Of a DNA stretch of 64,000 nucleotides, positions 1-64,000 are shown piece after piece. Within the stretch, counting starts at the first letter, position 1. The number at the start of each line of letters is the position of its first letter. Origin of the DNA: Ophioderma brevispina (lineage: Eukaryota > Echinodermata > Ophiuroidea > Amphilepidida > Ophiodermatidae); contig JAMKCH010044260.1 of assembly GCA_023653785.1 (NCBI GenBank), positions 1 through 64,000 on the forward strand, in the 5' to 3' direction. Position numbers and translations under genes: made by a program. The notes beneath the pieces were generated by a model. It was given only the letters and a program-made list of their open reading frames with translations, did no database searches and was not told where the DNA came from.

Positions 1-66
1 TGAACATGTTACTGGCCTTATCCCTTCTGCACCAACTAGACTAAAAACTCCTACGGACTCGCCTCT

Positions 67-2724
67 CCAGGGGTCCGTTCCCGAAAACTATGATCGTAAA
101 TTTTATTCTTACGCACGGCTTAAGATTTTGGTACGACCATGGTAGTAGCGTTCCCGACAGTGTACTTAAGATGATCGTAAGTGCATTTCTACAGTAAAAC
201 CACGACAATCTTACGTTAACATAAAACTAACCGATTAAGGTCATTCCATTCATTGATTGGGATTTAAAGGGCTGTCGGGTGCAAAAAGTCGTGAGACACT
301 TGTGGAATGTAACCATGTGGGGGGCCGATTATCATCAGGTATGAATGATTTTATTGTGTGGCATCTATAGAACTTTAATAAGTATTAAAACAACTCGGAC
401 AGGGTTCGATTGATTGTCGGTCAACTTGGTCTTGATTCGTTAATTTTTTTGTGTTCGAAGGTGTGTGTGGGTGTGTTAAACTCTTCAATATTTTTTAGTT
501 TGACTCATGGAGCTCCTTCGCTTCACTTCTTTTTCATCGTGGTTATTAATTAATTCGTTTATTATATAGAATGTTATTATAGTGACTTTTTCAGTTAGTT
601 ATAGCTCTGCTAGGGAAAGCTGTTTTTTTTTCATTTCTGACCAATGTAGATGTAATTCATCACTCTATTTCACTGTAAAAAAAAATACTGTAAATTTACA
701 GAAAAATCATGGCAGCAATTCTGCCAACGCAAATTACCGTACAATTTACAGTATACTGTAAAAATTAATTAATCAAAACGCTTAAAAACATTATATATTG
801 GTGAGTTATACAGCGATTGTTGAATGTGGGAGAATAAAAATAACACTGCGAACACACTAACTTATAGGCCTATCCACAATTCTTTTGCAGTGCATATACT
901 GTAAAATTACAGTTTGCTGTAAAATGAATCACATCAAACTGTAAAATATACAGTAAATTTGAATGAAAACCTGTAAAAGCTATATTTTTTACGGTGTTTT
1001 TGTTGCAGAATTGCTGCCAGATTTTACTGTAAAATTTACAGTATTTGTCCCTGTATATTTTAGTACTTAATGGTTATTGAAAAATTCATAGTAGTGGTAT
1101 AATAATAATGTTTGTTACCGCCATTAAATTTCGAACAGTCCCTTCAGTTTAGCTTATGTCATTATAGGCCTGGAAAATTGGAACGTACAATTTACAGTAT
1201 TTTCCTGTCATTTCCAATACAGAGTCATACTGGTTTTGGCAGTTTTACAGTAGTTCCTGTAAATGCACTGTAATTTTTTATCAGTTTTTGTTATTTTTCT
1301 TTTTGAATCAAAATTCGGGAGGGTACTTTTATATAAAGAAATATAATTAACACTCAATATCGTGTTAACATGTGCACGTAGCTCTTAACCATAACTTACA
1401 GATAAAATGTGTCACATTTTAAATTTTAATTATCATATGGCAATGAATACTAACTTGCTTGGCACCATTGACGGATTGTAAAAGGTTTTCTCAATAATTA
1501 ACATAGACTATAATAACAGATGTTTCCATGTAAATCAAATCCTGGAATTAAGATATTGTTCTTAAAATAGGATTAAGTATATATATTTTTTGTTTTATTG
1601 GTCCGGGTTCAGCATATGTTTGTATCTAAATTTTTTTTTTTTTGGACATTTAAGATTTTGGTTTTGAGCAATGAAATATTACGTTAGAGGTCAAGTTGGT
1701 CATGATCACCTACATACATAAAATATTTTCTTGTTTTACTTTGGCAAAACGGTTATAAATGGGTTTAATTTGTCCGGCATAAACCTTGATGTTAAAAGCT
1801 GCTAGCTACCCAACCCTTACTCTAAACATCCATAATGGGGTATTGATGATCCCACTCATTCATAAGACGGTACATCTCCGCGTATCTTTGTTATAGATTT
1901 CAAACAAAGCAAGGACACGTAGTGTATAGGCATATTAGTTTCGTCTTCATTATATAACATGAATAATATAGTTGTGTGTCAAAGCACACGAGCATTTTCA
2001 TGTAAGACCGTATTTCGTCGGCATTTAAAACCTTTTTAGCAAATTAACACCTTAACAAAACAATTACTTTTCTTACAAAGAGGTATATTTTTATTTAAAA
2101 AAAGGAATCAATGGTTTTGAAATTGTGAGAAAAATCGACAAGAGATAGGCCTACTAAGTCTTTCCAATAAGTTTTTGAAAATCGGTCATTGAGTGACACT
2201 GAGCAAAACAAAAAGTAACAAACAACTCACAAAACCATACCCACATACACATACACCCCCATAGGCAGGCAACACCCAAACCAACCACAAGGTCCCCCCC
2301 CGGGTCTCGTCTCGAGCATGTTCAAAAATTGTTGGAATAGTCTCCTACAATCATCTCCCATCCTCACTCCCTTGTCCAAATTCCAATAAAATCGCGAATA
2401 CTAGCTCTTCCATAATGTCCAAAATCCACTTATAATCGTTTACCATTTCAAGTCTACGTCTACTCTGAGTTGACGTAGAAATTCGCGTAACTTCACGATA
2501 ATCCTGCGATTAAGTTAAGGTTCAGGAACGCATGAACATTCGTGGAAATAGCGTACGTGCTAGTTACGATAGACGTAGAATTTTCGTAGTTTTGAAAGAA
2601 AATCTTAAGTGCCTTCTAAGTTTCGGGGAACGCAGTAAATTCGTAAGTGCGAACTTTACGCAAAGGTTGCGACAGAAAGAGGCTACGACTGCCTTACGAC
2701 CACTTTCGGGAACGGACCCCCTGG
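67..2724. mobile_element. 2.66-kb terminal-inverted-repeat DNA element, non-autonomous
   Basis: The left end reads CCAGGGGTCCGTTCCCGAAA. The right end is its inverse complement (TTTCGGGAACGGACCCCCTGG) with one extra base. Sequence just inside both ends shares TACG/CGTA-rich subterminal motifs. No transposase ORF is visible; the short ORFs at 2532-2762 and 2762-3001 are not recognisable. The CAGGGG-type end recalls hAT-like elements, but I see no clear 8-bp target duplication, so the superfamily is uncertain. A smaller MITE is nested at 683-1046. Confidence 0.55.
683..1046. mobile_element. MITE with ~45-bp inverted ends (ACTGTAAATTTACAG family)
   Basis: The left end (AAATACTGTAAATTTACAG, then GGCAGCAATTCTGCC) is the inverse complement of the right end (GGCAGAATTGCTGCC on the other strand, then TTTACAGTATTT) with a few mismatches. 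The interior is AT-rich, carries more CTGTAAA motifs and has no ORF. Similar TACTGTAAATTTACAG ends are common in hAT-type MITEs of aquatic animals. It lies inside the larger 67-2724 element. Confidence 0.75.
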
Positions 2725-5589
2725 TGAATGGTATCACTATACCAAGGAAGGGCGAGCTCTGATGGTATGGTCTTCAGTGAAAAAGGACAAAGTTCACAAG
2801 AACAATAATGTGGATGACGATTCACGTAAAGTTAGTCAGAAACATAGGATAAACACTAGGACAAGGATGACCTCAGACCCAAGAGGTCATCTCTCCTCGC
2901 CCCGTCTTGTGCATTTTGTGCAAATTCACCATACCTTTTCTAATTTACGGCATGACAGATGGGAAACTCGAAACTCATCTACAACGGCGGCCAAAAATTA
3001 ATTTTGCAATAATTAAATTTAATTTTGTGTTTTAGTCCTTATTTCCTTCTGTTGTCTATCTCTGATTTTGATAAACTAATAATCACAAAGCATATTGGAA
3101 TCATCGCAATCAGCCCGTACGCGTATACGGAAAGAAGAAACGTTTTTCAAGGAGAGCATTAAATTGTTGCACGTCAAGATCACGGAAATTACGTGAAGTT
3201 TAAGGGGGGGGGGTGGTAATGGTCTGAAGCGTGAACTTGAAATGATTTTTTTTTTCTCAACTTTTCCTAAATAGTGGTATATAAGTTATATCTCATATTT
3301 AGCCCATGTCACAAAGTTGATTAAAATCCATGGAAAATTTTTGCTCTGGTTGCCATGGTAACCCCGTAAGGCCTCTGATTGGCTAAACACTAGAACGAAT
3401 GTAACTAAATTACTAAACATATGCTACTTGTACTGAACTTGGTGACATAATGCAGAGTAAATACGGAGTAACCATGACGCCGGATTTTAATACCGTTGCC
3501 ACTGGCACACCGGCAATCGCCAATCGCCTACTTTCATGGCGTAATTTGGAATTTGGCAGAGGAACACAATTTTGAAAATCGCCTTCATGGTTCCACTCGG
3601 CCTATATGTGCTTTACTATGTGGCCAAATTTCATGTTTTCATAGCATGTAACGTTTTCTAGTTACGTTCGTGCTCGTTTTGGATGTTTCGTATTTTTAAC
3701 TAAACGAGTTATAGGCTCGAAAACATTTAGACAAATTGAGGCGCTTTTGATGTGCAATAGTTGGAATTATTTTTTTTAAATTTCATTTTAGACTGAATTT
3801 CATAATTATTCCTGAAAGAATCATCGAAATAGGTGCATCCATTGTCCTGTAATTAATTTTTAAAATAATTTTCTTAACTATCGCACGCAGGGAGAAAAAC
3901 AAAAAATAACATAAAAATCACTTACCCAGTGACATTTAAATAACTTTAAATTATGGAAGGCTACTATCAGTATTTATATACTTTCAACTTAGCCCAAAAT
4001 GAATGTTGTTATAGTTCATAAATAAATCTTTTAGAATATCTTAAATATAACCCCTTGAAATTTTTTCACATGATAAAATAGAGGAGATTATGCATTTTTG
4101 GCAAATTCGGACACTACTTGACTTTGATCAGCCATACTCGGGAACCCGAATGTACGATTGCATCGAATAAAACGCATTTTGTAGATTACATCTCACAATT
4201 TAGCCATTGCACTTATCTCATTTTTCTGATTATAACAATTTTTTATCATATTCAGACCCATACTCCCCCCTTAACATACTTTATAGTGGCTTGTTGTTTC
4301 TCATACCGTATAGTGCATATGACAATTCGATGGTCCGAATACAGCAAGGAAGAACAGGATACAATCATCCTGAATGATTTCTCGTCAAACGATTTATTAC
4401 TAAATCCAAGAGTATGCTCAATGCTTTGTATGACGGAAACGTGTTAAAACACAAATGCACAAAATAGTGAAAGAACTTTTAGTGTCCCTGTTAACCCCCT
4501 GAATTAGAGATTTGTCACCATACGTTACGAGTGGCATAAGCCTACTAAGTACTGGAACCTACCTAAATCCTGAACAACACCTAATGTACTCACAGAAGTT
4601 ATTAATGTCAAATTTGTAAACGAGTTTATTTAATCGTATCATCTGATGTATGTCTTGAATATTGCCCACATCTCAATTTTACAGGCCTCATACAAACTAT
4701 GACTATTTTGCACGTTCTTCTTCACAATTCTAGGAGAAATGTCACTTTGTACTTAGTATATTAGTAAAATCCTCAATAGCAAAGTAAACTTTCAATAAAC
4801 CCCACTACTTTGCTGACATAATTGTCTATTCTAAAAGATTCGACTGGCCAATTGTCCAGAGAATACAGCCTGAACCAAAAAGCTTGAACTGCTGGTGGTA
4901 TTCACCACTCAAAATATGGTTCCCATGCTACTAGTGAAGGGGCCTATGTAAAATTTGGGAATTTCCTGTTAATTATTGCACCACTATCAAAACGTTGATC
5001 TACTGGGTCTGACTATTCAGAAAACGATATTGCCATTTTTTCCGTTGAACTTAGTGAACATTGACCCACGGTCAAAGGTTTAAATGGTCATACTCTCCAA
5101 GTAAATCGACCTTGGTACCAAATGTGGCAAATTTCACAACATTGTATATTATATCATTTGTTATGTGACCTTTTTGTTTACTTGTTTAAGCAAATAACCT
5201 AATTAGAGACCATATAAATGCATAAAATAGCCTTTATGCAGACCCCATTCCTGTCCAAAGACGAGTAGACCTCAATTTGGCCATGCAGCATCTGCAACCC
5301 TACTCTGCTTGAAATGTAGAATAAGCCTACACACACCCTATTATTTCTTGCTATTAAATACTGGGGTACTTAAAGTAAACCAGTTTTTTGAACAAGGTGC
5401 AACAGAAATGGTCAATGTAACGACATAACCAAATCCATGGAACGAAATCGTCGTTATTAACCGTGAAAAACCACTACGCTCTTCAGCGACAAAAAGTATT
5501 TCTACTCGTTATCTTAGTCCTCAGTCACATGTTGATGTTTTTAATTATCTTTTCCATCCAGAGACCATGATAGTCTCGTCTAAAACAAA
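2725..5589. other. Anonymous spacer, no supported gene
   Basis: AT-rich sequence with only short ORFs. The 109-codon ORF at 4118-4447 has no recognisable domain and codon use like the surrounding sequence. The only site of note is the palindrome at 3349-3362, listed separately. Confidence 0.6.
3349..3382. promoter_or_regulatory. Candidate RFX X-box followed by an inverted CCAAT box
   Basis: GTTGCCATGGTAAC at 3349-3362 is a full palindromic match to the X-box bound by RFX factors, which drive ciliary genes. ATTGG, an inverted CCAAT box, follows at 3378-3382. No convincing exon lies downstream, so this may be a chance match or part of an unrecognised repeat. Confidence 0.3.
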
Positions 5590-6440
5590 ATCAAGTTAGC
5601 TCACCAATAGGAGCCCGGGGAGGTGGGGGGGTCCAAGTTGGTTTGGGTAGGGAACATGCCTCCGACAGTCTGCGAGTAGGACCCATAAGCTCATACCATT
5701 GTTTTGCCAAAAAAAGGACCCGTAGCTATACCAGAGATGCACATTTTGGGCCCAAATTAACCAAAATTGCCCTTTTTCCTCATAATTTGACATTTTAAGC
5801 AAATTTGGACCATTTCAGATTGAGGAAATTGTACAAATTTTCCAACAATATTAGAAAATTGGGGGCGCACTATTTTCCAAAAGGTATTTGCGAGAAAATA
5901 AAGAAATTTTTGAAAAAAACGACCCATTGCCATACCAAAATTGACATGAAAAAAGGGGCCAGTGTATATCCAGAAGGCTAAAATGAGAACTGTCTGTGGC
6001 AAGTCTCCGTAGGGTCATTTATGTTGAGAATCCCCCCAGGCTATAATACCAACCCCGTGCATAATAGGCTCCAATAAAAAAGCCCATCTTAGGTTAAACA
6101 AAGTTGTGTTACACAGTTTGTAAAAATGTGCAAGACAAACTTGTGATTCTCTTCATTTGTAGGGTTTTATCCTTTTCCTGGAGAAACCTGTTAAGATGAT
6201 GGGTTCATCATACACTGTTACGTTGTATTGGCATACGCTCTCTAAAGTATATAGCACATCTTAGTATATTGCTGAAATGTTAATGTTTGTGTGTCCAGAA
6301 TGGTGCACTGTTGCATTTTAGGGAAAGGTCATTTTGATGCCAAAAGACTAAGACGGGGGAAACCAATTTTAAACTCTTTGCAGTATGCCAATAGTCACGA
6401 GTGAGATCTACTTGTACAGAAGCTATTCAAAATCATACCA
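5590..6440. other. Probable old interspersed repeat, then anonymous sequence
   Basis: The stretch begins with a G-rich end (CCCGGGGAGGTGGGGGG near 5613) and has a C-rich patch near 6030. It reads like the 'CCCGGGG-ended' repeats seen near 7400, 22250 and 48010, but no second full copy is present for comparison. The ORFs on the minus strand show no domain. Confidence 0.3.
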
Positions 6441-6522
6441 CTAGCTTTTGAGTTTTGTATGAAGGTGGATGGCACTGCAGTATGGAGATGGAGAATATCC
6501 GGAGATCAGCAGCGGTTGCCGT

Positions 6523-6578
6523 CACACACCACACACAAACACCCACACCACACAACACACACACACCACACGCACACA

Positions 6579-6609
<31 letters not shown>

Positions 6610-6623
6610 ACACACACACACCC
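6523..6623. repeat. (AC)n microsatellite
   Basis: About 100 bp of imperfect AC dinucleotide repeats with occasional CC and AA interruptions. Every overlapping ORF in this area (Thr/His-rich on plus, Cys/Val-rich on minus) is low-complexity translation of this tract. Confidence 0.95.
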
Positions 6624-6800
6624 ACAAATCCCAAAAGGGCAAAAGGTCCACTTCTTTGTGATTGATTTTGCCATTAAAATGATCCAAAGTGTTGAGAATT
6701 TGACAAGTCCACTTTTAGTGATGGGATGTTCAAAAAAGACCATTCAAGGGGTTAGTCTGCTTTTACCAAAAAGTCCATATTTTCATAGTACCGCACCTTC

Positions 6801-7005
6801 TACACTCCAAAAAATGTTGAGTAAAAAAAGTCACAGCTCTTAATGTTGAGTAAAATCTTAGTCAAAGTTGAGTAAACCTTACACAAAGCTGAGTATATTT
6901 TACCCAACAATGACTAAGATTTAGTCAACAATTACTAAGATTTTACTCAACATTAAGAGCTGTGACATTTTTACTCAACATGAGTAAAATAAATTTTACA
7001 GTGTA
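6801..7005. mobile_element. Hairpin MITE, 205 bp, GTTGAGTAAAA type
   Basis: The two arms form an almost perfect inverted repeat. Left: GTTGAGTAAAA, then GTCACAGCTCTTAATGTTGA, then GTAAAATCTTAGT. The right arm is the inverse complement. Ends are TACACTCCAAAAAAT and ATTTTACAGTGTA, a diverged terminal pair. No coding potential. A transcript of this segment would fold into one long hairpin. Confidence 0.8.
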
Positions 7006-7803
7006 AATAAGGAGTTTCAAAAAGTACCGTAAACAAGTACAATTAATAATTTTATCGTTCTAAAAAGCACCCCTAAACAAGTATGGTAAGTGTAAAATCC
7101 TACCCTTAGTAAGTATTGGCAATATTTGACCCTAAGCAAGTAGAAATTTGTTTCTTTGCAGGCTATACTGAATAGCTCATTTACACAAATTGAGCCAAAT
7201 ACGATACAAACTCGATAAACAAAGCATACCCTAAAGTAAGTCAAGTCCCGGTTCAAGTGTGAAAAGTACACCTTTTTTCCAGATTTCAGTATTTTTGCTA
7301 CCCTTTTCACCTAACGTATGTATCGTGCACAATCTTGAAAAAATACCCCTTTTACGTGTTTCTTTGGTCGCGCATAATATCCCTTTATCAATGACCAGTG
7401 ATCCCCCGGGCTCTGGATGGAAAGAATAATTAAAACATCACACATGTGACTGAGACTGAAGATATAACTAGTATACTAACTTTTGTCTCTGTAGTGCGAA
7501 TCGTGTTTGTTTCACGGTTATAACAGCAATCCATTCCATGTATTTGGTATATTATCAACCATTTTCTCTTGCACATTTTCATGAAACAATTTGGTTTACT
7601 TAGCCATGGGCATTAATAGCAAGGTATAGTACTGTGGGGGTTGTGTAGGGTTCACTATACATTGTGCAAACACATGAGGCCTAACTCTTGCTTTGGTCAG
7701 GTCTGGAGTCTGAATAATGGCAAATTTATGCATATTATTGTCTCTCATTAGCTTATTTGCATATAACAAGAAAACAAAAGCTCAAGTAACAAAATATATA
7801 TCA

Positions 7804-9014
7804 TCTATATATTAATACCGGTGGTCTGTCTGTCTATCTGTCTGTATGTCTGTTTGTCTGAACGCGTCTATTTTCTCGGAGAACGAGGGTCGCATGGTCC
7901 TGACACTTGGTGGGTGGGTGCCCCTTGACCGAACGAAGACCGAGTTTGTATTGGTTAGTGGACCAAAGGTCATCGGGGTCATTCGAGGTCAAAAGAGGTC
8001 AAATGGACTGCGTCTATTTGCTCGGAGACCGAGGGTCGCATGTTCCTGAAACTTGGTGGGTGGGTGCCCCTTGACTGAACGAAGACAGAGTTTGTATTGG
8101 TTAGTAGATTAAAGGTCATCGGGGTCATTCGAGGTCAAAAGAGGTCAAATGGGGTAAACGTTGGTGTATGGACAGGAAACTTGGAGAGTAAGGTCGATTG
8201 TTGATGCCAAAAAATGTTAAGGTCACGACAAGGTAATTCAAGGTCAAATGAGGTCAAAGCCTATTTTCTCGGAGACCGAGGGTTGCATGTTCCTGAAACT
8301 TGGTGGGTGAGTAGCCCTTGATCTTCCGAAGACCGAGTTTGTATTGGTTAGTGAATGGAGTAAACTTTGGTGTATCCAGACGAAACTTGGTGGGCGGGGT
8401 TGTTGTTGATGCCGAAAATATTAACAGTCATGACAAGGTCATCAGGGGTCGTCAAAGTCAAAGGAGGTCAAATGGGGTAAACTTGTATCTCCAAACGAAA
8501 CTTGGCGGGCGGGGTTGATTGTTGATGCCGAAACAGAAAATATTAAAAGTCAATGACACGGTCATCCGGGTCCATTCAAAAGGTCGAATGAGGTCAAATG
8601 GGGGGTAAACTTTGGTATATCCAAACGAAACTTGGCGGGCGGGGTGATTGTTGATGCGACGGAAAATGTTAAAGGTCATGACAAGGTCATCAGTGGTGGT
8701 CATTCAAGGTCCAAAGAGGTCAATAGGGTAAACATTGGGTATGGGAATGAAACTTGCCGAGAGTGGGGTTGATGGTGGATGGACAACATCTTAAAGGTCA
8801 CGACAAGGTCATCAGGGGTCATTAAGGTCAAAGGATGAAAATGGGGTTAAAACGTTGGTGTATGGACATGAAACTGGGAGGGTGGGTCGATTGTTGATGG
8901 GCCGAAAATTTAAAAGGTCATGACAAGTTCATCAGGGGTCATCAAGGTCAAAGAATAGCGAAACCCAAGGGTCATTCAAGCTAGGTGCTCGCGAAAACCC
9001 GGGGACCCGCCCTA
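7804..9014. repeat. Helitron-like interspersed repeat with internal ~110-bp tandem units carrying AGGTCA direct repeats
   Basis: It starts with TCTATATATTAATACC and a GTCT/GTCTGT tract, and ends with a GC-rich degenerate stem (GGTGCTCGCG ... CCCGGGGACCCGCC) followed by CTAG, as Helitron-type ends do. In between, roughly nine diverged units alternate 'AAACTTGGTGGGTGGG', 'GTTGATTGTTGATGCC' and 'GACAAGGTCATC', plus paired AGGTCA hexamers. No Rep/helicase ORF is present, so it is non-autonomous. The base after CTAG is A rather than the expected T, so the exact 3' end is uncertain. Confidence 0.5.
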
Positions 9015-9249
9015 GATACAATTATTTCCTTGTAAAGGTTGCCCACAGTTTTGGTACCAAGGTCTCGCTATTATTTGGACGACTATGACGTTTTGACCTT
9101 TGAATCGTGTTCAAGTTCACTAAAAGATAACGGAAAAAACTGGCAACATTGTTTTTCTGAATAGTCCAGAGACCCTTAGAAGTACATTTATGTGGTTTGC
9201 CAACCAATTATCATGACACTTCTAAAATCACTTCTGGAGAACATAGGCC

Positions 9250-11160
9250 CCTCCACTATAATATCGCTTGCCTACGCCGCCAGAAGAAACCGCATAGAGG
9301 TAAATAGCTTTGTATGATAAACACCTACACCATCTCAATATCAAAACCACTGCTAACATCTGTATCCTGACTGGCACTTTTAACCGCCATCATCATGAAT
9401 GTTTGGACAGCATATCTCCACTGATGGTCGAAGGCAATGGCTGCTTCATTCACGATCTGACCAAAATTTGTTTCTTCTGGAGCCACTAATCAACTTGACA
9501 ACCAACCTAGAAACGCATCTTTAGGTTTCTAGATCTTGCTTCTCTCTTCTCCCAGTCTCCCTTGGTCCACGCTTTAAACATCAGACCACTACCGTGTCAA
9601 ATCAACACAGAAAGCCTCCCCGTTATCTGATTCCAGCAAGGCAAGTCTGGCTGTAAAGAAAAGCTGACTGGAATAGACGGGCGGTTCTATATTTAGCAAC
9701 TCCATGGATATCTACTTTATAAGAGACCTGCCCAATATAATCATTTGAAATGCCGCCAATACTATTAGTGACGCCATGCAAGAATTAATACCATAAGAGG
9801 TGATCAAGGTCCGTGAACATTGCAGAAGGTGGAACGAAGGCTCAACAAGCCCCTAACGAAACGCCAGTGCTGGAGACGTTGGCAACTCTGGAACCACCGA
9901 AGCTCGCCTAATTTACAACAAGGCTAAACCGAGTACACATCTACTTGCATAAAAGCTGCTTCACTTAAAAGATCGTCAGATGATAAAATTACAGAGACCT
10001 GCCAACTGGATCCAGGTAGGTGGTATGGACAGCTCGTCCGCTAATGGTAAAGGATGCATCCGAAACCCAGTCCTTTAAATCAGGCAACTCAACATACCCC
10101 TCTCTGGCCGAGGAGAAAGCTAATGTTTTGGCGACTTTCTTCAGTGAATGTCTACCATTCCACTGCTGAAAAGACCACCCGTCTCCTCCAGCCTATCATC
10201 AGAGAACTACCTAAGCTGTGCAATATTGTGTTCTTGCCAAGAAAGGCAAGGAAACAACCGTTGAAACTACAGAGTTCACAAAGCCCCAACCAGATGACAT
10301 CCCACCCAGCCATCGTTTTGTGAAATGCTTCCCCAGAACTTGAGGTTCCACTGGCATGTCTCTTTCTTCCAATTTGCTATGATAAGGCACCTGCCAGGAT
10401 GTGGAAATGAGAATGAAGTCATCCCATGTTAAGAGATCAGGTGGAAAAGTATTCGCCTAGTAACTATCGGCCGATCTCCTTGCTATCCATAATATCCAAG
10501 GTAATGGAGAGACTGATCTATGAAATGTGCCTCCACTTGTTACAACATTCATTGATATCAAATATACCATCGGCTTTATGCCGGCCATTTTACATCTATC
10601 CCAAACTGACCTGTTTCCATGCATCACTAATTCCATCAATGCCAGAGAGATTTTTCCCCGTACCTCGATATTTAGAATGCATTTGACAGAATGTGGCAAT
10701 CCTAGTCTATGGCCAAGCTTTCTGCCTTATGGTTCACAGATAAGTTCCTGAAATTGGCTGCAGGTCTACGTGCGCGACCGCTCCCTCAGAGTCAACCTAA
10801 ACGGTAGGGCATTAAAGCAGAAGTCGAACAATGCAGGCCTACCACAAGCCTCAGTCCTCGGCCCTTGACGCCAGCACAAGAATTAGCCTGAATCCATCGA
10901 TCATCTACGCACACGATGCCACCCAACAACACAAAAACTTAATGACCTTCCTAAAGTTAAAAGAGGACAAATCCAGATACTGGCCTCTCTCACAATATTT
11001 TTGCAGGAAATCGAGTCTTGGGATCTTCATGGGATGTACGATTGGTGGCTGCCAAGTGTAAACTGTAACCATATCAAGCAATAAAGACCCTACTCTACCG
11101 CTATTAAAGTCTCTCTTCTTTAGAACAATCTGGAAGTGGTCTGCAAGCCCATCAGTCATT
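9250..11160 (+). pseudogene. Decayed non-LTR retrotransposon (CR1/Jockey-like reverse transcriptase)
   Basis: Reverse-transcriptase landmarks appear in order on the plus strand but in different frames. NYRPISLLSIISKVMERLI begins at 10462 (RT block 1/2). GLPQASVLGP (canonical GLPQGSVLGP) is at about 10834-10863. YAHDAT at 10906 replaces the catalytic YADD, with the first Asp changed to His. Upstream, 9840-9930 contains a Trp/Arg-rich stretch and 'RLIYNKAK', typical of the linker before RT in this group. Multiple frameshifts and stops and the altered catalytic Asp make it inactive. The 5' and 3' limits are approximate; neither a poly-A nor a target duplication was identified. Confidence 0.75.
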
Positions 11161-12303
11161 TGTTTTCCAATTCAAAATGCCCATTTGTCTCTATTAGATT
11201 GCTAGTGTCAGGCTATCAACACCTATATTATTTTTTTAAAAAAACTTACCACTAAGAATTTTACAGTGGTCTTGAAGATGGTATTTAAACTCTTCTAGAC
11301 TTTTTTTAAAAATCCGGATCCCGTCTTTTATTAGTAAACAAAACACAAAATATCATCATTTCTTGACAACTACGCTTACGGCTGTAAAGCCCTAGCTACT
11401 TACGGGGTCTTACTACAACAATTTCCAAATCCAAAGTGGAAAAATGGACTTTGAATGACAAATAGGTGGCCCGATTTGTGTACCTTTTGAAGAAATCGCT
11501 GAGAGTGGCTTTAATTGGTTTGTCACTCTGCAATTACGATGGTGATGGAATCTTGTATAGACAGAACTTGAGATTTTCAGTCGTCGAGACGCTTACACAA
11601 TAGATATAGTGAGATATTTGATTTATCAAAGATACTCCAGAGTTGTTAAAATAAAACCGCAGTACTATATCGCTTAACCCAGTGTTTAATTGGATACCCT
11701 CCACTTGAAAAGTTTTAGAAATAAGACTCAAGCTCACAAACATTCAAATTTTGTTCTTTAAATTTGGAACTGTATTTACGAAGATTTTTTTTTTTCGTTT
11801 TTTTTTATTTATCTATTGCTTTCAATCTTTGAATCTCTTTAAATTATAGATTTTGCTTCAAATCGATGACATGCGTAAATTGACCACAGGAAAGTTTAGA
11901 TGTCAGAAGGTCTCAATTGGTTGTATCAGTGTCTACAAAAACCCGAGTTGTGAATCAACCAGCCCCAGCTGCACAACATTGACGGCATCGCTGCAAAATT
12001 GTATCACGGTAAAACACCTCATCTGAGATTCATATTGCAAGATTTTCTGCTAAATATTTGAAAGGATTGCAATTTGAAATCTAAATTCAGCTTATTATTG
12101 GGAAGGCTCTGAACTCAAAATTTCTATGAGCTATCAATTGCTATTGTACTCTTTACTACATACATATCCTGTTTTAAATGTCACGGAATTTCGTAAGAAA
12201 AGAATACTAAATATATTTAGAGCCTATCATGAACGTTGTGAAAATTGCTTTACTAAACTAGTCCTTATTTCAATCAAAAGGACGGGTTTTTCATCATGAC
12301 CAC
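11161..12303. other. Spacer upstream of LRR-GPCR 2
   Basis: AT-rich, with no ORF of note and poly-T tracts near 11790. One 119-bp segment (11890-12008) is flanked by AG and GT and encodes a cysteine-rich peptide; it is discussed as a finding. No TATA box or initiator could be assigned to the downstream receptor with any confidence. Confidence 0.5.
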
Positions 12304-12852
12304 ATGGATGTTTTGTTTCGATTTTACTTAAAATTGTCTTTGATGGTTTTAGGTCTTGTTAACAACCATTTTATTGCTTTGAATGGAATGGTTGCTGCTC
12401 GGCTATGGGTAGAACCATTGTGGATGGTTGCGAGCAACTCCACCCAACCATGCATGATTACCAACAGAAATACAAGCGACCAATTTGTTACCCTACAAGG
12501 TAACACTCACTACAAATGCACTATTCGAGTGATTGCTTCATCAGAATCGTATACATATCTACAAGTACCAAAACAAAACTCTTCTGGTAAGACTTTTACC
12601 CTCTATGTTGAAAAAGATGAGGACTTGTTAGATTTAAAATGTCCAAACAAGTATGTGGTGATAATGGAACAAGATGACATGTGCAATGCCGTTTTCATGC
12701 ACCAATATCTTCCGATGTTGGTGCATCTTCAAGGCAATGCAGCAGTGGGCATTGGGGAGGTGCTAGCATTAGGATCTCAAACGAGTGTCGCAAATGTGGG
12801 CAACATAATCAGTCCGAATTCAGATTCCCCACTCCGCTCTGCAAAAACGTAA
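12304..12852 (+). CDS. N-terminal segment of LRR-GPCR 2: signal peptide and CUB-like domain
   Basis: A 182-codon open segment. Residues 1-28 are hydrophobic with an N-terminal Met-Asp-Val start and look like a signal peptide, matching the position of the signal peptide in the paralog. Cysteines at 50, 72, 113 and 127 align with Cys29, 56, 96 and 110 of the paralog: last two spacings 41 and 14 here, 40 and 14 there. The 'HYKCTIRV' motif resembles the second-Cys region of CUB domains. The frame ends artificially at an indel near 12830; the +1 frame continues as PLCKNVKGYL to about 12918, matching PLCNITDYDI in the paralog. The start was chosen by alignment with the paralog's start. Confidence 0.7.
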   Translation: MDVLFRFYLKLSLMVLGLVNNHFIALNGMVAARLWVEPLWMVASNSTQPCMITNRNTSDQFVTLQGNTHYKCTIRVIASSESYTYLQVPKQNSSGKTFTLYVEKDEDLLDLKCPNKYVVIMEQDDMCNAVFMHQYLPMLVHLQGNAAVGIGEVLALGSQTSVANVGNIISPNSDSPLRSAKT

Positions 12853-13229
12853 AAGGATACTTGACAAATTTACATGTGCAAATGACTATTATATTTATGG
12901 ATATTGGTAGCTTTATTTGAGCAAAATGTGAACCCCTCTTGCTTGCAGGTAAGAAAAAAAAAAAAGTTCGTTTTGTAGGCAAGAATGATTTTGCTACAAA
13001 AACAACACTTGAAGATCATCTACCCCTCGCTGGTGACGGGAATTAATTCAATCTTTATAATAATCTATCAAATATTGTCCTTAAAACATTTAAAAGTTAC
13101 CCACTTTGCAAGTACTGCAACTGCAAAATAACCAGTTTGATGACACTGCATGGCGAATGTATTTTATGGTCTATTTGACCTAAGACACTTCTTTAAATCA
13201 TAACATTTCTGGCAAAATTGGACGCAGAA

Positions 13230-16200
13230 ACATTTACTCCTTTATTCACTCTTAGGGACTTCTACTTCAAAACACCGCCTGTTTCAGATAGACTTTGGTA
13301 TATTTCAAGATTTGGGCAAACTTACCATCCTTATTCTTGCTAACAACAGGTTAATTTCAGTTGGCAGATAATTTTCCTTTGGCTAAATAATTTTTGATAG
13401 ATTACACTTGGATGGAAATGAATTAGTTCATTTGAATGATAGTGGTTCCCTTTCTGGTTGATGTGGCTAAGGATTCTTGAGTCTGGAAAACAATAGGTTA
13501 AGTAAAATTTCCATGGATTTGTTTTCAGGATTTACAAATCTAATTGAACTCTATCTATGATAATCGTTGGAATCATTGAATGTTGACATTTTTGACAATT
13601 TGACAAAATGAACTCAGCTTAATCTTGCTACTAATCAATTGAAAACACTGTCAATGTGGTTGTTTAAGGCGGTACGAATGTTAAATATACTGAACCTTCA
13701 TGTGAAATAAATTAGACCGCCTTGACCAATTGGTGGGTCCCCCCCCCCTTTTTGAGCATGAAAGGCTAAATATCCTCGTACTTGAAAACAACACCCTGAA
13801 AGACAATGCCCGTTGGATTGTATGGGTTTTAGAAATTAATGACTATATCTTCGTGATAATCTGTTAGCAGCTTTGAATGCTGGCAGTTTTGACAATTTGG
13901 ACCAAATAACTCTGCTGATCTTGCTAATAAGAATGACGCACTGTCATTGGGGTTGTTTAAGGCGGTGCGAAAGTTACAAATACTGAACTTTATGGAAATC
14001 AAATAGACCTCTTAGAAATGGGTCATTCAAGGGATTGAATAGGCTTTTATCCCTCAATCTTGAAAACAACAGGCTGAAGACACTGTCATTATGATTGTTT
14101 TGGGATTAGAAAATCTGAATGAACTATAGCTTCGTGTCTCATTTTAGTATTCTTTGTGTGCTGGCATTTTTGAACAATTTGGCAAAATAACTCTCTTGAT
14201 CTTGCTAATACAAATTGACAACACTTTCATTGTTGGTTGTTTCAGCGGTAAAAGTTACACATACGGAACCTTTACGGAAACCAATTAGACTTCTTAGAAA
14301 ATTGGTGTCTTTGAGCGATTGAATAGGCTAAATATCCTTGTACTTGAAAACCACACTCTGAAGACATGCCCGTTTTGATTTTTTTAGGGTTTTAGAAATA
14401 TTAATGAACTATATCTTCGTGATAATTCATTTTAGCAACTCTATGGATGCTTGCATTTTGACATTTGAACAAAATTAACTCTGCTTTGCATCTTTCTACT
14501 AATAAATTAGACAAAACTGTCATTGGGGTAGTTAAGACGTACGACAAGTACATATACGGGACCTTTATGGAAATTAATTAGACCTCTTAGAAAATGGGGT
14601 CTTTGAATGATTGAATAGGCTAAAATATCATAGTACTTGAAAACAACACGCTGAAGACACTGCCCGTTGGATTGTTTTGGGATTGAAAATATGAATGAAC
14701 ATATCTTCGTGATAATAATCAGCAACTGGGAATGCTGGCAGTTTTGACCAATTGATAAAATTAACTTGCTGATCGTGCTAATAACAAATTGACAAAAGTT
14801 TCATTGTGTTTTTGTTTAAGGCGGTACGAAAGTTTTACCAAATTCTGAACCTTCATGGAATCAAATAGACCTATTAGACAAATGGTGTTTTTCAGGGATT
14901 GGAAAGGCTTATACCCTCACACTAAAACAACAGGCTTCACACTATCAGTAGGATGCTTTGGGGTTTAGAAAATCTGATACTACATCTTCGTGATAATCAG
15001 TTAGTAACTTTGAATGCGGCAGTTTTTTTGACAATTTGACAAAATTAACATCTGCTTGATCTTGCTATAACAAATTGACAACAGTTTCATTGTGGTTGTT
15101 TAAGGCGGTAACGAAAGTTACACATACTGAACCTTTACGGAAACCATTAGCTCTAGAAACTGGTGTGTTTGAGCGGAGTGAATAGGCTAAATATCCTTGT
15201 ACTTGAAAAGACAAACGGCTGAAGACACTTGCCCGTGGATTGTATTTGGTTTAGTAAAATATGATGACTATATCTTCGTGATAATCAGTTAGCAACTTTG
15301 AATTCTGCATTTTTGACACTTTGACCCAAATTAGCTCTGCTTGCATCTTGCTATAATAAATTGACAACTGTCATGGGTCGTTTAAGACGGTACGAAAGTT
15401 ACATATACTGGACCTTTATGGAAATTAATTAGACTCTCTTAGAAATGGGGTCTTGAATGATTGACTAGCACATATCCTCCGTACGTTGCAAACAACACGC
15501 TGAATACCCTGTACCCCGTTGATTGTTTTTGGGTTTAGAACATATGATGAACTATACTTCCGTGATAATCTCACTTGAATCTGGACAGTTTTGACAATTT
15601 GATAAAATTAAACTCTGATTGATCTTGCTAATAACAAATTGACAACATTTCAAATTGTGGTTGTTTAAGGCGTACTAAGTTACAAATTCTGAACCTTCAT
15701 GAAAATCAATTAGACCTCTTGAAATGGGTGTTTTTCAGGGATTGAATAGGCTTTATAACCCTCACCTTGAAAACAAACAGGCTTTGAGACTACTATCCAC
15801 TAGGATTGCTTTGGGGTTTAGAAAATCTGAATGAACGTATACAATCTTCGTGATAATCAGTTAGTAACTTTTGAAATGCTGTCATTTTTTGACAAGTTGA
15901 CAAAATTAAAACTCTGGCTGATCTTGCTATAACAAATTGACACCACAAGTTTCATTGCTGGTTTGTTTTAAGAAGCGTACCATTACACATACTGAACCTT
16001 CAGGGAAACCAATTAGACTTCTTAGAAAATGGCGTCTTTGAGCGATTGAATAGGCTAAATATCCTCGTACTTGAAAACAACACGTCTGAGACACGCCCGT
16101 TGATGCTTTGGGTTGTAAGAAAATTTAATGAACTACAATCTTCGTGTAATCAGTTATAACTTTGAATGTTGGCATTTTTGACAATTTTTGACAAAATTAA

Positions 16201-19200
16201 CTCTGTTGATCTTGCTAATAACAAATTGGCAACAGTTTCATTACTGGTTGTTTAGGCGGTACGAAATTACAAACATACCGAACCTTCACGGAAACCCAAT
16301 TAGCTTTTCTTAGAAAATGGTTTCTTGGAGCGATTGAATAGGCTAAATATCCTCGTACTTGAAAACAACACGCTGAGGACACTGCCCGTTGGATTGTTTC
16401 ATTGGTTTAGAAATTGGATGAAGCATATCTTCCGTGATAATCAGTTCGCAACTTGAAGGCTGGGCATTTTTTGACACTTTGACAAAATTAACTCTGCTTG
16501 ATCTTGCTAATAATAAATTGAAAACACTGTCAGTGGTTGTTTAAGGCGGTACGAATGTTAAATATACTGAACCTTCATGGAAATCAATTAGACCCCTTGG
16601 ATAATGGTATCTTTCAACGATTGAATAGGCTACATATCCTCGTACTTGAAAACAACACGCTGAAGACACTGCCCGTTGGATTGTTTATGGGTTTAGAAAA
16701 TCTGAATGAACTATATCTTCGTGATAATCAGCAACTTTGAATGCTGGCATTTTTGACAATTTGATAAAATTAACTCTGCTTGATCTTGCTAATAACAAAT
16801 TGACAACAGTTTCATTGTGGTTGTTTAAGGCGGTACGAAAGTTACAAATTCTGAACCTTCATGAAAATCAAATAGACCTCTTAGAAAATGGTGTCTTTCA
16901 GGGATTGAATAGGCTTTATACCCTCACACTTGAAAACAACAGGCTTGAGACACTATCAGTAGGATTGCTTTGGGGTTTAGAAAATCTGAATGAACTACAT
17001 CTTCGTGATAATCAGTTAGTAACTTTGAATGCTGGCATTTTTGACAATTTGACAAAATTAACTCTGCTTGATCTTGCTAATAACAAATTGACAACAGTTT
17101 CATTGTGGTTGTTTAAGGCGGTACGAAAGTTACACGTACTGAACCTTCACGGAAACCAATTAGACTTCTTAGAAAATGGTGTCTTTGAGCGATTGAATAG
17201 GCTAAATATCCTCGTACTTGAAAACAACACGCTGAAGACACTGCCCGTTGGATTGCTTTGGGGTTTAGAAAATTTGAATGAACTACATCTTCGTGATAAT
17301 CAGTTAGTAACTTTGAATGCTGGCATTTTTGACAATTTGACAAAATTAACTCTGCTTGATCTTGCTAATAATAAATTGACAACACTGTCATTGTGGTTGT
17401 TTAAGGCGGTACGAAAGTTACACGTACTGAACCTTCACGGAAATCAATTAGACCTCTTAGAAAATGGTGTCTTTGAGCGATTGAATAGGCTAAATATCCT
17501 CGTACTTGAAAACAACACGCTGAAGACACTGCCCGTTGGATTGTTTATGGGTTTAGAAAATCTGAATGAACTACATCTTCGTGATAATCAGTTAGTAACT
17601 TTGAATGCTGGCATTTTCGACAATTGACAAAATTAACTCTGCTTGATCTTGCTAATAATAAATTGACAACAGTGTCATTGTGGTTGTTTAAGGCGGTACG
17701 AAATTTACACATGCTGAACCTTCACGGAAACCAATTAGACTTCTTAGAAAATGGTGTGTTTGAGCGATTGAATAGGTTAAATATCCTCGTACTTGAAAAC
17801 AACACGCTGAAGACACTGCCCGTTGGATTGTTTATGGGTTTAGAAAATATGAAAGAACTATATCTTCGTGATAATCAGTTAGCAACTTTGAATGCTGGCA
17901 TTTTCGACAATTGACAAAATTAACTCTACTTGATCTTGCTAATAATAAATTGACAACACTGTCATTGTGGTTGTTTAAGGTGGTACCAAATTTAGATAAC
18001 CTGAACCTTCATGGAAATCAATAGACCTCTCAGAAAATGGTGTATTGCAGGGATTTTGAATCGGTTTATACCCTCGATACTTGAAAACACGGGCTGAAGA
18101 CTCTGCCAGTAGGATTGTTTTGGGGATTAGGAAAGCTGAATGAAAACTATATATTCGTGATAATCAGTTAGAAACTTTGAAGCTGGCATTTTTGACCATT
18201 TGACAAAATTAACTCTGCTTGATCTTGCTAATAACAAATTGAAACAGTTACATTGTGGTTTTTAAGGCGGTACGAATGTTACATATACTGAACCTTCAGG
18301 GAAACCAATTAGACGTCTTAGAAAATGGTGTCTTTGAGCGGTTGAATAGGCTGATGTCCTCGTACTGAAAACAACAGGTTGAAGACACTGCCAGTAGGAT
18401 TGTTTTTGGGATTAGAACATATGACTGAACTATATCTTCAGTGATAATCAGTTAGGCAACTTTGGAATGCTGGCATTTTTGCCAATTTGACAAAATTAAC
18501 TCTGCTTGATCTCACTTATAATACTTGACACCACTGTCATTGGGGTTGTTAAAAGCGGTACGAATTTAGATAAACTAAATCTTTATGGAATCAATCCGAC
18601 CTCTAGAAAATGGTGGTCTTTTCAGCGATTGAATAGGCTTTATACCCTCAACTGAAAACACCGGCTGGAAAACACTAACCAGTAGGAATTGTTTGGGGAC
18701 TAGGAAAATCTAAATAAACTATATCTTCATGATAATCAGTTAGAAACTTTGAATGGATTGATTTTTGACATTTGACAAAATTAATTGCTGGAGCTTGCTA
18801 ATAATAAATTGACAAACACTGTAATTGGGGTTTTTAAGGGGTACGAAAGTTACATATAATGGACTTTATGGACATCAATTAGACCGCCTTAGAAAGGGTG
18901 TCTTTAGGGGATTGAATAGGAGGGATATCCTCATTACCTGGAAAAAATAATTTGATTGGCTGAAAACACTGCCAGTAGGATTGTTTGGGGGATTAGAAAA
19001 TGAGTGAACTATTATCTTAATGCAATCAGTTAGATAGCCTCGATGCGAATTTGTTTAACGGATTGCTGGGCTATCCTGACTTAATATTGCCGAAAGGAAT
19101 TCCGTGAATGTTTTCCACGTAAATTGTTTTGGGGTTGAAATCTGAATAGACTCTATATGTATTTTAATCAGTTACGATAGACTCGATGCTGATTTGTTTT

Positions 19201-20130
19201 ACGGATTGTCAAGGCTGACCGTACTTGAGATTGCAAACTAATAATCTACGTACATTGCCGAAGGGGATTGTTTTGGGGATTAAAGGAAACCTCCTTGCAC
19301 TTTTTCTTGGAAGTAACCAGCTGGGAAATATTGAATGCTGGTATCTTTGACAATTTAACAAGATTAATGGCGAAACTTGATCGTTCTATTAATCTATAAA
19401 CCACATTGCCTGATAGATGGTTTTGGAGAACACAAAAAAATAATGTGGCTTTTATTGTAGAAACAAATTAGTTGCCATTGAATCAAAGTGGGTTCAACGT
19501 TTGAGCGATTTAAATACACTGTACTTGTTGAAAATCAAATAGTTACATTCGGTAATCAAAAGTCTTTTCAGGTTTGAACAAGTTAGAAAAATTGTCACTT
19601 GCACATAACAAGCTCAAGAACTACCAGAGATTATTTGTTGGATAGAAAATCGATAATGAACTATATCTTGATGGTACTCAGTTCGATACACATTGGATGC
19701 TAGTTTGTTTTACCGATTTGTCCTATTAGCTATCCATCGTTATATTTCTAAAATTCATTGACGCGCTTTACATCCGCTAGTGGGTTTGTTTCGGGATTTA
19801 CAAAATCTTACCCATCTGTACTTGTTTGAAATAAAGATTGTTCTTGCCCATAAATTTATTTTCATGTTTTAAGCATTCTGGAGGTATAGACTTTTGGAAT
19901 TCAATCACATCGACGGATACCTCGGTTACCTTCATGGTTTGCTCAATTTGAAAATATGTTCTTGTATTTTAGGGGGCAATGACATAAAAATGATTGAGTT
20001 TTAATCTTTTTATGAAACAAACACCAACTTATCCTGCCTACAGCTAACTGACAACAAACTTAAAAACCTTCCTTTCTTTGTCAAAATTTGATTACTTGAA
20101 ATCTTTATAATCAAATACACTGGTAGAAAT
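13230..20130 (+). repeat. 288-bp higher-order tandem repeat encoding four LRRs per unit (~19-24 copies)
   Basis: The marker TAACTCTGCTTGATCTTGCT recurs at 16771, 17059 and 17347 (exactly 288 bp apart), and with small slips at 16489, 17634, 17921, 18210 and 18497. Each unit encodes 96 residues as four 24-residue LRRs, starting LTLLDLANNKL, LHVLNLHGNQL, LNILVLENNTL and LNELHLRDNQL. Copies in 16500-17930 are nearly identical. Copies on either side, about 13640-16500 and 17930-19060, keep the wording but carry frequent one-base insertions and deletions. The first LRRs (13230-13640) and last ones (19060-20130) are more diverged in sequence. Confidence 0.9.
16537..17914 (+). CDS. Clean core of the LRR array of LRR-GPCR 2
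   Basis: Three adjoining open stretches (16537-16740, 16737-17627, 17624-17914) read as continuous 24-residue LRRs of the pattern LxxLxLxxNxLxxL. The first break is a 4-nt deletion of TTAG after GATAATCAG near 16730. The second and third (about 17621 and 17908) are one-T deletions in CAATTTGAC. Elsewhere in this core, units differ by only a few substitutions, implying very recent amplification or gene conversion. The ORFs on the opposite strand here are shadows. Confidence 0.8.
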
Positions 20131-20139
20131 AACCTATCC

Positions 20140-21273
20140 GAATCTTTTCTCGGCCTGCCAAGAAACTCAGTGTTTATGCAAGTCAACAGAGATATGTGAC
20201 TGTTATGGGCACCTTTTCTGGTATAAAGTGCAGTGCACTTACTATAATATCAGCCTATCTCATCCACATGTGATAGGCTTTTATCGGAGAGGTTTCTAGG
20301 GGGAATGATGGCTCATTGGTTTAAATTCGCTTGGCGGCAATGTTTTTGTTTTACTTGTGGAAAATGAAGATAGAAAAATTAAAAGTACAGATGTGGCTGC
20401 TTGCCAATCTTGCCTTGTCTGATTTCCTAATGGGAATTTATCTGATTGTCATTACATCTGGCTGCTAATCCCTTTTGAGACAACTTCCCCATGCAGTCTG
20501 TAAACTGGAGCACTAGCATTACCTGTAAAATATCTTGGTACATTATCAACAGCATCCCGTGATCCTCTCGTTTTCTTTGTGCGGTTGATCAGCATCGACA
20601 ATTTATTGGCATTAAGGTCCCGTACTCTACTAGAAGATCGCCGTGCAGGCATAAAGGATCTCTGTACTGACATGGGTTATTTCACTAGCTTTAGGTATGA
20701 TTCCTCTATCTTAGCTGGACTAGACCTCTAAATTTTATTACAACGCAAACGTTTGCATTGGCCTTTCCACTAGACTTGAATAAAGACTTTAACACTTTTG
20801 AGTCTGAAAGATACGACCACAATATTTGAACATAACGAAACATTTTGCGTCCGACTTTCTAATTTTTTTCAACATTCCACTTTTAAAAACATGTAGTATT
20901 TCTCCATCTGCATTGTTCCTTGGCTAAACTTTGTATTATACTGTGTAATACTTTTTTGGTATATTGAGATGGCTAGAGCTATACAGAAATATCGTCAAAA
21001 CAGTCTGGACGCACCCGCGACATGAACGAGCAGATCAGACTTACTGCAAAGTCTAACATCTATAGTGGCCACAGACTTCTGCTGTTGATTTTCCAATATA
21101 TTCTCGGGGTTCTGGTCCAACTGAGATTGGTTACGCTACCCCTGCCTCATCATTATATTCTTGGTTAGTGGCATTTGTTTTAACCTATCAATTCTGCCGT
21201 CAATCCCTACTTATATACGATTTGCCAGCAGCTTTATTTCAACTTACAAGAAGAAATGAACCGTTTAAATTAG
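20140..21273 (+). pseudogene. 7TM domain of LRR-GPCR 2
   Basis: Segments in several frames align with the intact paralog. A Cys-rich hinge (CDCYG ...) lies near 20190, and 'AAMFLFYLWKM' (end of TM1) at about 20337. LANLALSDFLMGIYLIVIT is at about 20400-20460 (TM2). A TM3/ICL2 piece, 'VRLISIDNLLALRS', has ID-N where gene 1 has FDRF. A TM5-like hydrophobic run follows at about 20890-20980, then the ICL3 'ARAIQKYRQ'. TM7 has PINSAVNPYLY, and a tail of about 15 residues ends at the TAG. The DRY/DRF region is altered and several in-frame stops occur, so as written this domain could not signal. Confidence 0.75.
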
Positions 21274-22244
21274 GCTACTCATGTAGTACCTAAATTGGGC
21301 AAAAGCAACATACTCTCACGAACATATACGATACAATTTATAATCTGTATTATACCTTGCAGCATTGTACAAAAAAGAAAATTACATATACAATATTTAT
21401 CACGTGATGAACAAATAAAAATCTCAATTCTTACCTTCATCGAATCGTATTGTTCATTATCGAAGTACTACTACGTTTACTTTAAATAAAAACCCCATGC
21501 TGGAGCCGGTGTAAAAGGAGATAATGGTCCGGCAGGAACCCTAGTCCGGTTTCCATAGAAGAACACAAACGGACTAAAGCGTGAACACTAATGTTGCGTG
21601 AGAGTCACCTGAATCAATTGCCCTTTGTTCACCGGTTTGGCGGACTGTTGAGAACCAAAAAGGGGACTATATCTCCTGCCACACCCTGTTCTAAATGCGA
21701 TTTGAACACTGCAAAATGCATAGTTATACACGTATTTTGAAACAATAGCATAATCTGTGATAATAGTTTCTCTCTTTCCTACTCTATCGATATAGACTGT
21801 AATGAGACACGTAGTAAAAGGTTAAGCTATTAATAATGTCGACTCTGACGTCAGTTTTCATGATTGCGGGTCGTGGCCTGTAATTCACATCATCTTCAGC
21901 TTCGAACGATAAATAATGGCCATCAGTTTCAATCAAGCATCAAAAAGTATAACAACGTTGCTAGTAATACGCATACTGAACTGTCTATGAGTGTAAAGGA
22001 TGAAAAATATATAATTGGTTTGAGCCAACTTTGACTTCCAATCTACTTGGCTAATAGCCGCGTTGTCACGTTGTAAGAATTTTACTGAAGCTCAATAAAT
22101 TTCTTACTAATATTGGCTTGTTATATTTCTTTTTTTATAACGTTGTCCACATATACCATCACCATGTATATGTCATATGATAAAACTATCACAATATAGC
22201 TAATCGATGTTATCTTATAGAGTAATAGCTGATCTACGTCTAAG
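21274..22244. other. Spacer downstream of LRR-GPCR 2
   Basis: No gene or clear repeat seen. AATAAA occurs soon after the receptor stop (about 21415 and 21485) and could serve as a poly-A signal, but the region is AT-rich enough for chance matches. Confidence 0.5.
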
Positions 22245-22250
22245 GCCCCC

Positions 22251-22652
22251 GGGGGCACTTGTATTTAAAGGTGGATATGATGTATGAACAATTAAAACGT
22301 GTAAAAAGGGCCCCTTTTCCATCAGGGTATGTACGCGCGTACACAGATTAGGGTGTAAAAACAGCATAATATTGAAAAAGGTATTTTTTTAACCATGAAA
22401 GTGTGATGGTACGATGTTTCGGGTATGTAATACTCAATTTAAGCAGAGAATGCAAATCACCGAAAAATTGTAAATCGAATAAAGCAAGCACGATAATTAA
22501 GGGTATATTAGCGATACAATGCATTGCTTATTGTTTGGTAGCCTACGACAGAAATACTTGTTTAAGGGTATGTTTTTAATCGTTGGAAATAATATAGGGT
22601 GCATTTGGTGTGCATCCATATCCAACCTTGGAATACAAGTGCCTCCCCTCCC
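22251..22652. mobile_element. ~400-bp MITE with GGGGGCACTTGTATT ends
   Basis: The left end GGGGGCACTTGTATT is matched on the right by AATACAAGTGCCTCCCC, its inverse complement with one change. The interior contains repeated 'AGGGTATGT' and 'AAGGGTAT' motifs and no ORF with a recognisable domain. It belongs to a style of G-rich-ended repeats also hinted at near 5613, 7400 and 48010. Confidence 0.6.
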
Positions 22653-23019
22653 ATAAATGAAAAAGTTGACTGTCATGAAAAGTCTTTGCAAATGTATGCA
22701 AAATTAGTCGTCGGGAAGAACGTGGCCCTCGGTTAGGGTCAATTCCGCCTTTGTTGCAGGATGGCCTTGGTTGGAGTCCCACCAGTGCCACTGATGCTGG
22801 ATTGTGTTTAATTAGGGTACTAAATTAATTCGGTCGTGAATTGATTTGCATAACAACATTGATTAAACCGAAATTCATGCTCTCATAATGGTTCAATTGG
22901 ACTTTATAAACGACCCATAGAATACCCCGTCCTTCAAAGGCCACGATTCTTGTAGAATCATGCTTGTACAGGTACGCAGCCATTTCGATTGGAGACCCCC
23001 TGGCTGTCCTGGAACTCCG

Positions 23020-24643
23020 TGCCAAATTATTTAATGTAATGTCATTGACTTTCCTTCCGCTTTTTTAATAAGTCCAAAACAAACATCCCCCGGGGTATAG
23101 GTAAGATACAGGTGATCCCAAAGTGACCGATAGGGGGGGTACTCACTCTCTTAAAATGAAAGAGTGAAAATCACTCTGACTTTCGAGTTATTTTAAATTA
23201 ACTCTATCGAGTGGCTTTTACTCTAAAGAGCGAGAAATGCAACCCGACACCTTCACTCGCGGTTAACAGAACTCACTCTCCTCTTACCGATTGTGTCTCA
23301 AATGCCACTCTTCTTCGGGTTGAATCCCCCTCTGAACTCTTATCGACCGGTTTTAGCTCTAAAGAGTGGAAAATGCTCACTCTTTTTGGAGTGAACTAAT
23401 AGCCAATCGCCGCAAATCGCGTGATTATTTTCTAACATGGCGGACGAGTTAATTGAGACCGTCAGCAAACGGGTGAACGAAGTTGAAATTATGTAGACAT
23501 CATAAAAGCAAAAATTATCTTCACGGGTGATTATATTGTATGTTCGGTCACAAGTTTCAATGAGCATTTACAGACAAAGTGGGGAGCAGCAGTAAATGTT
23601 ATTTACTGTATTTCACTCGTCCATACGGTAGTCTGCGCGTCAGGCTCCGGCCAGGCTAGGTTTACACATGTACGAAACGCACAATCATCCATGTCACGTT
23701 CGGGCATGCTAACCGTAATCATACACGTCATGCATGCCACAATCAGCATGTTCTCACTGAATCATGCCACTGATGCGCCACAATATTCATTCATTCACGA
23801 TGCTATGATTATTACTACACATACAATATACTCACCAAACAAACAAAATTCCTAAAGAATCCCAACTCTATAAGCGTGACTAGTTCCCTCTAAAAAGGAG
23901 TTTCAGTTCACTCTCTCCCTTAGAGTTTATTTTTCACTCTTTATTTGAGTGATCTCACTCTAAAAGCTGCGTCACCTCACTTGCTCTTTTTTGGAAAAGG
24001 TTGGTTTTTTTCACTCTCTTTCGTTTTAAGAGAGTAACCACCCCTCCTCCGGAAGAGAAGTACCAACCCCCCTAACACAACACAGGAACATCACAGACCT
24101 TGATTTTGTACCACTAGATAGCTAATGGGTCCTCCTCTTCCATTGATACCAAAATGAGTACAACCATGCCTAGCATTACGTCACCATGACGTCATAAAGT
24201 TTGCATGTCAGCAAACTGCCATTTCCATAGAACACAACACATTGAAAAATTCAATTTTTTTCGCCAAAAAGGTTAGGACAATATCAGATGTTCATGCGGT
24301 TTTTTGACCTCTACTTGATGGGAACTGACTAGTTTTATATAATGACAATCATTTTAGAAGCTATACTAGGGTGTTTTTGAGGTCGCTAAAAAATTGCGAA
24401 ATCTCCATTTTTTCCTCCACCCCTAATATTCAGTATTTTCCGGTACTTTCCTCACTCTGACGTCATGGTGATAACATAATGGGAATGTTAGTTCTTATTT
24501 TAGTACCATGGAAAGAAGAACTCTAAGCTATCCTTGGTTACTAAAATTTACAGGAATCGGGTGTTCAGTAACGAAATCACAGGGGGGTGGTAACCCACCC
24601 CCCTTCGGGAGTTTTGTTACAAAAAGTTGCTCAGTAACGAGGG
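23020..24643. mobile_element. piggyBac-like MITE, copy A: left end missing, interrupted by another MITE
   Basis: From GTGCCAAATTATTTAATG (23031) to the right end (AACGAGGG then TTAA at 24644-24647) this matches the complete copy at 27303-28087. Differences are mainly small indels, plus one 893-bp insertion at 23142-24034. The left terminal repeat and first ~60 bp present in copy B are absent, so this copy is truncated. Several TGACGTCA palindromes are retained. It has no transposase. Confidence 0.75.
23142..24034. mobile_element. 893-bp MITE with CTCTCTTAAAA ends, inserted with a TA duplication
   Basis: Both ends are inverted: CTCACTCTCTTAAAATGAAA on the left, and a right end whose complement begins CTCTCTTAAAACGAAAGA. 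A TA dinucleotide flanks it on both sides (23140-41 and 24035-36). In the related copy B the same place reads GGTGGTAACCACC without the insert, giving a direct empty-site comparison. The interior has many CACTCTTT/AAAGAGTG subterminal motifs and a short segment near 23405-23495 with a CCAAT box and an ATG-initiated 19-codon frame. TA targeting suggests a Tc1/mariner-type mobiliser, but this is inference. Confidence 0.8.
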
Positions 24644-24647
24644 TTAA

Positions 24648-27298
24648 CTTCTTATATAACGAAAACAACAAAACAATACACACCGGAGCAGCCGGAACAT
24701 GGTTGTATTATGCAATATACCTTTACACTTTTACTTTTTCGGACATAGAGTTTTCAAAATATTCTACAGTAATAATTGCTCGCCAATCATCGTATGCAAG
24801 CTGTTTGGCCGATATCAATGATTATCATGTTTTGAGGAGTCCAAGTATTGAAAATGTCGGATCCGAAACATGATAATCATAAAATCGGATGATTTACGCC
24901 AATAATTTATTGGTCGCACTATGAGTTTTAAAATATTGGGCTCGACTGCGTTTCATTCAATATTTTTGCGACTTATAGCTCGACCAATAAATTTGGGCTC
25001 AATCGATCTAATTTTATATGAATATGAGTCCACAATGTTTATGTAATAAGTGAATTTTAACACATGTGTCCTTTATTTACAATAAAAGCCAAACTCACTT
25101 AAGTCTTTGGCATCATAATATGAACCTGTATTGAATTTATTCTTGAAAGACTGTAACCGGACTGCCTAATTTTAAATACATTGTAATTTTTACTTATTTT
25201 GACACAGGGTATCACAGTCACTTCAACCTACTTACAACACTTGAGTGCATGGGGGAGGGGTCCATGTGGACCCAGGATTTTGTTTTCGCGCGCCATGTTT
25301 TAACGCTCAATTATTTCGCCCTAGATTTTATGTAATTGCCTAAATATCAGTTGCGCATGTTTTGGTGGAAAAAAATCAAATCGGCCATGGTGTTTTTATA
25401 CTAATTAGCATAAATAAGTATTTTGGTGGCGTTATTCAAAATTTGTTTGCCCATTAAATCGTACTGGGGTGACCTTTTCGAATTTTTATTTCAGCAATGT
25501 AATTGTATTTATATCCTACTATTATGAGCCACATTTTATGGAAAAAATCCGTCGGGAAAGTCAATTTTCATTTTTCGGCAAGGAAATTGCTACGCATCAC
25601 AAAAATCGGATTTGGGGCCGCCATTTTGAATATGTACAACCGATTTCCATTTTCCTGTTATGTGGTCGTGTTCAATGACCAGAGTTTTGGCAAAACATTC
25701 AAACGGCAAAGCGGTTTTCAGAGGGGGTCGCTCCACTTGGACCCCCTTCTGCACCAACGAGAGTGCAAAAGACCTTAATCTACTTTATCCTCTGTTTTTT
25801 TAAAGTCATGTATGAACAATCCAAACATTCCATAATTGATCTTAATACAAAGCATTACAGAAAAAGATCCAAACCGTTAAAAATATAGTCAACATTCTTT
25901 AGGCACAAAGAAAAAAATCTTACTCTCAGTGCTACCGGTGTATGATGGTCAATATATGCACACTCAAACGTTGAAATGCGAATTTTAAAAATTAAAGGGG
26001 CATTTCGTGATCCACAACCCCGTCCCCCAGACTTAAAAAAATTGAGCTTTTTATATCATTTAAACCGTTAGCCTTAGTAATCTATGTCTACCTAATCTTA
26101 CGTGTACATTCGGTCGTATCTGTACGGAATTCGCAATTTTGTATTGTACAGAAATTACAACACAGTAGCCTATGGGACCGTGGGAAACAAGCATTTGCTC
26201 ATAACACAAAACCGCAAGATTGGAATCAACTCAAATTTTGTGAACACGCTATTCTCAAGGATAAATGCACCTTTAACATAGAGCCATTTATTTCTCTTAC
26301 AGTTATTATTGATCTTTGTTTAGTTTTACTGAAATGTAGTACCAGATATGTACCATATTATTTTTACTCACCTGCAAAAAAGACATCACTGAAATAGTTT
26401 TAATCTCAAATATTTGACTCAAATTGCTTCAGCCGTTTGGCATAAAAAGTGTTTCAAAATGCCCCATAAAAGCTACATGGTATTTCAGATCAATCTATGC
26501 TTTAATACCACAAAATAGACGGGCCTCATAACAGTGCGAACTGATATGGAATAATTTAGGCAAAGACAACGCAAGAGACGCAGCGTGTATATTATGCGTG
26601 GCGCGCGCGATTCTGTGCAAACGCTCGAGTACGTTTGGTTTACTTTTACGCGCGGAATGATAACCACCGAATAATGTCCGCCTTTTTGGTGGTAATCAAA
26701 GTATAGTTTGATGAATTTATACTGGCAATTAATTAAACCAACAGAGATCACAGGGAAATTATTATAAACAATACGTGTCTACTTTTGATAAATACATTAT
26801 TTAGTAATGTGTTAAATAAAACACCTAGTAGCACACAAGTTCATGTGTCAGAGCCTATTTGTATTATGTTCTCTGGTTTCAATACATTTGAATAAATTGT
26901 TGTCCTATCAACATTAAGAGTGTGAAGGTCAATATTGATTCTGTCATTAATCAACCCATTTTGCTGTGTAAAGAAAAGAAATTTACGAGAAACAACTTTA
27001 ATTCTCGCAAATTTGTTGACTAGAATCTTTACGGTACCCGATTCTCGGATTCACGTCGAATTTGCAGCCCTGTTGTTGGTGTTATAACAGTTTGAATACA
27101 AAATCATTGAAAAAACAACGCCTTTAATAATAAGGTAAGTACATTTCTGACAATTCGGCTACTTAGTAGACCTATTAAAGGCACTATCATCAGTGATTTA
27201 CTCAGGGTTGTGTTTTGGAACTAGCCAGGGATGGCGTGGTAGCCTGATCACTCAACCCATTTTTCCTTTAACCAGAAAATCAATTATGACAATGAAAC
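24648..27298. other. Anonymous spacer
   Basis: No gene could be supported. Small inverted repeats occur: GATTATCATGTTT/AAACATGATAATC at 24820-24880, and CCAATAA/TTATTGG motifs around 24900-25000. A G-rich patch, GGGGGTCGCTCCACTTGGAC, lies near 25725. A lone terminal end of the TTAAAGGCACTATC family sits at 27175. ORFs at 24508-24873 and 25469-25778 run through repeats or have no domain. Confidence 0.5.
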
Positions 27299-27302
27299 TT
27301 AA

Positions 27303-28087
27303 CCCTCGTCTACCGAAGGGGGGGGGGTGGTTACCACCCCCTTCAGGTTTTTTCCGGTTGCTAAAACCCCTTTTTTGGTGCCAAATTATTTAATGTAATT
27401 GTCAATTGACATGTTCCGCTCCTTTTAATCCAAAAAAACAAACATCCACCGGGGTATAGGTAAGATACAGGGTGATCCCAAAGTGATGGATGAGGGTGGT
27501 AACCACCCCCCCCTTCGTAAGAGAAGTACCAACATGCCTAACCCAACACAGGAACATCATAGACACTTGATTTTGGTACCAATAGATAGCTATGGTCCTC
27601 CTCTTTCCATTGATACCAAAATGAGTACCAACATGAATAGCGTCACAATGACGTCATAAAGTTCGCATGTCAGCAAAACTGCCATTTCCATAGACACACA
27701 CAGTGAAAAATTCAATTTTTCGCCAAAAAAGGTTAGGAAAATCAGATTTTCATGCGTTTTTTGACTCTACTTGATGGGAAATGACTAGTTTTATATAATA
27801 ACAGCATTTTAGAACTATAATAAGGTTTGAGTCGCTAAAATTGCGTAATATATCAATTTTCCACCCTATATTCAGTATTTTCGTACTTTCCTCAACATAT
27901 GACGTCATGGTTGACGTCATAATGGGGATGTTAGTACTTATTTGGCTACAATGGAAAGAAGAAACTCTAAGCTATCCTTTAGTACCAAATTTACAGGAAT
28001 CGGGTGTTCAGTAACGAAATCACAGGGGGTGGTAACCCCCCCCCTTCGGGAGTTTTGTTACAAAAAAATGGCTCAGGTAGACGAGGG
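27303..28087. mobile_element. piggyBac-like MITE, copy B: complete, 785 bp, TTAA target duplication
   Basis: The ends are CCCTCGTCTACC and its exact complement GGTAGACGAGGG, each bordered by TTAA (27299-27302 and 28088-28091). TTAA duplication plus CCCT-starting ends is the hallmark of piggyBac elements. The interior holds palindromic GGTGGTTACCACC blocks, TGACGTCA palindromes at about 27651, 27900 and 27914, and no ORF for a transposase, so it depends on one elsewhere. Short ORFs at 27193-27393 and 28004-28207 cross the ends and are meaningless. Confidence 0.85.
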
Positions 28088-28106
28088 TTAAAGTCATATC
28101 AACAAC

Positions 28107-28260
28107 TTAAAGCGCACTGGCACATTTCACAAAATATGAAATTCCTTCATTTGCTCTCAAATGATAGTCTAGGCCATTTAAAGAACAGAAATACATTTTA
28201 CACATAAAAATAACATACTCAAAAACAGATAGGGAGGTTAATAAGAGGTTAAAGACATCC
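28107..28260. repeat. Fragment of the TTAAAGCGCACTGGCACATTT repeat family
   Basis: About 150 bp matching 34367-34520: the same start (TTAAAGCG-CACTGGCACATTT) and shared blocks such as AAATATGAAATT, TCTAGGCCATT and TTAATAAGAGG. The match fades after about 28250, so this copy is partial. It lies only 16 bp beyond the piggyBac-like MITE. Confidence 0.65.
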
Positions 28261-28863
28261 AGATAATTTGTAGACCATTGCGGATTTGAGCCAGAACCAG
28301 TCGAAGCTGTTCCAGGAAGGAGAGAACATCGCACACGAGTCCGACGTAAGGTCACGTTCTGGATCACCGACTTGTGACTAGGTGGCGAGTAAAATATGAC
28401 CTTACTCGGTTTTCTATTCATATTTTGACTGGAAAACAAGTCAATTGACCAAAAACAAGTCATTCTAACCAGAATCTTGTTAAATATGACTATATTCTGA
28501 CCGATTTTTACCAGATTTTCCAGTCAAATTTGACTAGAAACACAGTGTAGGAATCATATTTTTGGAATTCTTATGAATACACGGACAATAACATGATTGG
28601 ACAATTTATATTGTTGTCACCTGTATAACCTTAAACTGACCCTATTGAAAAAAAGTTGCAGCACAATTTAAGAGTAGTAACTGCCCAACAGAGACTTTGG
28701 GGGTCTATACTAATAAAACATTTGAGTCTCACGGACCCAGAGATAATTTGCCATTTATAGTAAAACGCAAACGGTGAAGCTAGTATAGAGAGCATAACTT
28801 GCTTTATGAACCAAACAAGACTCAAATAAAACAAAAATAATAATCTGAAAGTTCACTGAGGAG

Positions 28864-29242
28864 TCAGTTGAGTTTGGAAGTCTTCAGTTCACTCTTTAAA
28901 GATGATATGTCTACATAATAGACCTTTTCATACCAGTCACACAGTGCTTTGAACAAATGGATCCACTGCAGGCATGACATAGTATCACATAGATTTACTA
29001 CTTGAGTTTCGCGAACGGACTCCGGGTTTCTTTGCGAGATCCATGTGAGAAGAAATGCTTTCAGACAGAGCAGGGGCAGATATTCAGTACAGTCACATTT
29101 TTTGTACGCAGTGAGCAGAATTTTGAAAGCCATGCGTTCGTCAATCTTGAACCAATGGGGTTCGTGACATCCGCGAGATCTCACAATGCCTGTTCATTGT
29201 TACTAATCTTGCGGCAGCGTTTTCTACAAGCTGCAGTCTTGT
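28864..29242 (-). pseudogene. 3'-terminal fragment of a CR1/Jockey-like LINE ORF2
   Basis: On the minus strand the start reads LQLVENAAARLV, the conserved block after the RT domain in CR1/Jockey/RTE LINEs. In a second frame, 'PHWFKIDERMAFKILLTAYK' matches the 'LHWLPI..RI.FKILLLTYK' block, and 'DISSLKSELKTSKLN' resembles the usual ORF end (SFK..LKTHLF). One frameshift separates the first block from the 106-codon ORF 28864-29184. This looks like a 5'-truncated insertion, the common fate of LINE copies. Confidence 0.75.
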
Positions 29243-32200
29243 AATTTGCGACATTAAGGTAAAGAAAGAAGGTTTTTGCAATCCAACCTACTGACAGTCG
29301 TGTACTAAAGTAGTAACTAAACGCACATTTCAATTTTACAAAGACCAAACTAACCAGCACAACAAATGTTTCCGATGTATTGCGATAACTGAAACGTACT
29401 GTCCAAAAGATCGCCTATGTCTTTGGGTGGCATCAGATGTGTTGATATTATGCATCACCTATGCTGAATTCAGGTAACGCCGATGCATTACGACCCCCGT
29501 GAGTAGTTTTTTTTTCATTTTCTTGCTTTCTTTTTATGGCCACGTCACACCATTACGCTCACTACGCAATTCTCTAGCGATGGGACACAGCGCACCTATT
29601 CCGTATCAGCAATCGCTTTAATTGGCCGGCTATTCTTAGACATCGCTACGTGCATGGGACTCCCTAGCAGCCAAAAGCTTTGTTGTTAAAGGTGCACTGC
29701 AGTGCGATTAGCTTGCACAAGGAATGAAAAAAAAAACGTGTTTAGCCGGTAACTGGGATATCGCGAAATCAACGAATCAGGGGGTCAATCTGATGTTTAG
29801 AAAACCGGTTACTGACAAAAAAAAGACCCAATTAGCTTACTAGTTCTTGTAAGCCTGACATGTGAATGAATGGACAGCAGTAATCGAGAATTGAGCAAGC
29901 CTGATAAGAGCTGATGATAACTGAAAAAAATGCTTGCAGGGATCGTATTTTTCACCGTTTTTTTTCGTTTTTTTTTTCCAAAAATAAACCTATATTATAA
30001 ACTAGTCAGCTAATAGACAATTTAGTTAAGAATTATTTTGGTGCGAAAATCGCGTTACGATAGGACAAGCATTTTTGCGCAATCTCCAGTGTACCGCAAT
30101 ATACAAAAATACGAATCAAGGACTATCTGACACTGTGTGTACCTGGAGTTTCCCACGCTCACCCGCCGATTATGATGTGGTTGAAAACTCCTAGCGGCAG
30201 TTGAAGATTTGCCAAGGTTTGCAAATTCAACAATGGCTCGGCCGCTTGTGTCCCAAGCGGACATAAATGCGTGTGGACCGACATAAACCATTCTTGATAG
30301 TTTTTACTTCCTTTATTTTAATATTTATATCTATATAGGGTAATTCAAAAATAACAGGATTTTTTACCAGGCCCTGACTCGTTATTTAAATCCACCAAAA
30401 AAGGATCATAAAAATAACTTTCGACATTCGTACGAAAGTATAGCCTTATTTCTGTTCGAAGGAATTGGCGGAGAAAATAGTGCGCCCGTAAAGCACGGAG
30501 TGATGCCAGTGTTTAAACCGTACCCAAGGAGAACATTTAGTAAACAAAAGGAAAATTAGTTTTACAAGTCTTATTCAAAGCTCCAAAATTTGCATTGACT
30601 TGCAGAGATCATCAGGATAGTAAATACGATAAGGTCGACAGAAAGTTAATTTACTCACATTTTTTGGAGTAAACGTTTTCGCGATCTATTTGATGGTCTC
30701 TTGTACGAACGAAGTAATTGATGATTAGAGGAGGTGTTGGTGTTATATAAGTGGTTATTTCTAGAAAAACCTCTGGATCAAATGGTCTTATCCAAATTTG
30801 ATTATATCCAAATTTGCAGGTTTTGCCAAATGCTTAAATTACAGTTCTCATAGTTTGGTCTTCATCACGTATACTTTGAGTTCAATACTTTATTATAAAT
30901 TATGTCCCCCAAAGAGAGTACAATGCTTTAGATAGTGTATATCCAGCATTGAAATCGGCAAATATAAAAATCAAGATAATATTTTTTAACAACAAAATAT
31001 CCAGCGTAAAAGTTAATGAGGCATTTTCTCTCTTTAACCAAATAATGGTGACTGTATATCAAGAATACAATAAACAGTTCGGATAATCAGTTGTATTATA
31101 TGTTTTGTATTTTACATAGTAATCGTAAAGGGAACCAACGTTTGTCAAATAAGACTGAAACAGCTGACTAAAGCTTAAAAATATATACAAGCACCTAAAG
31201 GGTTACTGCAAAATCTACGATGCTATATATAAGTACAAGTGTTGGAGTAATTTTCCTTGGCCTTTGTTCTTTTACTTTTTCATTTATTATTAATTTGTGC
31301 ATACACATATAAGAATCTGAAAGAGAGTTACTATATTTATAGGAGAATGCAATACGGTTCAGAATATCTGATTGAAAAATTGTCTCGAAACCAAGAACGA
31401 GTTAAATCGCGCGTAAAAAATATTGAATAAACGCACAGGTACAATCAGAATTGAGTATACCTCTGTAGTAGTGACAATTTCGGGTACGGGATTTGGTGAG
31501 GACTTACCGGTTTCCCACAATTCATAGTAAAAACGTCCGGAAGATGCCACAAAAACGTAAGTACGCATGCGTATTAACGGGTTTCGAATGCTGAATTTTT
31601 TAAACCAAAGGTGAACAAATGCAAATGTACGTGAAGGTAGCGTTTCACATGTAATTAGTGATACAGAAATGTAGAGCAGTATCACCGGAAACATCAAAAT
31701 AAGTGAACGCGAAATGTCAAAATTGGCGGCAAAAGGTGAGATTTTTGGTCCTAATGTTGCCGTCTGTCTGATGAAAATACCGCCATTTTGAATTTGAGAC
31801 GCATGCGTGCAGTTTACTTGCCGTGGTGTGATGTCATCTTTATATTTTTACTATGAATTCTGGGAAACTGGTAGGTCAATAATACACTGCATATAATAAA
31901 CATCCTGTATTTTTTTCCAACAGTGAAGAGGACTACTTTATAGATTTGTTTTTGTGCAGAAGTGCTCCATTTTGTGTTATCGTCTTATCGAACTACATCG
32001 TACGCAGTTCCTTTTCTTTCTTATATTTCGACGTTCTCAACCAAAATACGTTGGATAGTGCACAGGTGTTAGTACTGAGAGAGAATTGTCATGCTTTTTT
32101 TTTTACTAAGATGAGAATATCAAACAGATCAATAGAACGTTCAGTGGTCTCAGGAACACGGTAAGGTACAGGGCGATCAACATAAAAGCGAAATCCAAAA

Positions 32201-32430
32201 ATAAATAACTGTACATATACTTCATATTAAAAAATATACAGAACAAAAATGAATTGTGCAATTGGAAGCTCGTTTGTTAAATTACTTTCAGGTAAGAATA
32301 TTATGTCAAAAGATTTTTTTATCATTATACAATTACTAGGCGGTCACCCGGCTTTCACGATTACCTGTTATAGAAACTATAGATACTATCGAAATCGTAT
32401 AGATACTATCGAAGGTCATATCTGATGTCT
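29243..32430. other. Anonymous spacer
   Basis: No supported gene. The stretch 29460-29720 is richer in CpG and GC than its surroundings and contains the palindrome GTGCACTGCAGTGC near 29690; it could be an unannotated promoter or an old repeat. The minus-strand ORFs 30055-30291 and 31359-31697 have no recognisable domain. Confidence 0.45.
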
Positions 32431-32439
32431 TTGCTTTGT

Positions 32440-33500
32440 AAACATGCTTAAAATTCAAGATGGCAGCCACAATGGCCACCTTCAAAGATCTCAAAATAAA
32501 TCAAAACGTCATACCTATCTGTAATATATTATTTAGCATATACCAGAAATTTACGATAAAAGTGTAAAAAGTACGAGATATGTCTCTAACCATTACAAAA
32601 TCATACTGTATTTGGCATTTTTATTTGCTTAAATATACATACCTTTAAGATGGGGTCAATGTATTACTAATATATGGCACTTAACAGGTTTTAAAGATCC
32701 TGAAATATGCCCATATTTGCCGCAATATTGAATTTTATGCAAAGTTAATAAAACAAATATCTTAAGTCACACATTTGTTTTTAATTTCATCATTATTTTT
32801 GGTTTACGTCCAAAAAATACAGATAATACTGCTATGGCAATGGATTTTCAAATATCTTGAAGGTGGCCATATTGACCTTTATTTTGAATTTTAAACATGT
32901 CTAACTTTTAAAAATCAAAATGTCATAAGCTTTTAATGTTCAAAGCAATTTATCTCATACTTTTAATAAACAATTTTATAGTAATTTGTGGATGATATAA
33001 AATATATAACAAATAATATTATAAGTTCAAAGACATACAAGGTGGAGTTTCTGATGGTCAAACATTTATTTAGTAGTTCTTGGATGATAGGTATATGGCA
33101 ATAAAGTTTAAAGGCTCGAAAGGTGGCCATTTTGAAATATGAGAATGTTGAAACAAAAATGCCAGATATGATTTTATATTAAGGAGAAAGACATATTTCT
33201 CTACTTAATTTACACTTTTCCTGTAAATTTATTTTACAGGAAAAGTTTTTAGTTGTTTGAAGGTGGCGATATTGGCGGCTATCGTGAATTGTATGTTAGG
33301 AAAACAAAACTGCTATATATGGCTTTCTAATAGCCAAGGCTATATTATCTCATATTCATTCTTTTCTTTAATGTTTTTGGATTATATAACCAAATATATA
33401 TTTATTATTTATATTACAGATATATGACAATTTCTAGGTTTTAAAGGTCCCAGAAGGGGGTCATGCATATTGGTTACCACCTTGAATTGGAGCATGTTAA
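32440..33500. repeat. Diverged tandem repeat with GGTGGCCAT motifs
   Basis: Related blocks recur at roughly 150-250-bp spacing. AAGATGGCAGCCACAATGGC is near 32458, AAGGTGGCCATATTGACC near 32861, AAGGTGGCCATTTTGAA near 33119, AAGGTGGCGATATTGGCGG near 33262, and a weaker one lies near 33450. Phrases such as 'ATGTTAATGAAACAAAAATACC' and 'TATTATCTCATA' repeat between them. It is too diverged to define a precise unit by eye, and nothing is coding. Confidence 0.5.
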
Positions 33501-33521
33501 TGAAACAAAAATACCATTTAA

Positions 33522-34245
33522 AGGCACTATCAGTGATTTGCTAAATGAGAAAATCGAAAAAAATCATCAAAAATCAGATTTCTGCATATGTTTGTAACAA
33601 GTATAGGTACCCTAACCGACCCTACAAGTGATAAGACGAAAAGCAACCTAATGAGGACAACATCGGGCATTTTAGTCATTACTGACACTTACGGACACTT
33701 ACTACAACACGTAGTTGAATGGAGATCATAATCTTTGAACACTGTTGTTTTCTTCCTTTCCTGTCATTTTTTTCAGTTGGAAAAAAATACTTATGAGAAT
33801 TCTAGAGACTTATCCTTTACCTAGAGACTTCACCTTTAAAGAGACATGAGGAGATTTCCAGAAAGAAGCGCCCCCAATTTTTCTCGAACCTAGGTTTTAC
33901 ATATTTGGAATGCTTACCAATGTATTAGATTACACCTGAAGTGAATAAGCCGAATACACCGTCTTTATGTAATAAGATGATGATTAGTAGTTTCTGTCGT
34001 GCACGACAGAAAGTCAAAGCATGGTTTTCTATGGGGAACGATTACGATAGCAGGCAAGGTTTGCGGTTTTCTTTTGCACCTGTTTGTCCAATAAACCTTC
34101 CAAACGTTCTCGGTAGATGATCTACAACCGATCCAGTGAAATTTGAGAGAAATTCATATCCTAAAAAATCTCCTCCTGACACTTTAAGCTATTCCTGTTA
34201 ATTTCAAATATTTTGACTCTTTCGGATAGATCACTGATAGTGTCT
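33522..34245. mobile_element. TTAA-inserting MITE, family AGGCACTATCAGTGAT, copy 1 (724 bp)
   Basis: The left end AGGCACTATCAGTGAT follows TTAA (33518-33521). The right end ATCACTGATAGTGTCT is its complement with one change and is followed by TTAG, a one-base-altered TTAA. A second copy of almost equal length lies at 62815-63545 in the opposite orientation, with matching internal blocks (CACTGTTGTTTTC, CACTTACGGACACTTACTAC). A lone end lies at 27179, and an internal fragment of the family seems present near 61690-61800. No transposase ORF. Confidence 0.8.
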
Positions 34246-34366
34246 TTAGGGTCAAAGGCCTATGGAACTCTTTTATTTGCCCATCTCTCTCCGCCATTCC
34301 GGGTCCATCGTTACTTTTAAGAAAGCACTGAAATTTTCACCTATTTCCAAAGAGTTGAGCACGTCC

Positions 34367-35773
34367 TTAAAGCGGCACTGGCACATTTTCAGAAAATATG
34401 AAATTTCTTGAATTTGTTCGCAAATGATATTCTAGGCCATTGGAAGAATAGAGATATATATATTTTACACATACAAATAACATACCCCAAAATAGAGGTC
34501 ATTAATAAGAGGCTATAGAAATTGTAGGCTAACTTTTAGTTTTAAGTTTGCCGTAACTTTAATCAACAAATGTGTCCATTACATGAATATCATAGACTCG
34601 TACTCATTGATATTAACACCACAAAGGTCACAGACCGGCCAAAACAAGGTGCATGCCGTGAGAATCAACTCTAGCATGTGTTTTCTTGTGTTAAACACCA
34701 TTTCCGCGTCGTCTGCTGAATTAATGTCACCGGAGTCATTAATTATAAAATCGTTCTGTTTACCCATAAGCGCCTTGATTTAGACCACGGAAACATGGAT
34801 ATAAATACTGGAATCATTCCTCTACCAGTCTTAGAAACCGGGATATGGACAAAAGCGACTTTATTTGGCGGCCATTTTGAACTTTAATATGGCCTCCAAA
34901 CCAAATGATCTGATGTTGTTATCAATGATCTTATTGGATTCCTTGACCCATTAAAACGTGTTTTTAGACACCAGAATCATGCTTCTACTAGTCTCAGAGA
35001 CCGAGATATGAGGAGAAATTTGAATTTCAATATGGCCGCCATAGGGGAATTTTAAAAAATCCCAACATTGATTTTGTTATTTGGTGAACCATAAGCTTTC
35101 AGAAATGTATAGTTTTCCTAATATCCATAAAAAACCAACGTTACATACGGAACCTGACTAATAGGGCAAGCTATACTTTCCTGAAAGGTGACGAATATGT
35201 ACTTTTTAACGCATATCGAACCTTTTTGACTCCTGTATAAACCTTACCCCTTCAAAATACATATTCCACTGCTTTGAATATACATGTAAAATTTTGATAT
35301 GCCGTTCTTAAAGGTTTTCATAATACTGTTCTGGAGAAAATAATTCTGTTGCACTTAGTTTTGGGTTAAGGCATCGTTTGTCCTAATTTGATTGGCCTAT
35401 AACATGTGTGCTCACAAAAATAGTCATCAGAAGAAAATTAAGTGGAAGACAAGCCATGACATGTTTTATATGAAAGATAATTGGATAAGGATTAATTTAA
35501 GACTCATAAAATTGAAGGAAAAAATTGTCTTTGTTTCAAAATCCACAAAATATAGGAATATTGGTCAAAAATCCAAAATGGCGGATATGCAGTAAATGAT
35601 CAGGTCCGTACACTGTGATAAGGGTATTGAATGCTGTAGCTGTATGCGCATGTCAGTAGACCAAGTGCCAACTTGTGTTTGTAAACGTTGATGTCACATC
35701 ATCTATAGGCGTGGTTGTAGTTGGGGGTGTAGGTTACTACTCGAGTAGAAATCTGACCCAGTGCGCTTTATAA
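34367..35773. mobile_element. ~1.4-kb element with TTAAAGCG(G)CACTGG ends
   Basis: The left end TTAAAGCGGCACTGG (34368) faces CCAGTGCGCTTTATAA at the right (~35758-35773), an imperfect inverted pair. The first ~150 bp are shared with the fragment at 28107. The interior contains GGCGGCCATTTTGAA and ATGGCCGCC motifs and short ORFs without domains. The pairing of these two ends into one element is inference from the terminal match. Confidence 0.5.
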
Positions 35774-36230
35774 TGGATTAAATGCTTCTCCTTTACGCTC
35801 AATATCTCACTTATTTTTCTTAATATTATTCTCCACAGATTCATAAAAACAAATGTGCTTGAGAAACAGCTAATACCACATGACAGCCATGTCTAAATGT
35901 ACACGCGGTGACTTCATTATTTAGCGGAAAGTTACTGAAGTGAAAAAGGGTATACTTCTCTCGATCTATGCAAACTGATTAGCGTAGTCTTAGCAGCATT
36001 TTTTGCCTTGATTTGAATTTCATGTGGACCATACAATTAATTTCCAATTATCCTTTGCATCCTTTGGAAAGTTCAAAGATTAAACACAACTTTGGGTAGG
36101 ACATTTCAAATAGCTATACTGTAATAAATTGTGAAAGAGGTGGATTGACTTCATTAAGGGACGAAGCTTAGTGTTATCAATGTTCATTGAACATCACACT
36201 TAAGAAAGCACGTCATTAAAAACTGACAAA
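35774..36230. other. Upstream region of LRR-GPCR 1
   Basis: 457 bp between the repeat end and the receptor start. AT-rich, with no obvious TATA/initiator pair. The 5' UTR and promoter of the receptor are expected here if the gene truly lacks introns. Confidence 0.4.
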
Positions 36231-39200
36231 ATGTCATATTTTCTTTATCGAATATTAGTATTCTTACTGCTTCTTAAATGCACTATGTCCTTAGAAAAGA
36301 TCTCCTTGGATGCATGCAATGTCACCCATGTTGATGTTACAAAGGTTCCAATCACAATTGCCTCAGGAAGTCATATTGGTGAGTCAAACATTCACTGCAG
36401 CGTGAATCTGAATGCAGTTGAAGACACTGGAATATCCCTAGAGTTGTTCTATTCAGGCAATGGCGGTACCTTCTCTTACTTGTACCTTGAAAGATTAGGT
36501 GATTCCACTGAACAATGTCTTAAGAAATATGTTTCAATTTCTTTGAGTTATGTACCTTGCATTGTAGTTCTAACAACGAACACATACAATTTGTACTTAA
36601 TCAATGCTGAAATGGATTTAAAGGCTCTGGCAGTAAACAAGTCAGTTCCAAGTTGTTCTCAATCTAATAAATATGAATCATCTTCATTTGAGAATGTTGC
36701 CCTTCCTTTATGTAATATTACAGATTACGATATAGTTAAGGAAGGCTATCAGCCAGATTTTTGGTCATTAATTACCGTCTATGATTTGAATTGCCAAATG
36801 GAGTGTATTTGTACTCTTGACTATAGAAAATGGACGACTCTCTGTGCTAATGAAAAGGACAGTGTTGCGCTTGTCATATATGATCCGTACACTGTAGAGC
36901 TATCATTTGAAGCCGTAGGGTTAAGTGAAGTTTTACCTAATGCTTTTTACGGACTCAGTGGATTGCAAAAGTTATATTTAGGTGAGAATTATTTACGCTC
37001 ACTGCAAACCAATATTTTTGATAGTCTCTTTGAGTTGCACGTACTGCGTCTTGACAGTAATGAGCTGTCATCTGTGTCTGAAGGGGTATTTGATGGTTTG
37101 ATTCGATTATTGGTACTGCATCTTAACGATAATCACCTTTCTTCGCTGCCAAAAGGAGTCTTCGATCATCTTCTTCAATTAGAACAGCTATACTTGGACA
37201 GCAATCAGCTGACTTCATTTCCTGAGGCATTTTTTGATAATTTGGTTCAATTGGAAAATCTATATATTGAAAACAATCGTCTGGTTCTGTTGAATGTGGC
37301 TGTATTTGATGCCATTTCTCGGATGAAATTACTGCACCTGAGTAATAATAAACTTGGTTCACTTCCAGAAGGATTATTTGACGATCTTGTTCGATTAGAA
37401 CGGCTATACCTGGACAACAATGAACTGACTTCATTTCCTGAGGCCATGTTTGATAATTTGGTTCAATTGCAACACCTATACATTGAAAACAATCGGTTGG
37501 CTTCGTTATATGTGGGTATATTTGATACCCTTTCTCGGATGAAATTGCTGCGGCTGGGTAATAATCACCTGACCGCAGTCCCTATGAATATATTTAATGG
37601 TCTTGCTGCTCTACAAGGCCTATATCTTAATAACAATATGCTGACTTCATTGGCTCCGAGGATTTTTGCTTCGACTTATTTGCTTCAATTAAATTGGTTA
37701 CGACTTAACTTCAACATGTTGAAGCTGTTGCCGCCGGGTATATTTAATGCTCTGACTCAATTGAGAGGACTGTATCTCGACAATAATGAGCTAATGTCAT
37801 TATCTGCTGATGTATTTCGCACTCAGACCCAGCTGGTGCAATACAACTTCACAAGAATAACTTGAACGTTTTACCTACCGGTGTATTTGATGGTCTTGAT
37901 CAGTTGAGAGAACTGTCTTTGTCCAACAATAGACTGACATCACTACCTTCAAGGGCATTTGATTCGTTGAGTCAATTATTATCGCTTAATCTTGACTACA
38001 ACCAGCTAATAACACTTCCCGACGGCGTATTTAATACTCTAGCTCAGGTGCAGGAGATACACCTTGAAAGAAACCACCTGACTTCATTACTCAAAGGTGT
38101 TTTTACTGGTCCATTAACTTATTTGTGGTGGCTACCCCTGTACCATAATCACTTAACCACATTGCCCACGGATATTTTTCATGGTCTAACTCAACTGGAA
38201 TATCTAAGCCTCAATAACAATCATCTGGTTTCAATACCGATAGGTGTATTTGACGATCTACCTGAGCTAAATCGCCTATACCTTCACGGGAACCAGCTAA
38301 CCTTCTTATCTCTGCAAGTATTTGATGGTCTGACTAAGTTAGAGGGGCTTAGTCTTAATAACAATCAGTTGATGTCACTGTCAAAAGGTGTATTTGCTGC
38401 AATATCAGCCCATTTGCGGTGGCTATGGCTTGATAGCAATAACTTAACATCATTAGATAATGGGACATTTAATGATATGTTTCAGCTAAAGCATCTTAAT
38501 CTGGAAGACAATAAATTGACATCTCCGCTTGTGGGCGTATTCACTGATCTGATACATGTAGAGGAGCTACATCTGGACAACAATCGTCTTTCGTCTTTGC
38601 TTGAGGGCATGTTTCATGGTTTGACCGAGTTGATAGAGCTACGCCTTGACAATAATGGACTAACATTTTTAGCTGCAGGTGTATTTGATAGTTTGCTTCA
38701 GTTGAAGCAACTTAACCTCAGCAGCAACAACCTTACTACATTACCTGCAGATGCTTTCAAAGGTTTAGATCAGTTGGAATGGCTTAACCTTGAAAACAAT
38801 CAACTGGCCTCATTTCCTACAAATGTATTTGATGCTCTTGTGCAGTTGACAACGCTCAGTCTTAACGAAAATAAGTTGAGCACACTACCAGAAGCCTTCT
38901 TTGGCGGTCGGAGTTATTTCAGCTACTTATACCAGGCTCGGTTACATTGGCTATTTCTTGACACCAATCAACTATCGGTGTTGCGTTTGGGTGTATTTGA
39001 CAATCTACTGGAATTATTTGTTCTGCAGCTCAACAACAATTTACTGACCTTTTTGCCAAACGGTATATTTGATGCTCTGTCAAATTTACAATTAATAGAT
39101 CTCCACTATAACAATCTGAAATCACTGCCGGCTGGCATATTTGATGGTTTAGCTCGGATAGAAAAGCTATTCCTGGATTTCAATCAGCTTAGCTCTTTGC

Positions 39201-41519
39201 CTGAAAATATATTTCAAGACATGAATCAATGTTTTTTGCTCAGACTTAATAACAATTACTTGTCATTACTACCTAAGGACTTGTTCAACGCTTTGTCTCA
39301 GTCACTAATATGGTTAATGCTTAATCAAAACCAGCTGAGCTTTCTACCTTATGGTGTATTTGACGATATGATTCACTTGGAAGTTTTGGATCTCAGCGAC
39401 AATCAACTGGCAGCATTGCCTAGGGGGGTATTTAATTTGTTGAAGAAATTATTGAAACTAGAGGTTAAAAACAATCGACTAGGTTCGTTGCCAATAGATT
39501 CATTTATCCAACTGGCGAAGCTTCGTGTATTCTCCTTTGCCAAAAATGAACTGGTTTCTCTCCCAAACCACTTATTTCAGTATATGCATTCGTTACATGA
39601 TTTGTTTTCTTAACCACAACTCATTACTTACATTCCCCAAAGCCATATTCGAGTCGTTAGTAAAATTAAGAAACCTGCATGTAAATGACAATCATATATC
39701 AGACTTACCTGTTCGAATTTTTAACAATATGATCTCTTTGCAGTACCTAGATATAAGTGCCAACATGTTGACTAAAATGGAAAATATTAGTTTCCAATCC
39801 CTCACTGAGTTGCAGTTCTTGAATATTTCTAATAACCGTTTAACAAATATACCTCAATTTGGCTCACTTCATAATTTGCAAATAATAGATTTGAGCAAAA
39901 ATCAATTTGTAGGTTTGGACCTAAATAGATTCAACTCCATACCGGCAACTATTTTCCTCTCTTTGGAGCTCAATAACATAACTGATATTTCAATTGACAC
40001 TTTAAAAGTTTAATTAATTTGCGAGTTTTTAATTTGAGAAATAACATGTTGAGTTATATTAGACCAGGTGTCTTTATTAATCAATATAATGTTACCAGCC
40101 TAATCTTACCAAATAACCAATTGTCAAATATTGTCAGGGGTTCGTTTTCTGGTTTATTTCAACTACAAAACCTTGAAATTCAACAGAACAAACTATACGC
40201 CTTACCAGCAGGTACTTTTGATAATTTAACTCAATTGCAATTTGTCAATGTCTCACAGAATTTCATAACCAAAATTGGTGACGGGATATTCAAAGGTTCT
40301 ATTTATCTAGAAACGCTTGATCTGCGTTTGAATTCCCTCTTTCTTGTCTCAAAATCTTCTTTCATTGGACTGGACAATTCAACAATATTAGTAGACGAAA
40401 GTGCAACATGTTGCTTTGGTATCAACTCAAATTGCATTTCCCGGTATCCTAGACCCGTCTACCTATCGTGTAAAAGGATGCTAGACGACATTCTACTACG
40501 GGTATCCATGTGGGTACTTGGTCTATTTGCTGTTGTGTGCAATGCGTATGTATTTTACCTCCGTTCTATGGACAAACAATCCAATAAAATTCAAACATTG
40601 CTGATACTAAATCTGTCCCTTTCGGATTTCCTAATGGGAGTCAACATGACCTTATTGGCATCTGTTGACGCTTACTATGCAGATTACTTCCCATCTTACT
40701 CTGATGAGTGGAGGAAAGGTGCAATATGCAAATTAGCTAGTATTCTGTCATTGCTGTCAAGCGAAGTGTCCGTGTTTCTGATAACCTTGTTAAGTTTTGA
40801 CAGATTTCAAGGAGTCAGGTATCCATTTAGTGATCGTCGTTTAACACATAAGTCTGCTGCGTTTTGTGTGACAATGATATGGGGCACTGGTATCATGTTG
40901 AGTGTGATTCCAAATGTGCTATCTGGATGGTTTTCAGATGTTTTTGAAATCTCAGAGGTTTGTGTGGGTATTCCAATTGTTAGAAGGCCTGTAAGTGTAA
41001 CAAATCTAAGCACTGTCGAAATAAAAAGCCAAAATGTCGAGATTGTTAATAGGAGATCTATAGACTACGTCTATTTAGATATTATCAACCTATTTGTTGT
41101 TGAAGAAACGCCAGTATCAAAACATTCTGTTTTTGGGAGCTCTCAAATCATAGGTACCAAATTGGCAACGTACTTTTCCATAATAACCTTTATTGGCATC
41201 AATCTCATGTGTTTCGTGGTTGTTGCAATTATCTACGTGCAGATTTTTCTGACTGCAAGAGAGACGTCAAAAAAAGCAGGACGAAAACAAGATGAAAAGA
41301 GAGAGATACGTATGGCCATGAAGATGTCATCAATAGTCCTGACGGACTTTTGTACTTGGGTTCCGCTGGTCTTGATTAGCATCCTTGCACAGTGTAAAAG
41401 TTATAACGGTAGAACCAGTTGTGTATGCTTGGATTGTCGCTTTTATTATACCAATCAATTCTGCCATTAATCCATTTCTTTACACCATTATAACACTTAT
41501 TCAAGACAGAAGTAAATGA
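36231..41519 (+). CDS. LRR-GPCR 1: LGR/GRL101-like receptor with 48 LRRs, single exon, four one-base frame breaks
   Basis: A cell-surface receptor of about 1762 residues once four one-base indels are discounted. Residues 1-20 are a signal peptide. Cys29, 56, 96 and 110 form a CUB-like domain, and Cys188, 192, 194 and 205 an LRRNT cap. Forty-eight LRRs of ~24 residues run from ~222 to ~1383 (LxxLxLxxNxLxxLPxGVFD). A hinge with Cys1394/1395, 1402 and 1414 precedes TM1 (~1422). TM2 has LSDFLMG, TM3 ends in DRF (1524-1526), TM6 has FCTWVP and TM7 NPFLY (1747-1751), with an 11-residue tail. No LDLa module, unlike GRL101 or relaxin receptors. ECL2 is long (~70 residues). Breaks: a base missing at 37839-37840, an extra T in 39605-39608, a T missing near 40009-40011, an extra A in 41396-41399; three are in homopolymers. 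The ligand is unknown; LGR relatives bind glycoprotein hormones or relaxin-like peptides. Confidence 0.9.
37213..37644 (+). repeat. 216-bp (three-LRR) tandem duplication inside LRR-GPCR 1
   Basis: CTTCATTTCCTGAGGC occurs at 37213 and 37429, exactly 216 bp apart, followed by nearly identical text (TTTGATAATTTGGTTCAATT and 'GAAAACAATCG'). LRRs 5-7 are thus a recent copy of LRRs 8-10, or the reverse. The size is a whole number of LRRs, so the frame is preserved. Confidence 0.85.
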
Positions 41520-41589
41520 GAGAATTTGCGTTAGAGGCGAAGATTTCGTTGTTGATGCTAAAGGTAGTCTCTACCAAAGGAAAATATTC

Positions 41590-42808
41590 AAACATACTAT
41601 GACTTCAACATACTATGACTTCAACATACTATCACTTCAACATACTATCACTTCAACATACTATCACTTCAACATACTATCACTTCAACATACTATCACT
41701 TCAACATACTATCACTTCCACATACTATCACTTCAACATACTATCACTTCAACATACTATCACTTCGACATACTATCACTTCCACATACTGTCACTTCCA
41801 CATACTATCACTTCCACATACTATCACTTCAACATACTATCACTTCAACATACTATCACTTCGACATACTATCACTTCAACATACTATCACTTCCACATA
41901 CTATCACTTCAACATACTATCACTTCAACATACTATCACTTCGACATACTATCACTTCCACATACTGTCACTTCGACATACTATCACTTCCACATACTAT
42001 CACTTCCACATACTATCACTTCAACATACAATCACTTCAACATACTATCACTTCAACATACTATCACTTCAACATACTATCACTTCAACATACTATCACT
42101 TCGACATACTATCACTTCGAAATGCTATCACTTCGACATACTATCACTTCCACATACTATCACTTCCACATACTATCACTTCGACATACTATCACTTCCA
42201 CATACTATCACTTCCACATACTATCACTTCCACATACCATCACTTTCACATACTATCACTTCCACAAACTATCACTTCAACATACTATCACTTCAGCATA
42301 CTATCACTTCAACATACTATCACTTCAACATACTATCACTTCAACATACTATCACTTCAACATACTGTCACTTCCACATAATATCACTTCGACATACTAT
42401 CACTTCGACATACTATCACTTCGACATACCATCACTTCAACATACCATCAATTCAACATACCATCACTTCGTCATACTATCACTTCATCATACTATCACT
42501 TCATCATACTATCACTTCAACATACTATCAATTCAACATAATATCACTTCCACATACTATCACTTCAACATACTATCAATTCAACATACTATCACTTCAA
42601 CATATTATCACTTCAACATATTATCACTTCAACATATTATCACTTCAACATATTATCACTTCATCATACTATCACTTCAACATACTATCACTTCGACATA
42701 CTATCAATTCGACATACTATCACTTCGACATACTATCACTTCGACATACTATCACTTCAACATACTATCACTTCAACATACTATCACTTCAACATACTAT
42801 CACTTCAA
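41590..42808. repeat. 16-bp minisatellite, ~76 copies, unit CATACTATCACTTCNA
   Basis: Almost perfect 16-bp periodicity over 1.2 kb. The base after TTC varies among A (most units), C, G and T. Other variants are ACTGT, ACCAT, ATTAT and CAATTC. The variants cluster: a run of four ATATTATC units at about 42600-42660 and TTCATCATAC units at about 42470-42510. The array starts about 70 bp after the receptor stop codon. It contains no stop codons in two forward frames, which explains two 260-308-codon ORFs here (unit TSTYYHFNILSLQHTI); these are not genes. Confidence 0.97.
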
Positions 42809-43829
42809 TTTGAAAAAAGTTTTGATCTGAGGTCATAGGGTTTTCTCCACTCCCGTTGGTGTATAAGGGGGGGGGGGTTGGATACATGATTGGTTTGGGT
42901 TTTTGACCACACAAAAGGTGACTCGGAGCGCTTGGAAGTAATCGATAATTGCCATGTCACTATCCACTAGAGAGTGTGTTACCATTTTTTATACATTGTA
43001 CTTTATTTGGGTTCATCATCATTTCTCTCTATAGGCCCATGTTTTCAAAGTTCATGTCATTTTTGTGTTTTTTTTCAAAGTATTGTATATAATAAACAAA
43101 TAATTAACAACGCCTAAAAATATAAGGAAAACAATCGCCATCAGGTAATCTTTGTGAACATTTTATTCCTTATAACTTGTATGATCTGATAGTTTAGTCG
43201 GGAGATAGGGTTCCCATGCACCCCATTGATATATTTTTCTAACCTACTTTTTTGTAATCCTCAAGGTGTCTAGGGAATGAATTTTGGATGTTCCCCAAAA
43301 TTAATATTGTCCCATGGGGTTCCTTTGGCGGCCATCTTGGCAGCCATTTTGGATTCTGATGAAAATTGATTATCAACATAACTTTTGAAATATACACCAT
43401 AGGAAAACAAATGACACCATTGTTTGGGATAATTGGAGCATGAGAAATACATTGAGAGGGTTATTTTCATGATTCAAACAAGTCGGATACATTAAAAAGC
43501 CGAAAATGAAAAATAAATCACCATTTTTTGTAAAAGGAGCTCTTTTTGGTACATGTACATAGAGATAGATATTGTTATGTTATTGATCTATTTACTTTTT
43601 TTCTAGGCGCAGGACTTATTGTAGTATTAGTTAGAACTGGTGTTGGTGAATTAACAAAAGAGTAATTAAATATTACACTGCAAATATACTGAGAAAAAAA
43701 CATTTCCCAGAAAAAATACCGTTATTATATTCTATATTCTTTTATTGAACTCATCCAAGCAAATTAAAATGAAACGATTAACACTCGGAGCATACAGAAA
43801 ATTACGATACCATGCATATAATAATCATA
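42809..43829. other. Spacer
   Basis: No gene. AATAAA at about 43091 is a possible poly-A signal for the upstream receptor if the minisatellite is in its 3' UTR. An ATGGCGGCC-like motif on the minus strand lies near 43330. The ORF at 43270-43470 has no domain. Confidence 0.45.
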
Positions 43830-43994
43830 CACTGCAAAAACGCGTTGTTTAAAAGTTTAAACAGTTGTTTAAAAGTTGTTTAACAAGTTGTTAAACGAGT
43901 GAACTAAACACAACAGTTGTTCAGTTCACCCGTTAAACAACTTGTTTAAACTTTTGAATAACTGTTTCAACTTTTAAACAACGTTTTCTCTGTG
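43830..43994. mobile_element. 165-bp hairpin MITE with CACTGCAAAAACG ends
   Basis: The left arm (CACTGCAAAAACG, then GTTGTTTAAAAGTTTAAAC, GTTGTTTAACAAG, GAGTGAACT) is mirrored by the right arm (AGTTCACCCGTTAAACAAC, AACTTTTAAACAACG, CTCTGTG). The whole unit folds on itself. CACTG-type ends suggest a hAT relationship. The flanking ATAATCATA and ATAAGAATA might be a decayed target duplication. Confidence 0.75.
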
Positions 43995-44980
43995 ATAAGA
44001 ATATTATTTATACAATACGTAATGAAATGGTACGTAATGATGGTACATATGAAAAATTAAACTGAGTATGTTTAGTTACATTCTTCTAGCCACCATTGTT
44101 TTACGCATTGTTAGAAATACATTTCTATATAGGAATTCTTTGGTCTTGTTCGGCGGTGGCGGCCAAGCTCCTCATAGCGCAAAAACTGCCGAAAGAGTCA
44201 TTGGGACGAGACTGACACAGTTGTGTTTGAAGTGTCAAGTCAGGGCGGTTTATAAAAGATCCGTGAGTGGCGAGCTGGGGAAATTCACGTACGGAGACGC
44301 GACCCGATCTAAATTGCATTGCTTTCGTCGGTGGTGCATAATGTGCTGCAAAACTATCATCAAAATCGTTTTTTAAAGACGGACTGAGAGGATGCCACAT
44401 GCGGTCAAACGAATCATTCACTGGTGGGTGGCATAGGCCCAACTGGACGGGCCTGGTACATGGGCCGCAGCTATAATAGCGGTGACCCTGACGATTGAAC
44501 ATGAGGTCAAACCAGCCTCGTTCAAAAGGGATCCCGTTTTTGACCGTTATTTCAATACAAAAAAAAAATACTTACCACTGGAGTTTGATTCTCAACTCCA
44601 ACGGATTTTGAGTGCAAAATATTGATATTAAACTATTTTGACTTTAGAATATTTGTCAAGTTTTCGTGATCACGTGCTAAACCTATGGGAACGGCAAAAA
44701 CGACGGCTATCTGCCGGCCCCCCCTGGTCTTGTTTTGTTTTGCTTGTAAAAGTTTGTTGTTGCGCCCAATCCAGTACACAAAAGGTCCACCCTTTTGGTG
44801 GTAAGGCAAAAAACTTTGTTCAAAGCTTAGTTCATCCCGATGTTCCATATGTCACGATTTTCGGTCACATAATACACTTATAAAATCATGTTAGAAATTC
44901 TGGACAAACATTGTGTATCGATAGGTTGCATTTAAACCACCAAAACTTTGTTTAGATAAAAAAAGCTTAAACGTTTAGTG
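43995..44980. other. Spacer with a GC-richer segment at 44150-44520
   Basis: The ORFs on either strand of 44068-44502 (102 and 125 codons) arise because this segment is GC-richer than its surroundings. Neither shows a recognisable domain. It may be an old interspersed repeat or part of an exon; I cannot tell. Confidence 0.35.
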
Positions 44981-44984
44981 ACTA

Positions 44985-46870
44985 ACCTTTTTCAGAGGGC
45001 CATCCCGTCAAGGTTGTTCCTTTCAGCTTTACTTTTCGTTATATCTGTGGACATTTTAGCCTGAATATCAGAAATAACAGCAGTATTAACGGGTTTACTA
45101 TACCCTATGAAAAAAATACCGTTTGAGTTCCTTCTAGCAATGCTGAAATTAAAATCAGTCAGGTGTCTGACGATGCAACCATCTTGTACAAGAGATTCTC
45201 GCAGTTATTGAAACAGTTAAGCGTGTAGCGAGTTCAGGATTAAAGTTAATATGTCAAAAACGAAGGAATTTGGCTGAAAATGATCATATCCCTAACGACA
45301 AGATTCAGATAAATTGGTAAGCGGGTCCAAATTAAAATATCACTTGGAATATACTGCGGTCTTAATAAACAAGATGTTCAGAAATTTAAATTGGAATTTT
45401 AAATTAGACAAGTTGGATAAAAGTCTTTCTGTTGAAAAGAAGAGATCTTACTTTCTTTGGTAAATCAGTTATTATGAAGACACTTGGCTTTGTCTCCGTA
45501 TATATAACATGAGTATAATTGTCTACGCATGATTATGTAATTAGAAAAATTGATATCAATCTATATTACTTTCCTTTGGAATGCAAAGAGACAAAATTAA
45601 AAGTACATGTGTGATAATGATCTACGCAAGTGGTTGGTATTCGAATACCAGTAAATGCAAGACGTGATGCACATTAACAAATTGGGTTAAAAGGATTGCA
45701 AATCCTAGTTTTGCAAGATGGAAACTTATCCTCTCTATCACCCCCCTTCCCCCCCCTTTTAGACAAACTGGTGAAAACATACTAATCTTCAAAATGAATT
45801 GTAGCATCAAACTCATTTTCCATACTTGTATAACCGAAATATTCCTAAATTCTACCAAAACATCACAAGCTGGCATAAGTCACACCGTGTGTAAATGAGC
45901 CATTAACTCGCGTAGATATTAAAAATGAACTAATTTGGGGAAAACGATACATTATAATAATAAACTCACTTTTTTTTGAAACATTGGATCAATGCGACTT
46001 AGTCTACATTGAGACATATGCACTTCAAATGGTTTTATATCAGTTTAAGAGGTTGTGGATATAGTGAAAACTCCAATGGTATCCACGAATACAAAGTAAT
46101 TCTTGCAAGCATTCCCAGACAATGGAGAACTGTATTAGACAAAGAAAGACAACTCTGAGTCTTGGCAAAAGAGTACAAATGTATTACTACTTGGAATGGT
46201 CAAAATACAACGCAGAAAATCTTTCTAAGATTCGTTGTAACCATATTGTAATTCCATATTAGTTGACTCAAATCGCTCACAATCGAGTCGTGCACTCAGT
46301 TCGAAATATTTGAACACCTTCTTTGGAAGATATTCACTGGGAAACAATTTGGATACAACAAACTATAAACCTGACAACTCATATGAAACTAGTTTGAATT
46401 CAATTTTAAAATCCTACATAATAAATCTTGCCCTCTGGTAAATTACTCCAAATATGAATATATACTTCTAACACTTGTTTTCTACGTAATGGTTTGTAAC
46501 AATTACGACATTGTTTATCCACATGTCAACATGTCACTACTTTTTATGGAGAAAAAGTGTCTCATGCAATACTATCAGCAATCCTATAAACATTGATATC
46601 CAATTTTAACTTTTAATTTGGTTGTAAGTGAAGGAAAATCAGAAAAACGTTAGTCGTACTACAATGGATCTTGACCGTAGGAAAATATACTATTTTCAAC
46701 TTCTTGGTGTTAAAAAAAGATCAGACCATAGCAAAATTTGAAAGATAAATCTGTACAATTTGTTCAAGATTGATATGAAAATGTTTATTCCATGAGAGAC
46801 TCCAACTCAAAACCTGATATTGAACACTTAAGTCGATGCTTGCTTGAAGAACGGTTAAGATATAAACTAA
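44985..46870 (+). pseudogene. L1/Tx1-like LINE relic (RT palm, thumb and downstream region)
   Basis: Plus-strand reverse-transcriptase blocks in shifting frames, in L1/Tx1 order. 'RQGC' is followed by SALLFVISVDILA near 45005-45065. EIKISQVSDDATIL at about 45148-45190 stands where functional copies have YADD. Then KVNMSKTEGF-like sequence lies at ~45245, 'KILGIYCGLN' at ~45335, 'RSYFLW' and 'FLWNAKRDKIK' at ~45570-45600. Farther on, 'YKVILASIPRQWRTVLDKE' is at about 46090-46145. Frequent indels and the changed active-site Tyr/Ala mark it as dead. The amino-terminal endonuclease half was not identified upstream. Confidence 0.7.
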
Positions 46871-49800
46871 TTAAATACTACCCAAAATTCGCAAATACTT
46901 AGTGTTGGCGCTTCTGTGGTGGTTTGTGGTGTGGAACGCGCAACACTGGATCACTCCACGTTTGGTGTTATGGTGGTTAGCGTCAGGTAAAATGATAAGA
47001 TACACTGCAAACAATTTGGTGTGGCTGGTACGTAAATATCGTTGATTGTTAAAATGTCATTTAGAATGTATAATGTAGACAATGATAAAAAACTGTGGTT
47101 CAAGTACTTGAAGATAAATAAAAAAAATGGCGAAAAAAAATACGAAAAAAAAAACCCGTTTAGTACTTAACATCTAAAATGTTGAACACATTTTGACTCC
47201 TAAACTAAGTGGCCATCGTAACACCCTTTTTGCCTAGAATTTCTAAACACGTGTTTTAGAGTGTAATTACACTTGTATAATTTATTATCATCACATATAC
47301 GCCAGGGGTTATAATTTAAAGATGTAAAGTTAGCTTTGTTTACTCTTAGTCCACTGAATAATTATTCCCGAATATTAAGAATTACTAGGGGACCATCAAG
47401 CCTAAAACGGCTCAACTTAAGGTTGAACCCTACCAAGATACACTAAAGATCGAGAGGTGTTTTAAGGTCAATCCGGGGTGCTGGTTCAACTGCTGCATGC
47501 AATTGATAAGTTGGTGGAAAGTGGTGAAAATTCTTGTTTTAAAGGGACACTACTACCGCGATTTTTTATAAACGTAGCTTTTTTAATACGATACAAGTAT
47601 GCACAGCTTCAAGAAAATTTCAATGTCAATGTAAGGTCAGGATTTAAATTTGTTTTGATTTTTTAAATTAAAATGTATGAAAACCTCTAACGCTAAATTA
47701 TTAATAAAGGGGTACTACATGAATTTAATTAAAGCTGTGAGAAAGCACCACCGTGGGTGAATATTATTTGCACCTTAAACCTTTACACAGGGGTGTCACC
47801 TTTGTAACAATGACAGTCATCAGTACGAAAAACAGTAGCACTAATATTCTTTTCAGAAACTATAAGTTCTAATTTTGACAAGTCAAATAAATACTTGACG
47901 CCATTCTGTCTTTCAAGTGAGGGCAGCATTTTAGTTAAACGCTCTTTTACCGTGATACCAACCCGAGTCTTGATTTGCTATGATTTCATGATCTTCATTC
48001 TAAAAAGGTCCGGGGGGGGCCCTGCCTGATCGAGTTAACGGTTATGTGTCTCGGCCATCAGGTGAAAAGTAGGGGTCTTTCAGTGTTAAAAAAAAATATG
48101 TATAAAACAATAAAGGGTTCATTCAGTGACACAGCCTGAATAAGATGGGCGTCTTCAGTATGTAACTTTAAGAAAGGGGCCATTTGAGGTAAAACCCGAA
48201 GTTCAATAGGAGTGCATCTCTTCCAGATTCAATTGCCATGAAATTTTAAAAATTGTTCAAATGTGCGCGTAGCGTGTGTGCAAAGTTTTTGGAATTGGAT
48301 GTTTAAAGTGTTTAAAAATGTACTTTATGGAAACATTTGGTGAAAAAGTTGGGAAGCAGGAAAAAGAAAATGGGGGTTATTGAGTATCTGAAGATTTAAA
48401 AAGGGGGTTAATTGGTAAAAAAAGTTCGAATATGCAGCACAAAAAGGGGTATTGTGGTACAAAAAGTAGAAAAGAGGGTCTACCTTGGTGCCCCCCCCCA
48501 CCACCACCGTGAAAGGTGGAAAACTGTAATAATGCTTAAGGTCATGGCCCCGATCGCTAATAGCCCGTCCCCAGACGTCCCCAGATTTTACCGGATGTCA
48601 ATATTTTGGTATCAGAAGAAAAGCTACTCTTTTTTCTCATTTACCACCCTGTGATCTTAGAGCCAAGGAATGTTCGGTTTGGAGTTTATCGAAATGTGCC
48701 CCATTTGGTCGACCATATTAATTTTTGAACACAGTACCCTCTGGGGCTTACAAAAATCACGTGTTTTAGCGTCTCGCATCAAAACTTATTAAAATATCGG
48801 CACGAAACTTACCGATGGGATTTGGAGTGAAGGCCCATCTATCCAATATGAAACTTCATATCCTTAAATCGGGCCACCCCCTTTAATGTTATTGGCTTCA
48901 TTTTTACAATGCCCTGACTCTGGCCACTAGCAGAAACTGCTTTTTCGCACAACTGCAGCTTGTCCATGGTATTATTTCATGATGGAATGATAATACACAC
49001 AAATTGTTTTGGCAACCGGGCTTTCGAATCTGAAATCATGGCAGTGCAATTTGTGCTACATACATTTTTCTGCCTGTGTCTTTTCAGTAGGACACGATCT
49101 GCTCGATTTGGGCACGGGGGGTTTCCATGCCTAAAGGTTGGTCAACAGAGACAGCTTCCCAAGCTCCGACCAACCTGTCCCGCTACACAAGACCACATTT
49201 TTTTCGAAATCGGGCATACGATTTTGTTCAAAACTTAGCAAAACTTAATCATTTTTAGCCCCGACCAGGGATAATTAGTGTGCGAGTTTCCCCGTCGTCA
49301 ACGAGAACCAGGGGTGCGAAACGCCTAGCAGTAGGCGACAGCTCAGAAATCAACAAGATCATCACTACTTGTTCAAGCCCCGATCAGTCACACAGACGGC
49401 AACAAGTTTGACATGTGTCGCTTTTTAGACTGCGCGTCCAATTGTTTCGCCGAGTTGTTGACGCTAAGAAAGGTCCTGTCACATAAAGACAACCCGCGAC
49501 GCGCCCCCGACCTCTACCCCAACTACTCCAAACAACCATTTTTTTCAAAATCGGCTGCGGTCTTCTTGTTCAAACTTAAAAACTACAAGACAAGAGATGC
49601 TCAATCGCCAGCATAGGCGACGGCAACAGAAAATCAACAAGATCAAGCATGGACCTTGTTCAGTTTCCCATCAGGTCCGCAAACCTTAAAACATGAACGC
49701 ACACGTTGTGACTGTTTCTGTCACCACCTTCCCGATTCCAAAACCGCCACGATTTTTTTTTTTTTTTTTAAAAATTGAATTGAATTGTGGCCGTTTTTTT

Positions 49801-51315
49801 TTCAAATTTGCCACGGCTTCGCACCAAGACTGCAGAAGACTGTACAGGACACTCCCGACATGGCCAAAACTACACCTTAAAAGGGAAATTCGTCACGATT
49901 TTCGAAAAATGGTCAATCGGCGCCATTTTTGAACAGTCTGGAAGCGGTTTTTAGCAAATAATCGTTAAGACTACAGAAGATTGTACAGAACAGTCCCAGA
50001 CCTTGCCAAACTACATATCAAAAGGAAAAACTGTTTTAACGAAAATTTTTCGAAAATTGGCCAATCGGGCACCAGTCTTGAGCTGGGAAGTGCTTTCTCT
50101 TTCCTAGCAAAAAATCGGCCTGTGGACTGAGTCCTTAAGAAAAATGAATGGCTCCGTGAATAAGTCTGTTTTGCTGCCTTATTGTTCACGTGGACCATAT
50201 TTGAGAACCACTCACAAAATGAAACAATTTTTTGCCAGCTGGAACCTTTTGAGATCCTTTTTTTATCCTGTGGTGTAACCAGACATGTCATTTGGGGAGG
50301 GAGCACAGCAGGCAGAGGCAATGGCAGGCATGGGGGGGGGTGGGGAGGGGCAGAAAAACAAAAACAAACACTTCCAATAAACCGATAAGTTTCCTTGCTT
50401 CATGGGGCAAGAAGACGGGAAAAATTCTAAATGGGGTTGCCACTTCCCCCGCTTGTTATGTCACTGTTTGATATATCTTTATCTTGCCCTTTGTTCTTCG
50501 AATGAGGAATTACTCTAAATGCATTTCTATAGTTCTTAAACAATATAATTATTATGCATTGTAGGGAAGTTCTCTAAAAGGCGGGAAAAAATAAGTTCGT
50601 TGAAATAATGTAACACACTTATTCCCCTGTCGTAAATAATTATGTTTTTAATTTAACAAACGAAACAGATAAAATTGGCTGGTGAAGTGAGTGTATCTTT
50701 GTCCGATGTGATACCATTTTTCTTTCAGAATTGGGGTGCATGAAAATGCTGATGTGTCCCTTTTTAATAGGGTCACAACAAAATTTGAATATTTTTGGAA
50801 AAACCTGCCATTTTGATGGGTCTAAAAAAATGTTTGATTGCTATTTATACCCAACCCACTTTAAAAAGCACTTAAATAATACTCTAGACACTCAAACAAG
50901 TTTTCTGACAGTTTCTTACAATACTATTAACTTTGGTACACAAGTAAATGATAATTACCTAAGTATGACAAAACACATTATTTTTCTCTGGAAATGATGA
51001 AAACAATACGAAATTTTTTCCTTCTTTGGAAACTCTCACATAAAGGACAATATTTGGAGCAGAAAAAGTAAACAAATTCTTAAACGCTATAACAACTCTA
51101 ACAGGTTTTTAATATTTCGCTTTTTCAATCTACTCTGTCAAAAGAAGAGTGCCCTAATGACCAGTTTTAGACAACATTACATGAACAGATCATCAAGCAG
51201 CCCATCCCCCAGAGGACCTCTATGTGCTCCAAATTTCAAAATTTTTTTTTTAAAAAATTTCCCTTGTAATCCTTTTTTTTTTCAAAAATAACTAGGAAAA
51301 TTAAGTAGTTCCCCT
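46871..51315. other. Spacer with low-copy repeats
   Basis: No gene supported. G-rich-ended repeat sequence lies at about 48008-48510 (CCGGGGGGGGCCC ... GTGCCCCCCCCCACC). Around 49100-50110 there are diverged tandem blocks: 'AAATCAACAAGATCA' occurs near 49346 and 49630, and a 'TACAGAA-GATTGTACAG' block occurs near 49835 and 49975, each followed by 'TTTTCGAAAA-TGG-CAATCGG'. ORFs here are short and without domains. Confidence 0.4.
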
Positions 51316-51319
51316 CCAA

Positions 51320-52440
51320 AATCGGAACTTTCCATTCCACCAACGTTGGGGTTGATTTTGTATGGTGTCTATTCAAAATTAGCAACCCTCAAATTCTCTA
51401 ATCACTTCCTAAACCTTTAGTCATATTAGTGATCTTGGGCATTGTTTGATACTGCTATTTAAAAATATAAGGACATCGGTAATTCCCTTTAAATGCACTT
51501 TCCACCAATGTGAGATTTTTTATGATGTCTATTTGAAATCAACACCCTCAAATTGCATAAAAAAACACTCTTAAAACCCTTTAGTCAAATGAGTGGATCT
51601 TGCACATGGCTTTCATAAAGTATATTTAAAACAATAAGGAAAATCGGGAAATGCCCTTTAAAAATCCCCCCCCACCTTTTTTCCACCACCAACTTGACAA
51701 TTTGCATGTGCATATTCGGAATCAGCACCCCGAATTGTCCAAAAACACTTCTCAAAAACCTTTCAGTCAAATAGTAAGCTATTGCACATGGTTTGATAAC
51801 GCTATATTTAAATGCATAATCTGTGCACAAAGACCAAAGCACAGATATATTGGGAATCCCTCTAATTTCATCTTATGTGCCCACGCCGTGCACGAATTTT
51901 GCCGGTACTGTTATCGTGCGATTGACCAAGTAGTCTCAGACGTCACATGTTGGAAGTTAACATGCCAAAACAGGGGTCGTCGCCCCTTTAACTACATTGA
52001 TTGTGTGATTGCTCGAGGACATCCGCAGGATCCATCTGACATCATCCCAACCAATGACAAACAGGGACAATTGGCGCTACCATGGTGAACGCATCTCGCT
52101 GCGGGGCCGCCGTTAAGATAGATATTTAAAAATAAGGAAATCGCGGTAATCCCTTTTTTAAAAATCCATTTTTTCAGCAATGTGGTGGTGATTTTGTAGG
52201 TGTCTTTTTGATAAATAAGCACCCTCAATGACACAATAAAACACTGCTTAAACCCTTTTAGTCAAATTAGTGGATCTGCACATGGTTTCATAAAGCTATA
52301 TTAAAAAAAATAGGAAAACGGGGTGGAATTGCCCCTTTAAAATCCACTTTCCACCAGCTTGACAATTTTGCATGGTGCCTATTCGGAATCAGCACCCTCG
52401 AATTGCCAAAAACACTTCTCAAACCTTTTGTGTATCTGGA
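51320..52440. repeat. ~170-bp satellite, about five units, interrupted at ~51815-52115
   Basis: Units share 'TTTCCACCA', 'GGTGTCTATT', 'CACCCTCAAATT', 'AACACT', 'TTTAGTCAAAT', 'GCACATGG', 'GATAACGCTATATTTAAA' and 'AATTCCCTTTAAA', with starts near 51331, 51498, 51668, 52167 and 52341. Between the third and fourth full units lies about 300 bp of unrelated, GC-richer sequence. Units are diverged by substitutions and small indels. The ORF 51651-52088 is formed by this unit plus the insert. Confidence 0.7.
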
Positions 52441-53423
52441 GTAGGGTTCCTCAAATATGCACCCATGGATCCCCTACTAATATGTTTACTTATGGATCGA
52501 GGTCGTATGGTGGCCCTGTGCCGCGCGTCATCCGAGTTACGTTATCTGCATAATCTGAATATCGTAAATGATGGCGCTATCACTGATATCGCAATGTCTT
52601 TGGGCATTTGTACATAGTGTCACCGGCCTGGTTACATCACGACACGCTTCATATTAATATTCAAATTACAATTAGTTCATCTTGTCGAACTGCCTTAAAA
52701 AGTTCCTCGGACAAAAAAATTGTCCGGTGATCGTTCATTTATCATTGTATACATGTGGCACCTAACTAGGATCATTCCAAAGGAATTTGCCAAATTTCTG
52801 GTACAAACTTTTTGTTCAAAAGAGCCCTTAAACTCATTTGTTAATATTTTATGATAGTATTTTTATTTGCTTTGTATTTTAAGCGCTTGGTAAACCCTGG
52901 GGGAAAAGGCCACGTGATATCAAATCCTGTTATATTATTACTATCGGATATAGACTGATAATGTAAGATTTTTGTTCTTTTGTTTTTGTTTGTTAATTAC
53001 AAGAGTAACATACTTGAGGTAATGCACCTGAAGAAAAACCACTTGTCAGGATTCAATCCATTCTTGACAAAAGCCGTCTTGCCCTGGGACAAGCTGCCCA
53101 CTTCTCTGCCCCATGGGCCTATGATCACTGTAGCTCCGCTCTGGTTCTGCAAGCTCCGCCTTAAAGGCATAGGTAGGCGGAATCAGTGCTCGCAGGGTTG
53201 GACTATTCCTTGAACTGGTGTGGTGTCCACTGTCCAATGAAAAGCAAACAATAAAGTAATCATTTAATCAAGTGTATACATTACCTAAAATAAGAAAGTT
53301 GAACTTTGTTTATATTTGTCCTAGTCTTGATGGATGGGGCAGGGGGTGAGCACAAAGCAAGAGGAAGATTTACAGCCTTTGATCCCTCAAGCTGTGCTTT
53401 GGCTCAGGCTACTTACAATTTAC
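52441..53423. other. Spacer
   Basis: No supported gene. A GC-richer patch at 53060-53200 contains the imperfect inverted pair CTCCGCCT/AGGCGGA and could be a short interspersed repeat. I could not identify tRNA-like A and B boxes with confidence. Confidence 0.4.
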
Positions 53424-53600
53424 AGAATAAAGGTATGATTTGGGGAATCAGTACTCTCTTTATGATAAATTGAAACCAAGGCAATGCTATTATTTTAAGT
53501 GGAAGAACAAGGCCAAGTATTTCCACGTAAAGAAAATAGTATCGCCGGTTTCAATTCGTCATAAAGAGAGTACCGAGTCCTAAAATCATACCTTTATTCT
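53424..53600. mobile_element. 177-bp hairpin MITE with AGAATAAAGGTATGATTT ends
   Basis: The left arm (AGAATAAAGGTATGATTT, then AGTACTCTCTTTATGA, ATTGAAACC) is mirrored by the right arm (GGTTTCAAT, TCATAAAGAGAGTAC, AAAATCATACCTTTATTCT) over its whole length with scattered mismatches. There is no coding content. Confidence 0.8.
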
Positions 53601-53989
53601 CATTTTTAAACATATTTATAATTCAAGGTAATCTTTAAATGTGGATGGCTTGATTTCAATATATGAAGTTTTGATCTTGATCAAATGACCTTGACCCAAT
53701 ACCCATCTCTAAAATTTCATGCCAATATCCCAAACCATCTTATGGGTGCTATCAATGCCATTTAGTAAGTCCCATAAAAATACTGTCTAAAACTAATATT
53801 GGTCGACTAAAATGGGGCACTTCTTTTGCTCATAACATACAAAACAACAGCATTTAGCCCAAAGATTTCACAGGATAAATGAGAAAAATAGTAGCTTTGA
53901 TCTGACAACAATATTTGGTCACTTCCGGTAAAATCTGGGACCCTGGGAATGAAGCTATTAGCTATCAAACCATGGAAAACAACAAAACG

Positions 53990-54016
53990 CACACACACAC
54001 ACACACACATACACAC
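53990..54016. repeat. (AC)n microsatellite
   Basis: Short AC dinucleotide run with one T interruption. The Thr/His and Cys/Val ORF pieces across it are artefacts. Confidence 0.9.
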
Positions 54017-54418
54017 AAAATTAAGTTTACAGTGATTTTTAATCTAACCCGAAGTCTTTACATCTTCAGACTTGCACTAGGTCGACACTTTTTTTTTAAG
54101 TAAAATTATTTTTGTCTTAATTTTTGTGAACAAAAAAAAAATGTTTTTTTTTTTTTTGGATGGTTTCCAAGTGAGTGCCCATGGAAGTGTTTCTACTGAG
54201 AACAATAGCAAATTTGCAATGTTTTTCACATTTTTACATGGAAAAACTAGCAATTTTATTTTGGATAGCAAGTGGTCACTTCTTGACAAATTCCAGTACT
54301 CTTGTGCCAATGGGAATTCTGTCTTCTTCCTGAAATTTATCATTTTGTCAAATAATTTAAATTTACATACACTTTCTTTTAAAAACTTAGGGTATACAAA
54401 TGAAAAAAAGAAAGACAT

Positions 54419-56069
54419 GGCAATCAAAAACCAGTTCAAATTGACAGTTAAATTGATCATAATAATAAATTAAATAACTAAAACTTAAATATTGAATAAA
54501 TCTATACACAATCTATATTATAAATAAAGAGGCAATTCTACAGAAGTATCTTCTTGATAATATGAAAAAAAAAATCTCTCTCACTCTCTTTCCCTTGTAA
54601 ATTATTACTTTGAAACAGCTCTCTCCCCTGATCTCTCTTTCCAATGTTTAATGGAATTCATTCTTCAAAATAACCGAACCTTAAAAATCCCTTTTTCCTA
54701 AATTGCCAAGCTCGGCACTAATTTCCCTGTAATAAATATTGCAATACATGTACATTTACATGTAGGTAAACATTAGAGATATTGATTGCCAAAGACATGC
54801 ATCTAATAACAACCAATAAAAGACAAGCACACAAAAGGTGCGTAATAAGAGGCCAGACACAAACAGTAATATTACCTTTTAAAGGGTGTGACTCGAGAGG
54901 TCAGGACAAAAACAGGCTATCTTTTGTGAAATGAAAATGAATTCAGGGTCCATATACATTTCCAGCTCTCTGCCACGGTTTTCTAAAGGTGCATTTTCAG
55001 GGATTTTGAAAGAACATGTCCGTATGTTGTTATTGCTTGGAAAGTAATGTGCTTATGAATAGCAGGTGGTTAGGTGGATTAAAGCTGTGGTATCATCATA
55101 CTGAACTGGCACTTGGACACATTTTTTTACTGGTTTTGCCTAGAAATTGCACTGACACAATTTTTTTTTTAAATTTAAGATAAAAATTCTATGAGCTCTG
55201 TATTTTAGAAATACCTAATCACTGCATTATTAATACCAGTAATTTCCTTTAAAGCAACATTTCAAGATACTGAGGATGAGATCCTTTCTGTTTTTAGTAA
55301 TATTAGTTATTAGGTGAGTTTTGGGATGATACGGATTATATCTAGTCGGGGCTGTATCGGGCAAGGGCGCAGCCCGAGCACAGATACAGAATCCGAGACT
55401 AGATATAATCTGTGTCACCTCAAAACTCACCTAATAACAATTTTATCATACCCAAGCAGAACAAATAAGCACAAACATATGGCCTAAAGAAAATTATAAG
55501 GATGTTCACAAAACAAACAATACTTTACGGTAAATTGACTGTAGGCATTATTGTTTTAAAAGAGTGCAAGGGTGACACATTTTCAGCAACAAGAATCTTT
55601 GAAAATAAACAGCCCTAAAAATCATCTTTTTCTGATTCACAAACAAAATTATTGATCTATTTTAAAGTCTTTTATTGTATATGAGAGCGATTATGCTGAA
55701 ATCTTGTTCCAACTCGGTTCAACATTGTTAAAAATCGCCAAATTAGAGCAGTGATTTACTTAAAAAAATGAACGCCGAATTTTCGGATTTTTGTTGTCAT
55801 GCGCAGTTCCTAACTGACACGATACGTACGTTGAGACGCGCTCCGAGGGGTGATACGAGATATATCTAGTCAGTAAATTGAGGCGATTATCCAATGAAAA
55901 TCGAGGGATCTACATGATGGTGTGATAGTAAGCAAAATGTGTAGGACACCGAGTCTCATTTGCATATTACCTTACTTCCTCAAATCTTGAACAGTCAATT
56001 TAATCTCTCTCAATAGAGGCCAGTGCACATAGATGTTGGGAAAAGATGGGAAAAGAAAAGGGAAGAGAT
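54419..56069. repeat. Copy 1 of a 1.65-kb direct tandem duplication
   Basis: It starts at GCAATCAAAAACCAGTTCAA (54419), which recurs at 56070 at the head of the second copy. The copies match along their length, including 'GGCCAGACACAAACAGTAAT', 'GGATTATATCTAGTCGGGGC' and 'GAGGCCAGTGCAC', and differ mostly by small insertions and deletions. Copy 1 has about 45 bp near 55115-55155 that copy 2 lacks. No gene inside. A palindrome at 55308-55437 is listed separately. Confidence 0.9.
55308..55437. repeat. 130-bp palindrome (TTATTAGGTGAGTTTTG arms)
   Basis: The left arm TTATTAGGTGAGTTTTG, then GATTATATCTAGTC and GGGCTG, is mirrored by CAGCCC, GACTAGATATAATC and CAAAACTCACCTAATAA. This is a near-complete cruciform or hairpin with a GC-rich tip. 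Its second copy, with more mismatches, is at 56959-57096. Confidence 0.8.
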
Positions 56070-57745
56070 GCAATCAAAAACCAGTTCAAATTGACAGTTA
56101 AATTCTGATCATAATAATAAATTTAAATAACTAAACTTAAATATTGAATAAATCTAGACACAATCTATAGATAAAAAATAAAGAAAATAAAAAAATTAAA
56201 AAAATTAAAAAATATGAAAAAAAATCTCTTCACTCTATTTCCCTTGTAAATTATTTACTTTGAAAAACAAGATCTCTACCTGATAGCTCTTTCAATGTTA
56301 ATGGAATTTCATTCTTCAAAATTATAACCGAACCTAAAAAATTCCCTTTTTCCTAAATTGCCAAAGACTCGGCACTAATTTCCCTGTAATAAATATTGAA
56401 CAGACATGTACATTTTACCATGTAGGAAAAAAATTAGAGGATATGATTGCCAAAGACATGCATCTAATAAACAACAATAAAAGACAAGCAACAAAAGGTG
56501 CGTAATAAGAGGCCAGACACAAACAGTAATATTACATGTTTTTAAAGGGTTGTAGTGTGACTCGAGAGGTAAGGACAAAAACAGGCTATTCTTTGTGAAA
56601 TGAAAATGAATTACAGGGTCCTATACATTTCCAGCTCTCATGCCACGTGGTTTTCTAAAGGTGCATTATTTTCAGGGCATTTTTGAAAGAAACATGTCAT
56701 ATGTTGTTATTGCTTGGAAAGTTAAATGTGCTTATGAATAGCAGGTGGTTAGGTGGATTAAAGCTGTGGTATCATCATACTGAACTAAATTGCACTGACA
56801 CAATTTTTTTTTTTTTACAATTTAAGATAGAAAGTCTATGGAGCTGTGTCATTTTAGCAAATAATAATTCACCTGCATTATTATACCAGAACTAGTTCTT
56901 TTAAAGCAAAATTCAAGAGTACCTGAATGGAGATCATTTCTGTCATGAGTCAGGATAGTTATTAGGTGAGTTTTGGGATGATACGGATTATATATCTAGT
57001 CGGGGCTGTATCGGGCGAGGGCAGCCACCAGCCCGAAAGAACAGATACAGATCGAGACTAAGTATAATATGGGTACCCTCAAAACTCACCTAATAACAAT
57101 TTTATCATACCCAAGCAGAACAAAATAAGCACAAACATATGGCCTAAAGAAAATTATAAAGGGGGATGTTAACAAAACAAACAATACTGTAAGTTAAATG
57201 ACCTGTAGGCCATATTGTTTTAAAAAAGAGTGCAAGGGTAACACATTTCAGCAACAAGAATCTTTGAAAATAAACAGCCCTAAAATCATCTGTTTTGATT
57301 CAAAACAAAATTATTGACTATTTTAAAGTCTTTATTTGTTATATGCGAGCCGACTTTTATGCTGAAATCTTGTTCCAACTCGGTTTTTCAAAATTTGTTA
57401 AAAATCGCCAAATTAGAGAAGTGTTGGTGATTTAATTAAAAAAACTGAACGCAAACATTTTCGGATTTTGTTGTCATGCGCAGTTCCTAACTGAACGATA
57501 CGGCCGTTGTTGAGACGCGCTCCGAGGGGGTGATACGGAGATATATCTAGTCAGTAGAGTAAGGCGATTATTCCAATGAAAATCGAGGGATTACATGATG
57601 GTATGATAGTATAGTGCAACAAAATGTGTAGGGACAACCGAGTCTTCATTTGCATATTACCCTATCCTCAAATTTGAACAGTCAAAATTTAATCTCTCAC
57701 TAGAGGCCAGTGCACTTAGATGATTGGGAAAAGAGGGGAAAGAAA
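56070..57745. repeat. Copy 2 of the 1.65-kb tandem duplication
   Basis: It matches 54419-56069 but carries many extra or missing single bases, several in homopolymers, for example around the palindrome tip at 57015-57060. The copy ends in AAGGGAAGACGAT, where copy 1 ended AAGGGAAGAGAT and restarted. Here it runs into the GGAA microsatellite instead, suggesting that the purine tract was the original right flank. Confidence 0.85.
56959..57096. repeat. Second copy of the TTATTAGGTGAG palindrome
   Basis: The same arms as 55308-55437, as part of the 1.65-kb duplication. The loop region has extra bases (GCAGCCACCAGCCCG) that weaken the pairing. Confidence 0.75.
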
Positions 57746-57816
57746 CAAAAAAGGGAAGACGATACGGGCAAGAGAAGGGAGGGATGGGACGAAGGCGAAA
57801 GAGGAAGGGAAGGGGG

Positions 57817-58312
57817 GCAAGGAAAGGAAGGAAGGAAGGAAGGAAGGAAGAGAAGGAAGAAAGGAAGGAAAGAAGAAAGGAAGAAAGGAAGAAAGGAGAA
57901 AAGGAGGAAGGCAAGGAGGACGGAAGGAAGAAAGGAAGGAAGGAAGGAAGGAAGGAAGGAAGGACAAGGAAGGAACAGACGACAACCCAACCGGAAGGAA
58001 GGAAGGAAGGAAGGGAAGGGAAGGAAGGAAGGAAGGAAGGAAGGAAGGATCACAAAAGGAAGGAGGAAGGGACGGAAGGAAGGAAGGAAGGAAGGAGGAA
58101 GGAAGGAAGAAGAAGGAAGGAGGAAAGGAATGGAAGGAAGGACGGAAGGAAGGAAGGAAGAGGAGGAAGGAAGAAAGGAAGGAAGGAAGGAAGGAGGCAT
58201 GGATGGAGGAGGATTGATGATGGATGGAGGATGGATGGATGCAGATGGAGGGATGGATGAGGGATGATGGATGGATGGATGGAATGATGGATGGATGGAT
58301 GGATGGATGGAA
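57817..58312. repeat. Compound microsatellite: (GGAA)n then (GGAT)n
   Basis: About 375 bp of interrupted AAGG/GGAA repeats to about 58195, then about 115 bp of ATGG/GGAT repeats. The plus strand is almost entirely purine through the first part, with a purine-rich lead-in from 57720. The Lys/Arg/Glu/Gly-rich plus ORFs and Ser/Phe/Leu/Pro-rich minus ORFs of 111-214 codons at 57657-58385 are translations of this tract, not genes. Confidence 0.95.
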
Positions 58313-58429
58313 TGAAGAGGACAAACAAGTGCACTCTGGCAGCTTCAGACATGCAAACATTTGAGAAAAACAATTCTTGCACCAAAATCTGTCACTCTAA
58401 TTGACTGGTAGAATTCAAAATCTGGGGAC

Positions 58430-58915
58430 TCGAGATCGTAGCAATGTAGCCATGGGTTCCCTAATTGTGCTTGCAAACTGTGCAATATAAGTCTTATTGT
58501 GCTGCAATGTGACACCCTCATTGTGAAGATGGGGTCCATTAATTGTGCTGGCTCCATGGGTTACTCATTGTGTTGTAGATCTGGACCCAAACTCATTGGC
58601 TGGTATCACAAAAGCGGGTTAACTTTCAACCCAGGGTTAAAAGGGTTCAACCCCACGCATTCTTGGGTTAAATTTAGTTATCCACTATGGGGAAATTTTA
58701 ATTCCAGGGGTTAAAATTAACATGGGTTGAACTTAAAACCGCTTTTGTGAATAATACCAGACAATGTGTTTGCAAAATTAGTTTCCCTCACTTTTCCTGC
58801 AAGCTGGGCTCCCTCAATGTGATAGCAACTTGGGTTACAAATGTACCTAATTGTGCTGAAAGATGGGCCCCTCAATGTGCTTGCAACCAGGCTCCCTCAT
58901 TGGTCCATTCCCGAT
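58430..58915. repeat. ~27-bp minisatellite, left part
   Basis: Diverged copies of a unit like CTCATTGTGCTTGCAAACTGGGCT, recognisable by TCATTGTG/TAATTGTGC cores followed by a G-rich phrase. A MITE (58600-58760) splits this part. The same repeat resumes at about 59865. Confidence 0.7.
58600..58760. mobile_element. 161-bp hairpin MITE with CTGGTAT ends, nested in the minisatellite
   Basis: CTGGTAT then CACAAAAGCGG, TTCAACCC and GGGTTAA on the left are mirrored on the right by TTAACATGGGTTGAA, CCGCTTTTGTG and ATACCAG. The repeat unit text continues on both sides, so the MITE inserted after the array formed. Confidence 0.8.
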
Positions 58916-59864
58916 AAAGCTCGTTCAAAAAGTCGTTTTTTTCTTAGGGTCGATCCCAGTCATGATAGTTTAAAAGCTTTTTTTGGCCTTAAAATTGAAT
59001 GTTGTATGGAATATTAAATTACTTACGGAGTTTTTCCAAAATGATCCGGACTAGATGTTTTATACTGGGAGAGAAAGTATCAAGCAATTAAGGCTAATTA
59101 TAAAGAGCCATAATTCTTGCTTTCGCCATGTCGCCAGCACAAATACCAGTTCTTTTAAAGTGGACCTGCTCGGTACACAAGAAGGAGCGCAATATAACAG
59201 ATGCATGCATTTTATCAGTTCTCTCGATGCACTAATTGTTAAGTTTAAAACATGATAATCTTGGATTATTAAAGTTTCACAGATGTTACTCTAGAGCATG
59301 TCGCCAATTAATATTAAAGGGACAGATACGTTACAATAATTAGAGGATACAAAATTGCTAAAACAATAACTGAATACTATGTTCCAATATGTGACGAAAT
59401 CGAGAAGAGTCAATGTTATCATTAACAGTTTTGCATTTAAAATCTGGTTTCAACGTAACAGTTTCCAGCCCTAGTAATGATAGAAATCCCTCCTGTTACC
59501 GCGACAGATACGTTACCCCCCTTCTGCTACGTCTTGCAATACGGCGGATAAATTATAAAGTTGAATACCACACAATGCTTTAGTATGAAGGTTAATACCT
59601 GATAACGTATAGATAGGAGACTAAGTGGTGAAGCACGTACTGGCACAAGACAGCACTACAAGAAAAGGCACATACGTTACGACAGATACGTTACTAGTGT
59701 TAACGTTAGGCAATATACTAACAAATCGGATTATTTTTAAGATCACACCCATGCATGTTTCGTTTGTGTTTGAGAATATTAAAGAGTTTACGATTTCAAG
59801 ATTTCAGAGAGGAATTCCTTCAGTTGGATATTTGGTACATTTTGGGGACCAAAACTTGCACATT
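58916..59864. other. ~950-bp segment separating two halves of a minisatellite
   Basis: Unlike its flanks, this is not tandem repeat and has no recognised ORF. It contains GACAGATACGTTAC at 59321, 59503 and 59681. It may be an insertion into the array, but matching terminal repeats were not found. Confidence 0.4.
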
Positions 59865-60250
59865 TAACGGAGAATGGCCCCATTGCACTTGCAATCTGGG
59901 CTCTTTCATGTGATTGCAACCTGGGGCTCTCATTGTTCATTTGCAACCTGAAGATCAATCATTGTGCTTGCAAACTGGGCTCTCTCACCATGATGCAATT
60001 TCTGGGGACCCCTCATTGGAATGCAGCCTAATACCCCCTCATTATGCTTGCAAACTGGACACCTCATTGTACTGGAAATGGGTTCCTCAATGCACTGGCA
60101 GCTGGATGTCCTTACTTTGTTGCCAAACCGGGGCTTTTTATTCACCTGGCCACTGGGGTTCCTTTATTGAGCTTGCACGAACGTGTAGTGGCTCCCTCAT
60201 TGTGCTTGCAAACCTCTAAATAAAAGTTCCCTAGTGTGCTGCAACCTGGT
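59865..60250. repeat. ~27-bp minisatellite, right part
   Basis: It resumes the unit of 58430-58915: TCATTGTGCTTGCAAACTGG and variants, about 13 diverged copies. ORFs across it (59914-60219 plus, 59930-60145 minus) are low-complexity artefacts. Confidence 0.75.
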
Positions 60251-62814
60251 TCCCTAGTCCAAAATAACTGTATATGAGCAGTACAATCCAACTGAAACAG
60301 CATACAATAGTGGGAAAAAACCTTGCATAGATTAGATTTACAATCATTTTTGTAGTTGGAAAACTGGAGAGCGAGGTGATATACATTCTCATAATAAGCT
60401 CCGCCGTAAATTCTTTTAACTTGTTATTTATGGTAGTTGGTAGTTACTTAAAGTATCGAATTTAAATTTGATGGTTTTAATTTTTTTGCAAAATTAATGA
60501 ACTTTACATGTAATTCTATATGAGGTGAAAATGTCCATTTGTTGACTATACTTGATGCATTCTGTTTTGATGTCTAAATTTCTTGGGCAAGAATGGTTGT
60601 GAACTTTATCCTATATTTTTTCAGAATAGTTAACTAAAAGCGGTACTCAGTTATAGCCAATGATGCATGATCTTAAACATTTGAGATGTTTTACGCAATT
60701 TCATTGGTTCCTAGCCGTGTGATAGTACGACGAGATCACACGGGATAGCGCGTACGCGTCGGTGCGATACGCACCTACGCCACCTGCTGGGCCAATCGAA
60801 TGCGCAGAGGGAACCAATGGACTGATCGATGTATTTTAAAAGGATTGGGTAGTTGTCGATAAAATTACCATAATTTTAGATAGTACTACAGCGTATTTTG
60901 ATAACAAGGTTAAAGGAATGAGAATAAAGGTATTGTTTTTAGCCTCTGCACCGTGTGTCTATGTGTCATTCACATGGGTCTACAGCACTATTTTAGCGTA
61001 AAACAAACTCGGCTGCTACCTCGGTGTTCTATCAAAAATAATGCTGTCGCCCGTGTTATATAACACAATAGGACACCACGGAGAGGCTAAAACACAATAC
61101 CGTTATTCTCTTTACATAATGTGTCCTGGCCAAGTTGAAACATTAAAAGTACAATAGCTCAGCTGAGTTCCTTAATTAATTTGTAAGTTATTAATTTATA
61201 TTTTTACGGGCTACGATTCTGTTTAATTGGTAGTTACCTTTGATGTTAACAGTGACAGGAGGAGGGATTTTTGTTAAAAGCTATTAACACCATTATCAGA
61301 TTTTAAAATTCCAACATCCTCATTATGGCAGCCATTAGCTGGGGTGCATTCCTGCTGAATTCACCCAACTGGGCAGATAAGTGTAGCTTTTGAATTATTA
61401 CTTAACAGCGTGTACCCAGACGTACAAAAGATTTGGGTAGGTTGTGGGGGGGAGGTTCCCATAGTAACGGCGGATCAATTCTGACCATTTGGCTGGTCGG
61501 ATTTTGTCTATACAAATTTTCTTCCTGTACAAATTCCCTTGCTCGGTTGTAGACCACCTAACAAGACGTTTCAACGTCTTATGTTGGTACCAAAAATAAG
61601 CACCAAAAATTTAAACCCGCAACCTTTGTTTTGAACTGGCCTCCTATCAAAATCGTCCCTATAGGAGAAACCAATGTTTGATTTCTGTCGCGCATCGGAC
61701 AGGAAAATTAATAAAAATGAAGAAATTCATCATCTGATTACATAAAGACTGTTATGTATTCGGCTAATTCATTTCAGTGTGATTTAATTACCTGGCAAAG
61801 CATCCTGTATGCAACAAAAAAACAAAAAAAAAAAACGGGGTTGAAATTGAACTGTCTCAGCTCTCTCTAATACGTGCCCAATGCCTAAGCGAGGCATTTT
61901 GGGTGGGCACTTATTAAAAGTCATACTGCATGGCAACTTTACATGTATCTAAAGAGTGACATGACAAAATGGCCTGGTTTTGCCGTGTACAGGATTATTT
62001 TTTTTACATTTTCCAATGATAATTATTTCTTTGTAGCATATGTTTGACATATTTTTAAAAATAACATTGGAGTGATATACTAACCAAGAAATTAGGCAGG
62101 TATTAGGAACATGTATGAACATTTTTAAATCAAAGATAGGCTGGGCACTTATTAGGACATGGACACTTAATATAAGGACAACTATGGTACCATTCCTACT
62201 TTTCTCAGATAAATTATTTGAGACAGACCTATAAGCCTGAACTGTACAGTTTATTTACCCCTTTCTTAATTCAATTAAACCAAGTGACCAATATTGAGAA
62301 TTTGTCATTGTGATAGTTTAAGCAAGATAAAAGGTACGGATGCCTTTATGAGAAACTTAGACACATTGATAATCATGTACTTTGGGGCAATGCATGTAAT
62401 CAATGATTTCCTTATAAATTCAGGCCCATGCCCATATGGTTCCAGATTGGATGGGGAAGACTAGGAGATCCTATGCTAGCAAAATGCCCAGCATTTTGCA
62501 GTTTTTCTAAATTTTTGTGATATGACAACCATGTGTTTGTACTTCCAAATCTCTTAATGCATAATGAAGTATAGTTATTAACTTTTAGTGCACAATCCTG
62601 ATGCATTTGCATAATATCATTCATAACAAGTTTAATGTCACTACCAATGTGCATTTTGCTGCTAAAAGCTGCAGCTGGGGCAAACTGGCTGAAGCTGAAG
62701 GATTTCCCAGCCAGGAATAGGTATGGGCCCTTGGCTGACCTTCTTGGTTTATTTATTTTAATTTTATCTACTAATTTATATATTTGTTTATTGCATTTCT
62801 TTAAAGACACTATC
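60251..62814. other. Spacer with a hairpin repeat and a CpG-rich patch
   Basis: No supported gene. 60700-60820 is CpG-rich and bounded by ATTGGTTCC and GGAACCAAT, an inverted pair ~105 bp apart, with CACCTG and TGCGCA motifs between. A 200-bp hairpin is at 60914-61115. Near 61690-61800 a fragment resembles the inside of the TTAA MITE family in inverse orientation. The 214-codon minus ORF at 62412-63056 crosses a MITE end. Confidence 0.45.
60914..61115. mobile_element. ~200-bp hairpin MITE (GAGAATAAAGGTATTGT arms)
   Basis: GAGAATAAAGGTATTGT then TTTAGCCTCT and CACCGTG on the left are mirrored by CCACGGAGAGGCTAAAA and ACAATACCGTTATTCTC on the right. The middle includes the self-complementary GTGTTATATAACAC. 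No coding content. Confidence 0.7.
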
Positions 62815-63545
62815 AGTGATCCAGCCAAAAGTTTCTTCTTCAAAAAATTATGAAAAGTGGATACTTCAGAATTTCGAGAAATACTCAACCAAGAATGATG
62901 TTGTTGTGACCAAATGTTCTTTGTGTTTGATGACACAAAGAAAAAAAAAATTATGGATGTTTGATATTTCTCTAACCATAAAAAACAAACACCAATCTTA
63001 TTTATAATTCTTTCATTACTTGAGAAAAAAATTAAATAAAATGTGTTGTTTTTCACAAAATTGCCCCATTTTGATCCATTTCTATACTGCCAAAATCAGT
63101 CCCTGTACAAAGTCTATGGGAATTTGAAAACATATTAGGTGACATATTTCCGAAATGCCTTTTTGGAAAAAATTATAATTTGGCACACATTTCACCAATA
63201 CCAACATTTCATGACGATTTCAACAAGATCTGGGCACAAAGCCGTAGCCGATGATCCTTAAAAATTGAAGGATAAGTCTGCAGAATTCCTATAAGATATT
63301 TTTTCAACTGAAAAATTGTTAGAAAAGGAAGAAAGCAGCAGTGTTCAAAGATAATCTCCATTCAATTACATGTTGTAGTGAGTGTCCGTACAGAGAGTAA
63401 TGACTTAAAATATCTGACCTTATGACCTTTTAGGTTCACTTTTGTCTTCTCACTTGATGGCATGACCTAAATGGTACAGACATGCAAATCTTGACTTTTG
63501 ATGCTTTGTTTTCAATTTCTGATATAGAAATCACTGATAGTGCCT
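62815..63545. mobile_element. TTAA-inserting MITE, family AGGCACTATCAGTGAT, copy 2 (731 bp)
   Basis: The left end AGACACTATCAGTGAT follows TTAA (62811-62814); the right end ATCACTGATAGTGCCT precedes TTAA (63546-63549). The target duplication is perfect. The interior matches the copy at 33522-34245 in inverse orientation, for example CAGTGTTCAAAGAT and TAGTGAGTGTCCGTA near 63340-63400. Confidence 0.85.
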
Positions 63546-63623
63546 TTAAAAAAAAAGGTTAGAAGTCTTTACCCCTCTGCCATTAGCATGTGTTGGATCC
63601 TCCAGTAGTCGCAAAGCCTTCAC

Positions 63624-63757
63624 TCAGCATTCTTCCGTCCAATCCTTTGCTCCAATCAGAATCCCAAACCAAGCAGGGCTAATCTCATGGCCAAGCGAGG
63701 GCGGAAAGCTGCCGTCGCCGGTGATCAGAGGTTGCTGACACAATACTATGGCTTGGG
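63624..63757 (-). CDS. Possible terminal coding exon on the minus strand
   Basis: On the minus strand a pyrimidine-rich tract ending TTTTTACAG (acceptor-like) is followed by 134 nt that stay open in one frame for 44 codons and stop at TGA (63624-63626). The peptide includes 'SLGHEISPAWFGILIGAKDW'. The segment is clearly GC-richer than the surrounding AT-rich DNA, as exons often are. I do not recognise the product. No upstream partner exon is visible between here and the window edge, so this rests only on splice-site form and composition. Confidence 0.3.
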
Positions 63758-64000
63758 CTGTAAAAATTGAAAAAAGAAGGCCATTGCTATTTTTGATAGT
63801 CAAATAAAGCTTAACCCATGTTAATTTGTGCAAAATTAATTCAACCTCTTACGTGACAGAGGAAAATGTCAAAAGCAAACTGTCATTTTTCACTTCAGGA
63901 TACATAAAAAATAAATGTTATGTTCACCACAGCCCACCCATCGAACTAGTGTAGCCGGGCTTAAAATGAGAATCACATTTTAGAAGTTTGAGGAAGAAGG

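What the first reader, a model, noticed from the sequence alone, without database searches (positions are those of the whole stretch)
13230..20130. Explosive amplification of a four-LRR (288-bp) module in a second receptor
Around 20 copies of a 96-residue, four-LRR unit are arrayed in the ectodomain, giving room for about 95 LRRs. The core copies are nearly identical, so the expansion is recent. Because the unit is a whole number of LRRs and of codons, unequal exchange could alter ectodomain length without breaking the frame: a potential length-polymorphic receptor.
Basis: partly seen in the sequence, partly recalled or inferred. Interest (0 to 1): 0.75.

Follow-up and report, generated by a model that had tools for sequence, protein, structure and literature searches.

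The report
Expanded repeat array in brittle-star receptor
A brittle-star gene for a large surface receptor carries an unusually long run of about 19 copies of one building block, but this stretch of the draft genome is so full of what look like sequencing errors that neither the exact copy number nor whether the gene still works can be read from it.

Summary
The 288-bp array is real: 19 well-matched units at 13568-19031, each four 24-residue LRRs, in a gene from about 12302 to 21256 that ends in a relaxin-receptor-like 7TM domain. Fifteen other contigs of this 2.51-Gb draft genome hold relatives; best named matches are Amphiura filiformis, so it is a brittle star. Close relatives carry the same unit in 3-5 copies; the window gene is 13.9 units (4.0 kb) longer than relative L010. 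But the array is not an open frame: 100 frameshifts and 11 stops in 5.7 kb, with one low-error island (16534-18021). Two other contigs that share a locus switch abruptly from 2.4 to 31-66 gap openings per kb, away from gene borders: the assembly seems to contain uncorrected patches. So most frame breaks here are probably sequencing error, and the 'nearly identical core' is largely the one well-read island. Shared lesions inside that island may be real, so a pseudogene is not excluded. Copy number rests on one noisy contig; no allele was found, so length polymorphism is untested. Added here: hints of a 3-unit (864-bp) higher-order repeat, and whole-LRR amplification elsewhere in the family.

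The parts
12302..21256 (+). LRR-GPCR gene (probably one coding exon, as in relative L015): N-terminal domain, LRR ectodomain, 7TM
   Evidence: Frameshift-aware alignment to relatives L015 (N-terminal 320 aa) and L010 (7TM): 12302-13270 and 20269-21256; span 8955 nt against 4949 in L010
12262..12852 (+). N-terminal signal/cap region in a low-error stretch
   Evidence: 196-codon open stretch; one frameshift in 12300-12599 and two in 12600-12899, against six or seven per 300 nt beyond; the first is a one-base loss at a run of three Ts
12853..13567 (+). End of N-terminal domain and first, diverged LRRs; noisy
13568..19031 (+). Tandem array, 19 units of about 288 bp (4 LRRs each)
   Evidence: 100 frameshifts and 11 stops counted over 13567-19300
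16534..18021 (+). Low-error island; contains the only long open stretch (16728-17627, 299 aa)
   Evidence: 3 frameshifts in 1.49 kb (16732, 17625, 17912); ORF; AlphaFold2 LRR solenoid, pLDDT 93.1 with a 10-sequence alignment
14146..17305 (+). Stretch with unit types in the order A C B A C B A A X B A: a possible 3-unit (864-bp) higher-order repeat
   Evidence: lag-3 agreement 0.732 against 0.556, permutation p 0.009 (block chosen after the fact), 0.026 for the whole array with 9 lags tried
19032..20130 (+). Diverged LRRs between array and hinge; noisy
20269..21256 (+). 7TM domain, relaxin-receptor-like; 21.3 frameshifts per kb
   Evidence: 230 of 304 aligned codons identical to L010; the 7TM of intact relative L015 hits RXFP1 chain 7tmw_R first, E 4.3e-31

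Best explanation
The window holds one member of a large brittle-star family of LRR-GPCRs (LGR-like). Its ectodomain grew by repeated unequal exchange or replication slippage of an in-register 4-LRR (288-bp) module, perhaps partly as a 3-module (864-bp) block, from a 3-5-unit ancestor like its close relatives to about 19 units. Most of the roughly 100 frame breaks are uncorrected long-read errors of a patchwork draft assembly, not biology. If expressed intact, the product would be a very long LRR solenoid on a 7TM anchor. Growth by whole modules would extend the ligand-facing surface while leaving the N-terminal cap, the hinge and the 7TM domain unchanged. Shown: array, family, module, predicted fold of the core, patchwork noise in related contigs. 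Inferred: the noise here has the same cause; unequal exchange; an intact gene in the animal. The ligand-binding role is by analogy to LGRs.
For: Array and unit. Relatives in the same genome with the unit in few copies: L009 5, L010 4, L011 5 (noisy), L012 3 well-matched; open stretches of 1800 aa (L015), 1258+422 aa (L010), 1325 aa (L013). The window gene is longer than L010 by 4006 nt = 13.9 units. In the unit tree the first window unit groups with the first unit of 5-unit relative L011 (support 0.75) and the last with its last (0.88), as expected if inner units multiplied; by plain distance these are not the very nearest units (13568 is nearer to 16447; 18742 to L009_3739). Patchwork noise: contigs L019 and L022 agree to 4.5 substitutions and 2.4 gap openings per kb over 2470 nt, then 75/66 and 37/31 per kb on either side, edges set by eye; one edge lies downstream of the 7TM, the other inside the LRRs. 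Frameshift density is bimodal within single loci (L012: N-term 0, 7TM 14.0 per kb; L019: N-term 15.9, 7TM 2.0). In the window's 7TM, sites conserved in three clean relatives carry 77 private changes in 736 (27 transitions, 50 transversions) and 21 indels; controls, on sites conserved in two relatives (a laxer rule), 35 of 784 for L009 and 37 of 786 for L010, with 1 and 0 indels. AlphaFold2 gives an LRR solenoid with a short helix once per 96 residues; PDB folds near it are an engineered LRRTM2, Toll5A and, lower, LGR4/5.
Against: Inside the low-error island three frame-breaking deletions remain; the 1-bp deletion at 17625 and 17912 is shared, with a T-to-C change, by two adjacent units, and the 4-bp deletion at 16732 is compatible with noisy type-B units at 14721 and 15570. 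Lesions shared by copies look like real, amplified mutations. The noise cause was shown on other contigs, not on this one, and L019/L022 could in principle be two relatives with one converted block. The transversion excess is weak evidence: L010 shows it too (14:23), L009 does not (19:16), noisy L011 does not (39:41). No second sequence of this locus was found in the assembly.
Confidence: 0.6

Rival explanations
1. A real array in a dead gene: the frame breaks are genuine decay, and the module kept multiplying without coding constraint.
For: Frame breaks run through the end of the N-terminal domain, the array and the 7TM alike. In the low-error island adjacent units 17594 and 17881 share a 1-bp deletion plus T-to-C; unit 16730 lacks four bases. 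dN/dS among window, L009 and L010 units is 0.3-1.5 (one L009 unit with a stop left out), so selection looks weak in places.
Against: About 100 frameshifts in 5.7 kb around an island with 3 is not uniform decay. The same patch pattern is seen between two contigs that share a locus. Aligned 7TM codons stay 76% identical to L010 (230 of 304). The breaks at 12.33 kb, 17625 and 17912 are one-base losses at runs of three Ts, a usual kind of long-read error (recalled, not tested).
Confidence: 0.28
2. The copy number is inflated by the assembler: a shorter true array was read several times and strung together from noisy reads.
For: The C-B-A triplets at 14434-15290 and 15291-16155, and noisy A and B units, cannot be told from one another or from clean A and B beyond noise. 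Relative L009's contig holds 707 and 259 bp of hinge/7TM twice at 99.4-99.6%, so strings of this kind, or recent duplications, occur in this assembly. Close relatives have 3-5 units.
Against: One read was not pasted twice: none of 18 long self-alignments exceeds 79.7% identity, and with strict scoring the longest of 23 matches between noisy parts is 342 columns at 83.9%, the most alike of the 12 printed 93% over 102. Distinct C and X units precede otherwise similar B-A pairs, so not all repeats are one segment. Different reads of one stretch cannot be excluded this way.
Confidence: 0.3

Closest known systems
LGR family of GPCRs (RXFP1/2, TSHR/FSHR/LHCGR, LGR4-6)
   Same: LRR ectodomain on a rhodopsin-class 7TM; the 7TM of intact relative L015 hits RXFP1, then TSHR, FSHR, LHCGR; core fold matches LGR4/5 ectodomains among many LRR proteins
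   Different: 17 LRRs in LGR4-6 and 10 in RXFP1/2 (PMC4561518, passages) against 42-46 motifs in L010 and L015 and room for about 95-100 here; no LDLa domain found in the proteins scanned
Amphiura filiformis uncharacterized LRR-7TM proteins (P0001, P0015, P0031)
   Same: Same architecture, 56-64% identical to L015 over the 7TM stretch searched; P0031 carries its own run of very similar LRRs
   Different: At most 35 LRR motifs among the 120 listed relatives, and that one (P0001) looks like two receptors in one gene model; the search's length limits would miss very long proteins
GRL101 / type C2 LGRs
   Same: LRRs plus 7TM, insulin/relaxin-type receptor branch
   Different: Lymnaea GRL101 has six LRRs and twelve LDLa repeats, and one orthologue per ambulacrarian species was found (PMC8286064, passages); here no LDLa found and many genes
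Podospora het-d/het-e NLR sensor repeats
   Same: Near-identical tandem repeats in a recognition domain, with different repeat combinations between alleles; short-read assemblies unreliable (PMC12222747, abstract)
   Different: WD40 repeats in an intracellular fungal NLR; allelic variation shown there, not here

Membership tests
LGR-type LRR-GPCR | Rhodopsin-class 7TM | tested here: met
   7tm_1 in L015 (E 9.6e-30) and L010 (2.5e-34); window 7TM aligns to L010 over positions 1-329 of 329 with 21.3 frameshifts per kb. Pfam on two short window pieces alone gave no hit
LGR-type LRR-GPCR | Ectodomain of 24-residue LRRs | tested here: met
   12 motifs at 24-residue steps in 299 aa; LRR_8; solenoid model
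LGR-type LRR-GPCR | 7TM closer to LGRs than to other GPCRs | tested here: met
   Best ten solved chains for L015's 7TM: RXFP1, TSHR, FSHR, LHCGR and one GPCR of unstated kind (8w1z); next a somatostatin receptor at E 3e-11. No tree was built, and the window's own broken 7TM was not searched
Type C LGR (relaxin-receptor type) | N-terminal LDLa module | tested here: not met
   No LDLa at E 0.01 in L015, L010, P0031, P0015 or in the window's N-terminal open stretch; other relatives not scanned
Functional receptor gene | One open reading frame | tested here: inconclusive
   Broken about 100 times in the array, mostly explicable by assembly noise
Length-polymorphic tandem-repeat gene | Different copy number between alleles or individuals | not testable with these tools
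   No allelic contig found; L011 is a relative with 5 units whose homology stops at 21473

The most novel reading that the evidence does not exclude
The array is intact and length-variable in the living animal: brittle stars make a giant LGR-like receptor of about 100 LRRs whose binding surface is lengthened or shortened between alleles by whole 4-LRR or 12-LRR blocks, as one case of a family-wide habit of remodelling receptors by module amplification.
Probability: 0.2. Interest if true: 0.75.

Novelty: new variant of a known kind. Interest (0 to 1): 0.4.

Why it matters
RXFP1/2 have 10 LRRs and LGR4-6 have 17; this family runs to more than 40 in relatives with open frames, and the window gene to about twice that as assembled. 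If confirmed with accurate reads, it would be a natural case of a GPCR ectodomain growing by whole modules, testable for copy-number alleles. It also warns that this draft assembly cannot be used to call pseudogenes or ages of repeats in such arrays.

Tried and rejected
Same-read concatenation: not seen. L011 (C50086) as the other allele: considered because it resembles the window in the low-error N-terminal part (3.8-8.2% substitutions per 200-nt bin over 12200-12800 although itself noisy; clean L012 4.0-8.0%) and shares blocks up to about 9.6 kb upstream of the gene, but it is not closer than L009 in the 7TM and shows no homology downstream of 21473, apart from one 183-column reverse match, in the 28.8 kb of that contig examined; kept as a young relative. 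Species: best matches in named records are Amphiura filiformis, 56-64% over the 7TM stretch, so an ophiuroid, species not named; the Ophioderma brevispinum draft (2.68 Gb, 88,538 scaffolds; PMC9367165, passages) does not match 2.51 Gb and 65,844 contigs. The assembler was not identified; the DBG2OLC paper (PMC5004134, passages) was looked at only as an example of patching with raw reads. AlphaFold2 without alignment gave a meaningless helical model, pLDDT 51.4. Codon-position counts on a MAFFT alignment did not separate decay from error. Paper searches whose listings (titles, starts of abstracts) show no report of this array or of an ophiuroid LRR-GPCR expansion: (no paper). The Amphiura genome paper (PMC11310086) has no 'leucine', 'LRR' or 'GPCR' in its held main text; the Ophiura sarsii vadicola paper mentions GPCR enrichment and rapidly evolving GPCR families but not 'leucine-rich' (PMC11959729, passages); the crown-of-thorns paper treats GRL101 (PMC6267866, passages).

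Full report
What is there. TRF finds a 288-bp array at 13751-18920, 18.1 copies. Aligning the region cyclically to one core unit gives 19 well-matched units, 13568-19031, between diverged LRR sequence on both sides. The open stretch 16728-17627 encodes 12 LRRs at exact 24-residue steps. AlphaFold2 with ten aligned segments from this genome gives a confident solenoid (pLDDT 93.1) in which a short helix recurs once per 96 residues, so the 4-LRR unit is also a structural period of the model. PDB folds near it are an engineered LRRTM2, LRR proteins of Leptospira, designed LRRs, Toll5A and, further down, LGR4/LGR5.

The gene. A frameshift-aware alignment places the N-terminal domain from 12302 and the 7TM at 20269-21256. 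The 7TM of the intact relative L015 hits RXFP1 first, then the glycoprotein-hormone receptors. A search of the window's own genome (2.51 Gb, 65,844 contigs) hit 15 further contigs (only the best candidates are scored, so a lower bound), fetched as 16 loci L009-L024, C59429 giving two; 16 of 16 show the N-terminal domain, the 7TM or both. L019 and L022 share a locus. Best matches in named records are Amphiura filiformis proteins, hence an ophiuroid. The 288-bp unit occurs in L009 (5 units, a stop in the fifth), L010 (4), L011 (5, noisy) and L012 (3 well-matched). From N-terminal start to 7TM end the window gene measures 8955 nt, L010 4949 nt: 13.9 units more. Against the other 11 loci measured the excess is 8.7 to 15.2 units, but several of those spans are noisy or contain duplicated pieces; four loci (L012, L021, L023, L024) were not measured.

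The frame. The window array needs 100 frameshifts and 11 stops over 13567-19300; the 7TM has 21.3 frameshifts per kb. Only 16534-18021 is nearly free (3). Is this decay or error? Three results point to error. First, frameshift density is bimodal between, and even within, loci: L010 and L015 0 per kb at both ends (each being the reference at one end; L010 does have one break between its two open stretches), L012 0 and 14.0, L019 15.9 and 2.0, L013 0 and 7.1, window gene 13.4 and 21.3, the window's second receptor 7.9 at the N-terminus (a distant alignment across an open stretch) and 1.0 in the 7TM. Second, L019 and L022 match at 4.5 substitutions and 2.4 gap openings per kb over 2470 nt, and at once switch to 75/66 and 37/31 per kb on the two sides, one edge beyond the end of the 7TM. 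I read this as accurate anchors joined by uncorrected reads. Third, at sites conserved in three clean relatives the window's 7TM carries about twice the private substitutions of clean controls (10.5% against 4.5-4.7%) and 21 indels against 0-1. Its transversion excess (50 to 27) is weak evidence, since control L010 shows one (23 to 14) and noisy L011 does not (41 to 39).

Results against that reading. Inside the low-error island, units 17594 and 17881 share a T-to-C change and a 1-bp deletion, and unit 16730 lacks four bases that most other units have; the noisy units of the same type (14721, 15570) are compatible with the same loss. Shared lesions suggest real mutations that were amplified, as in a pseudogene. 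The 1-bp losses, and one at 12.33 kb, sit at runs of three Ts, where long-read consensus often errs (recalled). I cannot settle this without reads, and put the dead-gene reading at 0.28.

Age and order of the units. In the island, units 17018 and 17306 differ by 2.4%, other neighbours by up to 10.4%. Among three in-frame units dS is 0.06-0.15, against 0.10-0.31 among four units of L009 (a fifth, with a stop, left out) and four of L010, so the window array looks younger than its relatives' arrays, on 3 of its 19 units. Outside the island, units of type A (14146, 15003, 15863, 16156) differ from clean unit 17018 by 2.2-6.5% and type B units (14721, 15570) from clean 16730 by 4.0-4.4%, about adding up between the two noisy Bs (7.3%), as independent errors would; the 7TM suggests substitution noise of about 6% above controls. 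So the flanks are not shown to be older than the core. The order A C B A C B A A X B A over 14146-17305 suggests a 3-unit block; of nine lags only lag 3 is below p 0.05 (0.026 whole array; 0.009 in the block, chosen after seeing it).

Copy number. The count of 19 comes from one contig. No noisy stretch repeats at high identity, so a read was not pasted twice, but different reads of one stretch cannot be told from true copies. Relative L009 contains 707 and 259 bp of hinge/7TM sequence twice at 99.4-99.6%, a warning that this assembly can string pieces together.

Family habit. Of the 120 listed relatives (of 286 found), 18 have an internal repeat of at least 70% identity over 96 residues; the best lag is a multiple of 24 in 18 of 18, from one to ten LRRs. 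LRR spacing itself favours such lags. LRR motif counts are 11-35 (median 21) in these proteins, and 46 and 42 in L015 and in the longer open stretch of L010.

Verdict. A real, unusually long module array in a brittle-star LGR-like gene, in a badly read stretch.

Noticed in passing
36231-41516: The other LRR-GPCR of the window (LRR_8, 7tm_1), with about four frame breaks in 5.3 kb and a 216-bp (3-LRR) tandem repeat at 37168-37651; 118 of 324 7TM codons identical to L010.
   Followed up: partly
41591-42808: A 16-bp minisatellite, 76.1 copies at 94% matches, starts about 75 bp after the end of the second receptor's aligned 7TM and is open in two frames for 260 and 308 codons.
   Followed up: no
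L009, reverse complement 5116-6079 and 6095-7189: 707 and 259 bp of hinge/7TM sequence occur twice at 99.4-99.6% in one gene: assembly artefact or a very recent partial duplication.
   Followed up: partly
L019 and L022: Two contigs of one receptor locus; outside the near-identical block the matched pieces leave L022 with about 1.16 kb and 0.73 kb more sequence than L019, a possible length allele, but in noisy sequence.
   Followed up: partly
P0031 (Amphiura filiformis, 1499 aa): A run of very similar single 24-residue LRRs in a relative from a 67.9-Mb contig, i.e. a chromosome-scale record.
   Followed up: no
23145-24036: A high-copy dispersed repeat: 8857 first-look candidates, 40 scored, most full-length matches 80-88% identical.
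   Followed up: no
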